Source: a virus. Taken from it: a DNA stretch of 46,684 nt. Below, piece after piece: positions 1 to 46,684 of this stretch. The stretch's first letter is position 1. The number at the start of each line of letters is the position of its first letter. The translations under genes and the position numbers were made by a program. The notes under the pieces were generated by a model. The model was not told where the DNA came from. It ran no database searches and saw only the letters and a list, made by a program, of their open reading frames with translations. Location: IMG/VR virus record IMGVR_UViG_3300043219_000162, positions 1 to 46,684 of that record; one strand, written 5' to 3'.

Positions 1-218
1 ACCTGATTCATTGCCGCACTGAAAGACTCAGCGGTTCTGATTGCAGTTGCAGCAAGCCCAACAAGAGGAGCCGTGATACCGAGAGTAAGGGAGGTTCCAA
101 CACTCTGAAGATTCTGACCAACCTGCCTCATTTGGTCTTGAGCCGATTGCATCCCCTTGGAGAATTGGCTCATCTCCATCCCGAGTCTTACAAAGATGTC
201 TCCAACACTTTGGGCCAT
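1..218 (-). CDS. Tail tape measure protein, N-terminal part (runs off the window)
   Basis: Only the first 72 codons are visible; the gene continues past position 1. The start ATG (216-218) follows a GGGAG ribosome site about 8 nt upstream. The protein begins MAQSVGDIFVRLGMEMSQFS and continues with a Q-rich helical stretch followed by a 'GTSLTLGITAPLVGLAA' segment. That layout is typical of the N-terminus of phage tape measure proteins, which set tail length and sit in the tail lumen. It lies directly after the tail-tube and chaperone genes, which is the expected place. The identification rests on this N-terminus and on gene order. Confidence 0.85.
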   Translation of the reverse strand, partial: MAQSVGDIFVRLGMEMSQFSKGMQSAQDQMRQVGQNLQSVGTSLTLGITAPLVGLAATAIRTAESFSAAMNQ

Positions 219-236
219 TGTGTCTACTCCCTTGCT

Positions 237-739
237 CTAATCTTCCTCCCCCTCTTTGAGGAGCCCTCTTGCAATCTTCTCTGCCCGTTTCATCTTGCCC
301 ATTCCCTTGGCTTTATTCTTGGATACAGGCTTGCCGCCGAACAGATGATGCAGTCCTTTAACAACGTCCAATTGGTCTTGCCAGTGTTGCTCCTTCTTCC
401 CCTTCTTGCCTTTGTCTCCTCTTCTGTTTGGAAGAAAGTCCTCAATCTTGAAAGCCTTTTTTCGTTTCCCTCTGTTAGCGTTTGCAAGGATGCAAGCAAC
501 CAAGCCCGTCCGGAAGTCTCTCTGCTCCTGTTCAGTAAGCCACCGTTCCCGGAGGCAGAAGAACTCAAAAGGTGAGAGGGACATGAAGGTCTCAAAATCA
601 AGACCAATGTCAAACCGAGCAAAGGCAACCAAGTTAGGCCAATCAAGAGGAACAAAATCGGGTTCTCCTTTCTTCCTCCCTTTACCTTTCTTGGCTAAGC
701 TGCTTGCAGTATTTCTAAAGGGAGCAAATCCTTGCTTCC
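237..739 (-). CDS. Tail assembly chaperone, T-like part made by -1 frameshift
   Basis: This frame has no convincing start of its own and overlaps the end of the upstream chaperone gene. It contains a 'WPNLVAFARFDIGL' stretch and an 'ILANANRGKRKKAFKIEDFLP' stretch, as seen in the second reading frame of lambda G/GT-type chaperones. Translation is expected by a -1 slip at the AAAGGGA heptamer (743-737). The fusion would have 112 residues from the first frame and 166 from this one, 278 in all. Such fusions bind the tape measure and tube proteins during tail assembly and are not part of the finished virion. The C-terminal half is very lysine-rich. Confidence 0.85.
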
Positions 740-1072
740 CTTTTCTCCGGAAGAAATCTTCCAAGCATCAGTGATCTTGCCCATCACATAGGCGAGGTTT
801 CCCATGTGGAGCATTCCCCCAACTTCCGTTTCACTGAGGTCCGGACTTGCGGGCTTGAGGCAGACGTACAACATTTTCCGGACAATTTCCGGATCTGAGA
901 TATCCTCATCCCAGAGCTTGCGATCCATGACAGACTTGCCGGTCATGTCCTCAATCTCTGCAATGCCGTTGAAGGTTACAAGGATTTGGAATTCTTTGTT
1001 GTCCTTGCCAAGGAGGATCTTTGTGAAGGGTCTGGGAGGTACGGGCATCTCCGTAATGTTTCCACTCATCAT
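695..1072 (-). CDS. Tail assembly chaperone, G-like part
   Basis: A 125-residue protein with the pattern FNGIAEIEDMTGK followed by helices and a 'LSETEVGGML' segment, as in phage tail assembly chaperones of the G/gp13 type. It lies between the tail tube gene and the tape measure gene. I chose the ATG at 1072 behind GGAGAAAG; an ATG at 1069 and a TTG at 1078 are alternatives. The gene ends at 695, but a slippery heptamer near its end allows part of the ribosomes to continue in the -1 frame. Its core resembles the N-terminal domain of the methyltransferase fusion at 24476-25438. Confidence 0.85.
   Translation of the reverse strand: MMSGNITEMPVPPRPFTKILLGKDNKEFQILVTFNGIAEIEDMTGKSVMDRKLWDEDISDPEIVRKMLYVCLKPASPDLSETEVGGMLHMGNLAYVMGKITDAWKISSGEKGSKDLLPLEILQAA
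737..743 (-). other. Programmed -1 ribosomal frameshift site A AAG GGA
   Basis: The heptamer AAAGGGA lies in the chaperone frame as A-AAG-GGA and so fits the X XXY YYZ rule. Slipping back one base gives AAA and GGG and opens the downstream frame, which stays open to 237. The position, inside the overlap of the two chaperone frames, is where lambda-like phages place this site. Confidence 0.8.
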
Positions 1073-1142
1073 GAGCAATCTTTCTCCAGACCATCTCTCA
1101 GATACCTGTTTCCTGCTCGATACAGGCTCTCTGAGCTAGTTT

Positions 1143-1175
1143 CTCCGGGGATGGGGTCCGGAACCATCCCCGGAG
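1143..1175 (-). terminator. Hairpin between tail tube and chaperone genes
   Basis: A perfect 12-bp stem (1143-1154 with 1164-1175) with a 9-nt loop lies in the 136-nt gap after the tail tube gene. No T-run follows, so it may be an attenuator or mRNA-stabilising hairpin rather than a full terminator. A drop in expression between tube and chaperone would make sense, because tube protein is needed in much larger amounts. Confidence 0.5.
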
Positions 1176-1208
1176 GTTCCTGATGTCCTCAGAAGGGGTC
1201 TCAGGAAC

Positions 1209-1646
1209 TTAGGCAAATGTCGGAGGTCCGGCAACCTTTGCAGTCACCGAAGCCAACAAAACGTCTCCCGGATCTGAAGACATCTCAAACCCAGTGAAGA
1301 TCACAGGACATGCCCAAGTTGTTACCCCAACATCGGGGAAAACAATCTGAATATTCCTGATGGTCCTGTCAAGCATGTCCTTGAGGATTCCGCTTGAGTA
1401 GGAGTGGGACGGATCTTGCGGGATGAAATGGATGTCAAAGTTGACCTCCCCGCCGTCCAACAGACCGGCAATGAACCGTCTGAAAGGCGTTGGGGTATTG
1501 TGGACCGTAACATCAATTGCGTCCGCCGAGAGGGAGGGTCCGGAGATGGTCTTCAACTCTGCAATAGTGCTGAAGTTTTCCGGGGTTGCCCCATCCCCCA
1601 ATTTGAGCAGAGTACCAAAGGCAGATACTGCCGGAGATGCACTCAT
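1209..1646 (-). CDS. Major tail tube protein
   Basis: A 145-residue protein with a GTLLKLGDG start, a 'TIAELKTISGPSLSADAIDV' stretch and a 'DGGEVNFDIHF' strand. This pattern is characteristic of lambda gpV/HK97-type tail tube proteins, which stack as hexameric rings to form the tail channel. It is followed by the chaperone pair and the tape measure gene, as expected. The start ATG (1644-1646) is the first residue of the conserved region. Confidence 0.9.
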   Translation of the reverse strand: MSASPAVSAFGTLLKLGDGATPENFSTIAELKTISGPSLSADAIDVTVHNTPTPFRRFIAGLLDGGEVNFDIHFIPQDPSHSYSSGILKDMLDRTIRNIQIVFPDVGVTTWACPVIFTGFEMSSDPGDVLLASVTAKVAGPPTFA

Positions 1647-1691
1647 AATCTATATCTCTCCTTGTGGGGTTGCAGGGAGTTCCTCCCGTCG

Positions 1692-2039
1692 TTACGCAAT
1701 CTTCACAACAGCGAACTCAACATCTACCGCGTCCGCTTCAAAGAGCAGCTTTCCTGCCTGCTCCCATCCGCTCTTGTTGGTGAACGGGCCATAACAGTGC
1801 ATGGCTCCGGCAGCAAGGGAGTCTGCGGTAATGTCTGCCGTTCTTCCCCGTTGGTTGGCGACGGTTTCAATCGTCACCAACTGAGCACCAACTCCCGTAT
1901 TCAAAGCCAAAAGCAACTCTTGGCCCGTCATGGTGAGTTCTTCTTTGTTGGCAACATCAGCCGCCGTGAAAGTCAAAGCCACGCCTACGGTTGGGTAGGA
2001 ACCCGGAGCATCTTGAGCAACATGTGTTTGTCTTGCCAT
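1692..2039 (-). CDS. Small virion-associated protein, paralogue of the upstream gene
   Basis: A 115-residue protein of unknown function. It aligns along its full length with the gene at 2061-2414: both have 'PG(S/A)YP..GVA(L/V)TF', 'ANK...TM.G..LLL', a 'GRT..IT' turn, 'GPF....GW' and end in 'DVEFAV(V/I)K'. A tandem duplication is the simplest explanation. Its place between the tail completion and tail tube genes suggests a neck, tail-terminator or decoration role. No catalytic motif or signal is seen. Confidence 0.75.
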   Translation of the reverse strand: MARQTHVAQDAPGSYPTVGVALTFTAADVANKEELTMTGQELLLALNTGVGAQLVTIETVANQRGRTADITADSLAAGAMHCYGPFTNKSGWEQAGKLLFEADAVDVEFAVVKIA

Positions 2040-2060
2040 TCTCTTTATTCCTCCTTTCCT

Positions 2061-2414
2061 TTAGCCGAGCTTGATGACGGCAAACTCAATGTCTGTGTCT
2101 TCTCCCTCAAAGTGGATCAGACTGTCCGTGGGGTCATACCAACCAATCCTGTCCCGGAACGGGCCAAGCATGACTGATGCCCCGGCTCCAAGGATCTGAG
2201 CAGTGATAGGCCCTGTCCGCCCCATGTCATCCTGAACGGAATCGAGAGTAAAAGTCTTGTCTCCCGCTCCTTCATTCCGGACGAGCAGAAGGTCATTGCC
2301 CTCCATCGTGAACCCGTTTTTGTTGGCAGCATCAGCGTCTTCAAACGTGACAGCAACCCCATCCAACGGATAAGCTCCGGGAGCAACTGTTTTTGTGATT
2401 TCGGTTCTTGGCAT
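2061..2414 (-). CDS. Small virion-associated protein, paralogue of the downstream gene
   Basis: A 117-residue, probably all-beta protein, related over its full length to the next gene (1692-2039). The start ATG (2412-2414) has an AAAGGAG ribosome site. A class 2 promoter-like element lies upstream at 2456-2463, so this pair may have its own late promoter. Position in the neck/tail block suggests a structural role, which is an inference from gene order only. Confidence 0.75.
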   Translation of the reverse strand: MPRTEITKTVAPGAYPLDGVAVTFEDADAANKNGFTMEGNDLLLVRNEGAGDKTFTLDSVQDDMGRTGPITAQILGAGASVMLGPFRDRIGWYDPTDSLIHFEGEDTDIEFAVIKLG

Positions 2415-2455
2415 CTAGCTCCTTTCCTGTGACTCCTTCTGAGCCTCTATGTGTA

Positions 2456-2463
2456 ATTATCGG
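2456..2463 (-). promoter_or_regulatory. Class 2 promoter-like element CCGATAAT
   Basis: CCCGATAATTAC follows the stop of the gene at 2466 and precedes the 2414 gene. It is nearly identical to the element at 8292-8299, including the flanking 'ATAGAG'. Confidence 0.45.
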
Positions 2464-2465
2464 GA

Positions 2466-2822
2466 TCACTCCTCCTCTGAGATTCCGTAAAGTTCTGCGA
2501 GGACTGCATCATCCCTTAACTCCGGGTCTTCTATGGTGTCCAGCTTCCTCCCTTGAGCGTCAAACAAGTCCGCCGCAATTGGTCGCACTCCGGAGGCTTG
2601 TTGGAGGATAGCCTCTTCCATGAGCCTGTCCTTGAGAACATGATCCTCATAGATATGGGCAGACATGACCAACCGCTCAAGGGAGTCAAAGGGACAACGG
2701 ATACATTTGAATTGCAGAAATGTTTTCCATTGCCCTTCTCTCCAACCTTGTAGTTCCTCCTCCTCCGTAACATCGGAGAGAAAGTACTTGGGAGCCTTTG
2801 GTCTTACATATTCTTCACTCAT
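2466..2822 (-). CDS. Small protein with C2H2-like metal site
   Basis: 118 residues, unknown function. The middle carries C-x2-C (CIRC) and then H-x4-H (AHIYEDH) about 14 residues later, so a single zinc-finger-like site is likely. The C-terminus is acidic. The start overlaps the stop of the tail completion gene as ATGA, so the two are translationally coupled. In this position some phages encode a minor tail or neck accessory protein. Confidence 0.7.
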   Translation of the reverse strand: MSEEYVRPKAPKYFLSDVTEEEELQGWREGQWKTFLQFKCIRCPFDSLERLVMSAHIYEDHVLKDRLMEEAILQQASGVRPIAADLFDAQGRKLDTIEDPELRDDAVLAELYGISEEE

Positions 2823-3250
2823 AGGATTGGTTGTCCTTTGATTCGGAAACGGACTACCCCATGGATGATCCCGTCCCCTTCTGCCATAGCCCGTGTATCC
2901 TCAAGGAGGACTTGGACAACATGCCAACCGGCAACCGGGATAGTCTGATGCTCAAGGGTCCGGACCATCTGAGACATGATCTGGGAGACGTTCCTCTTAC
3001 CCCGCCTCCGGTCATAGACATGGATAGTAACAAGGCTCTCCCGGCCAATAGCATTGAGCCTGTTGTCTGCTACCTCATAACTCTCCCCAACCACTCCATA
3101 GGGAAACTTGGTATCTTCCTCCTCCGGTACTTCCATATCATAGAGTTTGGACATCAAGCTCATGAGAGTAACGTCCCCGCTGAGCATGTTGTAAAGTCCG
3201 GTCTGCAATTCCCAAACCATCACTCCGGCTGCTGGAATCATATGAGGCAT
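2819..3250 (-). CDS. Tail completion / tail terminator protein (DUF3168-like)
   Basis: 143 residues. An N-terminal helix 'LQTGLYNMLSGDVTLMSLM' is followed by 'FPYGVVGESYEVADN', a 'VTIHVYDRR' strand and a helix around 'QIMSQMVRTLEHQ'. This is the layout of gp17/DUF3168 tail completion proteins that cap the tail tube at the head-proximal end. Gene order (gp10-like protein before it, tube after it) agrees. Confidence 0.8.
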   Translation of the reverse strand: MPHMIPAAGVMVWELQTGLYNMLSGDVTLMSLMSKLYDMEVPEEEDTKFPYGVVGESYEVADNRLNAIGRESLVTIHVYDRRRGKRNVSQIMSQMVRTLEHQTIPVAGWHVVQVLLEDTRAMAEGDGIIHGVVRFRIKGQPIL

Positions 3251-3793
3251 TTATTTCTTTCCTCCTGCATTGGTGCTCCCGATAACCCGACGGAGCCGCC
3301 GGTTGAACTTCGGTCTCTCTGCCAGATAAGCCGGAGTCAGAAATGGTCTTGCTGGAAGACCATGCTTTCCGATCTTTCGGGCAATCACAAAAGCAAACTT
3401 GGGAGGAATGCTGTGACGGACTGCCCATTCCCTAATGACATCAATGGGAGGCATCTTCCCTCCAGAGCCGTGAGTGTACCCCGGAGGCAGCGGATAGGTA
3501 TTGGTGGCCCGTCCCCTTGGACCTGTTCCGAATTCCACATGGACCCCATACCCGGCATTGGTCCCAATCTCAGCGGTCATTCCGTTTTGGTAGAACGTGG
3601 GACGGAGAGTGGTCTTGAGCCGCCCCTCATCAACGGGAACGTTCTTGACTGCATCATTGCGGATGTTGAGGGCGGAAATATTGATTACTCTTTTAGCCGC
3701 TGCTTTGATCCGAGTTTCATATAACTTGAAGTTCCTCTTGAGGGTTGCCGCTCCTACAATCTCAACAGTTACTCCACTTCTCGTCTTGGGCAT
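3251..3793 (-). CDS. HK97 gp10-like neck/tail protein
   Basis: 180 residues. The segment 'VPVDEGRLKTTLRP', then 'AEIGTNAGYGVHVEFGTGP', then 'PARPFLTPAY' is the family signature of HK97 gp10-like proteins. These act at the head-tail junction or in tail assembly. The stop is directly before the start of the tail completion gene. Confidence 0.85.
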   Translation of the reverse strand: MPKTRSGVTVEIVGAATLKRNFKLYETRIKAAAKRVINISALNIRNDAVKNVPVDEGRLKTTLRPTFYQNGMTAEIGTNAGYGVHVEFGTGPRGRATNTYPLPPGYTHGSGGKMPPIDVIREWAVRHSIPPKFAFVIARKIGKHGLPARPFLTPAYLAERPKFNRRLRRVIGSTNAGGKK

Positions 3794-3794
3794 G

Positions 3795-4151
3795 TCAGTC
3801 TCTTGTCCGGGGGATCACTTCCTCACACTTGATCTTGATGAGCCTATGCCGAGTGTTCACGTCCTTGACGCCAATGATGGAGAGATACCGGGTCTTGCCC
3901 TCATCCTGCCAACGGATTCTCCAAGTACTGTTGACCTCTCCGGCATACCGGGCTTCCACAACATGAGAAATGTTTTGACGTAGCTGAGCCCCAATCATCT
4001 GCTCATACTCACTGGAGTCCCGGACGTTGCCCCAAAAGGAGCCTTCTCCTTGCCATGCTTTCTCGCTTCCTCCTCCGTCATCAGGGATGGAATGAGGAGA
4101 TTGAATCTCAAGCATGTATCGGAAGTTGCTTTTGACAGTATGGCGGGCCAT
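3795..4151 (-). CDS. Head closure / head-tail adaptor protein
   Basis: 118 residues from the ATG at 4151, which overlaps the connector stop as TAATG. Features of the SPP1 gp16-like head closure family: a strand-rich core with 'WGNVRDSSEYEQMIGAQLRQNISHVVEARY' (shown here in part only by its key residues W, E, A, H and R) and 'RYLSIIGVKDVNTRHRLIKIKCEE' near the end. The protein would plug the connector and join the tail. Assignment is from these patterns and gene order. Confidence 0.75.
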   Translation of the reverse strand: MARHTVKSNFRYMLEIQSPHSIPDDGGGSEKAWQGEGSFWGNVRDSSEYEQMIGAQLRQNISHVVEARYAGEVNSTWRIRWQDEGKTRYLSIIGVKDVNTRHRLIKIKCEEVIPRTRD

Positions 4152-4789
4152 TATACAAACGTCCAATCCACGTAAGGAGCAAGGAGGATACTCACATTGG
4201 GAGGAAGTCCGCCGTACCTCTTAGCGATGATTTCATATTTCAAATCCGCTCCTTGCCCTTCCGGGTTCTCAAGGAGATGACCAATCATCTGAGCAACCGC
4301 CGTCCGGATATCTTCCGGAATATTTTCCCTTGCCGCTGCAAGATTCTCGGGATTGACAACTGCCGGGGTCTCTGCCCAACCAACAACGAACTCCGTTATA
4401 AAGGATTTCATTTCTCTGTGAGAAGGCCAAGAACTCCTTGCCGTGAGTTTGTTTTTGTGGAGGATGTAGTCCCCGGAATCAACAGGAGTCTGAGTGTCAT
4501 CATCCCAAGAGGAAATTGTGTCGATCTCAACAACGGACAAGACAGGAGCTTTATACAGCCGGAACTGCTTTGGGGACAAGTCCTGAGTCTGTACCCAGAC
4601 TTGCTCACAGAGCCCCTTGTTGATCTTCCCTTCAACGGACTTTGTTGCTGCCTTGAGCAGAGCAACCAAATGGTTGTCATCCGAGGTCTGACCAAGAGGA
4701 AGTTTCAGTTGCTCCTTGATCTCATCCAAGGTTAAAGGCCAAAACGTTGGAGGGGTCTTGAGTTCAAGATCGAAATTGATTGCTGCCAT
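4151..4789 (-). CDS. Head-tail connector protein (gp6-like)
   Basis: 212 residues. I start it at the ATG at 4789, which has AGGAGG 5 nt upstream; a longer frame upstream has no ribosome site and runs through an inverted repeat. 'LDEIKEQLKLP' near the N-terminus, then 'LLKAATKSVEGKINKGL' and an 'IRTAVAQMIGHLLENPEG' helix, are typical of gp6-like connectors that extend the portal channel. The next gene is the closure protein, as expected. Confidence 0.85.
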   Translation of the reverse strand: MAAINFDLELKTPPTFWPLTLDEIKEQLKLPLGQTSDDNHLVALLKAATKSVEGKINKGLCEQVWVQTQDLSPKQFRLYKAPVLSVVEIDTISSWDDDTQTPVDSGDYILHKNKLTARSSWPSHREMKSFITEFVVGWAETPAVVNPENLAAARENIPEDIRTAVAQMIGHLLENPEGQGADLKYEIIAKRYGGLPPNVSILLAPYVDWTFV

Positions 4790-4811
4790 AGTTCCTCCTA
4801 ATAAATGCAGA

Positions 4812-4870
4812 GATCCCGGTTGAGCAAGATCACCATGAGGCAGACGGATCACATAAGCTCAACCGGGATC
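4812..4870 (-). terminator. 14-bp perfect inverted repeat in the gap before the connector gene
   Basis: Arms 4812-4825 and 4857-4870 match perfectly and are separated by 31 nt. On the minus strand the structure is followed by the T-rich stretch TCTCTGCATTTATT. It lies between the 4906-5316 gene and the connector gene, so it may lower expression of the connector relative to the abundant upstream head proteins. Confidence 0.5.
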
Positions 4871-4905
4871 AATCTCCCGTACAACCCTATCCGGAGGAGG
4901 AGGAT

Positions 4906-5316
4906 TTAGGAAGTCGGAAGAACCCGAGCATCTCCCTTCACCGCAACAGCGGAGAGAGTCACATCGGCAGTGTCGGTCTCCACGAGATGAAGCCTCATGT
5001 ACCGCTTGGTACCGAGAGTGACTTCAACCTTGATGACATCCTCCGCTGTAGTGTCATCGTCCAAGACATCCGTTGCGACGATACGGGCAGCGTTGGTGAT
5101 CGCCACTCCATCCGAAAGGGCGGAATTATCCCCCTCATAGACAACCGGCGTGAAATAGTGTGCCGCCGTCAACGTCCCGATGGCATGGACATGAATCAGA
5201 AACACAAGCTGATAATGTCCAGCCATGTCAATGATGTGGTCACCAACTTTTGTTGCCGTGAGTTGGGCGTAATCAATTGCCGCTTCAACGGCAAGGTTAA
5301 CTGCAAGAGTGTTCAT
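4906..5316 (-). CDS. Putative head decoration or structural protein
   Basis: 136 residues, rich in Ala, Val and Thr. The pattern 'IHVHAIGTLTAAHYFTPVVY', 'DVLDDDTTAEDVIKVEV' and 'KRYMRLHLVETDTADVTLS' recurs in phage proteins encoded next to the major capsid gene. A capsid-surface or decoration role is likely, but no partner can be named. Start ATG 5316 has a GGAGACTGG ribosome site. Confidence 0.7.
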   Translation of the reverse strand: MNTLAVNLAVEAAIDYAQLTATKVGDHIIDMAGHYQLVFLIHVHAIGTLTAAHYFTPVVYEGDNSALSDGVAITNAARIVATDVLDDDTTAEDVIKVEVTLGTKRYMRLHLVETDTADVTLSAVAVKGDARVLPTS

Positions 5317-5379
5317 TGTTCCAGTCTCCTTCCAAATTCCTTTTCCTCAAGATCCGAGTTGTTAAGACTTCCTCCCTTG

Positions 5380-5868
5380 TTACGGAGAGACGATCTTGTA
5401 ATCAAGAATGAACCTGATTGACGTTGTACCAGTCAAGGCAGTTCCGATGTCCTTGGCTTGAACGTCCAAGCCTGCTCCAAGCGCCACGGCGAGGGTTGTA
5501 GCGATGTTGGCGGTAGCTTCCCCACGGAGATCAAAAATCGCTCCGTCTGCAAGACCAGCAACATCCATGACAGCAACCTTGGCGTTTGCCGTGTCTTCAA
5601 TGTCAACAGAGGTTGCAGTTGCAGCAGTACCCGCTGCCTTGACCTCCCCACCCACAATCATGATTTTCTTGGTCGCGGATGGGTTGACAATGAGGGTCTT
5701 ACCGGCTTTGATCTCGGCAAGAGTAGCGGTGATGACCTTGGTGAAAACCATGTCCTCGGTAACGTCCCCGCCATCCTTCTTGAGAGTCCCCTTGATGTCC
5801 AAAGTTCCCTCAAGTCCGATAACATCGGATGCGCCGCCTTGCTCCCGGTAGTTCTGAGTATTTGGCAT
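5380..5868 (-). CDS. Head fibre / decoration protein
   Basis: 162 residues. The N-terminus 'MPNTQNYREQGG' followed by 'GTLDIKGTLKK' resembles small head fibre or decoration proteins encoded directly after the major capsid gene. The rest is Ala/Thr/Gly-rich and probably beta-structured. It follows the capsid gene with only a short hairpin-containing gap. Confidence 0.75.
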   Translation of the reverse strand: MPNTQNYREQGGASDVIGLEGTLDIKGTLKKDGGDVTEDMVFTKVITATLAEIKAGKTLIVNPSATKKIMIVGGEVKAAGTAATATSVDIEDTANAKVAVMDVAGLADGAIFDLRGEATANIATTLAVALGAGLDVQAKDIGTALTGTTSIRFILDYKIVSP

Positions 5869-5891
5869 ACTATTTTTTCCTTTCTTGGGAA

Positions 5892-5911
5892 GGGAGGAGT
5901 TTCCTCCTCCC
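5892..5911 (-). other. Hairpin with GAAA tetraloop after the capsid gene
   Basis: An 8-bp stem (5892-5899 with 5904-5911) closes a GAAA loop on the minus strand, a very stable RNA fold. It sits between the capsid gene and the decoration gene. It may stabilise capsid mRNA or tune readthrough. Confidence 0.45.
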
Positions 5912-5928
5912 GTCTGTCCCTGCCGGGA

Positions 5929-7188
5929 TTAAGTGCTCATGTACAGCTTCTTGAGCGCCTCCGCTTGGATGACCTGTCCGCCAACCCGTTTCCGAGCGGA
6001 GAACTCAATCATGCCGGTTGCCTTGGAAGTGATCGGGTCCGCCATGGTTTCCATGACGATCCGGTCAAGGATGAGATACCCTCTCCGGAAGTCCCCGAAC
6101 ATGATGGGATAGGTACCGGAACTGATTGCAGGCATGTCCGGAGCCGTCCGATAGGGACGGTCCAGAATGGTCGGAGGCTCCGCTTCCCGGCGGATGCCCA
6201 CTGCCCACAGATAGTTGCCGTTGCCGTCCTTCAACTGCCGGATGGTCTTGAGAGTGCTCCGGTTCATCAACCACTGCGAGTTGTTGAGGTAAGCCTCCTT
6301 CAACTCATAGTAGAGAGCGATCAAAGCATCGGCGGAAAGAACCGTTGCATGACCGTTGTTGACCGCGCCAACATTGGCGTTAGACATCAAGCCCTGAGGC
6401 TGACCCGCGCCATTGCCGGAGACGAACCCGGTACCTTCCAAAACGCCGAACTGCTCCGCGAATTCCTCCCGAAGGAAGGATTCAATGTTGAAAACCGAAT
6501 CCTCCAACTCCTGCTTGGAGACCTTGGTCATGGCGTACATCTCATGACTCCGGAGTTGCTCCATGCCGAAGGAGGGATTGTCGGTCTCGGAACGGGTTCC
6601 GGTTTCCTCAACCCATGATGCCGAAGCAACACCCGTCCGCTTGGGGATCTGAACCTCGGTTCTGGAGGTCGTGCGGATGCGGGCCAACTGTCGAATGGGA
6701 GACCACTCAACTACATCCTTAATCATCTCCATGACGTACTCCGGAGGGGCAAGGTACCCGCCCGCAGTGTCATTGCCGAGGATGAGGGCTTTCTCCTCTT
6801 CCGGCGAAAGGATGCCGGTACCCTTGATTGCCTGAGGATCATACCCGGAGCGGAGGGCTTTGAAGAAAGCTTTCCTGCCGAGGGTTTCCTTATCCGCTTG
6901 TTTCTTGCCGTCCAAGAGTTCCTCTCCCTCACGGGCAAAGGAGGTCTCCATGTCGGCAATCTTTTTCTCCATGGCTTCCCGAGCGTCCTTTGCGGATTTC
7001 AACTCGTCCACAAAGGCAGAGATCTTCTCTTCCTTCGCAGCCATATCGCTGTTGATCTCCGTCAGCTTGGCTTCCATCTCTCCGGTTGCTTTGCCATACT
7101 TCTCAGCCTCGGCAACCGCCTTCTCAGAGAAGCCCTTGAACTCAACAAAGGACTCACTGAGCTTTTGCAGTTCCTGTTCAATGTTCAC
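5929..7188 (-). CDS. Major capsid protein (HK97 fold)
   Basis: 419 residues, GTG start (7186-7188) with GGAG 8 nt upstream. Residues 1 to about 105 form a long charged coiled-coil delta/scaffold domain, expected to be removed by the protease encoded upstream. The body has the family patterns 'NDTAGGYLAPPEY', 'IRQLARIRTTSRTEVQIP', 'WVEETGTRSETDNPSFG', 'TGFVSGNGAGQPQGLM', 'WLMNRSTLKTIRQLKDGNG' and 'MFGDFRRGYLILDR'. No separate scaffold gene is visible, consistent with the fused delta domain. Confidence 0.97.
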   Translation of the reverse strand: MNIEQELQKLSESFVEFKGFSEKAVAEAEKYGKATGEMEAKLTEINSDMAAKEEKISAFVDELKSAKDAREAMEKKIADMETSFAREGEELLDGKKQADKETLGRKAFFKALRSGYDPQAIKGTGILSPEEEKALILGNDTAGGYLAPPEYVMEMIKDVVEWSPIRQLARIRTTSRTEVQIPKRTGVASASWVEETGTRSETDNPSFGMEQLRSHEMYAMTKVSKQELEDSVFNIESFLREEFAEQFGVLEGTGFVSGNGAGQPQGLMSNANVGAVNNGHATVLSADALIALYYELKEAYLNNSQWLMNRSTLKTIRQLKDGNGNYLWAVGIRREAEPPTILDRPYRTAPDMPAISSGTYPIMFGDFRRGYLILDRIVMETMADPITSKATGMIEFSARKRVGGQVIQAEALKKLYMST

Positions 7189-7288
7189 GTTTCAAACTCC
7201 TTCCGTATTTGGATGTCTGTTACTCACTCCCAACGGCTCTAATCTCCCGGCTCAGTGAGTGGGAGGAGTGTTGGACTCCCTCATGGAG

Positions 7289-8260
7289 TTACCCGCTGAT
7301 GCTTCTCCGCAACTCTCGAATTTGGAGAGCCGCCTTGGTATCCGTTATCTGCTGAGTGAGGGCAGCAACCAACTCCGCTCCCGGCTCAGTGATGGGGCTC
7401 TCTCCCTTGGATGGGAAAGGCTCACCGAACTTGCTGAACAATTCCTCTGCCGCTCCTTCAAGCTCCTCCTGCTCTGATTCCCAAGCCCCCTTGGTACGGA
7501 CCTTCTCAACGGCTCCTTTGAGTGCCGAGAGGTTGTACTTGATCTCGCCGTCTTCAACAACACAGAGAGGGAACTTGTACCCGGTCAAACTCTCAGAGTT
7601 CTCCGGGTCAACCCACAAGTGAAACTTGGCAAATGTTGACCACTGCTCCGGGGTCCAATCCTCCGGATCATCGTCACCGATGAAATCCCGGAAAGCTTTC
7701 CGGGCAATACCCGGTTCAAAGTCCTCAGCAGTGGAGAGGTCCAAGGAGGAGGAAATTGGTATCACTCCCTTGACCCCTGTTGGCTTGGCTCTGGGATTGG
7801 CTCCCCATGCAACAACCGAGATTTCCCAAAGCCGGATTTCCTTGAGGTACCGGACCTTCTTTTCCTTGTGGTACTCATCCTTCAACACATCAAAGCCGAA
7901 GCTGAGAGCATTGAGGATTTTCTCCTTGATCTTGGTCCGGACTTCTTGGGCAGTGTCCACAGAGGAGAACCGGGCTTTGAATTTCAAACCCTTCTCGTCC
8001 TCAAATGCTTCCTCAACTACTCCGATCACTGCCTTACTCCCGCCGAAAATTTGATGGGAGTCCATGAGCTTGACCATCCGCTTGGGGATGCGCTCCTTGA
8101 TAGTCTTCTTGAAAGCCCCTTTGACGACAACCTCTCCGTAGGAGTCAACGTTGCCAAAGACAGAGGCGTACCCTTCCAAAGTCCCGGAGGAATCTTCCGA
8201 GTCTCCCGATGCTTTAACCTCTAGGGTTGCGGCATCAGGATCAAAGTATTTTTTCTTCAT
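7289..8260 (-). CDS. Prohead maturation protease (HK97 family)
   Basis: 323 residues. The protease domain covers about residues 1-170: 'GYASVFGNVDSYGEVVVKGAF', the catalytic His in 'MDSHQ' (about residue 69) and catalytic Ser in 'NALSFGFDV' (about residue 120), then 'LWEISVVAWGANPRA'. It cuts the capsid delta domain during head maturation. The C-terminal 150 residues contain a W/P-rich segment ending in helices ('FSKFGEPFP'), an extension seen in part of this family. Start ATG 8260 has an AGAGGAAA site. Confidence 0.92.
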   Translation of the reverse strand: MKKKYFDPDAATLEVKASGDSEDSSGTLEGYASVFGNVDSYGEVVVKGAFKKTIKERIPKRMVKLMDSHQIFGGSKAVIGVVEEAFEDEKGLKFKARFSSVDTAQEVRTKIKEKILNALSFGFDVLKDEYHKEKKVRYLKEIRLWEISVVAWGANPRAKPTGVKGVIPISSSLDLSTAEDFEPGIARKAFRDFIGDDDPEDWTPEQWSTFAKFHLWVDPENSESLTGYKFPLCVVEDGEIKYNLSALKGAVEKVRTKGAWESEQEELEGAAEELFSKFGEPFPSKGESPITEPGAELVAALTQQITDTKAALQIRELRRSISG

Positions 8261-8291
8261 TGGTTTCCTCTCAAGGTTGTCTCTATTGGTA

Positions 8292-8299
8292 ATTATCGG
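8292..8299 (-). promoter_or_regulatory. Class 2 promoter-like element CCGATAAT
   Basis: CCCGATAATTACCAATAGAG lies just after the stop of the minor head gene and about 30 nt before the protease start. It matches the element at 2456-2463 almost base for base. It could drive protease, capsid and decoration genes. Confidence 0.45.
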
Positions 8300-8306
8300 G
8301 TTGTGA

Positions 8307-9212
8307 CTAGTTCCTCCAACTCCGTCTCCTTGGGGGACGGTTGGAAAGGAGCTTGTACAGCAAAGCGCAACGGCAATTTATGATCTCTTTTGCCGCCGCT
8401 CCAAGGGAGTCATCTCCGGGAAACATGAGTTGCGAGGAGCCAACCTTAAAAGCTTCCTCAAACCATTTCTTTTGCCCGTCTGCTCTCTTGTGAGTGTCTC
8501 TAGTCCGGCCATCAAATGTGGCGTCCCAAATCTTCCGGAGGTTGGCTTGTGGTTGAACGTTTCCTCCTATGCTGAAATGAGTTGCTGCATTGGAAGAGGA
8601 GTTTACTTCAGTCCGGGCAATGAGCTTTGCCCTCCTCCGGCTGAATGGATACCCCTGCTCTAACATGCTTGCTGTATCAAAGAGGGAAACTCCATCCCTG
8701 TTTGCCCGGTCAACTATTCTCCGGACCAAAGTCTTGGTTGATTGATTTACTCTCGTTATGTGAGTTGCAGTGTGAGTTCTGTTCCAGTCTTGAAGGACAA
8801 CTAAATCAAATGGGTCAACCTCATCAAAGGGGTCTTTGAGTTGCCGTCCGGCTCTCTTTACAAAATGCCGTTCAACATCATAGAGCATGGTGGAATATTG
8901 GGGATGGTACTGAGGGATGAGAAAATCCTCAATCACTCTGTCAACAGCATGGACATCCCCTCCTGAATCCATGAATGCCTTTGCCGCCTTGGAAGCCGCT
9001 GCCCTGAAGACATCCCCAAATTTCTTAGCCCATATCTTTTCAAACTTCCTCCGGTCTGAATCAACGGACTTGACCTCCATGAGATACCCAACCTTATAGG
9101 AGGAGATTTCCTCCGGCATATCCAAGGGCAAACCTTTGAACAGATTTTCCACAAAGAATCTCACAGAAGGCTTTGCCTCTGCTATCCGGATAATTTTTGG
9201 CAGTGTATGCAA
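8307..9212 (-). CDS. Minor head protein, Mu gpF-like head morphogenesis domain
   Basis: 301 residues. The C-terminal half has the full Mu F signature: 'ARTEV', 'WDATFDGRTRDTHKRADGQ', and 'GAAAKEIINCRCAL'. Such proteins help assemble or thread DNA at the portal vertex. The N-terminal half is helical. The only start after the upstream stop is a TTG (9210-9212) with AGAGG 6 nt upstream; the N-terminus from there looks coding, so I accept the TTG. Confidence 0.88.
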   Translation of the reverse strand: MHTLPKIIRIAEAKPSVRFFVENLFKGLPLDMPEEISSYKVGYLMEVKSVDSDRRKFEKIWAKKFGDVFRAAASKAAKAFMDSGGDVHAVDRVIEDFLIPQYHPQYSTMLYDVERHFVKRAGRQLKDPFDEVDPFDLVVLQDWNRTHTATHITRVNQSTKTLVRRIVDRANRDGVSLFDTASMLEQGYPFSRRRAKLIARTEVNSSSNAATHFSIGGNVQPQANLRKIWDATFDGRTRDTHKRADGQKKWFEEAFKVGSSQLMFPGDDSLGAAAKEIINCRCALLYKLLSNRPPRRRSWRN

Positions 9213-9235
9213 TCGAAGCCTCTATGAGGGCTTAC

Positions 9236-9279
9236 GCCTCCCGGATGGGCTCTCTCCCCTTTGGGAAAGTCCGGGAGGC
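9236..9279 (-). other. Inverted repeat between portal and minor head genes
   Basis: Arms 9236-9245 and 9270-9279 (10 bp, perfect) flank 24 nt that contain a second short pairing. The gap between the two genes is 133 nt, long for this genome. No clear T-run follows, so it is best called a structured intergenic RNA element. Confidence 0.45.
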
Positions 9280-9345
9280 TCTCAGCCCCCTCTTTGCTCA
9301 CTCAGGGATACTGCCACTGAGGAGCCGCCAAAAGATTGGCAATTC

Positions 9346-10695
9346 TTATTCCTCTTCGTCTTCGTCATCCTCATCAGCATCCTCATCAGCATCCTCAACG
9401 GTCTCAGTCTCCTCCTCTTCCTCCTCTTCCTCAGTTGGGTCATTCACAACTTCATCATCAAGAGGAATTTCTCCAAGAGGAGTTAAGGATGCCGGAGCCC
9501 ATGCAACGTCTCCCCATGGGACTTCCTCCATGCCAAGACCCAACCGGGCATTGATAGCATTGATGGGCCAAAACATTTTGGCAAGGGTTTCTCCCATGTC
9601 AATCTTCATTTTGAATGCTTCCCGCATTGCAGGAACTTCAGAGAGGTCATACCCAACGCGGATGTCTGGACCCCACATGGGAGCAAGGGTATAATTGAGT
9701 TTCATCTTGACCCAATCGAGAAGACCGATGATAGTATCCTCCCAAAAGCTTAGACGAGCAATGCCGAAGTTGTTGTACTTAGCATCCGGTTGTGCTCCAA
9801 CAACCTGAGGAGGAACTCCATGGACGGCGCAGATCTCATACTTGTTGATTATTCTTTGCTCCAAGAAATCAAGATCCTTCTGAGACAGTGAGAGTTGCTT
9901 CCACTCCATGCCGCCCCATAGCACCATAGTCCTGTGGAGATTGCCCTTGGTGAACTCCTGCTCAATCGTTTTCTTGAGATCCTGTTGGTCCTCCTGCTCA
10001 AGGGAGTCTGCCGGAATTGTGAGAACTCCGTTGGGGACAGCGGAGTTGTCAAATATCGTCTGGTTCCAGTTGATCGCTGCATTCTCCGTTTCTATGGTCC
10101 TTGCAGCAGCAGTCAACGGACTCATGCCGGTATAGGGGTCCAGTGGATCAACAAATTTCCAATGGATGATTTGATCCGGCTTGAATATGACCTTCTTCCC
10201 CTCATACTGGAACCGATACCCGGAAAGGAAAAGCTTGGGATGAGGGATGGGCTTCATCATGTCCGGACGGACAGAGTATATGTGATGGGGTTGCCCGGTT
10301 TCTTTGTTGTGGACGATCTCCCAGTAATCATCTCCGGACAGGAACAGATGGTTTGCCCAAGTTTGGAACCACTGCTTTCTATCTGTGAATGGATTGGGAC
10401 GAGCAAGCAGTTGCTCCAAAGGATGCCCCGGCAGAGGAGTCAAACTTCCATCTTCTCCTTGCTTGTACACTACCCAAGGGACGGAGCCAACCGCCTCTCC
10501 AATCGCGTTGATGCAACGGTAAACCCAAACAGAGGCTTTGTATCCATGCTTTGCTGCCTGCTCATAGGAGAACCCGTCTTTGAAGAACTGCCCGAATCCG
10601 GAAAACTTTTGGGCCAACAAAGCCGAGATGATCTGTGTAGACTGCCCGGTCTGTTTGGTTGTGAAAAAGTCTCCAACTGCGTTCAAAATGCCCAT
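9346..10695 (-). CDS. Portal protein (HK97 family)
   Basis: 449 residues. Typical portal patterns: 'ASVWVYRCINAIGEAVGSVPW', 'HPLEQLLARPNPF', 'LFLSGDDYWEIV', 'IIHWKFVDPLDPYTGMSPL', 'NSAVPNGVL' and 'EICAVHGVPPQVVG'. It forms the dodecameric DNA channel. The last 40 residues are almost all Glu and Asp with short DNA repeats (9355-9440), an acidic tail of unknown use. The ATG at 10695 has no clear ribosome site but lies 6 nt after a class 2 element, so its mRNA may be leaderless. Confidence 0.95.
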   Translation of the reverse strand: MGILNAVGDFFTTKQTGQSTQIISALLAQKFSGFGQFFKDGFSYEQAAKHGYKASVWVYRCINAIGEAVGSVPWVVYKQGEDGSLTPLPGHPLEQLLARPNPFTDRKQWFQTWANHLFLSGDDYWEIVHNKETGQPHHIYSVRPDMMKPIPHPKLFLSGYRFQYEGKKVIFKPDQIIHWKFVDPLDPYTGMSPLTAAARTIETENAAINWNQTIFDNSAVPNGVLTIPADSLEQEDQQDLKKTIEQEFTKGNLHRTMVLWGGMEWKQLSLSQKDLDFLEQRIINKYEICAVHGVPPQVVGAQPDAKYNNFGIARLSFWEDTIIGLLDWVKMKLNYTLAPMWGPDIRVGYDLSEVPAMREAFKMKIDMGETLAKMFWPINAINARLGLGMEEVPWGDVAWAPASLTPLGEIPLDDEVVNDPTEEEEEEEETETVEDADEDADEDDEDEEE

Positions 10696-10701
10696 ACTGT
10701 T

Positions 10702-10709
10702 ATCATCGG
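10702..10709 (-). promoter_or_regulatory. Class 2 promoter-like element CCGATGAT before portal gene
   Basis: GAGCCGATGATAACAGT directly precedes the portal ATG. If GATGAT acts as a -10 box, transcription would start at or next to the ATG. Confidence 0.35.
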
Positions 10710-10710
10710 C

Positions 10711-11343
10711 TCAATCTGAGATCCAATCTCCGGCTCCCGGAGGAGCATACCGAGAGAACCTATCTTGTAGAAGAGCCAATGCCTCCTTCCGTGTCTTTGT
10801 TACCTCTCCTTGAGTACAGTCCAACTCCTCTGCAATAAGCCTCTCTGGAACATCTTCAAGGTAGAAGCGGACAAGGCAGAGTTTATGCTCGTCTGAGAGT
10901 TCCTCCTCCATGTAGCTAATTATCCGGAGGAACAATAGATGATTGGAAGTTTGCTCCTCAAAGTGGTCCGGAGCTTGAAGCATGAAGAAGCGGGAGGGGT
11001 CAACAACTTCATGTCTATTTTCATACGTTGTCTCTCTCGCCAAGAGGTCAAGCATCTCCCCTTTTATTCTTGGGTAGGCAAAGGTTGTGAGCTTTGTTCC
11101 TTCGTTCCTCCTCCACTTACTAAGAGCCTCAGAAAACCCTTTCAGCCCCGCGCCAATCAAATCTTGAAAGGTGATAGAGCCAACATTCCCTTTGAACATC
11201 TTCTTGGCCAACCCCTTTATCATTGGGTAGATATCGGCCTCCCCCTTGCCAGTGTCATAGACAAGGGAGTCAACCCGCGTAATAGAAACTTCTCCGGAGG
11301 TTCTCCGGAGTTGGCTTTGTTCCTGTGTCCGTTGAAGTTTCAA
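10711..11343 (-). CDS. Phage-encoded sigma factor, FliA/SigB-like sigma70 family
   Basis: 210 residues. Region 2 lies at about residues 55-105: 'ITFQDLIGAGLKGFSEAL' then 'LTTFAYPRIKGEMLDLLARE', matching the 'DLVQ.G..GL..A...FD...G..F.TYA.PRIRGEI' pattern of FliA, SigB and SigF. Region 4, with a helix-turn-helix, is near residues 155-200: 'ELSDEHKLCLVRFYLED' and 'LIAEELDCTQGEVTKTRKEAL'. Start is TTG (11341-11343) behind AAGGGA. It likely redirects host RNA polymerase to late phage promoters. The genome carries repeated CCG(T)ATNAT elements resembling a FliA -10 box, which may be its targets (inference). Confidence 0.85.
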   Translation of the reverse strand: MKLQRTQEQSQLRRTSGEVSITRVDSLVYDTGKGEADIYPMIKGLAKKMFKGNVGSITFQDLIGAGLKGFSEALSKWRRNEGTKLTTFAYPRIKGEMLDLLARETTYENRHEVVDPSRFFMLQAPDHFEEQTSNHLLFLRIISYMEEELSDEHKLCLVRFYLEDVPERLIAEELDCTQGEVTKTRKEALALLQDRFSRYAPPGAGDWISD

Positions 11344-11364
11344 TGGTCTTTCCCTTCTCTCCTC

Positions 11365-12681
11365 TCAACCGACAAATGAAATCCCAATTGGGATCTTCGG
11401 CTCCATCACAAAGGTATTGTAAGAGCCGCTTGTTGCGTCTGCTTGGTCATCATGATCCGCCTCAGGTACTAGTAGAAGTTCACTCAGCCAATGAGCATTC
11501 CATGGAGCATTGCAGACAGTCACTTGCCCCTTCTCACAAGCTCTTGCAAAAGGATTCCATCTGCCCGCCTTGGGTCCGCTTGCTGGAATGCCTTTGAAGT
11601 TGTACCCCTTCAGGACTTTTCTATAGGAGGAAATAACTGTCTTGCCGGAGGAGCCGGGTTCTTGCTCCATCCGGACCCGAACATTTCTACCGTCCGCTGA
11701 TGCCGTTGACCAAACCATGTTCTCAACCCCTTCCGGGTCTAGTTGGTCTCTCCGAACATCCTCAACGAAGTACCTTCCAGTCTTGATGTCCTTGGCAATC
11801 AAAGCTCCTACAGTCCAATCCCCGCCTCCCTTAGTTGCAGCACAGTCCCAAAATCTGACTCTCTCCACAAGAGGAGGAACAAAGTCCGCCCATTCTCGGA
11901 ACCATTCCCGCTTGAAGACTGCTCCGTCCGGAACGATGTCCCAATCTCCATCCTCCCTTTGCTTCCTTGTGATCGGATCAAGGTTGGACAGAGCCTCCCT
12001 GTAAGACTCGATATCCGCATGGGGATTGTCCTCAAGCTTTGCAGGAATGAAAGCTCTCTTAGGAGGAGGATTAGTGATGAAGCGATCCTTGACCCATTGA
12101 TGTCCAATGCCGCCCGGATTGCTTGCCGCCCGCATCCGGAGAGGGACGGGGAATCCCTTGAGCCTCCGAAGCCGTCCAAAGAGGAATGTGTACTGAGACT
12201 CTAGGAACTGAGTCAACTCATCAAAAGCAATGTACTGAAACTCCGGGCCATCATAGTTGTACTTGTCCTTCTCATGTTGGAGGTACCCGAATACTAGCTT
12301 GGCTCCGGAGGGAAACTCGTATCTGTGGGCTTCATTGTTCCAGTGAGCATCCGTCCCCCTCAGCCAATTGTGTGCTCTATCAAGGATAGAGTTTGGCATG
12401 TTTAACTGAGGGTAAGTTCTTCGGAGGATGAGAGCAGAATAATCCGGAACATGGACATACTGAAGAGCCGCCATTAGAATGGCTTCTGTTTTTCCTCCTG
12501 CCGCCGCTCCTCCATAGAATGCCTCCATGCAATCGAGGTTGAGGAAGATGCCTTGCCGAGGAGTTGGGACTTTGGGGATGTAGTGATTAAGCTTGGGGAA
12601 TAGCAGAGAGCGGAGGTATTCTTCGGTCTTTAACCTGTGAACAAAGTGTACATGGCGTTTTTGAGGTACGACCAATTGCAT
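11365..12681 (-). CDS. Terminase large subunit
   Basis: 438 residues. The ATPase domain has Walker A GGAAAGGKT (residues 57-65), Walker B 'YIAFDE' (about 149-154) and 'ASNPGG' as coupling motif. The nuclease domain has acidic residues in 'RFWDCAATKGGGDWT' and in 'DHDDQADATSG' near the C-terminus. It pumps and cuts DNA during packaging. It lies upstream of sigma factor, portal and head genes. No small terminase gene is adjacent; a candidate is at 29077-30120. Confidence 0.95.
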   Translation of the reverse strand: MQLVVPQKRHVHFVHRLKTEEYLRSLLFPKLNHYIPKVPTPRQGIFLNLDCMEAFYGGAAAGGKTEAILMAALQYVHVPDYSALILRRTYPQLNMPNSILDRAHNWLRGTDAHWNNEAHRYEFPSGAKLVFGYLQHEKDKYNYDGPEFQYIAFDELTQFLESQYTFLFGRLRRLKGFPVPLRMRAASNPGGIGHQWVKDRFITNPPPKRAFIPAKLEDNPHADIESYREALSNLDPITRKQREDGDWDIVPDGAVFKREWFREWADFVPPLVERVRFWDCAATKGGGDWTVGALIAKDIKTGRYFVEDVRRDQLDPEGVENMVWSTASADGRNVRVRMEQEPGSSGKTVISSYRKVLKGYNFKGIPASGPKAGRWNPFARACEKGQVTVCNAPWNAHWLSELLLVPEADHDDQADATSGSYNTFVMEPKIPIGISFVG

Positions 12682-12693
12682 GATTCATCATTT

Positions 12694-12710
12694 GAGTGGT
12701 TCCTCCACTC
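12694..12710 (-). promoter_or_regulatory. Hairpin presenting a ribosome site upstream of terminase
   Basis: GAGTGG-AGGAA-CCACTC forms a 6-bp stem (12694-12699 with 12705-12710) with the Shine-Dalgarno-like GGAGG partly in the loop, 12 nt before the terminase ATG at 12681. It could regulate terminase translation. Confidence 0.4.
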
Positions 12711-12796
12711 TTGCTGACAATCTGCCAATCGGTCTGTCCATGCTGCCTCAGTTACACCAAAAGTTCTCCTCCTACTGCTTATCCGGATAATATCAC

Positions 12797-12828
12797 AAAA
12801 GACCCGGAGGAGTGCAAGCCCCTCCGGG
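12797..12828 (-). terminator. Rho-independent terminator after thyX
   Basis: CCCGGAGG and CCTCCGGG pair (12803-12810 with 12821-12828; 10-nt loop) and on the minus strand are followed by TCTTTTGTG. It ends the thyX operon. A CCGGATAAGC element follows at once (12777-12787), a possible start of the terminase transcript. The 176-nt gap from 12682 to 12857 holds no gene except a possible 17-codon reading frame. Confidence 0.75.
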
Positions 12829-12857
12829 CCATAGTACTCAAAGAGATGGAGGTCTAT

Positions 12858-13808
12858 TCAGACCTTGGGATGCCCAACTGTCAGATACTCTCCTCTAAAG
12901 TCCCCGGTTTCATGGACTTTGATGTCCGGCAGGAGTTCCGGACAGAGAGGATACATACAACGGAAGAGGCGGACAGCAAGCCGCCGGATTTCAGGTTCGG
13001 CAAAGAGGGAGCCCCGCATATTGAAGAAATGCCGCCATGCTCGAATATTTGCCGTTACCGCAATCGGAGCCTCTGTCTCATTGGGGAGGACTGCCCTTGC
13101 AACTTGGTTGAGAGCTTTCCTCACATCCGTCCTTGACATCCCCGCCGCATCCGGATTGAGTTGCTTGAGGAGGGGAAGAAACTCTTGGGCAACTTCGGAG
13201 TATTCATCCCTTGCCGCATTGATCCGTTTCCGGAACCGGGTATCCAATCCCTCACTCAGGAGGAACTCCGGACGCTGAACAAATCGGAGCTTGGTTCCAT
13301 CAACGTATCGTTGGGAAACCTGAGAAAAAGCAAACCCCGCCCGATGTCTCACCAACTCATGAGTCAAGCTCCGGCTGATGCCGTAGAACAAGAATGAGAA
13401 GTTGGGATGCTCCATAACGGACCCATGTCCGGAATCCAAAATGTTCCGGAAGTATTTCGCCCGTTCTGCATTCTTGGTCCGCCTCTCACCGAAGGACAGA
13501 TAGCAGAGTTGCCCGGTTGCCTTGACAAGAGCCTCTGCCGGAGGAATGGACCAATCATCCTGAGAGTAGAAAGTTTCTGGGAGATAGTCCGCCCCATCCT
13601 CCCCTTCATCGGGAGTAACAAAATCATCAAAGTCCCAGAGGAATCCTCCCGCCCACAGGTTCTCAATTCCTCCTGCATCGGGTTTGCAGAGAGTCGCAAT
13701 CCCCGGCTCTCTGAGGTACTTTGTTCCTAACAGGGTTGTATAGGTTTCAACATCCCAGCGGGGAAATTCCCCAAGAATGAGTTGGCTTGATCTGTTTTCT
13801 TCAATCAA
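12858..13808 (-). CDS. thyX: FAD-dependent thymidylate synthase ThyX
   Basis: 316 residues. It would make dTMP from dUMP with methylene-tetrahydrofolate, NADPH and FAD. The core has 'GHGSVMEH', the ThyX motif starting at RHR (residues 154-156) and ending 'SQRYV', and a C-terminal 'NIRAWRHFFNMR' with the conserved Arg/His residues. Two points are unusual: an N-terminal extension of roughly 85 residues before the core, and eight instead of seven residues between RHR and the Ser of SQRY. The start overlaps the previous stop as ATGA. It is the last gene before a strong terminator. Confidence 0.93.
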   Translation of the reverse strand: MIEENRSSQLILGEFPRWDVETYTTLLGTKYLREPGIATLCKPDAGGIENLWAGGFLWDFDDFVTPDEGEDGADYLPETFYSQDDWSIPPAEALVKATGQLCYLSFGERRTKNAERAKYFRNILDSGHGSVMEHPNFSFLFYGISRSLTHELVRHRAGFAFSQVSQRYVDGTKLRFVQRPEFLLSEGLDTRFRKRINAARDEYSEVAQEFLPLLKQLNPDAAGMSRTDVRKALNQVARAVLPNETEAPIAVTANIRAWRHFFNMRGSLFAEPEIRRLAVRLFRCMYPLCPELLPDIKVHETGDFRGEYLTVGHPKV

Positions 13809-14323
13809 AACGGTAACACTTCCTTTCCTAGTTTTTCGAGCAGAGGAGCATTCTGTTTCCGGATCTTAGCAACAACCTGCCGCTCCTCAACGTTCTGCCG
13901 TTTCTTCTTCACAGAACTAACAGGAGTTGCCAGCAGAAAAGGAGGGCCATGATACCGCCCCTTTGGATAGATCTCTGTAGAGAACCGGGAGCCCTCCTCC
14001 CACCCATGAGTATTTTTTGCCCATTGCCACCACCAAAACCCCATGAACTCTGCAAGCTCATGGTTGAATACCCAGAGCCGCTTTCTCAAGATGTTCCGCC
14101 CCTCTTCTATGTTCCATTCAAGGAACTTTATCCGGCAGAGGAATTGGACGTTCTGTTGGAACTCCCGCTTGAATACATGGGAGGAGTCCCCCTCCCGGAA
14201 TCCCCAGAGCCTCTCGACAAACTGAGCTTGCTTGGTGTCCTCCACAGGAATCCCGGCGACAACCTCAGTATTGAGGTCATAGAAATTGACAAGATAGGGA
14301 AACCTGATAACTTGCTGAGTCAT
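13805..14323 (-). CDS. Unknown protein upstream of thyX
   Basis: 172 residues from the ATG at 14323, which overlaps the upstream stop as ATGA; a longer frame starting at 14428 would run 100 nt into the previous gene and is less likely. The protein is rich in aromatic residues ('FMGFWWWQWAKNTHGWEEG' region) and has a basic C-terminus. I do not recognise a family. Its coupling to thyX by ATGA may hint at a role near nucleotide metabolism, but nothing in the sequence shows it. Confidence 0.7.
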   Translation of the reverse strand: MTQQVIRFPYLVNFYDLNTEVVAGIPVEDTKQAQFVERLWGFREGDSSHVFKREFQQNVQFLCRIKFLEWNIEEGRNILRKRLWVFNHELAEFMGFWWWQWAKNTHGWEEGSRFSTEIYPKGRYHGPPFLLATPVSSVKKKRQNVEERQVVAKIRKQNAPLLEKLGKEVLPF

Positions 14324-14634
14324 GCCGGAGAGTCCGCGAGTGCATAGATGAACTTGAAGTTGTACCGCTTTTGGGCCTTCTTCGCCCATGTCGGGAGCGT
14401 AGAAACTTTCTTGAACCCATACTCCCAAATTTCCTTTGGAGTATTGACCCGGATGAAATCCCGGTCTGCAAGATCCCGGCTTGAGGCAATATAGATATAC
14501 TCATCCGCCTTGGTCTTCCGGAACAATACCGCCTTGGGTTCCTCCTTTGAATGGAGATCGAATTCAACCCCCTTGAGTCCGCTCTTCTTCAGTGTGAATA
14601 ATCTCACTGTACTTTCCCTCCTGTTCCCGGCCAA
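14320..14634 (-). CDS. Unknown small protein
   Basis: 104 residues, strand-rich, with 'VRLFTLKKSGLKGVEFDLHS' and 'YIYIASSRDLADRDFI'. No motif recognised. It overlaps the upstream membrane protein by 31 nt and the downstream gene by 4 nt, so it is part of the thyX operon. No signal peptide or metal site is visible. Confidence 0.7.
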   Translation of the reverse strand: MAGNRRESTVRLFTLKKSGLKGVEFDLHSKEEPKAVLFRKTKADEYIYIASSRDLADRDFIRVNTPKEIWEYGFKKVSTLPTWAKKAQKRYNFKFIYALADSPA

Positions 14635-14867
14635 CCCTTCGGAAGAATTCCTCCTCCTGCAATTGTGCCGTCTTTATTCATCGTTCCAGAATTCATCATC
14701 CATGTCCCGAGAATCTTTGCAAGGTTGTCATCCACCAACTTTTGCAAGATAGCTTGGACCCGATTGATGAGGGCATAGCTGAGCAGGTACGCAAGCAGCA
14801 TTGCTCCGTATACCCAAAGCCACGTTGCCCAAGTTGTCTGATGAACCACAACCTCAGTTATCTGCAT
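14604..14867 (-). CDS. Small membrane protein, holin candidate
   Basis: 87 residues. One strong hydrophobic segment (about residues 13-35, 'WATWLWVYGAMLLAYLLSY') is followed by an amphipathic helix and a glycine-rich C-terminus 'TIAGGGILPKGWPGTGG'. A holin or another inner-membrane role is possible, but a single membrane segment is not specific. It overlaps both neighbours. Confidence 0.65.
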   Translation of the reverse strand: MQITEVVVHQTTWATWLWVYGAMLLAYLLSYALINRVQAILQKLVDDNLAKILGTWMMNSGTMNKDGTIAGGGILPKGWPGTGGKVQ

Positions 14868-15183
14868 TCACTTTCTTTCCCTTCTGAGAGCCGCTGAGGG
14901 GCTCCCGGACAATCCGGAGGGTCAATCCATCCGGAAAGTATTTGAACTCCATGGAGGCTCCCGGAGGGATGCGGATAAGGCTCCCATCCGCATCTGCCCA
15001 AGCCTCACTGAGAATCTTTGCCGTGTTGGCTTGCCGCCTTGCTGCCTTGACCTCCCACCAATCGAGATAAAAAGGCAAGAGGAGGAGGAGGACAGGAACT
15101 CCGACAAGGGCAATCCTGCTCCACAGAAGCCGCTTTGGCTTGTCCTTAGGAGGAGGAGCAGTGCCTAGTTTTGGGTTTGGCAT
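14854..15183 (-). CDS. Single-pass membrane protein
   Basis: 109 residues. A Pro/Lys-rich N-terminus (residues 1-20) precedes a membrane segment at about 22-42 ('RIALVGVPVLLLLLPFYLDWW'), then a soluble C-terminal domain with 'GSLIRIPPGASMEFKYFPDG'. Type II topology with an outside C-terminus fits the charge distribution. Function unknown. A class 2 promoter-like element lies 24 nt upstream of the start, right after a terminator, so this is probably the first gene of the thyX operon. Confidence 0.7.
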   Translation of the reverse strand: MPNPKLGTAPPPKDKPKRLLWSRIALVGVPVLLLLLPFYLDWWEVKAARRQANTAKILSEAWADADGSLIRIPPGASMEFKYFPDGLTLRIVREPLSGSQKGKKVNADN

Positions 15184-15206
15184 GTTTCATCCTTTCGTCA
15201 CACTGA

Positions 15207-15216
15207 GATTGTACGG
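15207..15216 (-). promoter_or_regulatory. Class 2 promoter-like element CCGTACAATC
   Basis: CCCGTACAATCTCAG lies directly after the T-run of a terminator and before the 15183 gene with its GAAAGGA site. Terminator followed at once by this element is the arrangement expected of a promoter. Confidence 0.5.
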
Positions 15217-15221
15217 GAAAT

Positions 15222-15249
15222 AGAAAAGGCTCCGGAGTGACCCGGAGCC
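15222..15249 (-). terminator. Strong rho-independent terminator
   Basis: GGCTCCGG pairs with CCGGAGCC (15228-15235 with 15242-15249, 6-nt loop), followed on the minus strand by TTTTCTATTT. It ends the short transcript of the 15295-15576 gene. Confidence 0.85.
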
Positions 15250-15294
15250 GAGAAGGCGGGAGGGGAGGTTCCTCCTCCCTCTTCCGTCTTGCCT

Positions 15295-15576
15295 TTAGGC
15301 AAACTGAATAATGTAGAGACTCGCCAACACTGCCTTGACTGCCGCTTTGCCAGTCCGGCCAACTCCGCAAGCCATGGAGAAACTTTCTGCCGTCTCCATG
15401 TTCGCTCCCCACAAAGACCAGAACTCACCGTTGCCGGAGTTCTTCGGGTAGTACTTGATAGTTACATTGCCCTTGGAAGTCTGAGCAACCATGTGCTCTC
15501 CGCATCGCTTTGCCCGCCTCAGGTCTGCATCCGCCGCTTGATTCCGGATCTTTTGGACTGTGTTTGTGTTTGCCAT
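15295..15576 (-). CDS. Small early protein with MANTNTVQ start
   Basis: 93 residues, basic, unknown function. It shares the first eight residues and the whole upstream region with the gene at 19982-20254; the bodies differ. It has its own sigma70-type promoter, whose -10 box ends 5 nt before the ATG, so the mRNA is probably leaderless, and its own terminator at 15222-15249. A monocistronic, strongly promoted small gene suggests an early host-takeover protein (inference). Confidence 0.75.
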   Translation of the reverse strand: MANTNTVQKIRNQAADADLRRAKRCGEHMVAQTSKGNVTIKYYPKNSGNGEFWSLWGANMETAESFSMACGVGRTGKAAVKAVLASLYIIQFA

Positions 15577-15630
15577 AACTAATAGTAACTCCTCCTCCTC
15601 CTGATGTCAAGACTTTTTCCGGATTATTTT
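15553..15630 (-). repeat. 78-bp perfect direct repeat, copy 1
   Basis: See the copy at 20231-20308. Perfect identity across promoter and start region suggests a recent duplication or gene conversion that delivers a ready-made expression signal. Confidence 0.9.
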
Positions 15631-15631
15631 T
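15577..15631 (-). promoter_or_regulatory. Class 1 promoter, leaderless type
   Basis: TTGACA (15605-15610), a 17-nt spacer containing a GGAGGAGGAGGA run, TACTAT (15582-15587), then 5 nt to the ATG. Upstream of the -35 lies the box AATAATCCGGAAAAAGTC, shared by three other class 1 promoters. The GGAGG run is in the spacer and would not be in the mRNA. Confidence 0.8.
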
Positions 15632-15643
15632 GCCTCCTCCTCC

Positions 15644-15661
15644 TGTCAACTTTGGTTGACA
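15644..15661. promoter_or_regulatory. Palindrome TGTCAAC-N4-GTTGACA
   Basis: A 7-bp perfect palindrome lies upstream of the class 1 promoter at 15577-15631. The same half-site GGTTGACA occurs in the long inverted repeat at 23094-23220, so it may be a shared operator. Confidence 0.4.
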
Positions 15662-15675
15662 CTTTTGGTTGGTTG

Positions 15676-18009
15676 CTAGTTACAAGTGAGCGCAGTGACA
15701 ATCCCGTCTGTGACTGTCATGGAAGCCACACCAGAGCCACAGGTAGCCGTGATGGCACTTTCTAGGGCAATGGTTCCGTCTGCGTCCGGCGCAATCAAGT
15801 TGCTTGTTTCCCCCGGAGTCACTCCGCTGGCATCTAACGTGATGCTCTTAGTAGGATCAGCGTTGTTGAAGACGTTGAAGTTGGCATCTGAGAACTGAGT
15901 TGCTGCCACGGTAGACGTTCCACCGCCCGCTGAACTCGGGAGCGTCCCAAGCAAGTCAATGACCTCAACCTCAGTCCAATCCCCTCCCCCGGAGACTTGA
16001 TGTTGCAGCACCAAACGAGCAATCAGAAACCCGATGCTGTTCAATTCCGCCGGGATGGTAGTTACCGCCGTGTTGTTAGCATCGGCTTGAGCATTGACAG
16101 CGGAGTTGTAGAAACCTGTAGGAAGGTTGACATAAACTTTGCTGGACCCGCTCTTGCTCATGGCTCCAAAGATCACAAGATTGAAATATTTTCCGGACAT
16201 TGAAGACCCGGTATCAGTGGACAGCGCGGCGGACAAATCAGCGATGTCATCCCACTGAGATAACCCGTTGCCGTAGTAGTATTTTGAAGAGGTAGTAGCT
16301 CCCCACGTCTGCCTATGAAGCTGACGAACAACCCCGCCCGCCGTGTTCAAATGCACTACATCCGGAGTGTCCGGCACGATGGAAAGTGTAGGAGCAACCC
16401 CGCTGACCCAATCAGCAATTCCTTCACGCAACTTCTCCCGCTGATGATGCAACGCTCCCTTAGAGGCAAGGGTCAGAGATTCAGTAGCGCGTTGAAATCC
16501 GTATGCCCCTTCCGCCGTGAACGTGGTATCATCCGGAACCGTGACGATAGCAATGTTGGCATAAGTTCCGGTAGGATGTGAAGTCGAAGCGGCTAGTACT
16601 GCATCAGGCCCTGAGACGATTGCACTAACCCAATTCTGAACCGGGTTGTTTGAGTCAGCCCCTTCAGTCAGCGCAATCCGAGCTTTGCCTCCCGAGCCCG
16701 CCCCTGTAGTGCAATCCAAAGTGTAAAGGGCATTGTTGAAAATGAAATCAACATCTCCTCCTCCTTGGGCTTCCACTTCCATGTAGATGATCCCACCGTT
16801 CACTATGAGCGTTGGGTCAACTTGCTGAATGCTGAGCGCGTTAGTCAGCCCTGCTAGAACCTCCTGAATGGCTTTCTCAGAATCGAGTTCATTGAATGCT
16901 GCTTGAGCATCCGTTGCGGCAATGTCTCCGGAAGGTGTGTTGGCCACTGCCGCCCCGTTTAGAGTCTGCCAAGACTCATCCCCACGGAAGTACTGAGCGG
17001 TAATGCCAGCCCCGAGATGAGCCGTCTCCCTGAAGACGAAGATGCTGCCGTTTTGGTCGTGGTCATTGACCACATAAGCAACCGGAGCGCGCCAGTTGGG
17101 AGAAACAGGAGGAGTATTTGTGAGAGTACCAGCCTCAGTTGCGGACACATAGAGCAAACTGCCTTCCCCTAAACCCTCAGTGTTGATGCCCCGAACGATA
17201 CCCGTTACAGTCACGTATCCGAAATTGCCATTGAGAATGTCAGAAGTCACTACACCAACTTGTTTAACGGTGGCCTCAGCATCGGCAAGAGCTAGATCCA
17301 CAGTAGGAACTCCTGATGCTCCAACCGCCCCGTCAATGTAAACTGTAATTCCATCATCAAGTGTATCGCCGGTCTCGTTTTTGGCGCGGACCCAAAGTTC
17401 CTGTCCAATCTGCAATGTGACGTTGCTGTCATCATTGTAGAAAGCAAGAGCTTTGGCGTCCTCATCGTAGAACAGACGACCTTCGAGATAATCAGGAGCC
17501 GGAGCATCATTGACAAAATCCACAGTAGGAACTTCCTCAAGAACCTTCAATGAGCGGTAGTTCGTGCCGTCTGAATAGATGAATGCCCACTGTCCGGAAA
17601 GTAGGGCAAGGGTTGCGCCGCCGTCGATTGTACTTATCGTTGGTGTGACCGTGACCGCTCCCGCGCTGATATTTTTTAGCACGAACCATGAGCCGTCCTC
17701 GAACCCGGTACTTCCTCCTTGAGGAAGTGTGACCGCAATTGGAGAAGCATTTGAGAGAGTGAGCAACCGGCCCGCGTCCTCTTCAAGCATTGTGTAAGTG
17801 GTTCCAGTCTGAGCATTGGCAGGACCGCCCCAACCCGGAGACGATGTGACAATGTTCAGCATGTCGGTCTCGTTAGCGGTTCCATTCGGAGCCGAGCCAC
17901 CGCTCCCGTTCATTAGCGCGACGGCTTCAACTTGCGTGACGTGTGATTGGCCTGAAACCGAGATTACGGTTAGCGCCAACAAAATCAAGATGCTGAGCAA
18001 AGTTCTCAT
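15676..18009 (-). CDS. Tail fibre / receptor-binding protein with N-terminal signal peptide
   Basis: 777 residues from the ATG at 18009, which has GGAG 6 nt upstream; the longer frame from 18153 has no ribosome site and overlaps the small gene upstream. Residues 1-20 form a typical signal peptide (MRTLL then a Leu/Ile-rich core and 'VSVSGQS'). The body has phage-fibre patterns: 'SPIAVTLPQGG', 'GSWFVLKNISAGAVTVTP', a 'GNFGYVTVTGIVRGINT' repeat domain, and 'SIGFLIARLVLQHQ..GGDWTEVEVIDL' near residue 690. Fibre proteins assembled in the cytoplasm normally lack a signal peptide, so this one is odd. GCG/CGC-rich words set the region apart from its neighbours. Confidence 0.82.
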   Translation of the reverse strand: MRTLLSILILLALTVISVSGQSHVTQVEAVALMNGSGGSAPNGTANETDMLNIVTSSPGWGGPANAQTGTTYTMLEEDAGRLLTLSNASPIAVTLPQGGSTGFEDGSWFVLKNISAGAVTVTPTISTIDGGATLALLSGQWAFIYSDGTNYRSLKVLEEVPTVDFVNDAPAPDYLEGRLFYDEDAKALAFYNDDSNVTLQIGQELWVRAKNETGDTLDDGITVYIDGAVGASGVPTVDLALADAEATVKQVGVVTSDILNGNFGYVTVTGIVRGINTEGLGEGSLLYVSATEAGTLTNTPPVSPNWRAPVAYVVNDHDQNGSIFVFRETAHLGAGITAQYFRGDESWQTLNGAAVANTPSGDIAATDAQAAFNELDSEKAIQEVLAGLTNALSIQQVDPTLIVNGGIIYMEVEAQGGGDVDFIFNNALYTLDCTTGAGSGGKARIALTEGADSNNPVQNWVSAIVSGPDAVLAASTSHPTGTYANIAIVTVPDDTTFTAEGAYGFQRATESLTLASKGALHHQREKLREGIADWVSGVAPTLSIVPDTPDVVHLNTAGGVVRQLHRQTWGATTSSKYYYGNGLSQWDDIADLSAALSTDTGSSMSGKYFNLVIFGAMSKSGSSKVYVNLPTGFYNSAVNAQADANNTAVTTIPAELNSIGFLIARLVLQHQVSGGGDWTEVEVIDLLGTLPSSAGGGTSTVAATQFSDANFNVFNNADPTKSITLDASGVTPGETSNLIAPDADGTIALESAITATCGSGVASMTVTDGIVTALTCN

Positions 18010-18010
18010 G

Positions 18011-18178
18011 TCAGTCTCCAGTGAAGAAATTTGAAGAGTAGAAGTGGTCGGAGTCAAAAGTCCCGGTAGGAATTCCCTGTCCGGAAGGTTGAATGCTGAT
18101 TCCAAGTTTGATCTCTTGCGCGATAACCAACACAAGAGAAGAGAGCAGAACACAGAGAGCGATTCGGAAGAATGCCAT
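18011..18178 (-). CDS. 55-residue protein with signal peptide
   Basis: Starts at the ATG 18176-18178 behind GGAGG (4-nt spacing) and stops two bases before the fibre gene start (TGA-C-ATG). Residues 1-20 (MAFFRIALCVLLSSLVLVIA) look like a signal peptide with cleavage after AQ or IA; the short remainder 'EIKLGISIQPSGQGIPTGTF' is polar. Function unknown. It sits between the spike-like and fibre genes. Confidence 0.7.
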   Translation of the reverse strand: MAFFRIALCVLLSSLVLVIAQEIKLGISIQPSGQGIPTGTFDSDHFYSSNFFTGD

Positions 18179-18195
18179 TTGTCCTCCAGTTCAAG

Positions 18196-18519
18196 CTAGT
18201 AGACCGCAACCAAAGCAGTCGCGCCCGTGCCGGTTGCATAGACACGGGAAGCTCTGACCGCAAGCATGTAACCTGCCGGGACAGCGGCAAAGGTCACGGT
18301 TCCCGATCCGACCATATCCACCTTGACATCCCCCGTGCCGCCAACCCATATGGCGCGAGTGAAGTTTGCAAGATCGTTCGTGTTGTGTGGCGTGATTGCG
18401 AATGCATCCTCAGCGGGGGAAGTAAGACCCGCTTGATAAGTAGAAAACTTGTCTGCCCCGCTAAGCAGCAAGCACAACATGAGCGCAAGCACTGCGCCGA
18501 AAAACATACGTCTGGACAT
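18196..18519 (-). CDS. Spike base protein-like (GTA Rcc01079-type) with N-terminal hydrophobic segment
   Basis: 107 residues from the ATG at 18519, which has GAAGGAG upstream. Residues about 40-107 match the spike base protein family known from gene transfer agents: 'AITPHNTNDLANFTRAIWVGG', 'VTFAAVPAGYML' and 'RVYATGTGATALVAVY'. These proteins sit at the base of receptor-binding spikes. Here the usual short N-terminus is replaced by MSRRMFFGAVLALMLCLLLSG, a signal-peptide-like segment. The element GCGATAATCAC lies upstream. Confidence 0.8.
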   Translation of the reverse strand: MSRRMFFGAVLALMLCLLLSGADKFSTYQAGLTSPAEDAFAITPHNTNDLANFTRAIWVGGTGDVKVDMVGSGTVTFAAVPAGYMLAVRASRVYATGTGATALVAVY

Positions 18520-18571
18520 ATCAATCTCCTTCACAAATTTGAAAATTCAGGGCATCATATCCCTACTCGTG

Positions 18572-18578
18572 ATTATCG
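18572..18578 (-). promoter_or_regulatory. Class 2 promoter-like element CGATAAT
   Basis: TTGCGATAATCACGAGTAGGG follows directly after the 18598-18668 hairpin and precedes the spike/fibre cassette. It is close to the element at 30401-30408 (CCGATAATCAC). Confidence 0.45.
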
Positions 18579-18591
18579 CAAGAGACGAACC

Positions 18592-18815
18592 AACGCAAGA
18601 AACCCCGGCAACCGCTGAGCCGGAAAGCGGTTGAACCGCTCCGGGCATTGGGGTTTGCCGGGGTTTCTAAATCGAATGTGCGCCGATGTCTCGTTTTTCA
18701 ATCAACCGTTCTGCTTGGTATACATATCTTGAGCCGCTCCTCTCTGCTTTGATCGGGCTTATACTCCGGAACCGCTCAAGCTCAACGCTCCGGGAGTTTG
18801 GTTGGCTTATTCAAT
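18592..18815 (-). ncRNA. Candidate structured non-coding RNA
   Basis: A TTGACA-N18-TACATT promoter (18822-18851) would start RNA near 18815. The next 220 nt have no reading frame longer than 7 codons from an ATG. They contain an imperfect 13-nt inverted repeat (CTTGAGC with GCTCAAG ends) and finish in a perfect 14-bp stem (18598-18611 with 18655-18668) that encloses three alternating AACCGCT/AGCGGTT segments able to pair in two ways. This looks like a small structured RNA ending in a terminator. It could instead be only a leader or a dead gene remnant. Confidence 0.4.
18598..18668 (-). terminator. Large stem-loop with 14-bp stem and alternative inner hairpins
   Basis: Outer arms AGAAACCCCGGCAA and TTGCCGGGGTTTCT are perfect. 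Inside, 18610-18616, 18626-18632 and 18634-18640 can form two mutually exclusive hairpins. On the minus strand the stem ends in GGGGTTTCTTG, a weak T-run. Confidence 0.6.
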
Positions 18816-18821
18816 GGACCC

Positions 18822-18851
18822 AATGTACTCCAAGCCGGAGGAACTTGTCAA
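18822..18851 (-). promoter_or_regulatory. Class 1-like promoter overlapping the end of the 18848 gene
   Basis: TTGACA (18846-18851) overlaps the TGA of the upstream gene; an 18-nt spacer leads to TACATT (18822-18827). No start codon with a ribosome site follows for 200 nt. Confidence 0.5.
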
Positions 18852-19072
18852 CCCTCATCCTCCTCTGATTCTTCATAGTGAGCACATTCTGAGCAAAGAT
18901 GATGCTCATTCCCTTTGCAACTCCCCCAAACTCCGGACTTGGGAGGAGGAAGAAGCATACCACAAGGAGTTCTTTTGCTCCAAATATCAAGAACTCCATC
19001 AGGCATGTTGGAATCCTGAGGAAGCCGATGGAAAGCATACCGGCAGAGCCACATCCAAAACCGTTCTCTCAT
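18848..19072 (-). CDS. Small Cys/His-rich protein
   Basis: 74 residues from the ATG at 19072, which overlaps the upstream stop as ATGA; an in-frame ATG at 19093 is possible. Near the C-terminus 'CKGNEHHLCSECAHYEE' holds Cys and His residues that could bind one zinc. The C-terminus is acidic. No family recognised. Confidence 0.6.
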   Translation of the reverse strand: MRERFWMWLCRYAFHRLPQDSNMPDGVLDIWSKRTPCGMLLPPPKSGVWGSCKGNEHHLCSECAHYEESEEDEG

Positions 19073-19638
19073 GCCTTTGGTATTTCCGGACATGGTTCTA
19101 ATTCCTCCTCCTTCTTCATCTCCTCAGCCTGCTCAGCAGTGAGGATCTCCCCATAGGCTCTCATGTGTACCTTCCCCTCAATCTCATGGGCTCTTGAGTG
19201 CATGTAGTAAACTCCCCCGTATCCTCCTGTTTCCTCCGCGACACTCTGAACAAAATCACAGGGGAAGGGGAGTCCGAGGTACGGGCCAGCCTTCTTGTTC
19301 ATCTCCTCAAAGCGGATTGTTACTTCAATGTGCTTCTGCCGGAGTCGATCATACACCCAAGCATGGTCAATTGGTACGTCAACAACACAGACAGATCCCT
19401 CCATGTAGATGTATCGTGCCGGGTCTGAAAGGGCAAGCAAAGCCGCATTGCCCCAGCAAGTTTTAGGAGTCCCCATCTCATCTTTCATTCCCTGCTCTGC
19501 CGTAGCAACTTCAATCCCTATCCGGGATAGAACTGCAATGGGATGTTCCCTTGGTCCAAGCATGGTACTCCATGCTCTGTAAGTTTGCCGGAGGGAGTTG
19601 AATTCCTCCTCCTCCGTCTTTGCCGTTGTCTCTTCCAT
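19069..19638 (-). CDS. Phage protein with Cys-Asn / His-Ala-Trp motif, possible papain-like fold
   Basis: 189 residues, ATG 19638 behind GGAGACAGTG. The pattern 'CWGNAALLALSDPARYIYMEGSV', then 'IDHAWVYDRL', an 'EVTIRFEE' strand and 'GPYLGLPFPCDFV' matches a group of phage proteins with Cys, Asn and HAW residues spaced as in transglutaminase/NlpC-like folds. If real, Cys, His and a following acidic residue would be the active site. Substrate is unknown. I recognise the pattern but not a named function. Confidence 0.7.
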   Translation of the reverse strand: MEETTAKTEEEEFNSLRQTYRAWSTMLGPREHPIAVLSRIGIEVATAEQGMKDEMGTPKTCWGNAALLALSDPARYIYMEGSVCVVDVPIDHAWVYDRLRQKHIEVTIRFEEMNKKAGPYLGLPFPCDFVQSVAEETGGYGGVYYMHSRAHEIEGKVHMRAYGEILTAEQAEEMKKEEELEPCPEIPKA

Positions 19639-19694
19639 CACTGTCTCCTGATTGCAGGAGGAGGAGCCTTGCCCCTCCCCATTGCTCAGCTTGT

Positions 19695-19880
19695 CTACGC
19701 TGCCAAGCTTGCGGAAAGCTGCCCTGCCAACCAACCGTCGATCATTTTGATAGTTCCCTGTTTGCCGCTCAGCATTGCTGCAAAAACCGGATCACTTGCC
19801 GGAGCCGTTGCCCGGAGAGTCTCGAATGCCGTCCGCCCTGCGTTTACTGCCTGCTTGATTTCTGCTTTTGTGTATTCCAT
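19695..19880 (-). CDS. Small Ala-rich early protein
   Basis: 61 residues, mostly helical ('MEYTKAEIKQAVNAGRTAFE'). Its class 1 promoter ends 6 nt before the ATG, and there is no ribosome site in the mRNA, so it should be translated leaderless. Function unknown. Confidence 0.75.
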   Translation of the reverse strand: MEYTKAEIKQAVNAGRTAFETLRATAPASDPVFAAMLSGKQGTIKMIDGWLAGQLSASLAA

Positions 19881-19935
19881 AAACCAAGTATAGTTCCTCC
19901 TCCTCCAGATGTCAAGACTTTTTCCGGATTATTTT
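19881..19935 (-). promoter_or_regulatory. Class 1 promoter, leaderless type
   Basis: TTGACA (19910-19915), 17-nt spacer with GGAGGAGGAGGA, TATACT (19887-19892), 6 nt to the ATG. The same AATAATCCGGAAAAAGTC box lies upstream of the -35. Confidence 0.8.
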
Positions 19936-19948
19936 CCTCCTCCTGTAA

Positions 19949-19969
19949 GGGAGGGGAAAATCCCCTCCC
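19949..19969 (-). terminator. GC-rich hairpin after the 19982 gene
   Basis: A 9-bp stem (19949-19957 with 19961-19969) closes a short loop just after the stop at 19982. Only TTAC follows on the minus strand, so termination may be partial. Confidence 0.55.
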
Positions 19970-19981
19970 CGTCTGCCTTGC

Positions 19982-20254
19982 CTAGAGCCTAACTCTCTTC
20001 ATCTTGCGGACCCGGCTGATGATGCCGCCCAAGTCCTCGGCATAGTGTCCCGTCTCCTGTGGCAGTGTGGTCATTCCGGAGTAGAAAGTCACATCATAAA
20101 GATCTGATCCGGGGTTGTACTCAATGATTGCTCCGTTGCTTCCCCGGCTCACTTTGACCGCGTTGGGATTCCAGAGGACCATCGTGCAACCTTTGACGTT
20201 AGAAGCCTTCAGTTGCTCAATCAGGTTTGCTTGGACTGTGTTTGTGTTTGCCAT
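19982..20254 (-). CDS. Small early protein with MANTNTVQ start
   Basis: 90 residues, strand-rich middle ('NGAIIEYNPGSDLYDVTFYSG') and basic end ('VRKMKRVRL'). It shares the first eight codons and 54 bp of upstream sequence with the gene at 15295-15576; the rest is unrelated. Likely early, with its own promoter and hairpin terminator. Function unknown. Confidence 0.75.
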   Translation of the reverse strand: MANTNTVQANLIEQLKASNVKGCTMVLWNPNAVKVSRGSNGAIIEYNPGSDLYDVTFYSGMTTLPQETGHYAEDLGGIISRVRKMKRVRL

Positions 20255-20308
20255 AACTAATAGTAACTCCTCCTCCTCCTGATGTCAAGACTTTTTCCGG
20301 ATTATTTT
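20231..20308 (-). repeat. 78-bp perfect direct repeat, copy 2
   Basis: 20231-20308 is identical to 15553-15630. It covers the upstream box, the promoter and the first eight codons. The genes diverge right after codon 8. Confidence 0.9.
20255..20308 (-). promoter_or_regulatory. Class 1 promoter, leaderless type
   Basis: TTGACA (20283-20288), 17-nt GGA-rich spacer, TACTAT (20260-20265), 5 nt to ATG. Identical in sequence to the promoter at 15577-15630. Confidence 0.8.
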
Positions 20309-20315
20309 GAGAGGC

Positions 20316-20339
20316 TCCCCTCCCCTGTAGGGGAGGGGA
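20316..20339. other. GC-rich hairpin after the ArdC-like gene
   Basis: A 10-bp stem (20316-20325 with 20330-20339) with a TACA loop lies 10 nt after the ArdC-like stop. On the minus strand the TTTT is on the 5-prime side, so it is more likely an mRNA-end stabiliser than a classical terminator. Confidence 0.5.
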
Positions 20340-20348
20340 AAATCCTTG

Positions 20349-21182
20349 CTAGACCTTGCCTGCCGTGAGGATCTCATTGGCAGCTTTGAAAATCCTTTGC
20401 GCTGACTTCTCCGGAATGTCCTTGCCGCCCCTCAACCAATTTTGGATGTATCCCCGGCTCTCTTCAGAACCCTCCAACCCAAGAGCCTCAGAAACTATCA
20501 GAGCCGTTGTCTCTGCCTCAACCTCCCGAATGTTACGCGGAGTGGCATTGCCGGACAGGACATCAGTGAGCCTCTCCTCAGTGTGTCCCAAGACCACATG
20601 AGCCAACTCATGCAAAGCAATCCGGGTCTGATGCGGATGCAGCGGGTTAACGGAGATGGTCCGCTTGTAGGCATACCCTCCGGTATTCCCATCAGGCATA
20701 TTGAAGGATTCCTCCGAGATGTTGAGACCCGTGAGAGCCTTGCTCCTGTCCCATCCGGGAACTTCCTCCGGCTCAACTTCCTTGCCGTCCGTCTGAGACA
20801 TCACAAACCAACGGGAAGGATAGATGAACTGGGAGAACTGGACCTTGGTTTTCTCCGGCTTACCATCGGCTCCCATGACCACAGAGCCGGACTCATCCGT
20901 CTTGTCAACTGTGAAGGTCCGCTTGACGGGTTGGCAGAGAGTGATTGCCTTCTGCCCCTTCATGACAAACCGCCCCTTTTCCTTCCAAGCTTTGAACGTC
21001 CCGATTGGTCCCGGCTCAATGCCCTTGGCTGAACACTGCCAGAGAGCAAGCATCTGATTTCCGATGCTGTAATTGTGGAACATCTGGAAAGCTTTGGAGA
21101 TCGTACCCGGCACGTTGACTGCATCCTCAAGGATCTGCTGCCACGTTGCGGGAGCCGTTTGGGTTTTGGTTTTGTCTGTCAT
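20349..21182 (-). CDS. ArdC-like antirestriction / ssDNA-binding protein with zinc protease motif
   Basis: 277 residues. The N-terminal domain (residues 10-125) matches ArdC/DUF1738: 'SIGNQMLALWQC', 'FKAWKEKGRFVMKGQKAI'. The C-terminal domain has a metalloprotease motif HELAHVVLGH (residues 191-200) with a later 'EVEAETTALIVSEALGL' Glu. Related plasmid proteins protect incoming DNA against restriction. It has its own class 1 promoter and a proper GAAGGAG leader, so it is likely expressed early to shield phage DNA. Whether it cleaves protein is unknown. Confidence 0.87.
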   Translation of the reverse strand: MTDKTKTQTAPATWQQILEDAVNVPGTISKAFQMFHNYSIGNQMLALWQCSAKGIEPGPIGTFKAWKEKGRFVMKGQKAITLCQPVKRTFTVDKTDESGSVVMGADGKPEKTKVQFSQFIYPSRWFVMSQTDGKEVEPEEVPGWDRSKALTGLNISEESFNMPDGNTGGYAYKRTISVNPLHPHQTRIALHELAHVVLGHTEERLTDVLSGNATPRNIREVEAETTALIVSEALGLEGSEESRGYIQNWLRGGKDIPEKSAQRIFKAANEILTAGKV

Positions 21183-21231
21183 TTTCTGTCTCCTTCACTT
21201 AAAGAGTACAGGAGGAGGAGGAGGAAGTCAA
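21183..21231 (-). promoter_or_regulatory. Class 1 promoter with leader, spacer of TCC repeats
   Basis: TTGACT (21226-21231), a 17-nt spacer of TCC repeats, TACTCT (21203-21208), then a 20-nt leader with GAAGGAG. The spacer repeat is in the opposite orientation to those of the leaderless promoters. Confidence 0.75.
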
Positions 21232-21465
21232 TACCTAAATTCACTTTTTCTCAAAATAGTTCTAAGTGGTTGAAAAGACAAGGAAGAAACTGTCCGGATA
21301 ATTTCGAGCAGGGAATTTGGGGAATTTCAAAACACTTCAAGGGGATAATGCTCAAACGGATGGGAGGCTCTGGGAGAGCTTCTAGGAGAGGCAGGTACCC
21401 CAACGTACATGAAAGGGTCTCAGAATGGCGCTAAGGGGCTTGTATGGAGCAGGAAGGGCAAAGAG

Positions 21466-21492
21466 AAGCCGGGAGGACAATCCTCCCGGCTT
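21466..21492 (-). terminator. Terminator hairpin after the 21534 gene
   Basis: A perfect 12-bp stem (21466-21477 with 21481-21492) with a 3-nt loop, followed by CTCTTTG on the minus strand. The 302-nt gap 21232-21533 otherwise holds an ATTATCCGGAC box near 21290 and no gene that I can see. Confidence 0.7.
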
Positions 21493-21533
21493 ATCCCAGC
21501 CCAAGCAGAGGTTTTGAAGATAGAAGATAGTGC

Positions 21534-21743
21534 TCAGACTTTGATTGAGAATACATCCTTGAGGGCGAAGGGGTCAAGCCTGCTCCATCCGCCGTCCGTT
21601 CTCTTGCGATAGATGCAAGTACTCAACTCCTCCTCACTTGGATGGTTGGAAGGATGGCCCTGAGTTTGGCTCTTCCGAACCTCCGCTTTCTGCTCCGGGG
21701 AAAGTTCCTCCCAAGTATACCGCCGTCTCTTCGGCCTTTTCAT
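21534..21743 (-). CDS. Small basic protein
   Basis: 69 residues, starting MKRPKRRRYTWEELSPEQKA, a DNA- or RNA-binding-like basic N-terminus followed by a helix. ATG 21743 follows GGGGGAACA. Last gene before the terminator at 21466. Function unknown. Confidence 0.6.
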   Translation of the reverse strand: MKRPKRRRYTWEELSPEQKAEVRKSQTQGHPSNHPSEEELSTCIYRKRTDGGWSRLDPFALKDVFSIKV

Positions 21744-21752
21744 TGTTCCCCC

Positions 21753-21998
21753 TTAACCTGCCGGAGAGATCCCCTCCAACCGCTTGATGGTTTCCTCATA
21801 GGCTTCCCCGTCTGTTACCCGGAGAGTCCCAACAAACTCCGGACTGCCGCCCTTGGGAGTGTAGATCCGGACCTCCTTCCGGTTGTGCCGGGGAACCTCA
21901 ACCCGGATAGGTCTCAACTTCCGGTTGCCCTTCTCTGTTGCCGTGAACCGCAAGCCTGCCGCATGGGTCCAATGTTGATAAATCTGAGTTGGCGTCAT
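21753..21998 (-). CDS. Small basic protein
   Basis: 81 residues, with 'RKLRPIRVEVPRHNRKEVRIYTPKGG' strands and a C-terminal helix 'GEAYEETIKRLEGI'. ATG 21998 follows AAGGAGG. Function unknown; in one transcript with 21534-21743. Confidence 0.65.
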   Translation of the reverse strand: MTPTQIYQHWTHAAGLRFTATEKGNRKLRPIRVEVPRHNRKEVRIYTPKGGSPEFVGTLRVTDGEAYEETIKRLEGISPAG

Positions 21999-22065
21999 CT
22001 GTACTGCCTCCTTGAAAAGTTCCTCCCCCTATTAGGAGCCGGGAGAGGATAGGCTCAAGCAATCC

Positions 22066-22344
22066 CTAGTCAACCCAAACAGAGAGGAAATCCTCATCAA
22101 CTTCCTCGTCAAGATCAAAGACCATCTCAGACTTGGGAGAGAAGCTGATCTCCTTTGCATCAAGTGGAAGGTCAAGAACTGCCTGCTCAACACTGTCAAA
22201 GGAAGTCTCAGGAGGAGAAATGGCTCCGGTCTTGAAGTAATCCCGGCTTACCCCGCCCCGCTCATCCTGCCAGATGGAGAAAGTTGCACCATCGGTTCCC
22301 TCGAAAACTTTTTCTAAGTTCCGTTTGATTTTGTCGGTTGCCAT
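22066..22344 (-). CDS. Small acidic early protein
   Basis: 92 residues. 'ATFSIWQDERGGVSRDYFKTG' resembles 'GVQIWEDESGGLPFIVMEPG' in the next upstream gene, so the two may be distant relatives. The C-terminal third is Asp/Glu-rich. Translated leaderless from a class 1 promoter. Function unknown; an acidic early protein could be a DNA mimic, but this is speculation. Confidence 0.72.
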   Translation of the reverse strand: MATDKIKRNLEKVFEGTDGATFSIWQDERGGVSRDYFKTGAISPPETSFDSVEQAVLDLPLDAKEISFSPKSEMVFDLDEEVDEDFLSVWVD

Positions 22345-22400
22345 AATTAGAGTATAGTTCCTCCTCCTCCCAATGTCAAGACTTATTCCGGATTATCTTC
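22345..22400 (-). promoter_or_regulatory. Class 1 promoter, leaderless type
   Basis: TTGACA (22374-22379), 17-nt spacer with GGAGGAGGAGGA, TATACT (22351-22356), 6 nt to ATG. A close variant of the AATAATCCGGAAAAAGTC box lies upstream (GATAATCCGGAATAAGTC). Confidence 0.8.
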
Positions 22401-22773
22401 CTCCTGTTCTTGTGGGCTTGCGAAACTCCCCATGCTTGTCCCGAAGTTGATCCCATCCCGCCTTGATTCTCTTCATTGTTGTTGTGAGGGGCTCCCATAC
22501 CACGGACTGCGCCGTATTGATGGCATGGACAACAATGGAATTGCAGGCAGTCCCCTGAGTGAACAAGCTGGGAGAATCAATCCCTCCTGATCTGACATCC
22601 AAGAACCTCCTCTCATCCATCCTTGCTTCGATATAGTTATCAGGACCAAGAGGAAAGTATGCAGAGACTCCCGGCTCCATGACGATGAAGGGAAGTCCGC
22701 CGCTTTCATCCTCCCAAATCTGGACTCCGGGGATTGCCTCCCGGATAAACTTTGCTCTTGCTGTTGATGGCAT
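22393..22773 (-). CDS. Unknown small protein
   Basis: 126 residues. 'IPGVQIWEDESGGLPFIVM' and a strand-rich middle, then a basic C-terminal helix 'TTTMKRIKAGWDQLRDK'. ATG 22773 has AGGAGG 4 nt upstream. It overlaps the upstream box of the next class 1 promoter. Function unknown. Confidence 0.7.
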   Translation of the reverse strand: MPSTARAKFIREAIPGVQIWEDESGGLPFIVMEPGVSAYFPLGPDNYIEARMDERRFLDVRSGGIDSPSLFTQGTACNSIVVHAINTAQSVVWEPLTTTMKRIKAGWDQLRDKHGEFRKPTRTGGR

Positions 22774-22841
22774 TTTGCCTCCTATTCAAGAATCCATGCT
22801 AGAACATTGAGGAGGAACCGGGCAACCGGCTCTTCCTCCTC

Positions 22842-23003
22842 TTAGTACCTGCCTCCCGCAACTGCTGAGCCATTCTCATTGATGCGGATGCCAGAGGACC
22901 GTCCGGCGAACTTCTTGCCCAATGCCGGGAGGAAGTAACAACCCAAGAAGAATCCAAGAACTGCCAGTGTTTCGACTGCCTCTATTATGTTTGCCTCAAG
23001 CAT
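22842..23003 (-). CDS. 53-residue membrane protein
   Basis: Starts MLEANIIEAVETLAVLGFF and has one membrane segment at about residues 10-29, then a basic, glycine-rich tail. A class 1 promoter places its -10 box 6 nt before the ATG, so it is leaderless. Function unknown; a superinfection-exclusion or host-membrane role is possible for an early membrane peptide. Confidence 0.7.
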   Translation of the reverse strand: MLEANIIEAVETLAVLGFFLGCYFLPALGKKFAGRSSGIRINENGSAVAGGRY

Positions 23004-23069
23004 GATTCAAGTATGCAGGAGGAGGAGGAACTTTGTCAACCCCTAGAGGCAATTATTTTCCGGATATTT
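23004..23069 (-). promoter_or_regulatory. Class 1 promoter, leaderless type, TCC spacer
   Basis: TTGACA (23034-23039), 18-nt spacer with TCCTCCTCCTCC, CATACT (23010-23015), 6 nt to ATG. A TATCCGGAAAATAATT box lies upstream (23051-23066). Confidence 0.7.
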
Positions 23070-23093
23070 TTACCTAGTGTTTTCTAGGGCATT

Positions 23094-23220
23094 TCTTGGA
23101 TGTGGTTGACATGTTATTGACATGCCATGCAATGAGGTCTGATATGTCCTTTGGAATGATGATACTAGGAGGAGAATCCGCATTGGAAATATGTCAATAG
23201 AATGTCAACCACATCCAAGA
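23094..23220. repeat. Long inverted repeat with 30-bp arms
   Basis: Arms 23094-23123 and 23191-23220 match at 28 of 30 positions around a 67-nt spacer. Each arm holds two TTGACAT units 11 bp apart, one helical turn. It lies in the 240-nt gap between the 23244 gene and the 23003 gene. It could be an operator or origin-like element; the wide spacer argues against a simple terminator. Confidence 0.85.
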
Positions 23221-23243
23221 TGCTCAATAATGGGATGTATGGA

Positions 23244-23849
23244 TCAACTGTTTCGGACTTCCCAGATGATAGTATTCCGCCCTCTCGCCCAACCAAGGTC
23301 ATGAGAATATGCCGTGAGTTCCACAACATGCCCCGGATACATGGTCAAGAGGTCTATCACGTCATCATGAGATGCCGGGGACAAGTACCTCCGGAGGAGG
23401 AAGTATACCGGAGGGCCGCTCAACTCCTCTGCCTTAGCAAGAGCCTGCCTCATGCGGATGAGCTTTCCGAAAGCCTTATCAGGTCTCCTCCACAACCGCC
23501 CATGGATATTACCGTCCATGATGCGGACCTCCCCTTGTAGCCGAGCGTTCATATCGGGAGCACATTCATTGAACCGGAGATCCCGGAGAGGGATTCCCCG
23601 CTTGATGATGGAAGCGACAAGAGCAGGGAGCAAAACAACAGGAGCCTCCTCAACAACTCCCCCTCCAATAGCTCCGGCCTGTCTTACCATGACATGTCCA
23701 GAAAAAGAGAGGGGAACTTCCTCCAGAGTGTTCCAAGTCCGAAGAGAGTTCCCCAATTGCCGGTTGTGCCACAAGGAATAAAACTCCCGCTTGTTCCGGA
23801 TGGTTTCCGGGAGCCAAGGCGGAATATCCGGCCTAAGAAGTTGGCTCAT
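23244..23849 (-). CDS. Unknown protein
   Basis: 201 residues. N-terminus 'MSQLLRPDIPPWLPETIRNK' with 'EFYSLWHNRQLGNSLRTWN', middle with repeated hydrophobic strands, and a 'GPPVYFLLRRYLSPASHDDVI' segment near the end. No family recognised. It overlaps the MazG-like gene by 17 nt and is the last gene of that operon before the long inverted repeat. Confidence 0.72.
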   Translation of the reverse strand: MSQLLRPDIPPWLPETIRNKREFYSLWHNRQLGNSLRTWNTLEEVPLSFSGHVMVRQAGAIGGGVVEEAPVVLLPALVASIIKRGIPLRDLRFNECAPDMNARLQGEVRIMDGNIHGRLWRRPDKAFGKLIRMRQALAKAEELSGPPVYFLLRRYLSPASHDDVIDLLTMYPGHVVELTAYSHDLGWARGRNTIIWEVRNS

Positions 23850-24231
23850 GCTTGTCCGCTCGTTTCAGAGCATCCGCTTCTGAGAACTTTTCCGGATACC
23901 GTTTCTCTAGTTTCCGGATGTTGTCCCCAAGAACTTCCTCCATGGTGCAACCGTGCTCTTGGTTCATCACATCAATGCCAAGACCAAGGTACCAAGAGCA
24001 GTCTCCATATTCCTCCTTGACGTGTTGCCAGTCAATTGGAGTCCCATAGAAGAGATGCCGCTTGAGGATGTCCGCAAGCTCCCCAACCTCCGTTTGCAAC
24101 CCCATCAAGGAATGCATAAGCCGGAGAGTTGATTTGTTGACCAACCGGGCAAGGATGGGTTGGTAGTCCTCCACGTCCGTCCGGACTGCGAGGTCAACGT
24201 AATTCTCTGATGTTACTCCCTCCCGCTTCAC
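23833..24231 (-). CDS. MazG-like nucleotide pyrophosphohydrolase
   Basis: 132 residues. All-alpha MazG superfamily with metal-binding E48-x-x-E51 (TEVGE) and E74-x-x-D77 (EEYGD), then 'NIRKLEKRYPEKFS' typical of the family C-terminus. It would hydrolyse (d)NTPs to monophosphates and PPi; in phages such enzymes adjust nucleotide pools or alarmone levels. The start overlaps the upstream stop as ATGA. Confidence 0.85.
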   Translation of the reverse strand: MKREGVTSENYVDLAVRTDVEDYQPILARLVNKSTLRLMHSLMGLQTEVGELADILKRHLFYGTPIDWQHVKEEYGDCSWYLGLGIDVMNQEHGCTMEEVLGDNIRKLEKRYPEKFSEADALKRADKHEPTS

Positions 24232-24479
24232 TCCTCTCCTTCCCTGTCCAGATTGATAGTTGTGTCCGGGAAGCGGTCAACAATCTCCGGGTTAATCACA
24301 ATTTCAAAGTGGTCCGGCTCAAGGAGGAAGGCTCCATCCTTGGTCCTTCCAATGCCCTTGAACTTGATGGAGAATTGAAAATCATACTTCTCCCTCCATC
24401 GTTCAATGAGAGCATCCAAGATCCCCCAAAAATACTGCTTGGGAGAGAGCTTCTTGAAAAATCGGTTGAAGATCTTCAT
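24228..24479 (-). CDS. Unknown small protein
   Basis: 83 residues. Basic N-terminus 'MKIFNRFFKKLSPKQYFWG', then strands 'FQFSIKFKGIGRTKDGAF'. ATGA overlaps on both sides couple it to the methyltransferase fusion and the MazG-like gene. Function unknown. Confidence 0.68.
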   Translation of the reverse strand: MKIFNRFFKKLSPKQYFWGILDALIERWREKYDFQFSIKFKGIGRTKDGAFLLEPDHFEIVINPEIVDRFPDTTINLDREGEE

Positions 24480-25438
24480 GCCGTGATTTCCTCCTCCTTA
24501 GCCATCAGAGCCTCAGTAGATCCGTCAACGATTGCTTGGGCAATCGTGTCCTCTGGATTCGCAACCGGAGTAAAAGCAGTATCCCCGATCTTGTACACAA
24601 AGATAGTCCGCTTGCGGTTGTCATGCTCGATAACTTCAACCGTCGCGGGCTTCCATCCTTCCATGGAGAAATCCAGAGAGACAACCCGGCTTCCCGGCTT
24701 GAGCTTCTGCTCAAAGATGGGCCTGAGGATTGCGTTGCTCTCCTGCAAGAGATACACAAACACAACGTCTATACCCGGCAGGAGATCAAAAGTTTCATTG
24801 GAGAGGATGTCCTGTTGGAGGATATCCGCCTTGGCCCGGTACTTGGAGGTCTTGATGAGATCCCTTGCCATCCCAACCCGGCTGTCATGCTTCTCAACCC
24901 CGATTGCCTTAGCGCAGATTTTCGCTGCCTTGTGGACTGTCCGGCCATCCCCGCAACCCAGATCTAGGAAGGACTCGCCAACCGCCAACTCAGCAAGCTC
25001 AAGGGCTTTGTCAATCAGTTCCGGAGGGGTTGGGACATACGGAGCCAACGCGCCCTTGTCAAGGTCTGCATTGGTCATGAGCCGGAGCATGATAGAAAGA
25101 GCTTCCCGGAATTGGTGGATGTAGAGGTACGCTCCAACCTGCTCAACCGTGAGGGCAGGATCTTCATGAACAAGACAAGCCCAAAAGAACAGCCTCATAT
25201 CGTGGACGGACTGCCCTTGGAATTCCCCCTTCATCGGGTTCTTCCCGGTTTTCTTTTTGATGAGGGTCATCGCGTTGAAATCCCAAATCAGGGTACGCGG
25301 TTTATCCAACTGAACCTCAACAATCCGTTGTTCCTCCGGCTTGTCCTTGGACCCCATCTTTGGGATTGGAACCATGGGCATGGCCCGCTCATCAATTTCA
25401 ATCTCAGGAGTTTCCTCCGGTACTGTCTTCTCACTCAT
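24476..25438 (-). CDS. Tail-chaperone-like domain fused to class I methyltransferase
   Basis: 320 residues, ATG 25438 behind ATAGGAGAC. Residues about 35-120 look like a tail assembly chaperone domain: 'WDFNAMTLIKKKTGKNPMKG', 'DMRLFFWACLVHEDPALTVEQVGAYL'. Residues about 130-290 are a class I SAM methyltransferase: 'FLDLGCGDGRTV' (SAM loop), 'AIGVEKH', 'IDVVFVYLLQESNAILRP' and 'LKPGSRVVSLDFSMEGWKP', as in the DOT1-like/CFA-like bacterial methyltransferases. The reading frame is continuous. The target is unknown. It is far from the real tail chaperone pair at 237-1072, yet its N-terminal domain resembles that protein. Confidence 0.82.
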   Translation of the reverse strand: MSEKTVPEETPEIEIDERAMPMVPIPKMGSKDKPEEQRIVEVQLDKPRTLIWDFNAMTLIKKKTGKNPMKGEFQGQSVHDMRLFFWACLVHEDPALTVEQVGAYLYIHQFREALSIMLRLMTNADLDKGALAPYVPTPPELIDKALELAELAVGESFLDLGCGDGRTVHKAAKICAKAIGVEKHDSRVGMARDLIKTSKYRAKADILQQDILSNETFDLLPGIDVVFVYLLQESNAILRPIFEQKLKPGSRVVSLDFSMEGWKPATVEVIEHDNRKRTIFVYKIGDTAFTPVANPEDTIAQAIVDGSTEALMAKEEEITA

Positions 25439-25446
25439 TGAGTCTC

Positions 25447-25632
25447 CTATCCTTTCTTGAACCAACTCGGGTTGGCTCTTCTCTTCTCTTGCAAGGATCT
25501 GACAGCAAGACCGCAAAGCCAATTCAACTTCCTCAAGAAAAGTTCCGTCCGGGCATCCTTGTCTTTCAGAGCAAGCCGCTTGAGAATCTTGGTCTCTATC
25601 CTGTCAAATTGTGGGTTGTGTTTTATATGCAT
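25447..25632 (-). CDS. Small basic protein
   Basis: 61 residues, helical and basic ('RIETKILKRLALKDKDARTE'). Its ATG lies 14 nt after the stem of a terminator, with no ribosome site; TTTTCATTTGAGACATG resembles the class 2 start region at 31595. Probably the first gene of the operon leading to the methyltransferase fusion. Function unknown. Confidence 0.6.
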   Translation of the reverse strand: MHIKHNPQFDRIETKILKRLALKDKDARTELFLRKLNWLCGLAVRSLQEKRRANPSWFKKG

Positions 25633-25640
25633 GTCTCAAA

Positions 25641-25666
25641 TGAAAAGGGGAGCCGGATGGCTCCCC
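25641..25666 (-). terminator. Rho-independent terminator
   Basis: GGGGAGCC pairs with GGCTCCCC (25647-25654 with 25659-25666, 4-nt loop), followed by TTTTCATTT on the minus strand. It ends the transcript of the 25795 gene. Confidence 0.85.
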
Positions 25667-25794
25667 CAATCAGTTGGAATGGACTATCCATCCCCCAAAG
25701 GTCTCCCGATCTTAACAGAGGCTCTCAGAGCCTTGCAAGTGGAGGGAGGATGGAAACCATTACTGAAGCCAGAGGAAGCCGCTCAGAGGGGCTC

Positions 25795-26055
25795 TCAGTC
25801 CCCGGAATCCCGATTCTCCCAACCTTTCTCCGTCTCCGCTGCAAGGTACTCAAGGATAGCAGAGAGCTTTGCAGAATCTTGACACAGGAACTTGATTGCA
25901 ATGACAGGCTCTTTGTTCTCCCCCTGCCCGATGTCAAACCCGGCAAATCCATCAAGGACAAAACCCTTGCCGTTGACAACGGCGCAATTGGGAGGAAGTC
26001 CCTCAAGGAGTTCCTCATCCGCCTTCTTGTTCTTCTTTGCTTTCATTGCTCCCAT
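25795..26055 (-). CDS. Unknown small protein
   Basis: 86 residues from ATG 26055, 4 nt after the upstream stop. Basic start 'MGAMKAKKNKKADEE', then strands 'GKGFVLDGFAGFDIG' and a C-terminal helix 'SAKLSAILEYLAAE'. Function unknown. Last gene before the terminator at 25641. Confidence 0.68.
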   Translation of the reverse strand: MGAMKAKKNKKADEELLEGLPPNCAVVNGKGFVLDGFAGFDIGQGENKEPVIAIKFLCQDSAKLSAILEYLAAETEKGWENRDSGD

Positions 26056-26059
26056 AAGT

Positions 26060-26842
26060 CTATGCCTCAGTGTGAATGTACAAAGCTCCCTTGGGGAGGA
26101 GTCTGTTGTCTCCATCTCCAATCTTGAGAGTCTCATTGTCTCTCAGTTCCCGGCAGGGGCAAGGGAGTTCCGGGTAATCCTCTCCCGTTGGTTCAACGGG
26201 GACATCAGAATACCAACAAATCTTGAGCCCCTCCGGACGGTTCTCAACGTTCCACTCTCCGGGAGATCCCCGGCCATGAGTCTTCTGAATTTCCAGCAAC
26301 CGCCCAACGTTGAAAGTTGCGAGTTTGCCAAAACGGGGTCTGACAAGGAACAGCCTCCGGGTCTCCGTGTTGGGATAGAAGACACTATGAGGAGGATCAT
26401 GCTTTTCCTCCTCAACCATGAATTGCTTGTTGAGACCAACCGCCTCCTCAAGTTCTACTTTAATTCGGTTGGCGTTGTCCCGAGTGCTGAGCCGCCATGA
26501 ATCAACGTCTGAAATCCTCTCCCCATCTTCGCCAACGTAGCAAGCCGCTGTTGGGAATGGTTGCCACTTGGGGTAAGAGTACAAACCGGGAAGGTTGACA
26601 TTTGCGGCAAGCTCATTGGTGATGAGCAACTCTGCCATTTTGGGTTGACCGTCAAGCCCTATGGTGGGGTATCGAATCTTGTATGCTGCCTGAGGTCTTG
26701 TAAGATCGGCATGAGGATCATACCAACGTTTGACCCACTTCCACTCCAGTCTGAAGTTGCTGAGCAATCCCGGATTGGCTTTCAAAAGACTCTGCCGGTT
26801 GTGCATCGGGAAAAGTCTGAGATGCGTTGTCATGTCTCGCAA
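26060..26842 (-). CDS. Unknown protein, paralogue of 38752-39690
   Basis: 260 residues, TTG start (26842) with an ideal AGGAGG 7 nt upstream. It aligns with the 312-residue protein at 38752-39690: '(L/V)ITN...A..V..PGLY.YP', 'RR(L/I)' then 'NVGR(L/M)', 'G.PG.(W/F)', and 'P.(P/E)..CR(E/D)L'. Two copies 12 kb apart with moderate divergence suggest an old duplication. Function unknown. A class 2 element at 26860-26869 precedes it. Confidence 0.75.
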   Translation of the reverse strand: MRDMTTHLRLFPMHNRQSLLKANPGLLSNFRLEWKWVKRWYDPHADLTRPQAAYKIRYPTIGLDGQPKMAELLITNELAANVNLPGLYSYPKWQPFPTAACYVGEDGERISDVDSWRLSTRDNANRIKVELEEAVGLNKQFMVEEEKHDPPHSVFYPNTETRRLFLVRPRFGKLATFNVGRLLEIQKTHGRGSPGEWNVENRPEGLKICWYSDVPVEPTGEDYPELPCPCRELRDNETLKIGDGDNRLLPKGALYIHTEA

Positions 26843-26859
26843 GATGTTGCCTCCTGTTC

Positions 26860-26869
26860 AATTATACGG
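26860..26869 (-). promoter_or_regulatory. Class 2 promoter-like element CCGTATAATT
   Basis: TCCGTATAATTGAACAGGAGG spans the TAA stop of the endolysin gene and leads into the ribosome site of the 26842 gene. It contains a perfect TATAAT. Confidence 0.5.
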
Positions 26870-27329
26870 AGCTTTCTGCTCCCGGATAGACAATGGTTCC
26901 AAATGAGGAGAGGAGGGAGGAAAGATCAGCAGTGTACAACAAAGCATCATTGGCAGCATAAGTCCACTTGCAAGGTTCCTCCTCCCGAACATCTACATGG
27001 ACAGTTCCTCTTGCCCAATTGCAACCAAGCCCCTTGAACTCCGGGAACTGCTCCTCAATCAGCAAAGCAACTGTAACCGGCTTCGCATCAACAACCACGA
27101 TATCCGCCGCTTCCCCCTTGAAATGTTTTGAGTTGGGTCTCTTTTTGGTCAAGTCATGGGAAGGACAGCGGACTCCGGAGATGATGTGAATAGGCACCCG
27201 GTAATGCTCCCGGAGCCGTTGCAGTCCGTTGTATAGTTCCGGAGAGAGTTGGATGTACTGCTGAGAGCAGAACCGGGAACCGCAACGGCAGGCAAACTCC
27301 CAGAGAGAAAAGTTCTTTGTCAGTTTCAT
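26862..27329 (-). CDS. Endolysin, M15 D-Ala-D-Ala carboxypeptidase-like
   Basis: 155 residues. M15_3 zinc peptidase: 'LWEFACRCGSRFC' near the N-terminus, 'IISGVRCPSHD', zinc ligands H69 and D76 in 'SKHFKGEAADI' and H111 in 'TVHVDV'. It would cut the peptide stem or cross-links of peptidoglycan for host lysis. No signal peptide, so release needs a holin; holin candidates are at 33784-33957 and 14604-14867, none adjacent. The start overlaps the upstream stop as TAATG. Confidence 0.9.
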   Translation of the reverse strand: MKLTKNFSLWEFACRCGSRFCSQQYIQLSPELYNGLQRLREHYRVPIHIISGVRCPSHDLTKKRPNSKHFKGEAADIVVVDAKPVTVALLIEEQFPEFKGLGCNWARGTVHVDVREEEPCKWTYAANDALLYTADLSSLLSSFGTIVYPGAESSV

Positions 27330-27526
27330 TATTCCTCCTCCAACTCAATCAACTTCCGGACCAAGAAATCCATTGCAATGAGAGGAACATCCTCCGGCTC
27401 ATCACAAACCAAATCCAAACCGGAATCATACTCAAGCCACTCCATGAACTCTTGCTTGCCCATCCCTGCTTTCCGGGCAAGGACCATCAAATACCCCGCT
27501 TGCTTGCCGTTCACTGTTGCGCTCAT
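27329..27526 (-). CDS. Small protein upstream of endolysin
   Basis: 65 residues from ATG 27526, which lies 7 nt after a class 2 element and has no ribosome site; a longer frame upstream would overlap the previous gene. Helical, 'GYLMVLARKAGMGKQEFMEW' and an acidic end. Stop overlaps the endolysin start as TAATG. Function unknown. Confidence 0.65.
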   Translation of the reverse strand: MSATVNGKQAGYLMVLARKAGMGKQEFMEWLEYDSGLDLVCDEPEDVPLIAMDFLVRKLIELEEE

Positions 27527-27532
27527 ATACCT

Positions 27533-27542
27533 GATGATACGG
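27533..27542 (-). promoter_or_regulatory. Class 2 promoter-like element CCGTATCATC
   Basis: CCCGTATCATCAGGTATATG: the -10-like TATCAT ends 7 nt before the 27526 ATG. It would drive a leaderless transcript that includes the endolysin. Confidence 0.5.
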
Positions 27543-27554
27543 GAGGAGGTTGGG

Positions 27555-28094
27555 TTAGACTTCCTTGGGAAGATTCCTCCCTGCCCACTCTTGATCCTTT
27601 TTCCGGATAAAGTTTGGATGGTATCCCCGCCGATGCAGAACCCGAGCAACCCGGAATGGATTTGTTTTGGTCCTGAATATCCGGTAGTAGAGGAATTCTC
27701 CGACATGAGGAAAAGCCCCGGCCAAGCCCCGCTCCGGATTGAAAAAATCAAAGTCGATCTCAACAGCTTCAGGACTCCCGAATGCATCTGTATGAATTAC
27801 TATCTGAGCAGAAACATAGAGGAAGGTCTGCCGCCAACCATGGTGTCCGGAGGGGAAATCATCCGTTGGGTCAAGGTCATGATTAGAGACAGCATCCCAA
27901 CGGGCCAACTCCCCAAGCTCCTCAAGAACCTTGCATTGGGATTCAAACAGAATGGAGTGAGGGAAGAATATCCGGTCTGACTTCTTGATGATGCCGGATG
28001 GAGGCAGAGGCAGATGGAGCTTACTGCAAAGGGCAATGCAGTTGTACCAACACTGGATCACTCTTGGGTCTGCCTGCTTTGATTTTAGTATCAC
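27555..28094 (-). CDS. Unknown protein with GTG start inside a hairpin
   Basis: 179 residues. The GTG at 28094 has GGGAGGA at a workable distance. No family recognised; 'VLEELGELARWDAVSNHDLDP' and 'VEIDFDFFNPERG' suggest a mixed alpha/beta soluble protein. Start codon and ribosome site lie in a perfect 8-bp hairpin (28092-28115). Confidence 0.65.
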   Translation of the reverse strand: MILKSKQADPRVIQCWYNCIALCSKLHLPLPPSGIIKKSDRIFFPHSILFESQCKVLEELGELARWDAVSNHDLDPTDDFPSGHHGWRQTFLYVSAQIVIHTDAFGSPEAVEIDFDFFNPERGLAGAFPHVGEFLYYRIFRTKTNPFRVARVLHRRGYHPNFIRKKDQEWAGRNLPKEV

Positions 28095-28115
28095 TAGGGG
28101 TCTTCCTCCCTAGTG
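28092..28115 (-). promoter_or_regulatory. Hairpin hiding start codon and ribosome site
   Basis: CACTAGGG pairs with CCCTAGTG (28092-28099 with 28108-28115); the loop holds AGGA and the 3-prime arm holds the GTG start of the next gene. This is the layout of a translational operator. Confidence 0.45.
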
Positions 28116-28195
28116 TGATGATCGGGACAAGTGAGGCTGAGCAGGAGACAGGCAGACCTGTTGCTCTTAGCCCTTCTAGTTCCTTGCTGGGAGAA

Positions 28196-28402
28196 TCAGG
28201 AGGAAGAAAAACTTGAATGAGAATTTTTCCCCGCTCCGTCTGCCAATAGAGAAGCATGGCGCAAAGAGCATCTAAGGACTTTGAGATCACCGCTGATCTC
28301 TTTCATACGGAGTACAACCGTCTCCATGTTCAATGCCTCAAACTGCCTGAGTGGGCATTGCTCCGGGTTCTCTCCGTTTTCGCATTGATTAGGTCCAGCC
28401 AT
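28196..28402 (-). CDS. Possible small protein
   Basis: 68 residues starting MAGPNQCENGENPEQC, with a helix 'METVVLRMKEISGDLKVLRC' and a Ser-rich end. There is no good ribosome site. It has no recognised family. The gaps on both sides (28116-28195 and 28403-28550) hold no gene that I can support. Confidence 0.45.
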   Translation of the reverse strand: MAGPNQCENGENPEQCPLRQFEALNMETVVLRMKEISGDLKVLRCSLRHASLLADGAGKNSHSSFSSS

Positions 28403-28550
28403 AAGGACCACTTGGAATACTGCCTTGTCTCATCTACTTGCCAAGACTACTCCTATTCCCATAGGACATCAACACATTGCTCAAGATGTCTCTTTTGTAA
28501 TCATCGGAGCAAAGCAGCCAACCCCAACGGATACTGCCGCTTGCAAGGAC

Positions 28551-29057
28551 TCAGGACCGCAATACAGGGGCTCTGGAGAGCTTCTCCTTGAGAGCCGCCT
28601 TTTTAATCAGGTATCCGTTGTATCCGGCACAGAAGCCAATGTACCTTGGGTCTTCAACAATTTCCATGAAGGGCTTATCCTGCCACTCTCGGAGGATCAT
28701 TTGGATCTCTGCTGATTCCTCGGCAACCTGCATCTCCATTGCCTCCAAGAAGGATTGGAAGGAGCACCAACCAACCGTCTCTGTATGCCGAGTACATTTC
28801 TCACTAACACAGAAGAGGTCATGAGATGCACAGTCTTTGCCCATCTGCAACCAACGAGTAAGCACCATGGACAGATACTCAACCTTCTTGATATCCGGGT
28901 TGAGGAAATCCAAAAGGGTTCTATGCCTCACTTCCTGTTGCTGAGTCTTCTCCCGCTCAAGCATCGAGAAGATTCCATCCATAGGAGGAATTTGAGGAGA
29001 AGTCCTTGCCTGCTCCTCCCCATCAGAGAACTCTAAATCATCACTGTCATGGTTCAT
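28551..29057 (-). CDS. Unknown protein
   Basis: 168 residues from ATG 29057, 7 nt after a class 2 element and without a ribosome site. Acidic N-terminus 'MNHDSDDLEFSDGEEQ', then helices and several Cys/His ('CASHDLFCVSEKCTRHTETVGWC') that may bind metal. No family recognised. Confidence 0.68.
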   Translation of the reverse strand: MNHDSDDLEFSDGEEQARTSPQIPPMDGIFSMLEREKTQQQEVRHRTLLDFLNPDIKKVEYLSMVLTRWLQMGKDCASHDLFCVSEKCTRHTETVGWCSFQSFLEAMEMQVAEESAEIQMILREWQDKPFMEIVEDPRYIGFCAGYNGYLIKKAALKEKLSRAPVLRS

Positions 29058-29063
29058 GCCTAA

Positions 29064-29073
29064 GATGATACGG
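29064..29073 (-). promoter_or_regulatory. Class 2 promoter-like element CCGTATCATC
   Basis: CCCGTATCATCTTAGGCATG: TATCAT ends 7 nt before the ATG of the 29057 gene. Confidence 0.5.
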
Positions 29074-29076
29074 GAA

Positions 29077-30120
29077 TCAGTTGATGACCTCTCCACTGCC
29101 CTTGGGTAGCATCTCCGGATTGATACCGAGACTCCCGCCCTCATTGACAATTTGCTCAATGAGGCAAAGCATGGTTGCCCCTTCCTCAATGCTCATTTGA
29201 TTCTGTACTTCCTCCTTGGCTCTCAGGAGGAACTTCTTCTTGAGATCCTCGGCAACAAGGTCTGAGTCAGGTCTCCTAGAAATTTCCTCCCCCCATCTCT
29301 CGGGAGCAAACTTGGAGAGGAGCCAACGGACATCCATTCCAAACTTGATGCCGTTCATGAGCAGTCCCAAGAGCCGGTACTCCCGCCACTCAGAGGCAGT
29401 GATGAAGGAGCGGACCATTGCTCCACAAATACTATCCGGATTTTCTGCGCCGTCAAGGAACCACTTCCGGGCCATGCCGGGATCAATCCCGAGCATTGCC
29501 AAAGCTCCGTCCGGAGGCTTGCCATGTTCAATGACTTTGCAGGCAGTCCGGATGAGAGCCTCTGATGGTTCGGAGTCCCGATCAATCGGACCCTTGAGAT
29601 GGAGAGCCACATAATCAAACTTATCGGGGACAATGAGAGAGTCCATGTCCTGAAAGAAATAGACTCCGGAGATGAGATCTTTCTCACTGCGAACAACCCC
29701 ATGAGGTTCAATCATCGGGTAATTGTTGGAGAGAAGATCTCCGGGTTTCTTAGCAGCGGACTTGGAAGACTTCCTCCTCCTCACTGCTTTCTTTGCGGGA
29801 GGTTTGGTTGCTGCTTTCTTTGCGGGAGGTTTGGTTGGTGGTTTCTTTGCGGGAGGTTTGGTTGGTGGTTTCCTTGTGGGCTTCTTGAAGGCAGGCTTTC
29901 GTTTACCTCTGGCAGAACTGGAAACAGGTTTGCCCATCCTCTTCTGTGCCGTCTTCTTGGCAACTGGTTTCTTTGCAACCGCCTTCTTTGGTGATGCTTT
30001 CTTGGCAACCCGTTTCCCCCGCTTCTTTGGTGGGACAGTTGCAGTCCCCTTGGGAGCAATTCTCTTGACAGGCTTCCTGCCTTTGGTGGTCGCGGTTCTT
30101 TTCCTTGCCGTGGTTGCCAT
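29077..30120 (-). CDS. Small-terminase-like protein with histone H1-like N-terminal tail
   Basis: 347 residues. Residues 1 to about 130 are Lys/Ala/Pro-rich like histone H1 tails, with a nine-residue KPPTKPPAK unit in three copies. From about 135 on is a globular domain: 'SEALIRTACKVIEHG', a helix-turn-helix-like 'ALAMLGIDPGMARKWFLDGAE', 'SEWREYRLLGLLMNGIKFGMDVRWLLSKFAPERWG'-type helices (key residues W, D, W and the ending PERWG). That ending and the HTH resemble phage small terminase-like DNA-binding proteins. It could bind the packaging site or condense DNA. It lies 16 kb from the large terminase, which is unusual. No ribosome site; overlaps the previous frame. Confidence 0.72.
   Translation of the reverse strand: MATTARKRTATTKGRKPVKRIAPKGTATVPPKKRGKRVAKKASPKKAVAKKPVAKKTAQKRMGKPVSSSARGKRKPAFKKPTRKPPTKPPAKKPPTKPPAKKAATKPPAKKAVRRRKSSKSAAKKPGDLLSNNYPMIEPHGVVRSEKDLISGVYFFQDMDSLIVPDKFDYVALHLKGPIDRDSEPSEALIRTACKVIEHGKPPDGALAMLGIDPGMARKWFLDGAENPDSICGAMVRSFITASEWREYRLLGLLMNGIKFGMDVRWLLSKFAPERWGEEISRRPDSDLVAEDLKKKFLLRAKEEVQNQMSIEEGATMLCLIEQIVNEGGSLGINPEMLPKGSGEVIN
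29786..29872 (-). repeat. 27-bp tandem repeat, three copies
   Basis: The unit TTTGCGGGAGGTTTGGTTG (19 nt of 27) recurs with starts near 29792, 29819 and 29846. It encodes the KPPTKPPAK units of the H1-like tail. Such repeats can change copy number by slippage. Confidence 0.8.
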
Positions 30121-30352
30121 GATGATTTAATTGGGATCTTAGCATGGAAACGGCTCTCAAGAAAAGCTCCGGAGGAAATTCAGCATAGATGGCAACCCCG
30201 CCTTGGGGAGTGGTAAAGGAGCAAAATACCCGTCCATCCGTGACTCCGAGAGTCATACCGCCATTAGGGAGAGGGACAACCCGGCAGTCTTTCTTGAGTT
30301 GTCGGAGGTAAGCATCTCCATCATTGGCAAGACACAAGGCAGAATGAGTCAT
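29903..30352 (-). CDS. Unknown protein whose end overlaps the H1-like tail frame
   Basis: 149 residues from ATG 30352 behind GGGGA. Residues 1-75 look like a real domain ('DAYLRQLKKDCRVVPLPNGG', 'GRVFCSFTTPQGGVAIYAEF', 'LRAVSMLR'). The last 70 residues read the lysine-rich start of the next gene in another frame and become Gln/Glu/Cys-rich. The 218-nt overlap is long for this genome. Either the tail is translated as such, or a frameshift links the two proteins, or the true end is a sequencing/annotation question. Confidence 0.55.
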   Translation of the reverse strand: MTHSALCLANDGDAYLRQLKKDCRVVPLPNGGMTLGVTDGRVFCSFTTPQGGVAIYAEFPPELFLRAVSMLRSQLNHHGNHGKEKNRDHQRQEACQENCSQGDCNCPTKEAGETGCQESITKEGGCKETSCQEDGTEEDGQTCFQFCQR

Positions 30353-30374
30353 GAGCTTAGTCCCCAAAAGGGGA

Positions 30375-30408
30375 AATAGGAGGCTTACCTCCTATTAGTG
30401 ATTATCGG
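30375..30408 (-). promoter_or_regulatory. Class 2 element followed by a 9-bp hairpin
   Basis: GAGCCGATAATCAC (core 30401-30408) is followed by AATAGGAGG-TAAG-CCTCCTATT (30375-30396), a 9-bp perfect hairpin that includes an AGGAGG. A TCCCCTTTTGGGGA hairpin follows. The leader of the 30352 gene is thus structured and may hide its ribosome site. Confidence 0.5.
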
Positions 30409-30434
30409 CTCTGGGGAAGGTCTCTGGAAAAATC

Positions 30435-30941
30435 CTATCCCCCCATTCCCCCAGAGGATTCATATGCTTGTTGCTTGAGATACGCCAAGTATTCTTTGTC
30501 CGCCTCTGCCACTGCCTCCCAGAATTCCTCCTCCGTCTTGTGGAAGAATATCAGGGTTGGTTGAAGCTTCTTGATGAACTCCAGAGAGACTCTCTCCTTA
30601 GTCAACCCCATTGCATACCCAACGGCATTAGTCCATGGGTACCTTCCGGCAATCAGACACTCCCGGCAGAATGCACAGGACATTGGACCAAGGGCATTGC
30701 AAACACCAACAGACTCATTCTCATTGCAAACCTCACAGATGATCGGTTTCTCTTCGATGCTCACTTGTTCCTCCTTTCGATTGGAAGAGACCCATGAAAC
30801 TAAAATTTTGAAGTCTCCTTTACATCCCTTTGGACAACCCGGCTCATGGTCTGCAAGGATAAGACCAACATCCTCCTCCTCAACCATGTCCGCTTCAAAA
30901 TCATAGCCGCATTCTTCACAACGGCATTTTGCTTTGTACAT
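30435..30941 (-). CDS. Cys-rich protein with probable zinc ribbons
   Basis: 168 residues. Three Cys clusters: 'CRCEECGYDFEAD' with 'CPKGC' (residues about 7-41), 'CEVCNENESVGVCNALGPMSCAFCREC' (about 70-97). Two metal sites are likely. The C-terminal third is helical. ATG 30941 has GGAGGA 4 nt upstream. Function unknown. Confidence 0.72.
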   Translation of the reverse strand: MYKAKCRCEECGYDFEADMVEEEDVGLILADHEPGCPKGCKGDFKILVSWVSSNRKEEQVSIEEKPIICEVCNENESVGVCNALGPMSCAFCRECLIAGRYPWTNAVGYAMGLTKERVSLEFIKKLQPTLIFFHKTEEEFWEAVAEADKEYLAYLKQQAYESSGGMGG

Positions 30942-31296
30942 CACTTCCTCCTCTCTTGTCTATTGGAATTCCAGTTGCCATGCTCAAGCAAGATCTGCAA
31001 AACCCAACCACTGCAAGGAGGTTGGGGTCCGCCGTTGAAAGAGTAAAGCAATCCGGATCTTTTTCCGGCATGTCTTGCAGGTACGGACACGTCCCATACA
31101 AATGAGCCGGACCCAACCGGGTTCCGGTCTGTTTGCCGGAGGCAGTCCGAATCCTAGTAACTCGCACCAATGCAGTTTGGGTTCCTGCCAAGAGTGGTGT
31201 TTGTTGCTCCTCAGGAGCCGTCTGAGGAGCTTTCTCCAGTTCCAGAGGGGTTTCCATCCCCGGAAAGGGAAGAGAGGCTTGTACCGGCTCCCTCAT
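30916..31296 (-). CDS. Unknown protein with Cys4 site
   Basis: 126 residues from ATG 31296, which overlaps the upstream stop as ATGA. Pro/Gln/Thr-rich first half; second half with C-x14-C and 'CRSC' spaced for one metal ('TCPYLQDMPEKDPDCF' and 'VGFCRSC'). Overlaps the next gene by 26 nt. Function unknown. Confidence 0.62.
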   Translation of the reverse strand: MREPVQASLPFPGMETPLELEKAPQTAPEEQQTPLLAGTQTALVRVTRIRTASGKQTGTRLGPAHLYGTCPYLQDMPEKDPDCFTLSTADPNLLAVVGFCRSCLSMATGIPIDKRGGSDVQSKMPL

Positions 31297-31595
31297 CCCT
31301 CTGAGCCCAAGTCCCGGTTGAGCTTGGCAACCTCTGCATCTGTGAGCTTGCCCTCCATCCGTCGTTGGACTCGATTCCAAACCTCCGTTGCCCAAGCGGG
31401 ATCTCTCGTCCGCAGTTCCTCTTTGAACATGTCCGCCAAAGCTTCCTGCATTTCCATGACCCCTGCCCGGACATTCTGACAGGTTTTATAGAGGTTGTTG
31501 TTGTTGACTCTCAATGCAGCGGACATTGTTCCGGCCAACATGCAACGAAGGGAATAGAAGAGAAGGTACCAACACATCAAAGTTATTTTGTCCAT
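31293..31595 (-). CDS. Unknown protein with hydrophobic N-terminus
   Basis: 100 residues. Residues 3-25 are hydrophobic and may be a membrane anchor ('ITLMCWYLLFYSLRCMLAG'); the rest is helical and charged. ATG 31595 lies 7 nt after a class 2 element that itself follows a terminator, so it heads an operon with leaderless mRNA. Function unknown. Confidence 0.68.
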   Translation of the reverse strand: MDKITLMCWYLLFYSLRCMLAGTMSAALRVNNNNLYKTCQNVRAGVMEMQEALADMFKEELRTRDPAWATEVWNRVQRRMEGKLTDAEVAKLNRDLGSEG

Positions 31596-31600
31596 GTCTC

Positions 31601-31611
31601 AGATGATACGG
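31601..31611 (-). promoter_or_regulatory. Class 2 promoter-like element CCGTATCATCT
   Basis: Terminator T-run, then CCGTATCATCTGAGACATG. This is one of the clearest terminator-then-element cases in the window. Confidence 0.6.
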
Positions 31612-31640
31612 AAAAAGGGCAGGAGCCAAAGCCCCCGCCC
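31612..31640 (-). terminator. Strong rho-independent terminator
   Basis: A 10-bp GC-rich stem (31617-31626 with 31631-31640, two G-T pairs) with a 4-nt loop is followed by TTTTT on the minus strand. It ends the transcript of the 31676 gene. Confidence 0.88.
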
Positions 31641-31675
31641 TCAGTCCAGCATTGCACTCACTTACAACTAATGAC

Positions 31676-32062
31676 CTATTTGGATGTTCCTCCTTTCTTC
31701 CGGGATGCCCGCTTGGTTGCGGACTTCTTTGGTGAAACCTTCTTGGGCATTGGAGGAGGAGTCTCTTCCTTGGAAGGGGCTTCCTCTTCCCTTCTCATGA
31801 CTGCCGCATCAGGGGACTCCCGCAACTCCTTGAGGAAGTTTGGAATTTCCTCCTCTTCCGGGTCTGTGGTCTTCACTGCCGGAGGAATTTCTTCCGGACC
31901 TTTGAGGCTGTGCTCCCGGCACCATTCCCCCTCATCAATCTCCGGCCAAAAGCCCCTTGGGCAATCTCTGGCAATCACTCCGGGCAAGCTTGCCCGACAC
32001 GTCCCGGCAGACCCTTCCGTCCGCCTCCATGCGTCACAGTTCCCACAACACTCTTTATCCAT
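31676..32062 (-). CDS. Cys-rich protein with lysine-rich C-terminal tail
   Basis: 128 residues. N-terminal metal site: 'CCGNCDAWRR', 'GTCRASLPG', 'DCPRGFWPEIDEGEWC'. An acidic middle leads to a basic tail 'PKKVSPKKSATKRASRKKGG' like histone H1 tails. Function unknown; the tail suggests nucleic-acid binding. ATG 32062 follows AAAGGGAG. Confidence 0.72.
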   Translation of the reverse strand: MDKECCGNCDAWRRTEGSAGTCRASLPGVIARDCPRGFWPEIDEGEWCREHSLKGPEEIPPAVKTTDPEEEEIPNFLKELRESPDAAVMRREEEAPSKEETPPPMPKKVSPKKSATKRASRKKGGTSK

Positions 32063-32213
32063 GTCTCCCTTTCAATTCTTCAAGTAACGATAGGGCTTCT
32101 TGATGCCTCTCTCTCTCAGCCTTTCTGGCAGACTTCTTCCCGAGTAGGAACCCAAGTCCAAGCATCCCCCAAAGGAGGAGGAATCCAATTCCCGCAACTT
32201 CAAAAGTTGACAT
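32055..32213 (-). CDS. 52-residue membrane protein
   Basis: Starts MSTFEVAGIGFLLLWGMLG behind GAGGAGA. One membrane segment (residues 5-25) and a charged C-terminal helix 'KKSARKAERERHQEALSLLE'. Overlaps both neighbours by a few bases. Spanin-, holin- or anchor-like, but not assignable. Confidence 0.65.
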   Translation of the reverse strand: MSTFEVAGIGFLLLWGMLGLGFLLGKKSARKAERERHQEALSLLEELKGRHG

Positions 32214-32481
32214 CATTCTCCTCGATTTCAATTCGTCTTGCCGGATCATCAAGAGGAATTATCCGTCCCTTGTTCTCCCACTTCTGCCGTCTGCTGTCCT
32301 TCCACTCTTCCCGTGCAAACTTGAGACCTTCTAAGACATTGGAGGAATGGCCAAAGGAGAAGATGTTGATGTAGTTCACAGGCTCACACCCGTCCCCATA
32401 CCGGATAGAAAAATTTGTATAGCTGGCAGAGAGGAAAAATGCTGTCTGCCAATTCCCGGCAGTCCATTCCATTTGCATCAT
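32200..32481 (-). CDS. Unknown small protein
   Basis: 93 residues, starts MMQMEWTAGNWQTAFF. Single-domain, strand-rich ('AFFLSASYTNFSIRYGDGCE'). The start overlaps the upstream stop as TGATG. Function unknown. Confidence 0.66.
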   Translation of the reverse strand: MMQMEWTAGNWQTAFFLSASYTNFSIRYGDGCEPVNYINIFSFGHSSNVLEGLKFAREEWKDSRRQKWENKGRIIPLDDPARRIEIEENDVNF

Positions 32482-32699
32482 CAGTCCGGCATCTTCTGAT
32501 TGGGATGGTCGCGCATCCGGAGAGCAACCTCAAAAGCTTCTTGGAGTCGCCCGTTGGTCATTGCTGTATTGTGAAGGTTGCTCTTGATCCATTCGAGCAC
32601 AGCAACCGGAGCGGTCACGTCCTGCGCTCTCAAGACAAAGATCTCTTCATCATCCGGGATCTTGTGAAGCGTCATGGACGTTGCTTTAGTGTTTGGCAT
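32481..32699 (-). CDS. Unknown small protein
   Basis: 72 residues, 'TLHKIPDDEEIFVLRAQDVTAPVAVLEWI' core, suggesting one strand and helices. Overlaps the stop of the Tat-signal gene as TAATG. Function unknown. Confidence 0.68.
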   Translation of the reverse strand: MPNTKATSMTLHKIPDDEEIFVLRAQDVTAPVAVLEWIKSNLHNTAMTNGRLQEAFEVALRMRDHPNQKMPD

Positions 32700-33085
32700 T
32701 ATTCCTCCTTTCCTTCCATCTCGGGATACTCATTGGCGTCAACCAAGTCCCGGCAGATAGCTTCAACAAATTTGTCCGGCTCCTCATGAGTGGATATGTC
32801 GATTGGCTCATGAGGCAGAACCCGTTGGATAGTGACCCCTCCCGAGAGGACCATGAACTTAGCATTGAACTCTGCTTGCAATGGTTTCAAGTCCTCCTGT
32901 ATTGAGTGCAAGTCCCCCATGGAAAGCTCCTCCGGCACAGTGAGAGCGAAGAGGTACTTATACCCATCCGCCCGTTGTTCTGCCGGACCTTGTTCGTTGG
33001 ACTTCGGGAGGTTCTTCTTGGTGGTTGCCACTGCTGGAACCGCTGCCAGAACCATCATCTGCTTTAGTAGGTCTCTTCGCTCCAT
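32699..33085 (-). CDS. Protein with twin-arginine-like signal peptide
   Basis: 128 residues. The N-terminus MERRDLLKQMMVLAAVPAVA fits a Tat signal (RR-x-[FL]-L-K, weakly hydrophobic core, A-x-A). The mature part has 'GYKYLFALTVPEEL' and 'FNAKFMVLSGGV' strands. A clear AAAGGAG lies 4 nt before the ATG although it sits inside the previous gene's frame (128-nt overlap). If exported, it would be folded before export, rare for a phage protein. Function unknown. Confidence 0.66.
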   Translation of the reverse strand: MERRDLLKQMMVLAAVPAVATTKKNLPKSNEQGPAEQRADGYKYLFALTVPEELSMGDLHSIQEDLKPLQAEFNAKFMVLSGGVTIQRVLPHEPIDISTHEEPDKFVEAICRDLVDANEYPEMEGKEE

Positions 33086-33416
33086 GCTTCTCCTTTAGTT
33101 CCTCCTCCGGGATGTCCCCAACCTTGCGGATGAGGGACTGAGGATCGGTCAAGATATCCAAGACTGAGGGAGCCCCATCCTTGAAGTCCGTTGTGACAAT
33201 GAGAGGTTGGAGAGGATGCCCTCCTGTGAGGACTCCAACATAGATGTCCGCCCCAAGAGAGATCCGCTCCCGCTCCTCTTGAGTTGGCTCCCAACGGCTC
33301 ACGAGCAATCCGCCTTTGCCGATCAAGACAGGGAGGGTCTTGTATTCCTCCTGCTCCTTGGCAATGCTCTTCTCGAATTTTTCCATTCCGGCAATTACCG
33401 GGCTCTTAGGTTCCAT
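32958..33416 (-). CDS. Unknown protein with Gly/Ser-rich C-terminus
   Basis: 152 residues from ATG 33416, 6 nt after a CCGTATAATC element and inside the end of the SLOG gene. 'EQEEYKTLPVLIGKGGLLVSRW', 'ISLGADIYVGVLTGGHPL' strands and helices, then a low-complexity 'DDGSGSGSSSGNHQEEPPE' tail that overlaps the Tat-signal gene in another frame. Function unknown. Confidence 0.68.
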   Translation of the reverse strand: MEPKSPVIAGMEKFEKSIAKEQEEYKTLPVLIGKGGLLVSRWEPTQEERERISLGADIYVGVLTGGHPLQPLIVTTDFKDGAPSVLDILTDPQSLIRKVGDIPEEELKEKHGAKRPTKADDGSGSGSSSGNHQEEPPEVQRTRSGRTTGGWV

Positions 33417-33787
33417 GGTTGGATTATACGGGAGGAGGTAGCAATGTTGATGTACACCTTGAGACCAAGTTGAGTGGCAAGCTCTATCATTGAAAAGGTT
33501 CCGGATGATTTGCCATCCCATGCAAAGCAGGCTCCGTCCGCATAGAGTGCCATCCGTTTGTTGCGGATGAGTCCGGCTCTCTTGCCGTCTCTGTCCCAGT
33601 TGGCGGGGAAGTTCCGGACAGGTATCCCCCGCCCCTTGGCAATCTGCCTGCCCATGATGTCAACCCCTTGAGCGCAACCGCAGACAACCTCTGTGATGAG
33701 TCCGTATTGGTCCTCGAAAGACTTCCAAGACTCCAACACGAAACATGCACTCTTGATGATCCGGCTCCCTGCAATGATGACTTTCAT
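33395..33787 (-). CDS. SLOG / YspA-like (DUF2493) nucleotide-binding protein
   Basis: 130 residues from ATG 33787, which overlaps the upstream stop as ATGA. Rossmann-like SLOG pattern: 'MKVIIAGSR', 'VVCGCAQGVD', 'FPANWDRDGKRAGLIRNKRMA', 'AFAWDG' (here 'CFAWDGKSSGT') and 'MIELATQLGL'. SLOG proteins bind nucleotides or their derivatives, and some sense signals in phage-defence conflicts. Role in this phage is unknown. The upstream partner is a small membrane protein. Confidence 0.85.
   Translation of the reverse strand: MKVIIAGSRIIKSACFVLESWKSFEDQYGLITEVVCGCAQGVDIMGRQIAKGRGIPVRNFPANWDRDGKRAGLIRNKRMALYADGACFAWDGKSSGTFSMIELATQLGLKVYINIATSSRIIQPWNLRAR
33422..33431 (-). promoter_or_regulatory. Class 2 promoter-like element CCGTATAATC
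   Basis: CTCCCGTATAATCCAACCATG: a perfect TATAAT ends 6 nt before the 33416 ATG, within the coding sequence of the SLOG gene. Confidence 0.5.
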
Positions 33788-33957
33788 GGGGAAGACTTGA
33801 AACAGAATTTGGCGAGATCCTCGGCAACTTGCATGATGACAAACCATCCGAGAACAACAACCCAAAGAGCAATTACCTTGTCCCGAGAAGACAAGACCCG
33901 GAGAAGATAGAAAATGGACACGCCCACAAAAACCCCGATCAAAAGAAACTCTCCCAT
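33784..33957 (-). CDS. 57-residue two-helix membrane protein, holin-like
   Basis: ATG 33957 behind TAGGAGGA. Two hydrophobic segments (residues 3-21 'EFLLIGVFVGVSIFYLL' and 29-45 'IALWVVVLGWFVIMQV') around a short basic loop, then a short polar tail. Size and topology fit a small class II holin. It is not next to the endolysin but is coupled to the SLOG gene by ATGA, so a membrane-effector role with SLOG is an alternative. Confidence 0.7.
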   Translation of the reverse strand: MGEFLLIGVFVGVSIFYLLRVLSSRDKVIALWVVVLGWFVIMQVAEDLAKFCFKSSP

Positions 33958-33966
33958 AAATTCCTC

Positions 33967-36402
33967 CTATGATGCTCCTCTTGGTTTACTGGTACCGCAA
34001 GAGCCACAAGCAGTCTTGGTTTTGGAGTAGTTCCGGGCATGGCAGGATGGACACTCCCAATGCTGAGCAGAGCAGTTGGGACAAAGAGAAGTCTTCCCCG
34101 GCACTGTCTGGAGACACTGGGAGCAAACATAGTCCGCCCCGGAGGGATGCCGGAACATGGTCCTCTTTGGATAAGCACTTGGACCAAATACGTCTTGGAA
34201 GTTTGGGGAGGAACTCATCCTCCCGGTCACTGTTCCAACAGGAGAAGAAGGAGGAACTTTCCAATCATCATCATCAATGTAGTCCCCATCCTCCCCAACA
34301 TCAGCCGTGTTGTTGATGAAGTTCCGGGAGTTGTCTGCAAGGTTGTAATGGCAGACCGTGCAAGTCTGCTCTTTGACTCCCTCAAGATAGCCGCAAGATT
34401 CACACTTCTGGACTCCGCAGTCTCCGCACTGATTGAATGCTCCGGGGATTCTGAGACCACAGGAGCAAGTCCACTCCCCTTTGTACTTGAGCCGGACTGC
34501 GTTCCTCTGTGTTCCGCAACCCAAACAACCCGCAAGATGGAGACCTAGACCGCTCCCACAGTGGAGACACTGCCAAGAATTCCCCACAAGGTTCCTCCCG
34601 CAATTGTTGCAGGAGCCTTGAGTGCCGGAGCAGTTGGTATTGCAGTCCGGACATGTCCAATAGTTCTTTCTGGAAGAACAGTTGACGCACTTGAAAACGT
34701 TGTAAGGGTTGTGAGTCTCTCCGCAAGCTCCACAAGTCCACACATCTGAGGAAGGAGGTCTTATCTTATTGCACTTGCAGTTTATGCAGAAACGGGAGGT
34801 ATCTGCATTGGCCTGTCCACAGTCCGGGCAATTCCAAGTAACCTCATCCGGAGGAGTTGCAGGAGGAGGAGAAGGGAGAGGGGTTGGCTCAACCCAATCC
34901 GGATCTTTTCTGTGTTGGTTGCAACGGAAATCAGAGGAGACCCTGAGGTATGCTGTCTCTCCGTCCGCAAGGAGAGGAAGATGGAGGGAGGCAAAAAGTT
35001 CCTCCCCCAAGTGTTCTGCCCAACTAGCAAGGGATAAGCCGCCGCAAATGCCAACCCGCTCCCCCTCAGCATCCTGAAGAGGCTTGAAGAACTCGCAAGA
35101 GTCACATGTACCTTCAAAAGTCTTGAGCCGGTCTTTAAGATCGGTAGTGTGACCCTCCAACGCCTTTCTCATGTCCTTGAGGAGTTGGAGTTCATGAGCC
35201 AACTTGGAGTTGGCTTCTGCTTGGAAGATTAAGAACTCCTGCTTGAGACCGCTGTACCTTTGCTCCCAAGAGCCGGTAGTCTTCTCAATCCCGGCAAAAG
35301 TCTGAGCCGCTGCAATGTCCTCCTGAATCTTCTTCATAGCAACATCAAACTCTTGCGTTGCCATTGCTGCCTTGACTGCATCCGCTCCGAGAGTTCCAAG
35401 AGCCGTGGAAATCGACAACCCAAGCTGCTTGCTGATGGTCTTGATCTTCTGCCGGAAGTCATTCATCCCCTTGACGTTGATGGTCAAATCGGGCATCTTC
35501 GGCACATTGGGGCTTCTTCGCTTGGGGATGTCCTCTGCCATAGATCTATTATCCTCCTCCTCCCCTTCAGATGCAAGAGGCAATCCAAGACCATCACTGT
35601 GCTTCTCCACAAGGGCAGCTTCAAAAGGCATGATTGATCCGTCCGTCTTCTTCAGGTAGCCAATAGAAATGGACTTATCAAAGCCCAAGTCCATGGCTCT
35701 GGAGAGCTTGGTCTTTTGGATGTCCGTCATGGTGGCAGGATCAAATTCCAATTCAACCTCATGAAGAGCGGAGTTGACATCAACAACCGCCTTCACTGTT
35801 GCCTGTCCATCCGGGTCCGGGCCTTGCAGGTAGGTACTCTTAGGCCAATCAGAAGTTTCTCCGGGAGTGACCATGGTGATACTTTTCAGTTTCCCGATAG
35901 GAACCCCATTCAAGGTCACCGGCAAATCTTGCTTGGGAGGAAGTTTAACAATGGGATGAACCCCATCAGAGGTTGTTGTGTAGCCGAACTCTGCCGCCTC
36001 AAGCTCTTCCGTGGTCCATTCCCCGGAGAGAGGATCTCCAACATAACCCGCAATCTCCGGCATCTCCCCCGTCTCTTGGTACGTTCTGGAAATGAGCTTG
36101 TCAACCTCCTCCTGAGTGAATGGTTGGAGGAAGGATTTCTTGTTGAGAGGTTTGGGAGGTTTGGGAGGTTCAGATAAGTCAACAAAATTGTTGATGTGTC
36201 CATGGAAGAATGAGTTTGGATGCAGAGTGTCAAGGTCATCCACTGAAATCCTGTTCCTCCTGAGTGAGCCGATAAGACCATGGAACTCCGTATTGGTCAT
36301 CTCGGTACCATCGGGCAGATAGACCTTCTTGGGAGATGGAGGAGGAGTGGTTGCCCCTCCTGCTATCTTCTCCCATGCAATCCACTCAGGAGGAAAGCTC
36401 AT
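33967..36402 (-). CDS. Large multi-zinc-ribbon protein
   Basis: 811 residues. Residues 1 to about 290: Pro-rich start, helix, and a beta domain ('LPVTLNGVPIGKLKSITMVTPG'). About 295-430: helical, probably coiled coil ('LAHELQLLKDMRKALEGHTTD'). About 435-500: a Cys site 'CDSCEFFKP...GICGG...FRCNQH'. About 520-700 and 755-811: eight C-x2-C...C-x2-C ribbons, several starting with W-x-C (WNCPDC, WTCGAC, YWTCPDC, WQCLHC, WECPSC), like tandem RanBP2-type fingers. One ribbon has C-x-C (WTCSC). Such arrays bind RNA or proteins in cellular organisms. Function in the phage is unknown. Confidence 0.8.
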   Translation of the reverse strand: MSFPPEWIAWEKIAGGATTPPPSPKKVYLPDGTEMTNTEFHGLIGSLRRNRISVDDLDTLHPNSFFHGHINNFVDLSEPPKPPKPLNKKSFLQPFTQEEVDKLISRTYQETGEMPEIAGYVGDPLSGEWTTEELEAAEFGYTTTSDGVHPIVKLPPKQDLPVTLNGVPIGKLKSITMVTPGETSDWPKSTYLQGPDPDGQATVKAVVDVNSALHEVELEFDPATMTDIQKTKLSRAMDLGFDKSISIGYLKKTDGSIMPFEAALVEKHSDGLGLPLASEGEEEDNRSMAEDIPKRRSPNVPKMPDLTINVKGMNDFRQKIKTISKQLGLSISTALGTLGADAVKAAMATQEFDVAMKKIQEDIAAAQTFAGIEKTTGSWEQRYSGLKQEFLIFQAEANSKLAHELQLLKDMRKALEGHTTDLKDRLKTFEGTCDSCEFFKPLQDAEGERVGICGGLSLASWAEHLGEELFASLHLPLLADGETAYLRVSSDFRCNQHRKDPDWVEPTPLPSPPPATPPDEVTWNCPDCGQANADTSRFCINCKCNKIRPPSSDVWTCGACGETHNPYNVFKCVNCSSRKNYWTCPDCNTNCSGTQGSCNNCGRNLVGNSWQCLHCGSGLGLHLAGCLGCGTQRNAVRLKYKGEWTCSCGLRIPGAFNQCGDCGVQKCESCGYLEGVKEQTCTVCHYNLADNSRNFINNTADVGEDGDYIDDDDWKVPPSSPVGTVTGRMSSSPNFQDVFGPSAYPKRTMFRHPSGADYVCSQCLQTVPGKTSLCPNCSAQHWECPSCHARNYSKTKTACGSCGTSKPRGAS

Positions 36403-36410
36403 TGCTTCTA

Positions 36411-36782
36411 CTACTCCCGTTCTCTGTTGGCAGCTTTGACAGGAGACCCGGAGGCAAGGTCAACCTTGAGACCGCCCAAGTCCGCTGTCTCTTCCGTCTT
36501 CTTCTGAAGCAAGTATGCCTGCTCCTGAGACCACTCTTCTGCCTCCTCTTGAGTGGCAGAGGAGTAGTCATAGAGGCAGTGCATCCCCTCCCATTTCTCC
36601 TTGCCATCCTGAGAACAAAACCCAATAAAGGAGCCTGTGTCTTTCTTTGTCACTTTCCAAAATTTCATATCAATCCTCTTTCCATGTGGTTTGAAAAACG
36701 GGCAAAGGAGGTCTGCCCCTTCGCCCTCTGGGAAACAGTCATCAAGCCCATCAGTGCAAAGTCTGCAAGGGAGGCAACTCAT
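36411..36782 (-). CDS. Small Cys-rich protein
   Basis: 123 residues. 'CLPCRLCTDGLDDCFPEGEGADLLC' within the first 30 residues gives five Cys for a metal site; a helix with many Glu follows. ATGA overlap with the upstream gene. Function unknown. Confidence 0.68.
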   Translation of the reverse strand: MSCLPCRLCTDGLDDCFPEGEGADLLCPFFKPHGKRIDMKFWKVTKKDTGSFIGFCSQDGKEKWEGMHCLYDYSSATQEEAEEWSQEQAYLLQKKTEETADLGGLKVDLASGSPVKAANRERE

Positions 36783-37297
36783 CCTCCAATTTCCCCCGGC
36801 ATTAGACCTGTGAATTCTTCCTCCTGTGCCGGAGGAACCTCCTCATAAGAGAGAGGCTGAACCCCTCCCGGCCATTTCATGTTACGGAGTCTTGCGTCCA
36901 TGTCATCCTCTGTCTCCGGGACAAGATGCATGAGTAGACACATTCCGATGAACAAGCTCCGGGCAACACGCCTTGTATCCCCGTCCGAATGCTTGTAAGC
37001 CACAACTTCAAGACCGTGCATCAAGTGGGAATAAAAATGCTGAGAACAGAACTCAAGCTCCCTTGCCAATGGACCCTTCTCTTGAAGAGGAGGAACATCC
37101 CCAGTGGCAGTCATGAACTCATGAGCATTGTGAGGGTTGCCGGGGATGAGTACAAGACCCCTCAGCCACCTTTGAACTTTCTTGATCTCCGGGCATCTGT
37201 GAGTGTCCGGACCCCGGAGGCTCAGAAGAAGAGTTGACTGCATCCGAATTGGGATGCCACTCAACCAAGGTTGGACAACTGATATTGGTGGATACAT
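36779..37297 (-). CDS. Unknown conserved-looking phage protein
   Basis: 172 residues from ATG 37297, 6 nt after a CCGTATAATC element. 'VVQPWLSGIPIRMQSTLLLSLRGPDTH', 'IKKVQRWLRGLVLIPGNP', 'ELEFCSQHFYSHLMHGLEVVAYKH' and 'LHLVPETEDDMDARLR'-like end. The His/Cys-rich helices and 'RGPDTHRCPEIKKV' seem conserved in unrelated phages as far as I remember, but I know no function. Confidence 0.72.
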   Translation of the reverse strand: MYPPISVVQPWLSGIPIRMQSTLLLSLRGPDTHRCPEIKKVQRWLRGLVLIPGNPHNAHEFMTATGDVPPLQEKGPLARELEFCSQHFYSHLMHGLEVVAYKHSDGDTRRVARSLFIGMCLLMHLVPETEDDMDARLRNMKWPGGVQPLSYEEVPPAQEEEFTGLMPGEIGG

Positions 37298-37302
37298 GAT
37301 GA

Positions 37303-37312
37303 GATTATACGG
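37303..37312 (-). promoter_or_regulatory. Class 2 promoter-like element CCGTATAATC
   Basis: GTCCGTATAATCTCATCATG: a perfect TATAAT ends 6 nt before the 37297 ATG. It overlaps the TAA stop of the upstream gene. Confidence 0.5.
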
Positions 37313-37703
37313 ACTTCTTTCCCCAAGACATGATGCCGGGAGGAACCGGGAACTCTTGAGCAGACCACATCCGGCAACCAAAGTCCTTTGCTGTGATGAG
37401 AGAGGTTTGGAGATGAGGCTTGCTTTCATCCGTCAAATCCAACGGGACAATGAGAGCAAAGCTTTCTTCCTCCTCAAGCTCCTCAGACCCCTTCTGCCCA
37501 ACGTAAGGCTTCAAGGCATTGCAGAGCCCAAGCCCGGTCAACTTGTTCCAGTGCTCACAGTCCTCACAGAAGCCTCCAGGGATGAGCTTCAGTGGTTCCT
37601 CCCCAAGTGTTAGTTCCTCCCACTTCTTGCGGATGACCGTTGGAGAAATGAATCCAATGGTCTCACCGTTGAATAGAAGCCGGAGGAACTTTGGAGTATT
37701 CAT
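37305..37703 (-). CDS. Unknown protein with Cys4 site
   Basis: 132 residues from ATG 37703, which overlaps the upstream stop as TAATG. A 'CEDCEHWNKLTGLGLCNALKP' cluster and a later 'DFGCRMW' give four Cys spaced as in several other proteins of this phage. The N-terminal part 'FLRLLFNGETIGFISP' is strand-rich. Function unknown. Confidence 0.7.
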   Translation of the reverse strand: MNTPKFLRLLFNGETIGFISPTVIRKKWEELTLGEEPLKLIPGGFCEDCEHWNKLTGLGLCNALKPYVGQKGSEELEEEESFALIVPLDLTDESKPHLQTSLITAKDFGCRMWSAQEFPVPPGIMSWGKKSV

Positions 37704-37945
37704 TACCAGTCCTGAGAACCCTCTGCAAAACTGCCGCAAACAGGATTTGCCGCCCGAACAATCCGATACTCCGAGATCACATCAACTCTCCCGCCAACAG
37801 GTCTATCAGGAGGAGACTCCCGGCAACCACCATGGTCCGGCGGAAATGGCCGATGGTTCGCAACCAAAAAGAACCGGCACTCACTGCATTTTGGATTCGG
37901 AGCAGGAGGCTTTCTCACTGCTCGGAGTAGACTTGGAAATTTCAT
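37703..37945 (-). CDS. Small Cys4 protein
   Basis: 80 residues from ATG 37945. Basic start MKFPSLLRAVRKPPAP, then 'KCSECRFF', 'GGCRESPP' and 'PVCGSF' supply four Cys, as in the neighbouring gene. It overlaps its neighbours by ATGA and TAATG. Function unknown. Confidence 0.65.
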   Translation of the reverse strand: MKFPSLLRAVRKPPAPNPKCSECRFFLVANHRPFPPDHGGCRESPPDRPVGGRVDVISEYRIVRAANPVCGSFAEGSQDW

Positions 37946-38055
37946 TTTCGCCAAACCTTTCTCCAAAGGATGCCGCCGAAGATTGGAAGCAAGCCTGCAA
38001 GAGGAAGTATCTTGAGGCAGACCCCATGGACAGGACAGAATAGAAACTCAAGCAT
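37942..38055 (-). CDS. Possible 37-residue membrane peptide
   Basis: ATG 38055, sequence MLEFLFCPVHGVCLKILPLA then a hydrophobic stretch and a basic end 'WRKVWRK'. It ends in an ATGA overlap with the next gene, which supports translation. No ribosome site, though TCTGAGACATG is the same start context as at 31595. Treat as tentative. Confidence 0.4.
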   Translation of the reverse strand: MLEFLFCPVHGVCLKILPLAGLLPIFGGILWRKVWRK

Positions 38056-38072
38056 GTCTCAGACTACCCTTT

Positions 38073-38672
38073 CTATTCCTCCTTGGCAATAGGGGATTTT
38101 CCTTGGACCTGTTCTAAGGTTGGGGTATGCCCCTTTGCCGTTACCTCCCGGATATGATCCGCCGTCCGCTTCAGAGCTTCTTCCGGGTTCCCATCAAGGA
38201 GGGCTTGAACAGTCCCCTCTCCACAGAGGGCAGCAGTCATCCCGAGAATGGCAGGACCAACCGGGGGAGCTTTGGTCTCTTCCTTGGGAGGAACCTTCCC
38301 TCCCGGCATCTCCCGGATACACATGAAAGCCCATTCCAGCATCTCTGAGGCTCTCTGAGCTTCCTCCGCAGATCTGGTCCAACCAAGATCCCGAAGAGCC
38401 TCAGCAACGTTGTCCGGGTCATTGAGGATAAGTTCTGCCGCTTTCTTGGGATCTGGCTTTCTTGCCTCAGTCCAACTGTTGAGGTTGTCCTCCATGCGTA
38501 TCAGTTGAGTGAGAAGCCAACCCATCTGAGGGACTCCCTCACTCAAGCAATGCCGGAGCATCCTCTGATACTTCTGATTGCATTCCTCCTGAAGGTTTGC
38601 AAGGAATTGAGGGAGCCTCCTTTCTGGTATCCCGTGTTTCCGTTGAGTGACATCCTCATCTGACTCTTTCAT
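38073..38672 (-). CDS. Unknown helical protein
   Basis: 199 residues, largely helical and charged: 'QFLANLQEECNQKYQRMLRH', 'QMGWLLTQLIRMEDNLNSW', then 'AGMTAALCGEGTVQALLDG'-like turns. ATG 38672 has AAGGAGGAA; a 6-bp hairpin (CTTATC/GATAAG) abuts that site. Function unknown. Confidence 0.72.
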   Translation of the reverse strand: MKESDEDVTQRKHGIPERRLPQFLANLQEECNQKYQRMLRHCLSEGVPQMGWLLTQLIRMEDNLNSWTEARKPDPKKAAELILNDPDNVAEALRDLGWTRSAEEAQRASEMLEWAFMCIREMPGGKVPPKEETKAPPVGPAILGMTAALCGEGTVQALLDGNPEEALKRTADHIREVTAKGHTPTLEQVQGKSPIAKEE

Positions 38673-38697
38673 ATTTCCTCCTTATCTAAACGGATAA

Positions 38698-38721
38698 GGG
38701 GAGGACACAGATGCCCTCCCC
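38698..38721 (-). terminator. Hairpin after the 38752 gene
   Basis: GGGGAGG pairs with CCTCCCC (38698-38704 with 38715-38721, 10-nt loop) between two genes, followed by TTATCC. Probably a weak terminator. Confidence 0.45.
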
Positions 38722-38751
38722 CTCAAAAATATCCGGAATTGTTCTCAGCTT

Positions 38752-39690
38752 CTATTCAACGATGATGCCGATTCTCTCGGCAACCACCTTGAGGAGGTTC
38801 CAAATCTTCTCACTGAAGTCCCCTCCTCCCGGTTCTCCTCCTCCCGGTTCAATGATCTGAACAGAGCCATTGACATCAAACGGTGACCGCTTGACGAGCT
38901 TCTCATCCGCTGCCAAGTCCCGGCAAGGGATGGGAACCTCTGGGAGAGTCTCCGTTGGGTCTTGGAGGTCAAGGTCTGATACCCAGACGATTGAGTCTTC
39001 TCCTCGGAGAATGAAATGCCCCGGAGCACCAACCCCGTCCCGGTTCATCTTGCCGAACATCCGGCCAACATTGAGCCGAGATGCAGGTTTGCCCTGAAGA
39101 GCAAGGCTCCAAATCCGCCGTCCTTCCTTGAAGTTGTTCTCCGGGACTTCCGTGTCCGTTATTCCATAGACGTATCGGAAGATCATCCCGTCCAATGAAT
39201 CCTCTGAGATGTACCAGTCCTTTCCGGGAAGGTCTTCCCGGATCTTGGCATAGAGGGCTTCGGCTTGCGGGAAGTAAGACAACCGGGTTGCCGGGATCAG
39301 TCCGGTTGCGTTGCCATCCGGGCCTTGAACGAAAGCCCTTGTTGGCATGACCACGTACTCCGGATAATCGTACAAACCGGGGATGCTGACTTGGCAGGCT
39401 TGCCGGTTGGTAATCACCATGGTCCGGAGGACAGGAGGGTCCGATGCCCGATCAAGGTACTTGAACATATAGACATCATCAGGAGGAAGTGTTGCCGCCG
39501 CTGAGTCCCACCAATATTTCACGGTAGATGCGGAGAGGTTGAACGGAGGGGCTTGGCTCCCGAATCGGAGGGCATACAGCTTGCGGGTATACCTGATGAA
39601 GACTTGGAGGAACTGAGTTCCAAAGAACTCTTGCCCCTCCGGTCTTGGCTTCTCTTCTCGGATGGAGAGAGGGAGTGTTTGTGTTCCCAT
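38752..39690 (-). CDS. Unknown protein, paralogue of 26060-26842
   Basis: 312 residues from ATG 39690 behind AAAGGAGC. Shares with 26060-26842: 'VITNRQACQVSIPGLYDYPE', 'RRIWSLALQGKPASRLNVGRM', 'GVGAPGHFI' and 'VPIPCRDLAADEKLVK'. It carries an extra C-terminal piece with 'GGGEPGGGDFSEKIWNLLKVV'. Its longer body is mainly beta. Function unknown. Confidence 0.76.
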   Translation of the reverse strand: MGTQTLPLSIREEKPRPEGQEFFGTQFLQVFIRYTRKLYALRFGSQAPPFNLSASTVKYWWDSAAATLPPDDVYMFKYLDRASDPPVLRTMVITNRQACQVSIPGLYDYPEYVVMPTRAFVQGPDGNATGLIPATRLSYFPQAEALYAKIREDLPGKDWYISEDSLDGMIFRYVYGITDTEVPENNFKEGRRIWSLALQGKPASRLNVGRMFGKMNRDGVGAPGHFILRGEDSIVWVSDLDLQDPTETLPEVPIPCRDLAADEKLVKRSPFDVNGSVQIIEPGGGEPGGGDFSEKIWNLLKVVAERIGIIVE

Positions 39691-39733
39691 TCTAATGTTG
39701 CTCCTTTGCAAAGGGATGGTCTGCTGTTCAGAC

Positions 39734-40033
39734 TCACTTAGATGATACGGATTTTCTTTTCCCTTTGCTGGGAGCTTTCTTGGGAGGAGCTTTCTTTCCG
39801 GATCTTTTCCTTGGAGTCAGCCCCCAAGCCTTTCCCCGAGTTGGCAAGGTAGCAAAGGAGGGTCCAATTTCCTCTCCGTCCTTGTGGACTGCTCTGCATA
39901 CCGCCTCATAGGGAATGCCCTTGATAGAACAGAACCTCATCACAGGAGGAAAGTTCCCTTTGTTGAGTTGGTTCTTGATCCGGTTCCAGTCCTCATCCGG
40001 GATCTCATGTTCAACTATCTCCGTGACGATCAT
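39734..40033 (-). CDS. Small protein with lysine-rich C-terminal tail
   Basis: 99 residues. Globular part 'MIVTEIVEHEIPDEDWNRIK' and 'GIPYEAVCRAVHKDGEEIG', then a tail 'GKKAPPKKAPSKGKRKSVSS' like the H1 tails of two other proteins here. Probably binds nucleic acid. ATGA overlap with the previous gene. Confidence 0.7.
   Translation of the reverse strand: MIVTEIVEHEIPDEDWNRIKNQLNKGNFPPVMRFCSIKGIPYEAVCRAVHKDGEEIGPSFATLPTRGKAWGLTPRKRSGKKAPPKKAPSKGKRKSVSSK
39741..39750 (-). promoter_or_regulatory. Class 2 promoter-like element CCGTATCATC
   Basis: Overlaps the last codons of the 39734 gene (VSSK) and precedes the 39690 gene. Confidence 0.4.
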
Positions 40034-40215
40034 CCTTCCTCCAAGTCTCTCAACAACTCACTGCTCCGGGAGTAGACTTCCCCCGGATCAAAATGGATGA
40101 GCCTGCCGTTGGCTTTCTTGATGTGGTTCTCAATCACGTCTTCAACGATCTCCCGATGATCCCGGATGAGGATGAAGAGGAGCCCTTGGACTTTGTTCCT
40201 GTCAAGGTCCGGCAT
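40030..40215 (-). CDS. Small helical protein
   Basis: 61 residues, 'LLFILIRDHREIVEDVIENHI' helix and 'GRLIHFDPGEVYSRS'. ATGA/TAATG overlaps on both sides. Function unknown. Confidence 0.65.
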   Translation of the reverse strand: MPDLDRNKVQGLLFILIRDHREIVEDVIENHIKKANGRLIHFDPGEVYSRSSELLRDLEEG

Positions 40216-40658
40216 TACTTCCTCCTCTTTGCATTCCGCTTGGTGACATTGGAGACCCGTCTTCCAGCTTCTGCCTCCTCTTGCTGCTTGAGCACTGTAT
40301 CAAACATCCCCCAAAAACCGCTCCTCTTCTCTCCGGTTGCCATCCAATCCCGGAGCCGCTGAGCAACATCATGGGCTTTGTCTCTTGGCAGAAAAGGAGC
40401 CCCAACGGGAATCATGAGAACTGGGAGACCTTGGTACTTGAGCATGTAATGGTCAAAATCCTCCATTGCGTCATCCTCGGTGTACTCGATAGTGAAGAGG
40501 AAGTTGTCCCCTCCCACCTTCTCCATGAGTCTCCGGATTTGCCCCTTGGATACGTTCGGGGGAAAGCCCCCTTGCTGCAAGAGGAGCCGGAGGGTCTCCC
40601 CAAGCATTGCTCTCTCCTCTACCGTCAACCTGAGTTGGTCTAAGATCTTGTCTGGCAT
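40215..40658 (-). CDS. Unknown protein
   Basis: 147 residues. Helical start 'LDQLRLTVEERAMLGETLRLL', then 'FTIEYTEDDAMEDFDHYML' and 'LPVLMIPVGAPFL'; very basic C-terminus 'VSNVTKRNAKRRK'. Function unknown. Confidence 0.7.
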   Translation of the reverse strand: MPDKILDQLRLTVEERAMLGETLRLLLQQGGFPPNVSKGQIRRLMEKVGGDNFLFTIEYTEDDAMEDFDHYMLKYQGLPVLMIPVGAPFLPRDKAHDVAQRLRDWMATGEKRSGFWGMFDTVLKQQEEAEAGRRVSNVTKRNAKRRK

Positions 40659-40664
40659 TACTTC

Positions 40665-40907
40665 TCAACCCTTCCTATGTGGATGTACCCGAGCCACAAA
40701 AGGAGCCGGAGGAACTTTGTCCCGGCCCTTCCAGCCTTCCAACGGAGTTCCATGTCTCCCCCTCATCCTGTGTCTGAGATTGCTGTTGACCACCTTGAGC
40801 CGGATGTACTTGAAGAAGCTGACAGTACAACTGATGACCACCCAAAGCAAGAGGAGGAACAATGCAACAGTACCGGCATAGTATTGCAATGGAGAGTGCT
40901 CCGTCAT
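40665..40907 (-). CDS. Single-pass membrane protein
   Basis: 80 residues. Membrane segment at about residues 9-31 ('YAGTVALFLLLLWVVISCTV'), then a basic soluble part. The ATG overlaps the stop of the previous gene as ATGA. Function unknown. Confidence 0.66.
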   Translation of the reverse strand: MTEHSPLQYYAGTVALFLLLLWVVISCTVSFFKYIRLKVVNSNLRHRMRGRHGTPLEGWKGRDKVPPAPFVARVHPHRKG

Positions 40908-42139
40908 TCCTCCTCCTCTTCCTCGTTCCCATTGGAGTCCAAAGCGTCCTCCACTGCTTGCTCCTTAGTCATCCGGACAAGGTTGTCAACCAAGCTCTCC
41001 AGAGGGAGCCATTGCTTCTCGCCGGAGGAATCAATCTTTATCCGGATCATGTCCGAAGGAGTAAGCTCCAAAGCCTCAAGCTCCCACTCCTCCTCCTCTG
41101 CCGCCTTGATAAGAGTCGATACCTTTGGAACCCTTGAGGGAGGAGGAGCATGATGTTGAGTTGTGTCCACAGAGATACATCTAGCGGGCCTTGGAAGCCA
41201 GTAGGGGAGTTCCTTGGTCTCCTTGGTTACTCTGTGTTGCCCGTCTGAGATGGCATCCTCCAGAGCCTTGAGGAGGAATTTGTGTTGGCCCATAGCAACA
41301 TCCTCATTCGCTTGGATGATTGCGTTGACGATGATCTCCCGCTTTCTCTTTCCTCTCTTCTTCCCAACCATCCAAACTGATTTCTCAATAGTGACTGATG
41401 TCCCGTCCTCATCCTCCGACATGCTGAGAAGCTTGATAATGCAGAAGCCAATCTTGACCGCCTCCTCTGTCAAGCCGGGAGGAATCTCCGGCTCTTGAAG
41501 ATGGGCAGTGACTTCCTCCTCCGTCACGGGGAAACCGGAGGGGTTGAGGATGCCTCCTATTGGATTCTCCAACTGAGCATGGGCATTGAGAAGGAACCCC
41601 GCCGCTCCCTCCAACTTCTCCTTTATCATGTCCGCCACATTCCCGGACCCGAGAAGAGGCATAACTTCTCCGATCTTCTCATAGGCTTCCATCACAGAAA
41701 TGGAGGGGTTTGGCTGTTGGCCTACCTCCTCATAGGCGTCCGGAGTCTTGCTCTCCTCATCCTCATCAGGTCCGATGATGTTGAGAGGAGGAGGAGCATC
41801 CGGAGGACCATGGAGGAGAAGCATGGTCTTGATGAGAACCTTGAGACCTTCCTCCTCCGTCACATCCGCCATGTGTTGTCCGGGTCCGAAGTTATCATCA
41901 TGGTCATTGGGAAACATCTCCTCCTCCGACTTGATGAGCCGGAGCCCTCCATGCTTGTTGTCAAAGATGAGTTGCTTGGTTGGCTTCGCCATCAGCAACT
42001 TGAGACCTCTCCCAATGAGGATCTCCTCCCCAATCTCCGGACATGCCTCAGCAAGGAAAGCCCGGAAGCCGGGAACATCTTCCGGATTATCTACCAACCA
42101 TCTCTTCAGAAACTCTTGATCTGCCGCTTGTTTGTCCAT
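40904..42139 (-). CDS. Large acidic unknown protein
   Basis: 411 residues from ATG 42139 behind GGAGACAG. Several separate helical/strand blocks: 'FLKRWLVDNPEDVPGFRAFL' at the start, an Asp/Glu/Pro-rich linker near 120, 'VGKKRGKRKREIIVNAII' near 270 and a Glu run at the very end. No family recognised. The length and acidity might suit a scaffold or inhibitor, which the sequence does not settle. Confidence 0.74.
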   Translation of the reverse strand: MDKQAADQEFLKRWLVDNPEDVPGFRAFLAEACPEIGEEILIGRGLKLLMAKPTKQLIFDNKHGGLRLIKSEEEMFPNDHDDNFGPGQHMADVTEEEGLKVLIKTMLLLHGPPDAPPPLNIIGPDEDEESKTPDAYEEVGQQPNPSISVMEAYEKIGEVMPLLGSGNVADMIKEKLEGAAGFLLNAHAQLENPIGGILNPSGFPVTEEEVTAHLQEPEIPPGLTEEAVKIGFCIIKLLSMSEDEDGTSVTIEKSVWMVGKKRGKRKREIIVNAIIQANEDVAMGQHKFLLKALEDAISDGQHRVTKETKELPYWLPRPARCISVDTTQHHAPPPSRVPKVSTLIKAAEEEEWELEALELTPSDMIRIKIDSSGEKQWLPLESLVDNLVRMTKEQAVEDALDSNGNEEEEEE

Positions 42140-42149
42140 CTCTGTCTCC

Positions 42150-42617
42150 TTACTCAGATGATACGGGTTTGCTCTTCCGGGCTTCCTTGAACTTCTTATC
42201 CAAGTTGAGATAAGAGATGCCATTCTCACAAGCAACGGAGAGTCTTGAATGCCGAAACTCTTGGGGATGCCCGGAAGGAGTTGAGACATACACAATCCAT
42301 GTCCTCCTCCTGTTCTCCCCTTCCCAATCTATCGCAATAGTTCCCTTGGCAAGGATGACAAGCCGCCGCACGGCAGACCCGTCCTCCATCATGTGTCTGT
42401 CTGCATCCTCTCTTGTATAGGGAGGAACTCTGAGAGGAGCCTCCTCCGGGCAGTTGGTGTCCCCCTCCCGCTCAAACATGAAGAGGATCTTTCTTGTGTT
42501 GATGTTGGTATAGGAATTGATGAACTTGAATCCGTCCTTGGCTTTCCCATCCAAGCAGGCTTGGAGTTCCTCCCCTGTCAGAAAGAAACTCAACTCTTCA
42601 ACTTGGTACTCTTGCAT
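42150..42617 (-). CDS. Unknown protein, tandem paralogue of the upstream gene
   Basis: 155 residues. It shares with 42630-43121 a 'A(V/M)AVRRL' / 'SAVRRLVILAKGTIAIDWEG' block, a 'W.V' strand, '(S/L).ACENGISYLNL' / 'LACDNAKSYLEM' and an identical C-terminal KPV(S/P)S. The N-terminal part resembles DUF4177-like 'L...L.....GW.....' domains. Function unknown. A class 2 element overlaps its 3-prime end. Confidence 0.72.
   Translation of the reverse strand: MQEYQVEELSFFLTGEELQACLDGKAKDGFKFINSYTNINTRKILFMFEREGDTNCPEEAPLRVPPYTREDADRHMMEDGSAVRRLVILAKGTIAIDWEGENRRRTWIVYVSTPSGHPQEFRHSRLSVACENGISYLNLDKKFKEARKSKPVSSE
42157..42166 (-). promoter_or_regulatory. Class 2 promoter-like element CCGTATCATC
   Basis: Lies on the last codons of the 42150 gene and before the 42139 gene, whose leader then contains GGAG. 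Confidence 0.45.
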
Positions 42618-42629
42618 CAGTCTTCCTCC

Positions 42630-43121
42630 TCACTTGGATGGTACGGGTTTCTCTTTCCGGGTCATCTCCAAGTAGGACTTGGCATTGTCGCAAGCCAAGC
42701 CCAAAGTCACCGCCTCAAACGTCCGGCTCTCTGTGGAGCCTGTCTTGGGGAAGGGGATGGTTACTGCCCAACCGGGCTTCTTGTACCATAGCTTTGAATC
42801 ATCCGGATGATGTTCTCCCTCTATCCGCTTGATGCCGGAGATCCCGTGGAACATGGCAAGCCGCCTCACTGCCATTGCATCATTCACCAATGCTTGAGTA
42901 TGGAGTCCAACGAACCTTGGCCCATCTGCCTCCTGAATGATTGGAAGCCGTTCAACGTGGAAGACTTCCTCCGTTGAACGATGAAACACAAAGAGCTTTT
43001 CAGAGGAGGACAGGTTCATGCACTCAGCCAACTCCCAACCTTCCTTGTATTGCTCGTCCATCGTTTGTTGGAGGGAGTCCCCATCCATTCTGCCTGTGGT
43101 AACAACTCTGCATTCCTTCAT
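42630..43121 (-). CDS. Unknown protein, tandem paralogue of the downstream gene
   Basis: 163 residues. Start MKECRVVTTGRMDGDSLQQT, then 'YKEGWELAECMNLSSSEKLFVF' as in DUF4177-like proteins, 'AMAVRRLAMFHGISGI', 'WAVTIPFPKTGS' and 'LACDNAKSYLEMTRKEKPV'. Related to 42150-42617 along its length. ATGA overlap with the previous gene. Confidence 0.72.
   Translation of the reverse strand: MKECRVVTTGRMDGDSLQQTMDEQYKEGWELAECMNLSSSEKLFVFHRSTEEVFHVERLPIIQEADGPRFVGLHTQALVNDAMAVRRLAMFHGISGIKRIEGEHHPDDSKLWYKKPGWAVTIPFPKTGSTESRTFEAVTLGLACDNAKSYLEMTRKEKPVPSK
42637..42646 (-). promoter_or_regulatory. Class 2 promoter-like element CCGTACCATC
   Basis: Same location relative to its gene end as the element at 42157, as expected from duplication of gene plus signal. 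Confidence 0.35.
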
Positions 43122-43270
43122 CTGTCTTCTTCTCCTGTGACCCGAGCAAGGAACTTCCGGGCCTTGGCTTCTCTCCTCCTCCTCCTACTGTACCACCAAC
43201 AACCAATGGCAGCAAGCAAATACAAACTCACAACTGCAATCTCTCCGGAAGTGCCTCCAATGAACTCCAT
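43118..43270 (-). CDS. 50-residue membrane protein
   Basis: Starts MEFIGGTSGEIAVVSLYLLA; a membrane segment at about residues 9-27 is followed by a very basic stretch of five Arg. TGATG and ATGA overlaps on both sides support translation. Function unknown. Confidence 0.66.
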   Translation of the reverse strand: MEFIGGTSGEIAVVSLYLLAAIGCWWYSRRRRREAKARKFLARVTGEEDR

Positions 43271-43500
43271 CACTGTCTCATTCTCCTGTTGACAAAGAGA
43301 GTATCAATTGCAATGTGGGGAGTGTCTCCATATGCGGCAAAGGCAGTCCCCCGGATCTTGGCTGAGTAAGAGGGTCCATCCTTGCCAAGAATGACTTCCT
43401 CCCCCGCGTCAACCATCCACTGAAGTTGAGAGACCGCATCTCTTTTGGAGAGGTCTGCCAATAGTTCTTTGATCTCCGGACCTGTACCGGGTCTGCTCAT
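43270..43500 (-). CDS. Unknown small protein
   Basis: 76 residues, 'IKELLADLSKRDAVSQLQWMV' helices then 'GPSYSAKIRGTAFAAYGDTPH' strands. ATG 43500 with GGAGGAAG. Function unknown. Confidence 0.68.
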   Translation of the reverse strand: MSRPGTGPEIKELLADLSKRDAVSQLQWMVDAGEEVILGKDGPSYSAKIRGTAFAAYGDTPHIAIDTLFVNRRMRQ

Positions 43501-43512
43501 TGCTTCCTCCTC

Positions 43513-43932
43513 CTAGTTCTCCAACCGCCGCTTCTCCATGCGCAGAGCTTGAGCCTCAACTGCCTTCATCGCTGCTCGATTGACCAATATGTCAAAGGTT
43601 TGATACAGAGACTCCTTAGTCTCCTCCTGAAACCAAGTAGTCAACTCCTGCAAAGCTTCTCCGGAGAGAGTGCCAAGGAACTCTTTCAGTTTGGGAGGAA
43701 CTCTCCAATAGGCGACTTGTTCATCCCCCCAATGAAAGATATGATTCCGCCAACCAATCCCGCCGCACTGCTGATGATTCCGGCAAGCAGGGAATCCATT
43801 GTAAATTTGGGTTTGGACTGCTGTGTACCTCTCCCCACAATTGGAGCAGATGATCTCATCAACCCAAGAGGGAATTGGTTCTCTGCTGACTCCTTCTAAC
43901 TCAGTAATGAAATCACGAATGAAATCCGGCAT
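43513..43932 (-). CDS. Zinc-site protein with C-terminal helices
   Basis: 139 residues. 'ICSNCGERYTAVQ' and 'ACRNHQQCGGIGW' form a C-x2-C ... C/H-x-x-C site at about residues 29-61. The C-terminal half is helical ('ELTTWFQEETKESLYQTF'). ATG 43932 with GGAGGAAAG. Function unknown. Confidence 0.7.
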   Translation of the reverse strand: MPDFIRDFITELEGVSREPIPSWVDEIICSNCGERYTAVQTQIYNGFPACRNHQQCGGIGWRNHIFHWGDEQVAYWRVPPKLKEFLGTLSGEALQELTTWFQEETKESLYQTFDILVNRAAMKAVEAQALRMEKRRLEN

Positions 43933-43950
43933 ACTTCTTTCCTCCTCCTG

Positions 43951-44181
43951 TCAGACCAACCAACCCAAGTCCTTGAGGGCTTGGCACTCCTCACAGAGAC
44001 TCTTGGGAGTGGATGTATAACACTCTGGTTTTTCGTCCGCATAGTGTCCACATGCTACGCAATAGAAGTACATGGGACTCCCTGCCGGGAGGGAGGAGTT
44101 GTCTATCTGATCCGGACGGTTGGCCCTCCTCTCCTTGAGGGCTTCAACTGCCGTCTCTCTGCCTTGTGTTGTCAATGGCAT
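43951..44181 (-). CDS. Small zinc-ribbon protein
   Basis: 76 residues. 'PAGSPMYFYCVACGHYADEKP' and 'SLCEECQALKDLGWL' make a four-Cys ribbon of a type I have seen in many phage genomes, function unknown there too. ATG 44181 with CAGGAGAAAG. Confidence 0.75.
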   Translation of the reverse strand: MPLTTQGRETAVEALKERRANRPDQIDNSSLPAGSPMYFYCVACGHYADEKPECYTSTPKSLCEECQALKDLGWLV

Positions 44182-44416
44182 TACTTTCTCCTGTCTCGTC
44201 CCGTCTTGGGATGTGTGTTGATACTTGATAGAGCCTGCTCACCGCTTCCTCCGGGCTTTCCCCATGGCAGATGACGTTGGGATGGTCTGTGAGCCTTGCA
44301 GTGAAGTCCCTCTTGACCGTCTCCTTGAGGAGGAGTTCCTCCCCCGCCCCAAGGATGAGCCGGACAAAGGTCATGCAATCTGCCGCCCTTGCCCGGTACA
44401 GCTTTCCTCTTTTCAT
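44144..44416 (-). CDS. Unknown small protein
   Basis: 90 residues, 'DCMTFVRLILGAGEELLLKETV', 'NVICHGESPEEAVSRLYQ'. The middle resembles the strand-helix of small HicB-like domains ('HGESPEEAVSRL'), but the rest does not let me decide. Overlaps the next gene by 38 nt. ATG 44416 with TAGGAGGA. Confidence 0.66.
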   Translation of the reverse strand: MKRGKLYRARAADCMTFVRLILGAGEELLLKETVKRDFTARLTDHPNVICHGESPEEAVSRLYQVSTHIPRRDETGESNAIDNTRQRDGS

Positions 44417-44423
44417 GTTCCTC

Positions 44424-44552
44424 CTACCATCTGTTTCTATAGAGCACTGCCACTAGAATCACGGCAATGGTTCCTGTCATGCCGGAGATGAAGCCGGTTG
44501 CAAAATGAAATGCCGCCGTATCCGGGAGGATGCTGAACTCAATCAAGGCCAA
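44424..44552 (-). CDS. 42-residue membrane peptide, TTG start
   Basis: TTG 44552 with AGGAGG 7 nt upstream, overlapping the end of the previous gene by 14 nt. Sequence begins MALIEFSILPDTAAFHFATG and has a membrane segment 'FISGMTGTIAVILVAVLY'. Its stop lies 7 nt before the next start. Function unknown. Confidence 0.55.
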   Translation of the reverse strand: MALIEFSILPDTAAFHFATGFISGMTGTIAVILVAVLYRNRW

Positions 44553-44847
44553 GGAATTTCCTCCTCCGGGCTTGCTTCTGCTCCAAGGTTGTCATTGGGC
44601 TCCCTTTCCGGGAGGAGAGTTTTGGCCAAATCAGGGTTCCCTTTGGACTCTCTCCCTCAAGAGGGGAGTCCTGTCCAAAGTTCCTCCGGATAAGTTCCTC
44701 CCAATACTTGTTCACCCGTTGCAAGCTTTCCCCATGCCTCCTGTCTTGGGCATGGAGTCTCTGCTTGCATCTCTTGTCTCCAAGCAGGAGCCCCGCGACC
44801 ATCCCGAGCAGGAGGCAGAGAATCACAATTGGAATCAGTTCACTCAT
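44539..44847 (-). CDS. Single-pass membrane protein
   Basis: 102 residues from ATG 44847. N-terminal membrane segment (residues 4-22, 'LIPIVILCLLLGMVAGLLL') and a long basic helical cytoplasmic or periplasmic part. An i-spanin-like topology is possible but no o-spanin partner is visible. Confidence 0.66.
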   Translation of the reverse strand: MSELIPIVILCLLLGMVAGLLLGDKRCKQRLHAQDRRHGESLQRVNKYWEELIRRNFGQDSPLEGESPKGTLIWPKLSSRKGSPMTTLEQKQARRRKFLGLD

Positions 44848-45079
44848 GGAACGTTGCCTTTGCCTTTCCGCTTGCAAGAGCTTCTCCTGCCCGCCTCATC
44901 CTCTCCTGCCTTGCCGCTTCCTCCTCCTGCCGCTTCTTGATGTACTGCCGAAGATGGTAGCCCCTCATTGCCCAACCAAGCCACATTGCTCCAATACAGA
45001 TGAAGCATGAGGAGAGCATTACAATGGCGACCAACTGAGCGTTGGACAAACCTGATGCTTGAGTGAGCCACTCCATCAT
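44840..45079 (-). CDS. Membrane protein
   Basis: 79 residues. Membrane segment at about residues 16-37 ('LVAIVMLSSCFICIGAMWLG') and a charged coiled-coil C-terminus 'KKRQEEEAARQERMRRAGE'. ATGA overlap with the upstream gene. Function unknown. Confidence 0.67.
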   Translation of the reverse strand: MMEWLTQASGLSNAQLVAIVMLSSCFICIGAMWLGWAMRGYHLRQYIKKRQEEEAARQERMRRAGEALASGKAKATFHE

Positions 45080-46293
45080 TGCCCCTCCGGAGGATCTGTC
45101 CTGTATCCCCGCTTCTTGAGAAACTTCCTCTTGGGCTTGTGGTCTGCAACGGTCTTCTCAGCCAAGGCAGTGGCATCCTCCTCAAGCTTGTTGAGGGTCT
45201 CAGCCTGATTGGTTTTCCTCATAGCCGCTGCGCTCTCCTCAGCAGACATGATCCGAGGTTCCTCCTCCGGCTCCGGGCCAACCTCAGCAAGCTTCTCAGC
45301 AAAGCTCTCCGGCATGACATCATCCGCCGCAAGCTCAACAATGGAGAGCTTCTCAAGTTCCTCCTGAGTGAGGATAGGATCAGTCTTGACATGCTCACCG
45401 TTCTGGACTGATGCCTCCTTGTCCAGTCTTGTAGATCCGGGGATAGTGTCAAAGAGGAATTGTCTGTGAGCCTGTTGGAGCTTCTCAATTACTTCCGGAA
45501 TATGTTCCGGCTTGATGTGGATTTCCCCTTCCCCGCCGTTGGGGTTGCCCTTGTCAATCTCATAGATCCAGAGAGACCGCTCTTGGTACTCCGGCATGAG
45601 TTGCAACCGGACATAGTTCCTCCCAACCTCATTCCGGGGAATCCAGTCCACGAAAACCGTGTCCTCCCCAACCATGTCCTTGGTGATCTCCTTTGGAGCC
45701 TTTGCAGTCCGGAGAAAGTAGATGATCTCCGCTCTGTCCGTGGGGTTCCTGATGGTCAAGAGAGCATCATGGAGGACACGAGGAATTGCTATTGAGTCCT
45801 TGAGTGTTGCAAACCTGTTGGAAGGCTTGTTGACCGTCTTGGAGTGATCCCGCTCATCCTCCCTTGGCAGAGGTCTGCTTGCAACAAACTCCTCCTCCTC
45901 ATCCTCAGACTTGTCCTCCGAATATCCGAGGAACTCGAAAGCCGCCGCTGGACTACAGGCCAAGAGTTTAGTACCGGGGTACACTTCCGTTTCCGGATCT
46001 AGGAAAGCAATACTCTTTCCTCCTCTTCCAAGATGCCGGACAGTGTATTCAATTCTGTTGGCTCCTCCCGGCAGTCCCCTCTTCTCCGGCAGTGCTTCCT
46101 TCACTGCCACTTCTAGCACCATTGCCGTTCCGTTGGAGGTCTGAACAAAATCCCCCCTTTCAAATCGACTACTGTTCATAGTTCCTCTCTTTCTCCTGCA
46201 TCCGCAAGCAACCGATGGACCTCCAAGAAACTCAAGGATGCCCCGCCCATAACAGGCAGGGCAATCAGGGTTGCCCGTTGCAAAGTTGCTCAT
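45076..46293 (-). CDS. Unknown protein with N-terminal DnaJ-like Cys site
   Basis: 405 residues. 'CPACYGRGILEF' and 'ACGCRRKRG' at residues 11-36 look like half of a DnaJ-type zinc centre. Then 'FERGDFVQTSNGTAMVLEV' (an SH3-like barrel sequence), a mixed middle with 'PRVLHDALLTIRNPTDRAEI', and an acidic and Lys-rich C-terminus. ATG 46293 with AAGAGGAA. An alternative internal ATG at residue 39 would drop the Cys site. Function unknown. Confidence 0.74.
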   Translation of the reverse strand: MSNFATGNPDCPACYGRGILEFLGGPSVACGCRRKRGTMNSSRFERGDFVQTSNGTAMVLEVAVKEALPEKRGLPGGANRIEYTVRHLGRGGKSIAFLDPETEVYPGTKLLACSPAAAFEFLGYSEDKSEDEEEEFVASRPLPREDERDHSKTVNKPSNRFATLKDSIAIPRVLHDALLTIRNPTDRAEIIYFLRTAKAPKEITKDMVGEDTVFVDWIPRNEVGRNYVRLQLMPEYQERSLWIYEIDKGNPNGGEGEIHIKPEHIPEVIEKLQQAHRQFLFDTIPGSTRLDKEASVQNGEHVKTDPILTQEELEKLSIVELAADDVMPESFAEKLAEVGPEPEEEPRIMSAEESAAAMRKTNQAETLNKLEEDATALAEKTVADHKPKRKFLKKRGYRTDPPEGQ

Positions 46294-46517
46294 GTGATTC
46301 CTCTTGCTGAGATCCGTTCAAAGAGCCTCCGGAGGAGGAATGAACGGATGATACTCAGCCCATTGAAGATGACCACAAAGGCAAATGCCTTGCCATGCCC
46401 AATCGAAACTCCGAAGAAGGCAGGCAAGACATAAACGTACATGATCCAAGCCACCACATTCCCAACCATCAAGTTAGTGGTGGATTCAACTGCTGACATC
46501 CGTTTGGATTGACTCAT
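46290..46517 (-). CDS. Two-pass membrane protein (DUF7220-like)
   Basis: 75 residues from ATG 46517 behind GAGGAGGAAG; a longer frame upstream is Ser-rich and has no ribosome site. 'SAVESTTNLMVGNVVAWIMYVYVLPAFFG' and 'FVVIFNGLSIIRSFLLRRLFERI' fit the two-helix phage family with the conserved 'S..RS..LRR.FE' end. Function of that family is unknown. Confidence 0.75.
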   Translation of the reverse strand: MSQSKRMSAVESTTNLMVGNVVAWIMYVYVLPAFFGVSIGHGKAFAFVVIFNGLSIIRSFLLRRLFERISARGIT

Positions 46518-46545
46518 CTTCCTCCTCAGTCTGCCACAGTTCCTC

Positions 46546-46684
46546 CTAGAATGCAAGAAGCTTGGTACACTTCTCCTGCCGGTCTGAGATCCATTGCTTG
46601 ATGATGAGCCACTTGATACCGCGCCAACGGAACCATTCGCCCCGCTCAGCCTTGAAAGCATCCTCCCTCTTCACTACCTCGATT
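46546..46684 (-). CDS. C-terminal end of an unknown gene (runs in from outside)
   Basis: The last 45 codons of a gene whose start is beyond the window: 'EDAFKAERGEWFRWRGIKWL' followed by 'IKQWISDRQEKCTKLL'. Basic and Trp-rich. A TAGGAGGA ribosome-like site overlaps its stop (TAG), but the next gene starts 29 nt later. Not enough sequence to assign. Confidence 0.55.
   Translation of the reverse strand, partial: IEVVKREDAFKAERGEWFRWRGIKWLIIKQWISDRQEKCTKLLAF

Follow-up and report, generated by a model that had tools for sequence, protein, structure and literature searches.

Repeated, probable sigma70-type phage promoters with GGA/TCC-repeat spacers, five of which are predicted to give leaderless mRNAs

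Described phage promoter repeats and leaderless genes

The ESAS elements of cluster K mycobacteriophages are repeated, mostly intergenic sequences of ~46-47 bp, found upstream of genes of different families, which carry SigA/sigma70-like -35 and -10 hexamers at 17-18 bp and contain an imperfect inverted repeat of ~15-17 bp followed by a separate 13-bp SAS (GGGATAGGAGCCC) near the start codon (PMC3203893, PMC11373665). They are the nearest system in architecture to the promoter family analysed here, which lies in a 46,684 bp record of an uncultivated bacterial virus (IMGVR_UViG_3300043219_000162, hereafter the window), as both consist of repeated intergenic sigma70-like phage promoters. The window units differ from ESAS, however, in their upstream box, their GGA/TCC spacer and a -10 hexamer that abuts the ATG. 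No inverted repeat of the ESAS type was found in the box and promoter of the window, and the gap of only 5-6 nt between -10 and ATG leaves no room for a 13-bp SAS. Since both the inverted repeat and the SAS are absent, the family does not belong to ESAS.

Leaderless genes of Deinococcus-Thermus and Actinobacteria provide the second point of comparison, having a TANNNT-type -10 box ~5-7 nt before the start and no Shine-Dalgarno sequence at the normal distance (PMC12340547, PMC3160421). Five of the window units share both the -10 spacing and the lack of a Shine-Dalgarno sequence at that distance, but they combine them with a near-consensus -35 in a repeated cassette, and the phage they reside in otherwise depends on strong AGGAGG sites. 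The individual parts are known and the mechanism is ordinary; it is the combination, a copied package with a GGA-repeat spacer, that makes this real, above-chance promoter family an unusual variant. The GGA-spacer promoter was found nowhere else in 2.9 million viral contigs and had one match among 84,980 genomes, upstream of the dnaN gene in a planctomycete MAG (L045). That match was taken as chance, being unrepeated in its genome, and a looser pattern gave one match among 98 related genomes. In the viral and genome collections scanned, multiple copies of the promoter were seen in no sequence but the window.

Six promoter units and a copied cassette

The six promoters pointed out by the earlier note were all found, all of them on the minus strand (Table 1). 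They sit in an accessory region, between the tail and lysis genes and the terminase, whose genes are small and mostly unmatched; all window genes run the same way, and each promoter precedes a single small gene or short operon. Best protein matches yielded no host assignment, a phage DNA collection gave no relative at the nucleotide level for the 15000-24000 region, and viral relatives of two window proteins were searched for and none found. The promoters are covered by neither of the close relatives L007 (93%) and L048 (99.98%), and an Rfam search gave no match.

Near-consensus -35 and -10 hexamers, 16-18 nt apart and above chance, were present at all six sites. The promoters are thus most likely host sigma70-type promoters of a tailed phage, with a predicted activity that would likely depend on unmodified host RNA polymerase. 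T4-type late promoters (TATAAATA) were found neither in the window nor in the adjoining contig described below. The spacers hold GGAGGAGGAGGA in four units, TCCTCCTCCTCC in the unit with its -35 at 23039 and (TCC)5 in the unit with its -35 at 21231.

Table 1. Coordinates of the promoter units, the genes behind them and other features (window positions unless a contig is named).
Feature	Position	Strand	Description
Box promoter P1	15577..15628	-	box 15628-15611; -35 TTGACA 15610-15605; 17-nt spacer with (GGA)4 15604-15588; -10 TACTAT 15587-15582; 5-nt gap; ATG 15576
Predicted leaderless gene behind P1	15295..15576	-	93 aa orphan, N-terminus MANTNTVQ; no Pfam or PHROGs match
Box promoter P2	19881..19933	-	box 19933-19916; -35 TTGACA 19915-19910; 17-nt spacer with (GGA)4 19909-19893; -10 TATACT 19892-19887; 6-nt gap; ATG 19880
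Predicted leaderless gene behind P2	19695..19880	-	61 aa; weak match to phrog_19203, unknown function
Box promoter P3	20255..20306	-	box 20306-20289; -35 TTGACA 20288-20283; 17-nt spacer with (GGA)4 20282-20266; -10 TACTAT 20265-20260; 5-nt gap; ATG 20254
Predicted leaderless gene behind P3	19982..20254	-	90 aa orphan, N-terminus MANTNTVQ, remainder unrelated to 15295-15576 protein
Box promoter P4	22345..22397	-	box with 2 changes 22397-22380; -35 TTGACA 22379-22374; 17-nt spacer with (GGA)4 22373-22357; -10 TATACT 22356-22351; 6-nt gap; ATG 22344
Predicted leaderless gene behind P4	22066..22344	-	92 aa orphan (Pfam/PHROGs searches)
Promoter P5, TCC type	23004..23039	-	-35 TTGACA 23039-23034; 18-nt spacer with (TCC)4; -10 CATACT 23015-23010; 6-nt gap; ATG 23003
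Predicted leaderless gene behind P5	22842..23003	-	53 aa orphan (Pfam/PHROGs searches)
Promoter P6, TCC type, leadered	21183..21231	-	-35 TTGACT 21231-21226; 17-nt spacer (TCC)5TG; -10 TACTCT 21208-21203; leader with AGGAG 21194-21190
ArdC-like antirestriction gene behind P6	20349..21182	-	ArdcN + zincin/M78-like C-terminal part; normal leadered start
78-nt exact repeat, copy A	15553..15630	-	box, promoter, start codon, first 8 codons
78-nt exact repeat, copy B	20231..20308	-	ahead of ORF unrelated to that of copy A
Major capsid protein	5929-7188	-	long gene
Head protease	7289-8260	-	long gene
Portal	9346-10695	-	long gene
Terminase	11365-12681	-	long gene
Tail protein	24476-25522	-	long gene
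Endolysin	26862-27329	-	long gene
Sigma-70 region 2 protein	contig _000091 5963-6505	-	Pfam above cut-off; PHROGs sigma factor

The positions, spacing and repetition of these elements can be read directly from the sequence, and their arrangement is not random. The pattern TTGAC[AT]-N16-18-[TC]ANNNT-N5-6-ATG was observed 5 times, compared with a mean of 0.22 and a maximum of 2 in 100 order-5 Markov simulations, and with a (GGA)3 or (TCC)3 run required in the spacer it was still observed 5 times against 0 in all 100 simulations, with the caveat that the triplet run is what first drew attention to the sites. The simulations keep the hexamer bias of the genome, including its strong GGA/TCC bias; simple shuffles would mislead, because this genome is so rich in GGAGGA. 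The promoters represent about 3 independent lineages, since P1 and P3 are exact copies over 78 nt and the four box promoters form one family.

A box shared by four promoters upstream of the -35, also claimed earlier, was confirmed, three copies being identical and the fourth having two changes. At up to 3 mismatches the box AATAATCCGGAAAAAGTC has only 4 matches in the window (0, 0, 0 and 2 mismatches) versus 0.02 expected in shuffles, and every one of them ends exactly at TTGACA. New in this analysis is that two of the promoters lie within a 78-nt stretch repeated exactly, which includes the first eight codons. The repeat covers the MANTNTVQ codons and the proteins are unrelated beyond that point, indicating that the thing copied was a promoter plus start. 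The four box units are copies of one cassette, composed of an AT-rich box located where an UP element would be, TTGACA, a 17-nt spacer, a -10 and a start, and two of the copies run into the first eight codons, placed before unrelated ORFs.

The UP elements of sigma70 promoters are AT-rich stretches with A-tracts directly upstream of the -35. The box resembles them in composition, A-tracts and position, and in the box units 14-15 of the 23 positions from -38 to -60 are A or T, a content that is only suggestive of an UP element. Unlike UP elements, however, the box has a central CCGG and is kept nearly letter for letter, and could for these reasons also be an operator.

Translation starts and the adjoining contig

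According to the earlier note, the -10 box ends 5-6 nt ahead of the ATG in five of the six units, so that the GGAGG resembling a ribosome site would be promoter DNA and the mRNAs leaderless. This spacing was borne out at P1 to P5. In verified leaderless genes the -10 motif lies ~6-7 bp upstream of the ORF (PMC12340547). All five units have the features of leaderless genes, namely a -10 at ~5-7 nt from the start and no Shine-Dalgarno core at a working distance, and at P5 there is no such core within 30 nt of the ATG. The GGAGG core of the four GGA units ends 14-15 nt ahead of the ATG, too far for Shine-Dalgarno use. Another 43 called genes have a 5-mer core, and in 40 of these it lies at 3-11 nt; the gene caller favoured gaps of 3-11 nt, however, which accounts for part of the contrast. 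Moreover, in the two units that carry TCC the run is ruled out as a ribosome site. From the -10 to the ATG, the length stays at 5-6 nt and the sequence has diverged (TAGTT, TGGTTT, CTAATT, TGAATC).

From the five promoters, transcription would start at the A of the ATG or no more than one base away from it, and the ribosome would bind the 5'-terminal AUG directly. Over their first 30 nt, the five genes predicted to be leaderless contain 12-16 A (mean of 9.9 in other genes) and 3-7 CA (2.6 in other genes), and 3 of the 5 starts are less folded than shuffled sequences. Enhancement of leaderless translation by CA repeats behind the AUG has been reported (PMC9031893), and the A/CA-rich first codons would favour leaderless initiation.

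Alternatively, the GGA run could be an ordinary, distant Shine-Dalgarno sequence, with transcripts that begin at a more distant upstream point or arrive by read-through from genes upstream, and with hexamers that are incidental or additional. Ribosome sites of this genome usually have GGAGGA as their core, the common gene direction makes read-through possible, and at 15577 a second TTGACA is found 15 nt before an AATAAT within the box. This explanation nevertheless has to accommodate a GGAGG that ends 14-15 nt from the ATG, the TCC-type P5 with no core at all, a -35 for AATAAT that is missing or poor at the other units, and an exact TTGACA/17/-10 geometry above simulation, and we regard it as decidedly unlikely.

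A search for the box followed by TTGACA retrieved one other viral contig, IMGVR_UViG_3300043219_000091 (26,128 bp), which has the GGAGGA/TCCGGA signature of the window and whose last 147 nt match window positions 1-147 at 146 positions. Given this end overlap, the contig and the window are very probably neighbouring parts of one and the same virus. Use of the contig as an independent relative lending phylogenetic support was therefore dropped, as it provides a further box copy and not independent conservation. This fifth copy, with one change, precedes TTGACA-GGAGGAGGAACTTATGA-GAATAT, the last being a weak -10, and then a leadered gene that carries AAGGAG and is oriented divergently to a UvsW-like helicase gene. 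Here GGAGGAGGA follows TTGACA, yet the gene has its own downstream AAGGAG, showing that the GGA run can occupy the spacer of a leadered gene and thereby separating the run from translation. The claims of a promoter family, of GGAGG as promoter DNA ahead of the predicted transcript start, and of leaderless mRNAs from five of the six units are supported by the sequence, with the TCC units and the leadered fifth box copy in agreement.

The sixth unit departs from this picture. The ArdC-like gene had been counted as a family member that speaks for early expression; its TCC-spacer promoter is present, but the gene (start 21182) is leadered, with a 20-nt gap after the -10 and its own AAGGAG 7 nt ahead of the ATG, and the unit is without the upstream box. 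Being neither leaderless nor preceded by the box, it makes a weak argument for early expression. As for timing, contig _000091 also encodes a family A DNA polymerase, a DnaB-like helicase, a 5'-3' exonuclease, a topoisomerase-like protein and a sigma-70 region 2 protein, the last with no match to solved structures by sequence. A phage sigma factor makes plausible a two-step programme in which host-type consensus promoters would be used first. Early timing is something we only infer, from these host-type consensus promoters and the sigma-like protein on the abutting contig.

Overall, we consider it probable that these are sigma70-type promoters, five of which make leaderless mRNAs, and that the triplet run is tolerated spacer filler, a reading in which promoter activity, the leaderless start, early timing and the neutrality of the run are all inferred. 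If true, a phage otherwise reliant on strong Shine-Dalgarno sites runs a set of accessory genes leaderless from copied promoters, and a promoter could then be a portable module that brings its own translation start. For annotation, the units give a warning that a GGAGG ahead of a start codon can be promoter DNA.

The triplet run in the spacer

GGAGGA occurs at 7 per kb (both strands) compared with ~0.7 in most other phage loci, a roughly tenfold difference, and TCCGGA at 2.5 per kb compared with ~0.2. Together with TCCTCC, both are enriched genome-wide in all codon frames, 2-3.4-fold over synonymous shuffles. The runs comprise 3, 4 or 5 units at varying positions within the spacer, which stays at 17-18 nt because flanking bases compensate for the differing unit numbers. 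The GGA/TCC run would then be a probable tolerated product of genome bias, held at a length that keeps a 17-18 nt spacer; the roughly tenfold genome-wide enrichment of GGAGGA makes such neutral filler the likelier origin, and we favour it, with modest confidence, over a selected element. The location of a tandem repeat exactly in the spacer could also point to phase-variable promoters, in which triplet slippage would shift spacer length and hence expression. The runs are short (3-5 units), however, and the spacer keeps its 17-18 nt at different unit numbers, flanking bases making up the difference; such switching is extremely improbable.

If the promoters are as proposed, they make it possible to test cleanly whether the spacer between -35 and -10, supposedly neutral, can be under sequence selection; should the run be compositional drift only, the result would be modest, a new family of phage promoters. 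Three distinct copies differ in adjacent spacer bases, -10 or discriminator, yet the run shows 0 of 12 differences among them, a constancy that neutral filler predicts poorly. A selected spacer element, acting by binding a regulator, by altering twist or flexibility, or by folding of (GGA)4 as a tetrad:heptad quadruplex on either strand, would account for this constancy and for the presence of runs in three unrelated promoter lineages in both orientations. GGA repeats can form tetrad:heptad quadruplexes (reviewed in PMC11477331). Selection is nevertheless rather unlikely in view of the genome-wide excess of these hexamers in all frames beyond synonymous shuffles, the variable copy number and spacer position of the run, and the lack of a known reader protein. 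Even less probable is the fullest version, in which the virus would spread a self-contained cassette (box, selected GGA spacer, leaderless start and CA-rich codons) before unrelated small genes, with the spacer as a specific switch that a phage or host factor recognises. Also in favour of a selected element, TTGAC[AT] is followed by a triplet run in 7 of 83 cases, compared with a background of 1.4%.

Triplet bias and repeats near the promoters

Across the window (1-46684), both strands and all codon frames carry a roughly tenfold excess of GGAGGA/TCCTCC and of TCCGGA; compared with synonymous shuffles, the excess is 2-3.4-fold. Each arm of the inverted repeat, a candidate operator or origin, carries two TTGACAT motifs at an 11-nt pitch. 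In the palindrome, the TTGACA read on the - strand is followed by another GGA run. The promoter-like site and hairpin before the 18519 gene could mark a small RNA or a long structured leader.

Features near promoters and promoter-like sites
Feature	Coordinates	Strand	Context
Promoter-like site, TTGACA-18-TACATT, then strong hairpin (18598-18668)	18590-18851	-	before 18519 gene
Inverted repeat, 30-nt, 93%, arms 67 nt apart	23094-23220		non-coding, upstream of 23004 promoter
Palindrome TGTCAACTTTGGTTGACA, GTTGACA half-sites	15644-15661		just upstream of 15577 unit
Possible near-leaderless start, TTGGGA-18 (GGA run)-TATAGT-9 nt-ATG	L061 ~12338-12375	-	UvsW-like helicase gene
TTGACA-(GGA)4-TACGGT	L045 3778-3820		short distance upstream of dnaN ATG, planctomycete MAG

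Promoter-like sites beyond the window

The end of the viral contig IMGVR_UViG_3300043219_000091 (L061), the stretch L062 (G099:C1:25982-26128), overlaps the left end of the window (1-147) at 146/147 nt. Encoded on this contig, and not found in the window, are the replication genes, an ORF of 1497 aa and a gene for a sigma-like protein. For the UvsW-like helicase gene of this contig, a near-leaderless start is possible; this gene and the fifth box promoter, also on L061, are divergently oriented. The GGA-spacer promoter-like site at the dnaN start of the planctomycete MAG (L045) is a single case and probably reflects chance.

Follow-up and report, generated by a model that had tools for sequence, protein, structure and literature searches.

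A probable small terminase with a histone H1-like basic tail, encoded at a distance from the large terminase gene in a phage lineage known from metagenomes

The 46,684-nucleotide stretch of viral DNA analysed here (IMG/VR record IMGVR_UViG_3300043219_000162, referred to below as the window) encodes at 29077-30120, on the minus strand, a 347-residue protein of ~38 kDa which in our judgement is probably the phage's small terminase (TerS), one that carries a basic tail, is encoded away from the large terminase gene (terL) and uses its tail to assist DNA capture in the manner proposed below. Small terminases recognise the phage genome and hand it to the large subunit, TerL. The reading frame opens with an ATG at 30120, has the same coordinates as in the initial annotation and shows no clear Shine-Dalgarno site at its start. 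The window is a genome fragment, and both it and the relatives discussed here are metagenomic records.

The first part of this protein has an unusual composition. The initial annotation had described about 130 Lys/Ala/Pro-rich, histone H1-like residues together with a 27-bp repeat encoding KPPTKPPAK, and both features are borne out. Residues 1-126 (29743-30120, minus strand) comprise 36 lysines, 21 alanines, 20 prolines and 13 arginines (71% K/A/P/R), have a net charge of +49 and contain no Asp or Glu, the first acidic residue of the protein being number 128; what follows is an acidic globular domain with a net charge of -11. Across all six frames, no 100-residue stretch of the window is more basic than one inside this tail (net +40), and the window maximum over 60 residues (+25) lies here as well; for that length 20 shuffles of the window in blocks of three bases gave 12-21. 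At the DNA level the tail shows two repeat layers: a young array of 27-bp tandem units (29784-29880, minus strand; 3.6 copies, 94% match) encoding K-P-P-T-K-P-P-A-K-type units, with KPPTKPPAK itself at residues 84-92, and an older, diverged array of four 15-bp copies (29940-30016, minus strand). An upstream ORF (29903-30367, minus strand) overlaps the tail-coding DNA by ~218 bases in a different frame, so that two reading frames may be in use here.

Histone H1 tails and the bacterial H1-like proteins AlgP and Hc1/Hc2 are likewise rich in Lys, Ala and Pro, with short repeats. The Lys/Ala/Pro-rich basic composition typical of H1-like proteins is present in the TerS tail, but the likeness is one of composition only: the full-length protein gave no Pfam match at E<=1, to an H1 or H1-like family or to any other, and here the tail is fused to the core of a packaging protein. 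The tail is probably disordered, and by analogy tails of this kind would be expected to lack a fixed structure and to bind DNA whatever its sequence.

Assigning the globular domain required an indirect route. On its own the domain found no match in Pfam, PHROGs, the PDB or IMG/VR viral contigs, and tblastn against phage records returned a single chance-level match (E=9). The whole protein did not match phrog_4102 either, a scan of the window with the phrog_4102 HMM found nothing, and nor did a contig scan with the neighbouring downstream gene. Because the domain alone matched nothing, TerL (11365-12681, minus strand) was taken as bait. When the domain was compared by phmmer with the ORFs of terL-related contigs, the top match was an ORF upstream of terL in the contig L011 which is itself a phrog_4102 'terminase small subunit' (5e-13). 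We then used a TerS profile grown from five terL-upstream TerS genes of other viruses, from which the window protein was left out, and this ranked the window gene first among 483 window ORFs (E=1.3e-5, with the runner-up at 0.13); the domain alone scored 22.3 bits with it, while the best of 5000 shuffles reached 4.8. A phmmer search with the domain among 24,394 ORFs from 229 loci placed terL-adjacent TerS in all three top positions, each match being weak (E 0.09-0.18). A broader, iterated profile of 67 sequences still gave the domain 19.7 bits, with shuffles reaching 8.4 at most; composition accounts for part of what the full-length protein scores with this profile, and the domain-only figures are preferred for that reason.

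The larger relatives, which came to light when the major capsid and portal proteins were used as queries, strengthen this assignment. The records G050 (67.8 kb), G052 (77.6 kb) and G053 (89.0 kb) each carry a terL of the window type, and each encodes a homologue of the domain (4.4e-5 in G052, 8.8e-7 in G053 and 3.6e-10 in G050). An independent TerS family alignment without the window protein retrieves the same three ORFs, one per genome (1.5e-13, 1.8e-13 and 9.9e-12), and phrog_4102 is the one PHROG family that they match below E=0.1 (2.5e-7, 3.1e-17 and 1.4e-7). The window protein is 23-27% identical to these orthologues, and an alignment of the four members, compared with the TerS family by hhalign, gave a probability of 98% (E=1.9e-13) over a span from the helix-turn-helix (HTH) to the C-terminal motif; the same alignment had no significant match in the PDB. 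The window-free HMM, the phmmer ranking, the PHROG match of the orthologues and the profile-profile comparison thus all support the earlier suggestion of a small-terminase-type domain. Neither the TerS profile run on the 483 ORFs nor the comparison of ~26 window proteins with PHROGs revealed another TerS in the window, although one may lie in the part of the genome that this fragment lacks. TerS identity, a basic tail and separation from terL all recur in the three relatives, and are therefore traits of one phage lineage.

The position of the gene departs from custom. TerL (phrog_979, 1.4e-106; Terminase_6C/6N) is ~50% identical to its counterpart in the methanogen virus psiM2 and 45% to those of Gordonia phages, and its gene lies ~16.4 kb downstream of TerS. 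As the initial annotation had noted, no small terminase adjoins terL: directly upstream, in the usual TerS place, is thyX (12858-13808, minus strand; phrog_85), which also stands upstream of terL in G052 and in a further record, G051, and downstream, between terL and the portal gene, is a sigma-70-region-2-like gene (10711-11343, minus strand). The placement customary for TerS is absent from the window, but adjacency to terL is a custom of gene order and no part of the definition of a TerS. The gene is upstream of terL by 16.4 kb in the window, ~18.6 kb in G052 and ~4.7 kb in G053. On the G050 contig each of the two genes is close to a different end; no overlap between the ends was found, and if they join, the genes would be at least 7.7 kb apart. 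The stretch from TerS to terL in G052 includes homologues of the window genes at 26060, 24476, 23244, 23833 (MazG) and 12858 (thyX), their order being almost unchanged, and those of 26060 and 24476 are retained in G053 as well.

The nearest short relative, L073, shares with the window the order of terL, sigma-like gene, portal, MuF-like gene, protease and capsid gene; a thyX-like end precedes its terL, no TerS adjoins it, and none was found in the other half of the record. The sigma-70-region-2-like gene keeps its place in L073 (4150-4767). Among close terL relatives the TerS upstream of terL is of varied type, and in some no TerS can be recognised there, so that the type of TerS cannot be predicted from terL alone. 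Since a divergent TerS that is distant from terL is easily overlooked, phages seemingly devoid of one merit a renewed search with lineage profiles.

This unusual location, in an upstream cluster 16.4 kb from terL, is one reason to consider that the protein may derive from a TerS but now serve as a chromatin-like or regulatory protein that coats, silences or compacts phage or host DNA, with no role in packaging and with the true TerS encoded in the missing part of the genome. The H1-like tail, the fragmentary state of the window and the Lys-rich C-termini of two or three other window proteins would all agree with this. However, in each of the relatives of 67.8-89.0 kb a single TerS-like ORF was found, which is the orthologue of the window gene, and the C-terminal motif common to terL-adjacent TerS has been kept, and so we regard the loss of a packaging role as rather unlikely.

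Returning to the protein as a small terminase, its tail can be followed across the lineage. Basic N-terminal tails are found in all four members, with lengths, as set by a simple charge criterion, of 125 (window), 124, ~95 and 43 residues and net charges of +49, +40, +24 and +14. Over the first 45 residues the four carry +17, +15, +13 and +14, and of the 376 ORFs, all 100 residues or longer, that served as background ~2% reach +13 over this length, several of them being TerS themselves; the comparison of the four tails ignores common descent, and they may represent one inherited event. No comparable tail was seen in a survey of ~60 other TerS, the nearest being that of L011 (+19 over 52 residues). 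One further candidate, L112, has at positions 1-130 a KPKPKP-encoding 6-bp repeat before a TerS domain, which could be a further basic tail or could stem from faulty assembly; as it lies at a contig end and has no visible start codon, it was not counted as a second tailed TerS.

The tails have preserved their charge while varying in length and sequence, a pattern that fits selection on charge. One might instead suppose that the protein is a TerS whose tail does something else, such as binding RNA or nucleotides or contacting the acidic C-terminus of the portal protein, or that the tail arose by repeat slippage and is nearly neutral. The spread of lengths from 43 to 125 residues, the recent slippage in the repeats and the long acidic stretch at the end of the portal protein could be taken in this sense, but the strong positive charge persists in all four members despite the changes in sequence and length. 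Slippage alone would not be expected to preserve charge, which disfavours that version of the argument, and overall we find another job for the tail improbable.

At the level of sequence alignment, the protein is compatible with the TerS layout of an N-terminal HTH, a helical core and a variable C-terminus. The HTH-like and WLLSKFAPERWG patterns that the initial annotation had pointed out could be placed at residues 188-222 (29455-29559, minus strand), which align with the HTH region of TerS profiles, and at residues 266-277 (29290-29325, minus strand), which fit the W-L-ERR-P-x-x-W-G motif of terL-adjacent TerS. A C-terminal motif, SIEEGATMLCLIEQIVNEGGSLG (residues 310-332; 29125-29193, minus strand), can be aligned within the lineage and to other TerS, and is possibly the TerL-binding element. 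HTH motifs are common and direct pairwise scores between the window protein and known TerS are weak (E=0.015 and 0.09), but a generic HTH protein, such as a repressor or a transposase-like protein, with a chance likeness to TerS is very improbable given that the match does not stop at the HTH but takes in the W-G motif and reaches the C-terminal motif, and that the orthologues convincingly match TerS only. Profile, shuffle, hhalign and orthologue evidence agree that the homology with known TerS is not confined to the HTH. Judged from sequence, the TerS core, with its HTH, W-L-x-x-x-x-P-x-x-W-G motif and C-terminal motif, is of the phrog_4102 and Sf6 gp1-like kind.

Comparison with these known systems shows both what is shared and what is peculiar to the window protein. 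The phrog_4102 TerS of tailed archaeal and bacterial viruses, for example Haloferax tailed virus 1 and Halorubrum tailed virus 29, resemble it in the HTH, the central part and the W-G and C-terminal motifs, and phrog_4102 is paired with the same TerL family in 8 of 35 terL-related records; their genes, however, stand directly before terL and encode no long basic tail, the opposite of the window TerS in both respects. The TerS family profile also matches the solved Sf6 gp1 (PDB 3hef, 4dyc; 7.8e-7 with 3hef), a protein of ~140 residues without an H1-like tail, in contrast to the 347 residues and tail seen here. Characterised TerS form rings with outward-facing HTHs from subunits of ~15-21 kDa (PMC9611059), compared with ~38 kDa for the window protein. 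A search of open-licence papers turned up no TerS described as having a lysine-rich, histone-like or extended tail. To our knowledge, none with an H1-like tail has been described.

How TerS finds and holds viral DNA is debated between wrapping and threading models (PMC9611059, PMC11331095), and there is precedent for a contribution of disordered basic termini to TerS-DNA binding (PMC11331095, PMC9611059). Lys6 in the unstructured N-terminus of Sf6 TerS is needed for DNA binding, disordered N- or C-terminal regions of TerS can be essential for it, and in a solved complex the terminal regions fold on DNA (PMC11331095). Placed beside each HTH, a tail of 126 residues and +49 should confer strong non-specific affinity for DNA, and it is from this expectation that we infer a role in capture, sliding and possibly condensation. 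In the mechanism that we propose, a ring of ~8-12 TerS subunits would display the tails next to the HTHs, where together they would contribute several hundred positive charges; by binding phage DNA without sequence preference the tails would allow the ring to capture it and then to slide to, or remain at, the pac or cos site, and the protein may bend or condense the DNA as packaging starts. The tail would thus act as a non-specific grip on DNA and possibly as a condensing element, and the suggestion made earlier that it couples condensation with packaging is a reasonable putative mechanism. Ring formation, binding and condensation of DNA, site recognition and contact with TerL are all presumed for this TerS. 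It is also conceivable, if unlikely, that the protein doubles as a viral chromatin protein, its tails coating and condensing phage DNA after replication, marking it and bringing it to the packaging motor in compact form; if true, this would explain the gene's place in an upstream cluster at a distance from terL. As a natural and separable H1-like tail that is lineage-wide and variable in length, it makes the role of non-specific charge in TerS function directly testable.

Lys-rich C-terminal tails occur in other proteins of the window, those encoded at 31676-32062, 39734-40033 and 40215-40658 (all minus strand; for example PKKVSPKKSATKRASRKKGGTSK and KRSGKKAPPKKAPSKGKRKSVSSK), and basic tails may consequently be a wider habit of this phage. 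Shared DNA between these tails and that of TerS was considered as well and is unsupported, with short matches only. Other minus-strand genes of the window also have features worth recording. The second half of an 811-residue protein without a PHROG match (33967-36402) is rich in CxxC zinc-ribbon-like motifs. The ORF at 24476-25522 combines a tail-protein-like part (phrog_2115) with a methyltransferase-like part and is matched in G052 and G053 by homologues that are about as long. The genes at 26060-26842 and 38752-39711, of unassigned function, are related to each other and both match one and the same gene in G052 and one in G053, which makes them a duplication in the window.

Follow-up and report, generated by a model that had tools for sequence, protein, structure and literature searches.

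Genomic setting of P0001

The window analysed here is the whole 46,684-nucleotide stretch of the IMG/VR virus record IMGVR_UViG_3300043219_000162, and it is an incomplete tailed phage. Profiles identify terminase and portal genes and a head-tail adaptor; the head block lies at 5.9-12.7 kb. The gene at 5929-7188 is capsid-like by position and sequence, and at the low end of the contig lies a truncated one that resembles a tape measure. The terminase is ~50% like that of Methanobacterium phage psiM2 and 45% like those of Gordonia phages, and relatives of the genome are spread over Cytobacillus, Planctomycetaceae and Bacteroides. The terminase of a 5 kb viral contig (L002) is 99% identical to the one in the window, which points to a near-identical phage in another record. 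Directly upstream of the terminase is a gene for a ThyX-type thymidylate synthase (12858-13808, minus strand), and between terminase and portal lies one for a sigma-70-like factor with regions 2 and 4 (10711-11223, minus strand), which suggests that the host is a bacterium.

Our subject is an 811-residue protein, P0001, encoded at 33967-36402 on the minus strand. The frame is open from an ATG that is preceded by a 4-base Shine-Dalgarno-like match, and the plus strand over the same interval is interrupted by stops; the extent and length given in the first-pass annotation are therefore right, with the minus strand as the coding one. Codon scores favor this frame across residues 1-445 and are low in all frames in the cysteine-rich parts, probably because the reference genes use few cysteine codons. 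P0001 belongs to a lengthy series of genes on one strand, with small and mostly unassigned neighbors. In the direction of transcription it precedes the terminase by ~21 kb, and its distance to the terminase, portal and capsid genes exceeds 20 kb. Its upstream neighbor, 8 bp away (36411-36782, minus strand), encodes 123 residues with a cysteine-rich N-terminus, and a small membrane-protein-like gene (33784-33957) starts 9 bp past the end of P0001. Rhizobium and Synechococcus phages carry relatives of the next gene upstream (36779-37429, minus strand); the one in Synechococcus phage Ssp-JY38 adjoins a helicase-like gene and lies near recombinase and RecB-type exonuclease genes, a context that would speak for involvement in takeover or nucleic-acid metabolism more than for a place in the virion.

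A cysteine array in the C-terminal third

P0001 has 38 cysteines, 34 of them in residues 516-811. Read by hand, the C-terminal third (residues 525-802) is made up of eight CxxC-x(10-12)-CxxC units, one with C-x-C. Residues 516-811 hold 15 CxxC knuckles, against a mean of 3.7 and a maximum of 10 in composition shuffles, and an automatic count finds seven CxxC...CxxC pairs in the tail where shuffles gave at most two in 2000; the eight Cys4 units noted at first pass are thus present. A tryptophan stands two residues ahead of the first cysteine in every unit except 6 and 7 (six of eight; binomial P ~5e-9, taken at the tryptophan frequency of the tail itself), which bears out the W-x-C starts that had been described for many of them.

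The first six units, all on the minus strand like the rest of the gene, are contiguous: unit 1 (Cys 525-542; 34777-34830), unit 2 (Cys 557-575; 34678-34734), unit 3 (Cys 584-601; 34600-34653), unit 4 (Cys 612-629; 34516-34569) and unit 5 (Cys 646-662; 34417-34467), each with a W-x-C start, and unit 6 (Cys 667-684; 34351-34404), without the tryptophan. Unit 5 has C-x-C as its first knuckle and is the ribbon that had been remarked on for its lost spacing. A 75-residue spacer follows, which includes a cysteine-free linker with an acidic stretch (residues 691-756; 34135-34332), and then come unit 7 (Cys 760-777; 34072-34125), with a Y-x-C start, and unit 8 (Cys 784-802; 33997-34053), with a W-x-C start and the best RanBP2 match of the eight. 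The asparagine found in RanBP2 fingers four residues after the second cysteine (C2+4) occurs in units 1 and 8 only. The units share 37-59% DNA identity, which argues against recent duplication or expansion, as the first-pass annotation had held.

The regions ahead of the array

Residues 1-155 (35938-36402, minus strand) are acidic and proline-rich and have no family match. Residues 156-290 (35533-35937, minus strand), previously read as a beta domain, have no family match above chance (best Pfam E 0.1, best PHROG E 0.24), and residues 300-430 (35113-35505, minus strand) form a segment that is helix-rich by composition, at 336-374 and 386-422, with weak, non-significant matches to helical families. 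Over residues 1-430 as a whole, searches of Pfam, NCBIfam, PHROGs and PDB sequences returned nothing convincing. What is left of the coiled coil and beta domain once assigned to this half is thus the helix-rich composition of the two stretches, with no family match.

Between this half and the array lies a separate cysteine site (residues 433-494; 34921-35106, minus strand) of the form CxxC...C...C(xxH). The earlier suggestion of such a site near 435-500 was correct, and its ligands would be Cys 433, 436, 453 and 494. It is not a ribbon of the array type and is weakly HPIP-like: Pfam HPIP_like (PF18524) matches it with E 0.0033 and 17.6 bits, where the cut-off is 28.1. The two share the CxxC start and the cysteine spacing, although the alignment is confined to the beginning of the site.

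Family matches and predicted structure of the ribbons

A ribbon profile was made from other viral contigs only (L094, L123, L144 and L181), with P0001 left out, and the control consisted of 300 shuffles of P0001 in which every cysteine was held fixed. With the HMMER composition correction off, P0001 scored 83.8 bits, while the shuffles (n=300) averaged 29.3 and peaked at 52.6. Part of this gain is due to tryptophan, since a W...C pattern had led to three of the four source proteins, and L181, the fourth, had come from a pattern with W before its second ribbon. The comparison shows that the array resembles ribbons, as far as sequence can tell, by more than its cysteine spacing alone. With bias correction every score was weak or negative, and the same profile gave P0001 -12.7 bits, with 1 of the 300 shuffles higher; this run is uninformative because it penalizes a cysteine-rich composition. 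Units 1, 2 and 8 match the profile best and units 5-7 weakly.

Among curated families, the Pfam double zinc ribbon (DZR, PF12773) matches units 7-8 with E 3.2e-5 and 24.4 bits, covering profile positions 1-45, and the whole of P0001 with 21.7 bits in five stretches, against a cut-off of 27.3. Pfam RanBP2 (PF00641) matches unit 8 with E 7.8e-5 and 22.3 bits, and a second PF00641 score reaches 17.7 bits, against a gathering cut-off of 27. The profile searches proposed at first pass therefore give pair-level DZR and RanBP2 matches, but no P0001 ribbon reaches a curated Pfam cut-off. A profile built from P0001 alone matched a mixture of short zinc ribbons among PDB sequences, including RPB12-class subunits (E 0.0025). 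Another profile (A3) also matched the ribosomal zinc ribbons eL40 and eL37; its PDB match to RanBP2 (E 1.2e-10) was set aside because A3 includes the RanBP2-like row L144.

AlphaFold modeling, the other check that had been suggested, succeeded in part. Modeled with no alignment, the array as a whole reached a pLDDT of 33 and that model was discarded, whereas units 7-8 with a 9-row ribbon alignment gave a ribbon-like model with a pLDDT of 75, one that is not independent of the RanBP2 assumption because the alignment contained RanBP2-like rows of other contigs. Over 27 residues, one modeled ribbon fits the fingers of Nup153 and RanBP2 at 0.9-1.1 A; its fit to the RNA-bound ZRANB2 finger (3g9y) is 1.7 A. 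Foldseek searches of the PDB with this model gave E values all above 0.04 (0.18 or worse for the Nup153/RanBP2 fingers), as is expected of a domain this small; the fold match to a BFVD "double zinc ribbon" protein (A0A8S5R4X7) had an E of 0.011. The model supports a predicted ribbon fold for units 7-8, without being proof for the others. Together, the sequence profiles and this modest-confidence model support a reading of the array as tandem RanBP2/double-zinc-ribbon-like modules, and we infer that the array binds zinc and that all eight units adopt the ribbon fold.

Relatives and related proteins

Neither the whole protein nor two fragments of it had a relative in IMG/VR; none was found in GTDB species genomes under the search run, by tblastn in INPHARED and PLSDB, or inside 38 records with related terminases. 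The peptide-pattern scans demand eight identical residues and distant relatives could escape them, so P0001 appears, under the searches run, to be an orphan in IMG/VR, GTDB genomes, INPHARED and PLSDB. The array gave four chance-level matches at E <=10, and nothing better, against 50,697 phage records.

A census was run with a DNA pattern for C-P-x-C-G...C-x2-C...W-x-C-x2-C, in which several residues and one cysteine codon were fixed; the pattern was tried first on the window itself. In 2.9 million viral contigs it found 25 loci, mostly not true tandem ribbons, and within the scope of this pattern none of the in-frame translations of the 25 had an array of more than two ribbons; the clearest true pair among them was L181. 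In a looser DNA census for W-ribbon pairs, the matches listed were mostly low-complexity repeats, many in wrong frames. The earlier statement that large arrays are rare in phages is consistent with this limited census, in which none exceeded two ribbons elsewhere. Two-ribbon viral proteins do exist (L094, of 369 aa; L123/L143, of 64 aa; L144; L181), and phage "double zinc ribbon" proteins are present in BFVD. In the frame of its ribbon match, L094 has an N-terminal part that looks metallopeptidase-like by eye, followed by two C-terminal RanBP2-like ribbons.

P0001 is unusual in the length of its array and not in the building blocks. L123/L143, L094, L144 and L181 share with it consecutive, mostly W-headed ribbons of identical spacing, but have only two ribbons and are unrelated beyond them. 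The double zinc ribbon family (PF12773; for example A0A8S5R4X7 of Siphoviridae sp. ctcMb1) has consecutive CxxC-x10-CxxC ribbons that resemble those of P0001 but number two, whereas P0001 joins eight to unrelated N-terminal regions and scores below 27.3 bits. RanBP2-type fingers (PF00641; Nup153, RanBP2/Nup358, ZRANB2) have the same short W-x-C-x2-C...C-x2-C ribbon in tandem arrays, and Nup358, like P0001, has many. Their consensus is C-x(2,4)-C-x10-C-x2-C (PMC7154859), and seven P0001 units fit this four-cysteine spacing, with 10-11 residues between the knuckles, unit 5 deviating with its C-x-C. P0001 differs from them in carrying the C2+4 asparagine in two of eight units, in scoring 22.3 against 27 bits, and in coming from a phage and not a eukaryote.

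Candidate functions

We favor, at about an even chance, a model in which P0001 acts outside the virion as a multivalent adaptor through eight RanBP2/DZR-type ribbons; its place outside the virion, its work as an adaptor and the class of ligand are all inferred. One chain would join an N-terminal half, a separate four-ligand cysteine site and eight small ribbons, each of which would bind one zinc ion and offer a small contact face. Arranged in series, the eight diverged ribbons could then add many weak contacts into strong binding of at least one macromolecule of the host or the phage, a protein being a likelier partner than a single-stranded nucleic acid; the most economical version is an adaptor for proteins or for mixed ligands.

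Surface residues decide whether a RanBP2 finger binds RNA, Ran or ubiquitin, and the main rival to the adaptor model, which we regard as unlikely, is that the array binds single-stranded RNA (or RNA and the ribosome) in the manner of ZRANB2. The RNA contacts of ZRANB2-type fingers comprise a stacking tryptophan, paired arginines in the loop after the second cysteine, and two asparagines for the third base; in tandem RanBP2 fingers affinity rises with finger number, a six-finger chimera reaching 24 nM (PMC6384913). Compared with these residues and with the ZRANB2 sequence, seven of the eight units lack the contact set. The exception in part is unit 8, the best RanBP2 match, with a net charge of +4, which keeps only N-Y-S-K, with the asparagine at C2+4; this is the N-W-x-R contact stretch in conservatively altered form. 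Unit 1 likewise carries the asparagine, and ribosomal ribbons are among those matched. Residues 516-690, however, have a net charge of only +2, and unit 6 has -2. The near-neutral charge and the absence of the contacts from seven of the eight units argue against a dedicated nucleic-acid array. Nor is a ubiquitin-like ligand, or Ran, expected if the host is bacterial, as the sigma-70-like gene suggests. The ligands proposed in the first-pass annotation (RNA, ubiquitin-like proteins or DNA) therefore find no specific support in the units.

A role as a transcription modulator, with ribbons that would attach to DNA or to the RNA polymerase of host or phage as those of polymerase subunits do, seems less probable again. 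It draws on the RPB12-class match and on the phage having its own sigma-70-like gene, but matches of this kind are generic among short zinc ribbons, and family profile searches of P0001 detected neither an HTH nor another DNA-binding family. We consider it quite improbable that P0001 is a structural protein of the tail or head with metal-stabilized modules: it is multi-domain and among the longest proteins of the contig, and another structural-type domain, the tail-chaperone-like one at 24476-25438, also lies outside the structural block, yet its close neighbors are small genes of no assigned function far from the head genes, and PHROGs, Pfam and PDB sequences yielded no structural-protein match, including the match to a known tail protein that had been named as contrary evidence. 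That the knuckles serve as a zinc or iron store or a redox buffer, as the cysteine count and the HPIP-like site might suggest, is very improbable given the W-headed units and ribbon residues beyond cysteine spacing, which indicate folded modules.

Tandem fingers of the RanBP2 class are best known from the eukaryotic proteins RanBP2/Nup358, Nup153 and ZRANB2. A phage protein with eight such fingers would mean that bacterial viruses build long zinc-ribbon arrays too, and P0001 would offer a compact system for asking what such arrays hold in a bacterial cell. There is a slim chance that P0001 stands for a phage family whose long diverged ribbon array serves as a multi-site scaffold, for example to recruit several host factors or coat phage transcripts, and that this scaffold is of a kind not described in bacterial viruses.

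Other genes of the contig

Several other genes of the window, all on the minus strand where a strand is given, deserve mention. The gene at 24476-25438 (minus strand) fuses a tail-assembly-chaperone-like domain (phrog_2115, E 6.9e-12) to a SAM methyltransferase domain that matches the Methyltransf_31 and DOT1 profiles; no INPHARED record matched both halves, and a second phrog_2115 gene lies about 23 kb away at 695-1072. The genes at 26060-26842 and 38752-39690 (both minus strand) are a paralogous pair, 29% identical, for which neither relatives nor synteny were found. The product of 29077-30120 (minus strand) has an A/K/P-rich, histone-H1-like N-terminus of ~110 residues ahead of an uncharacterized C-terminal region, and that of 20349-21182 (minus strand) combines an ArdC-like anti-restriction N-terminal domain with a zincin-like metallopeptidase.
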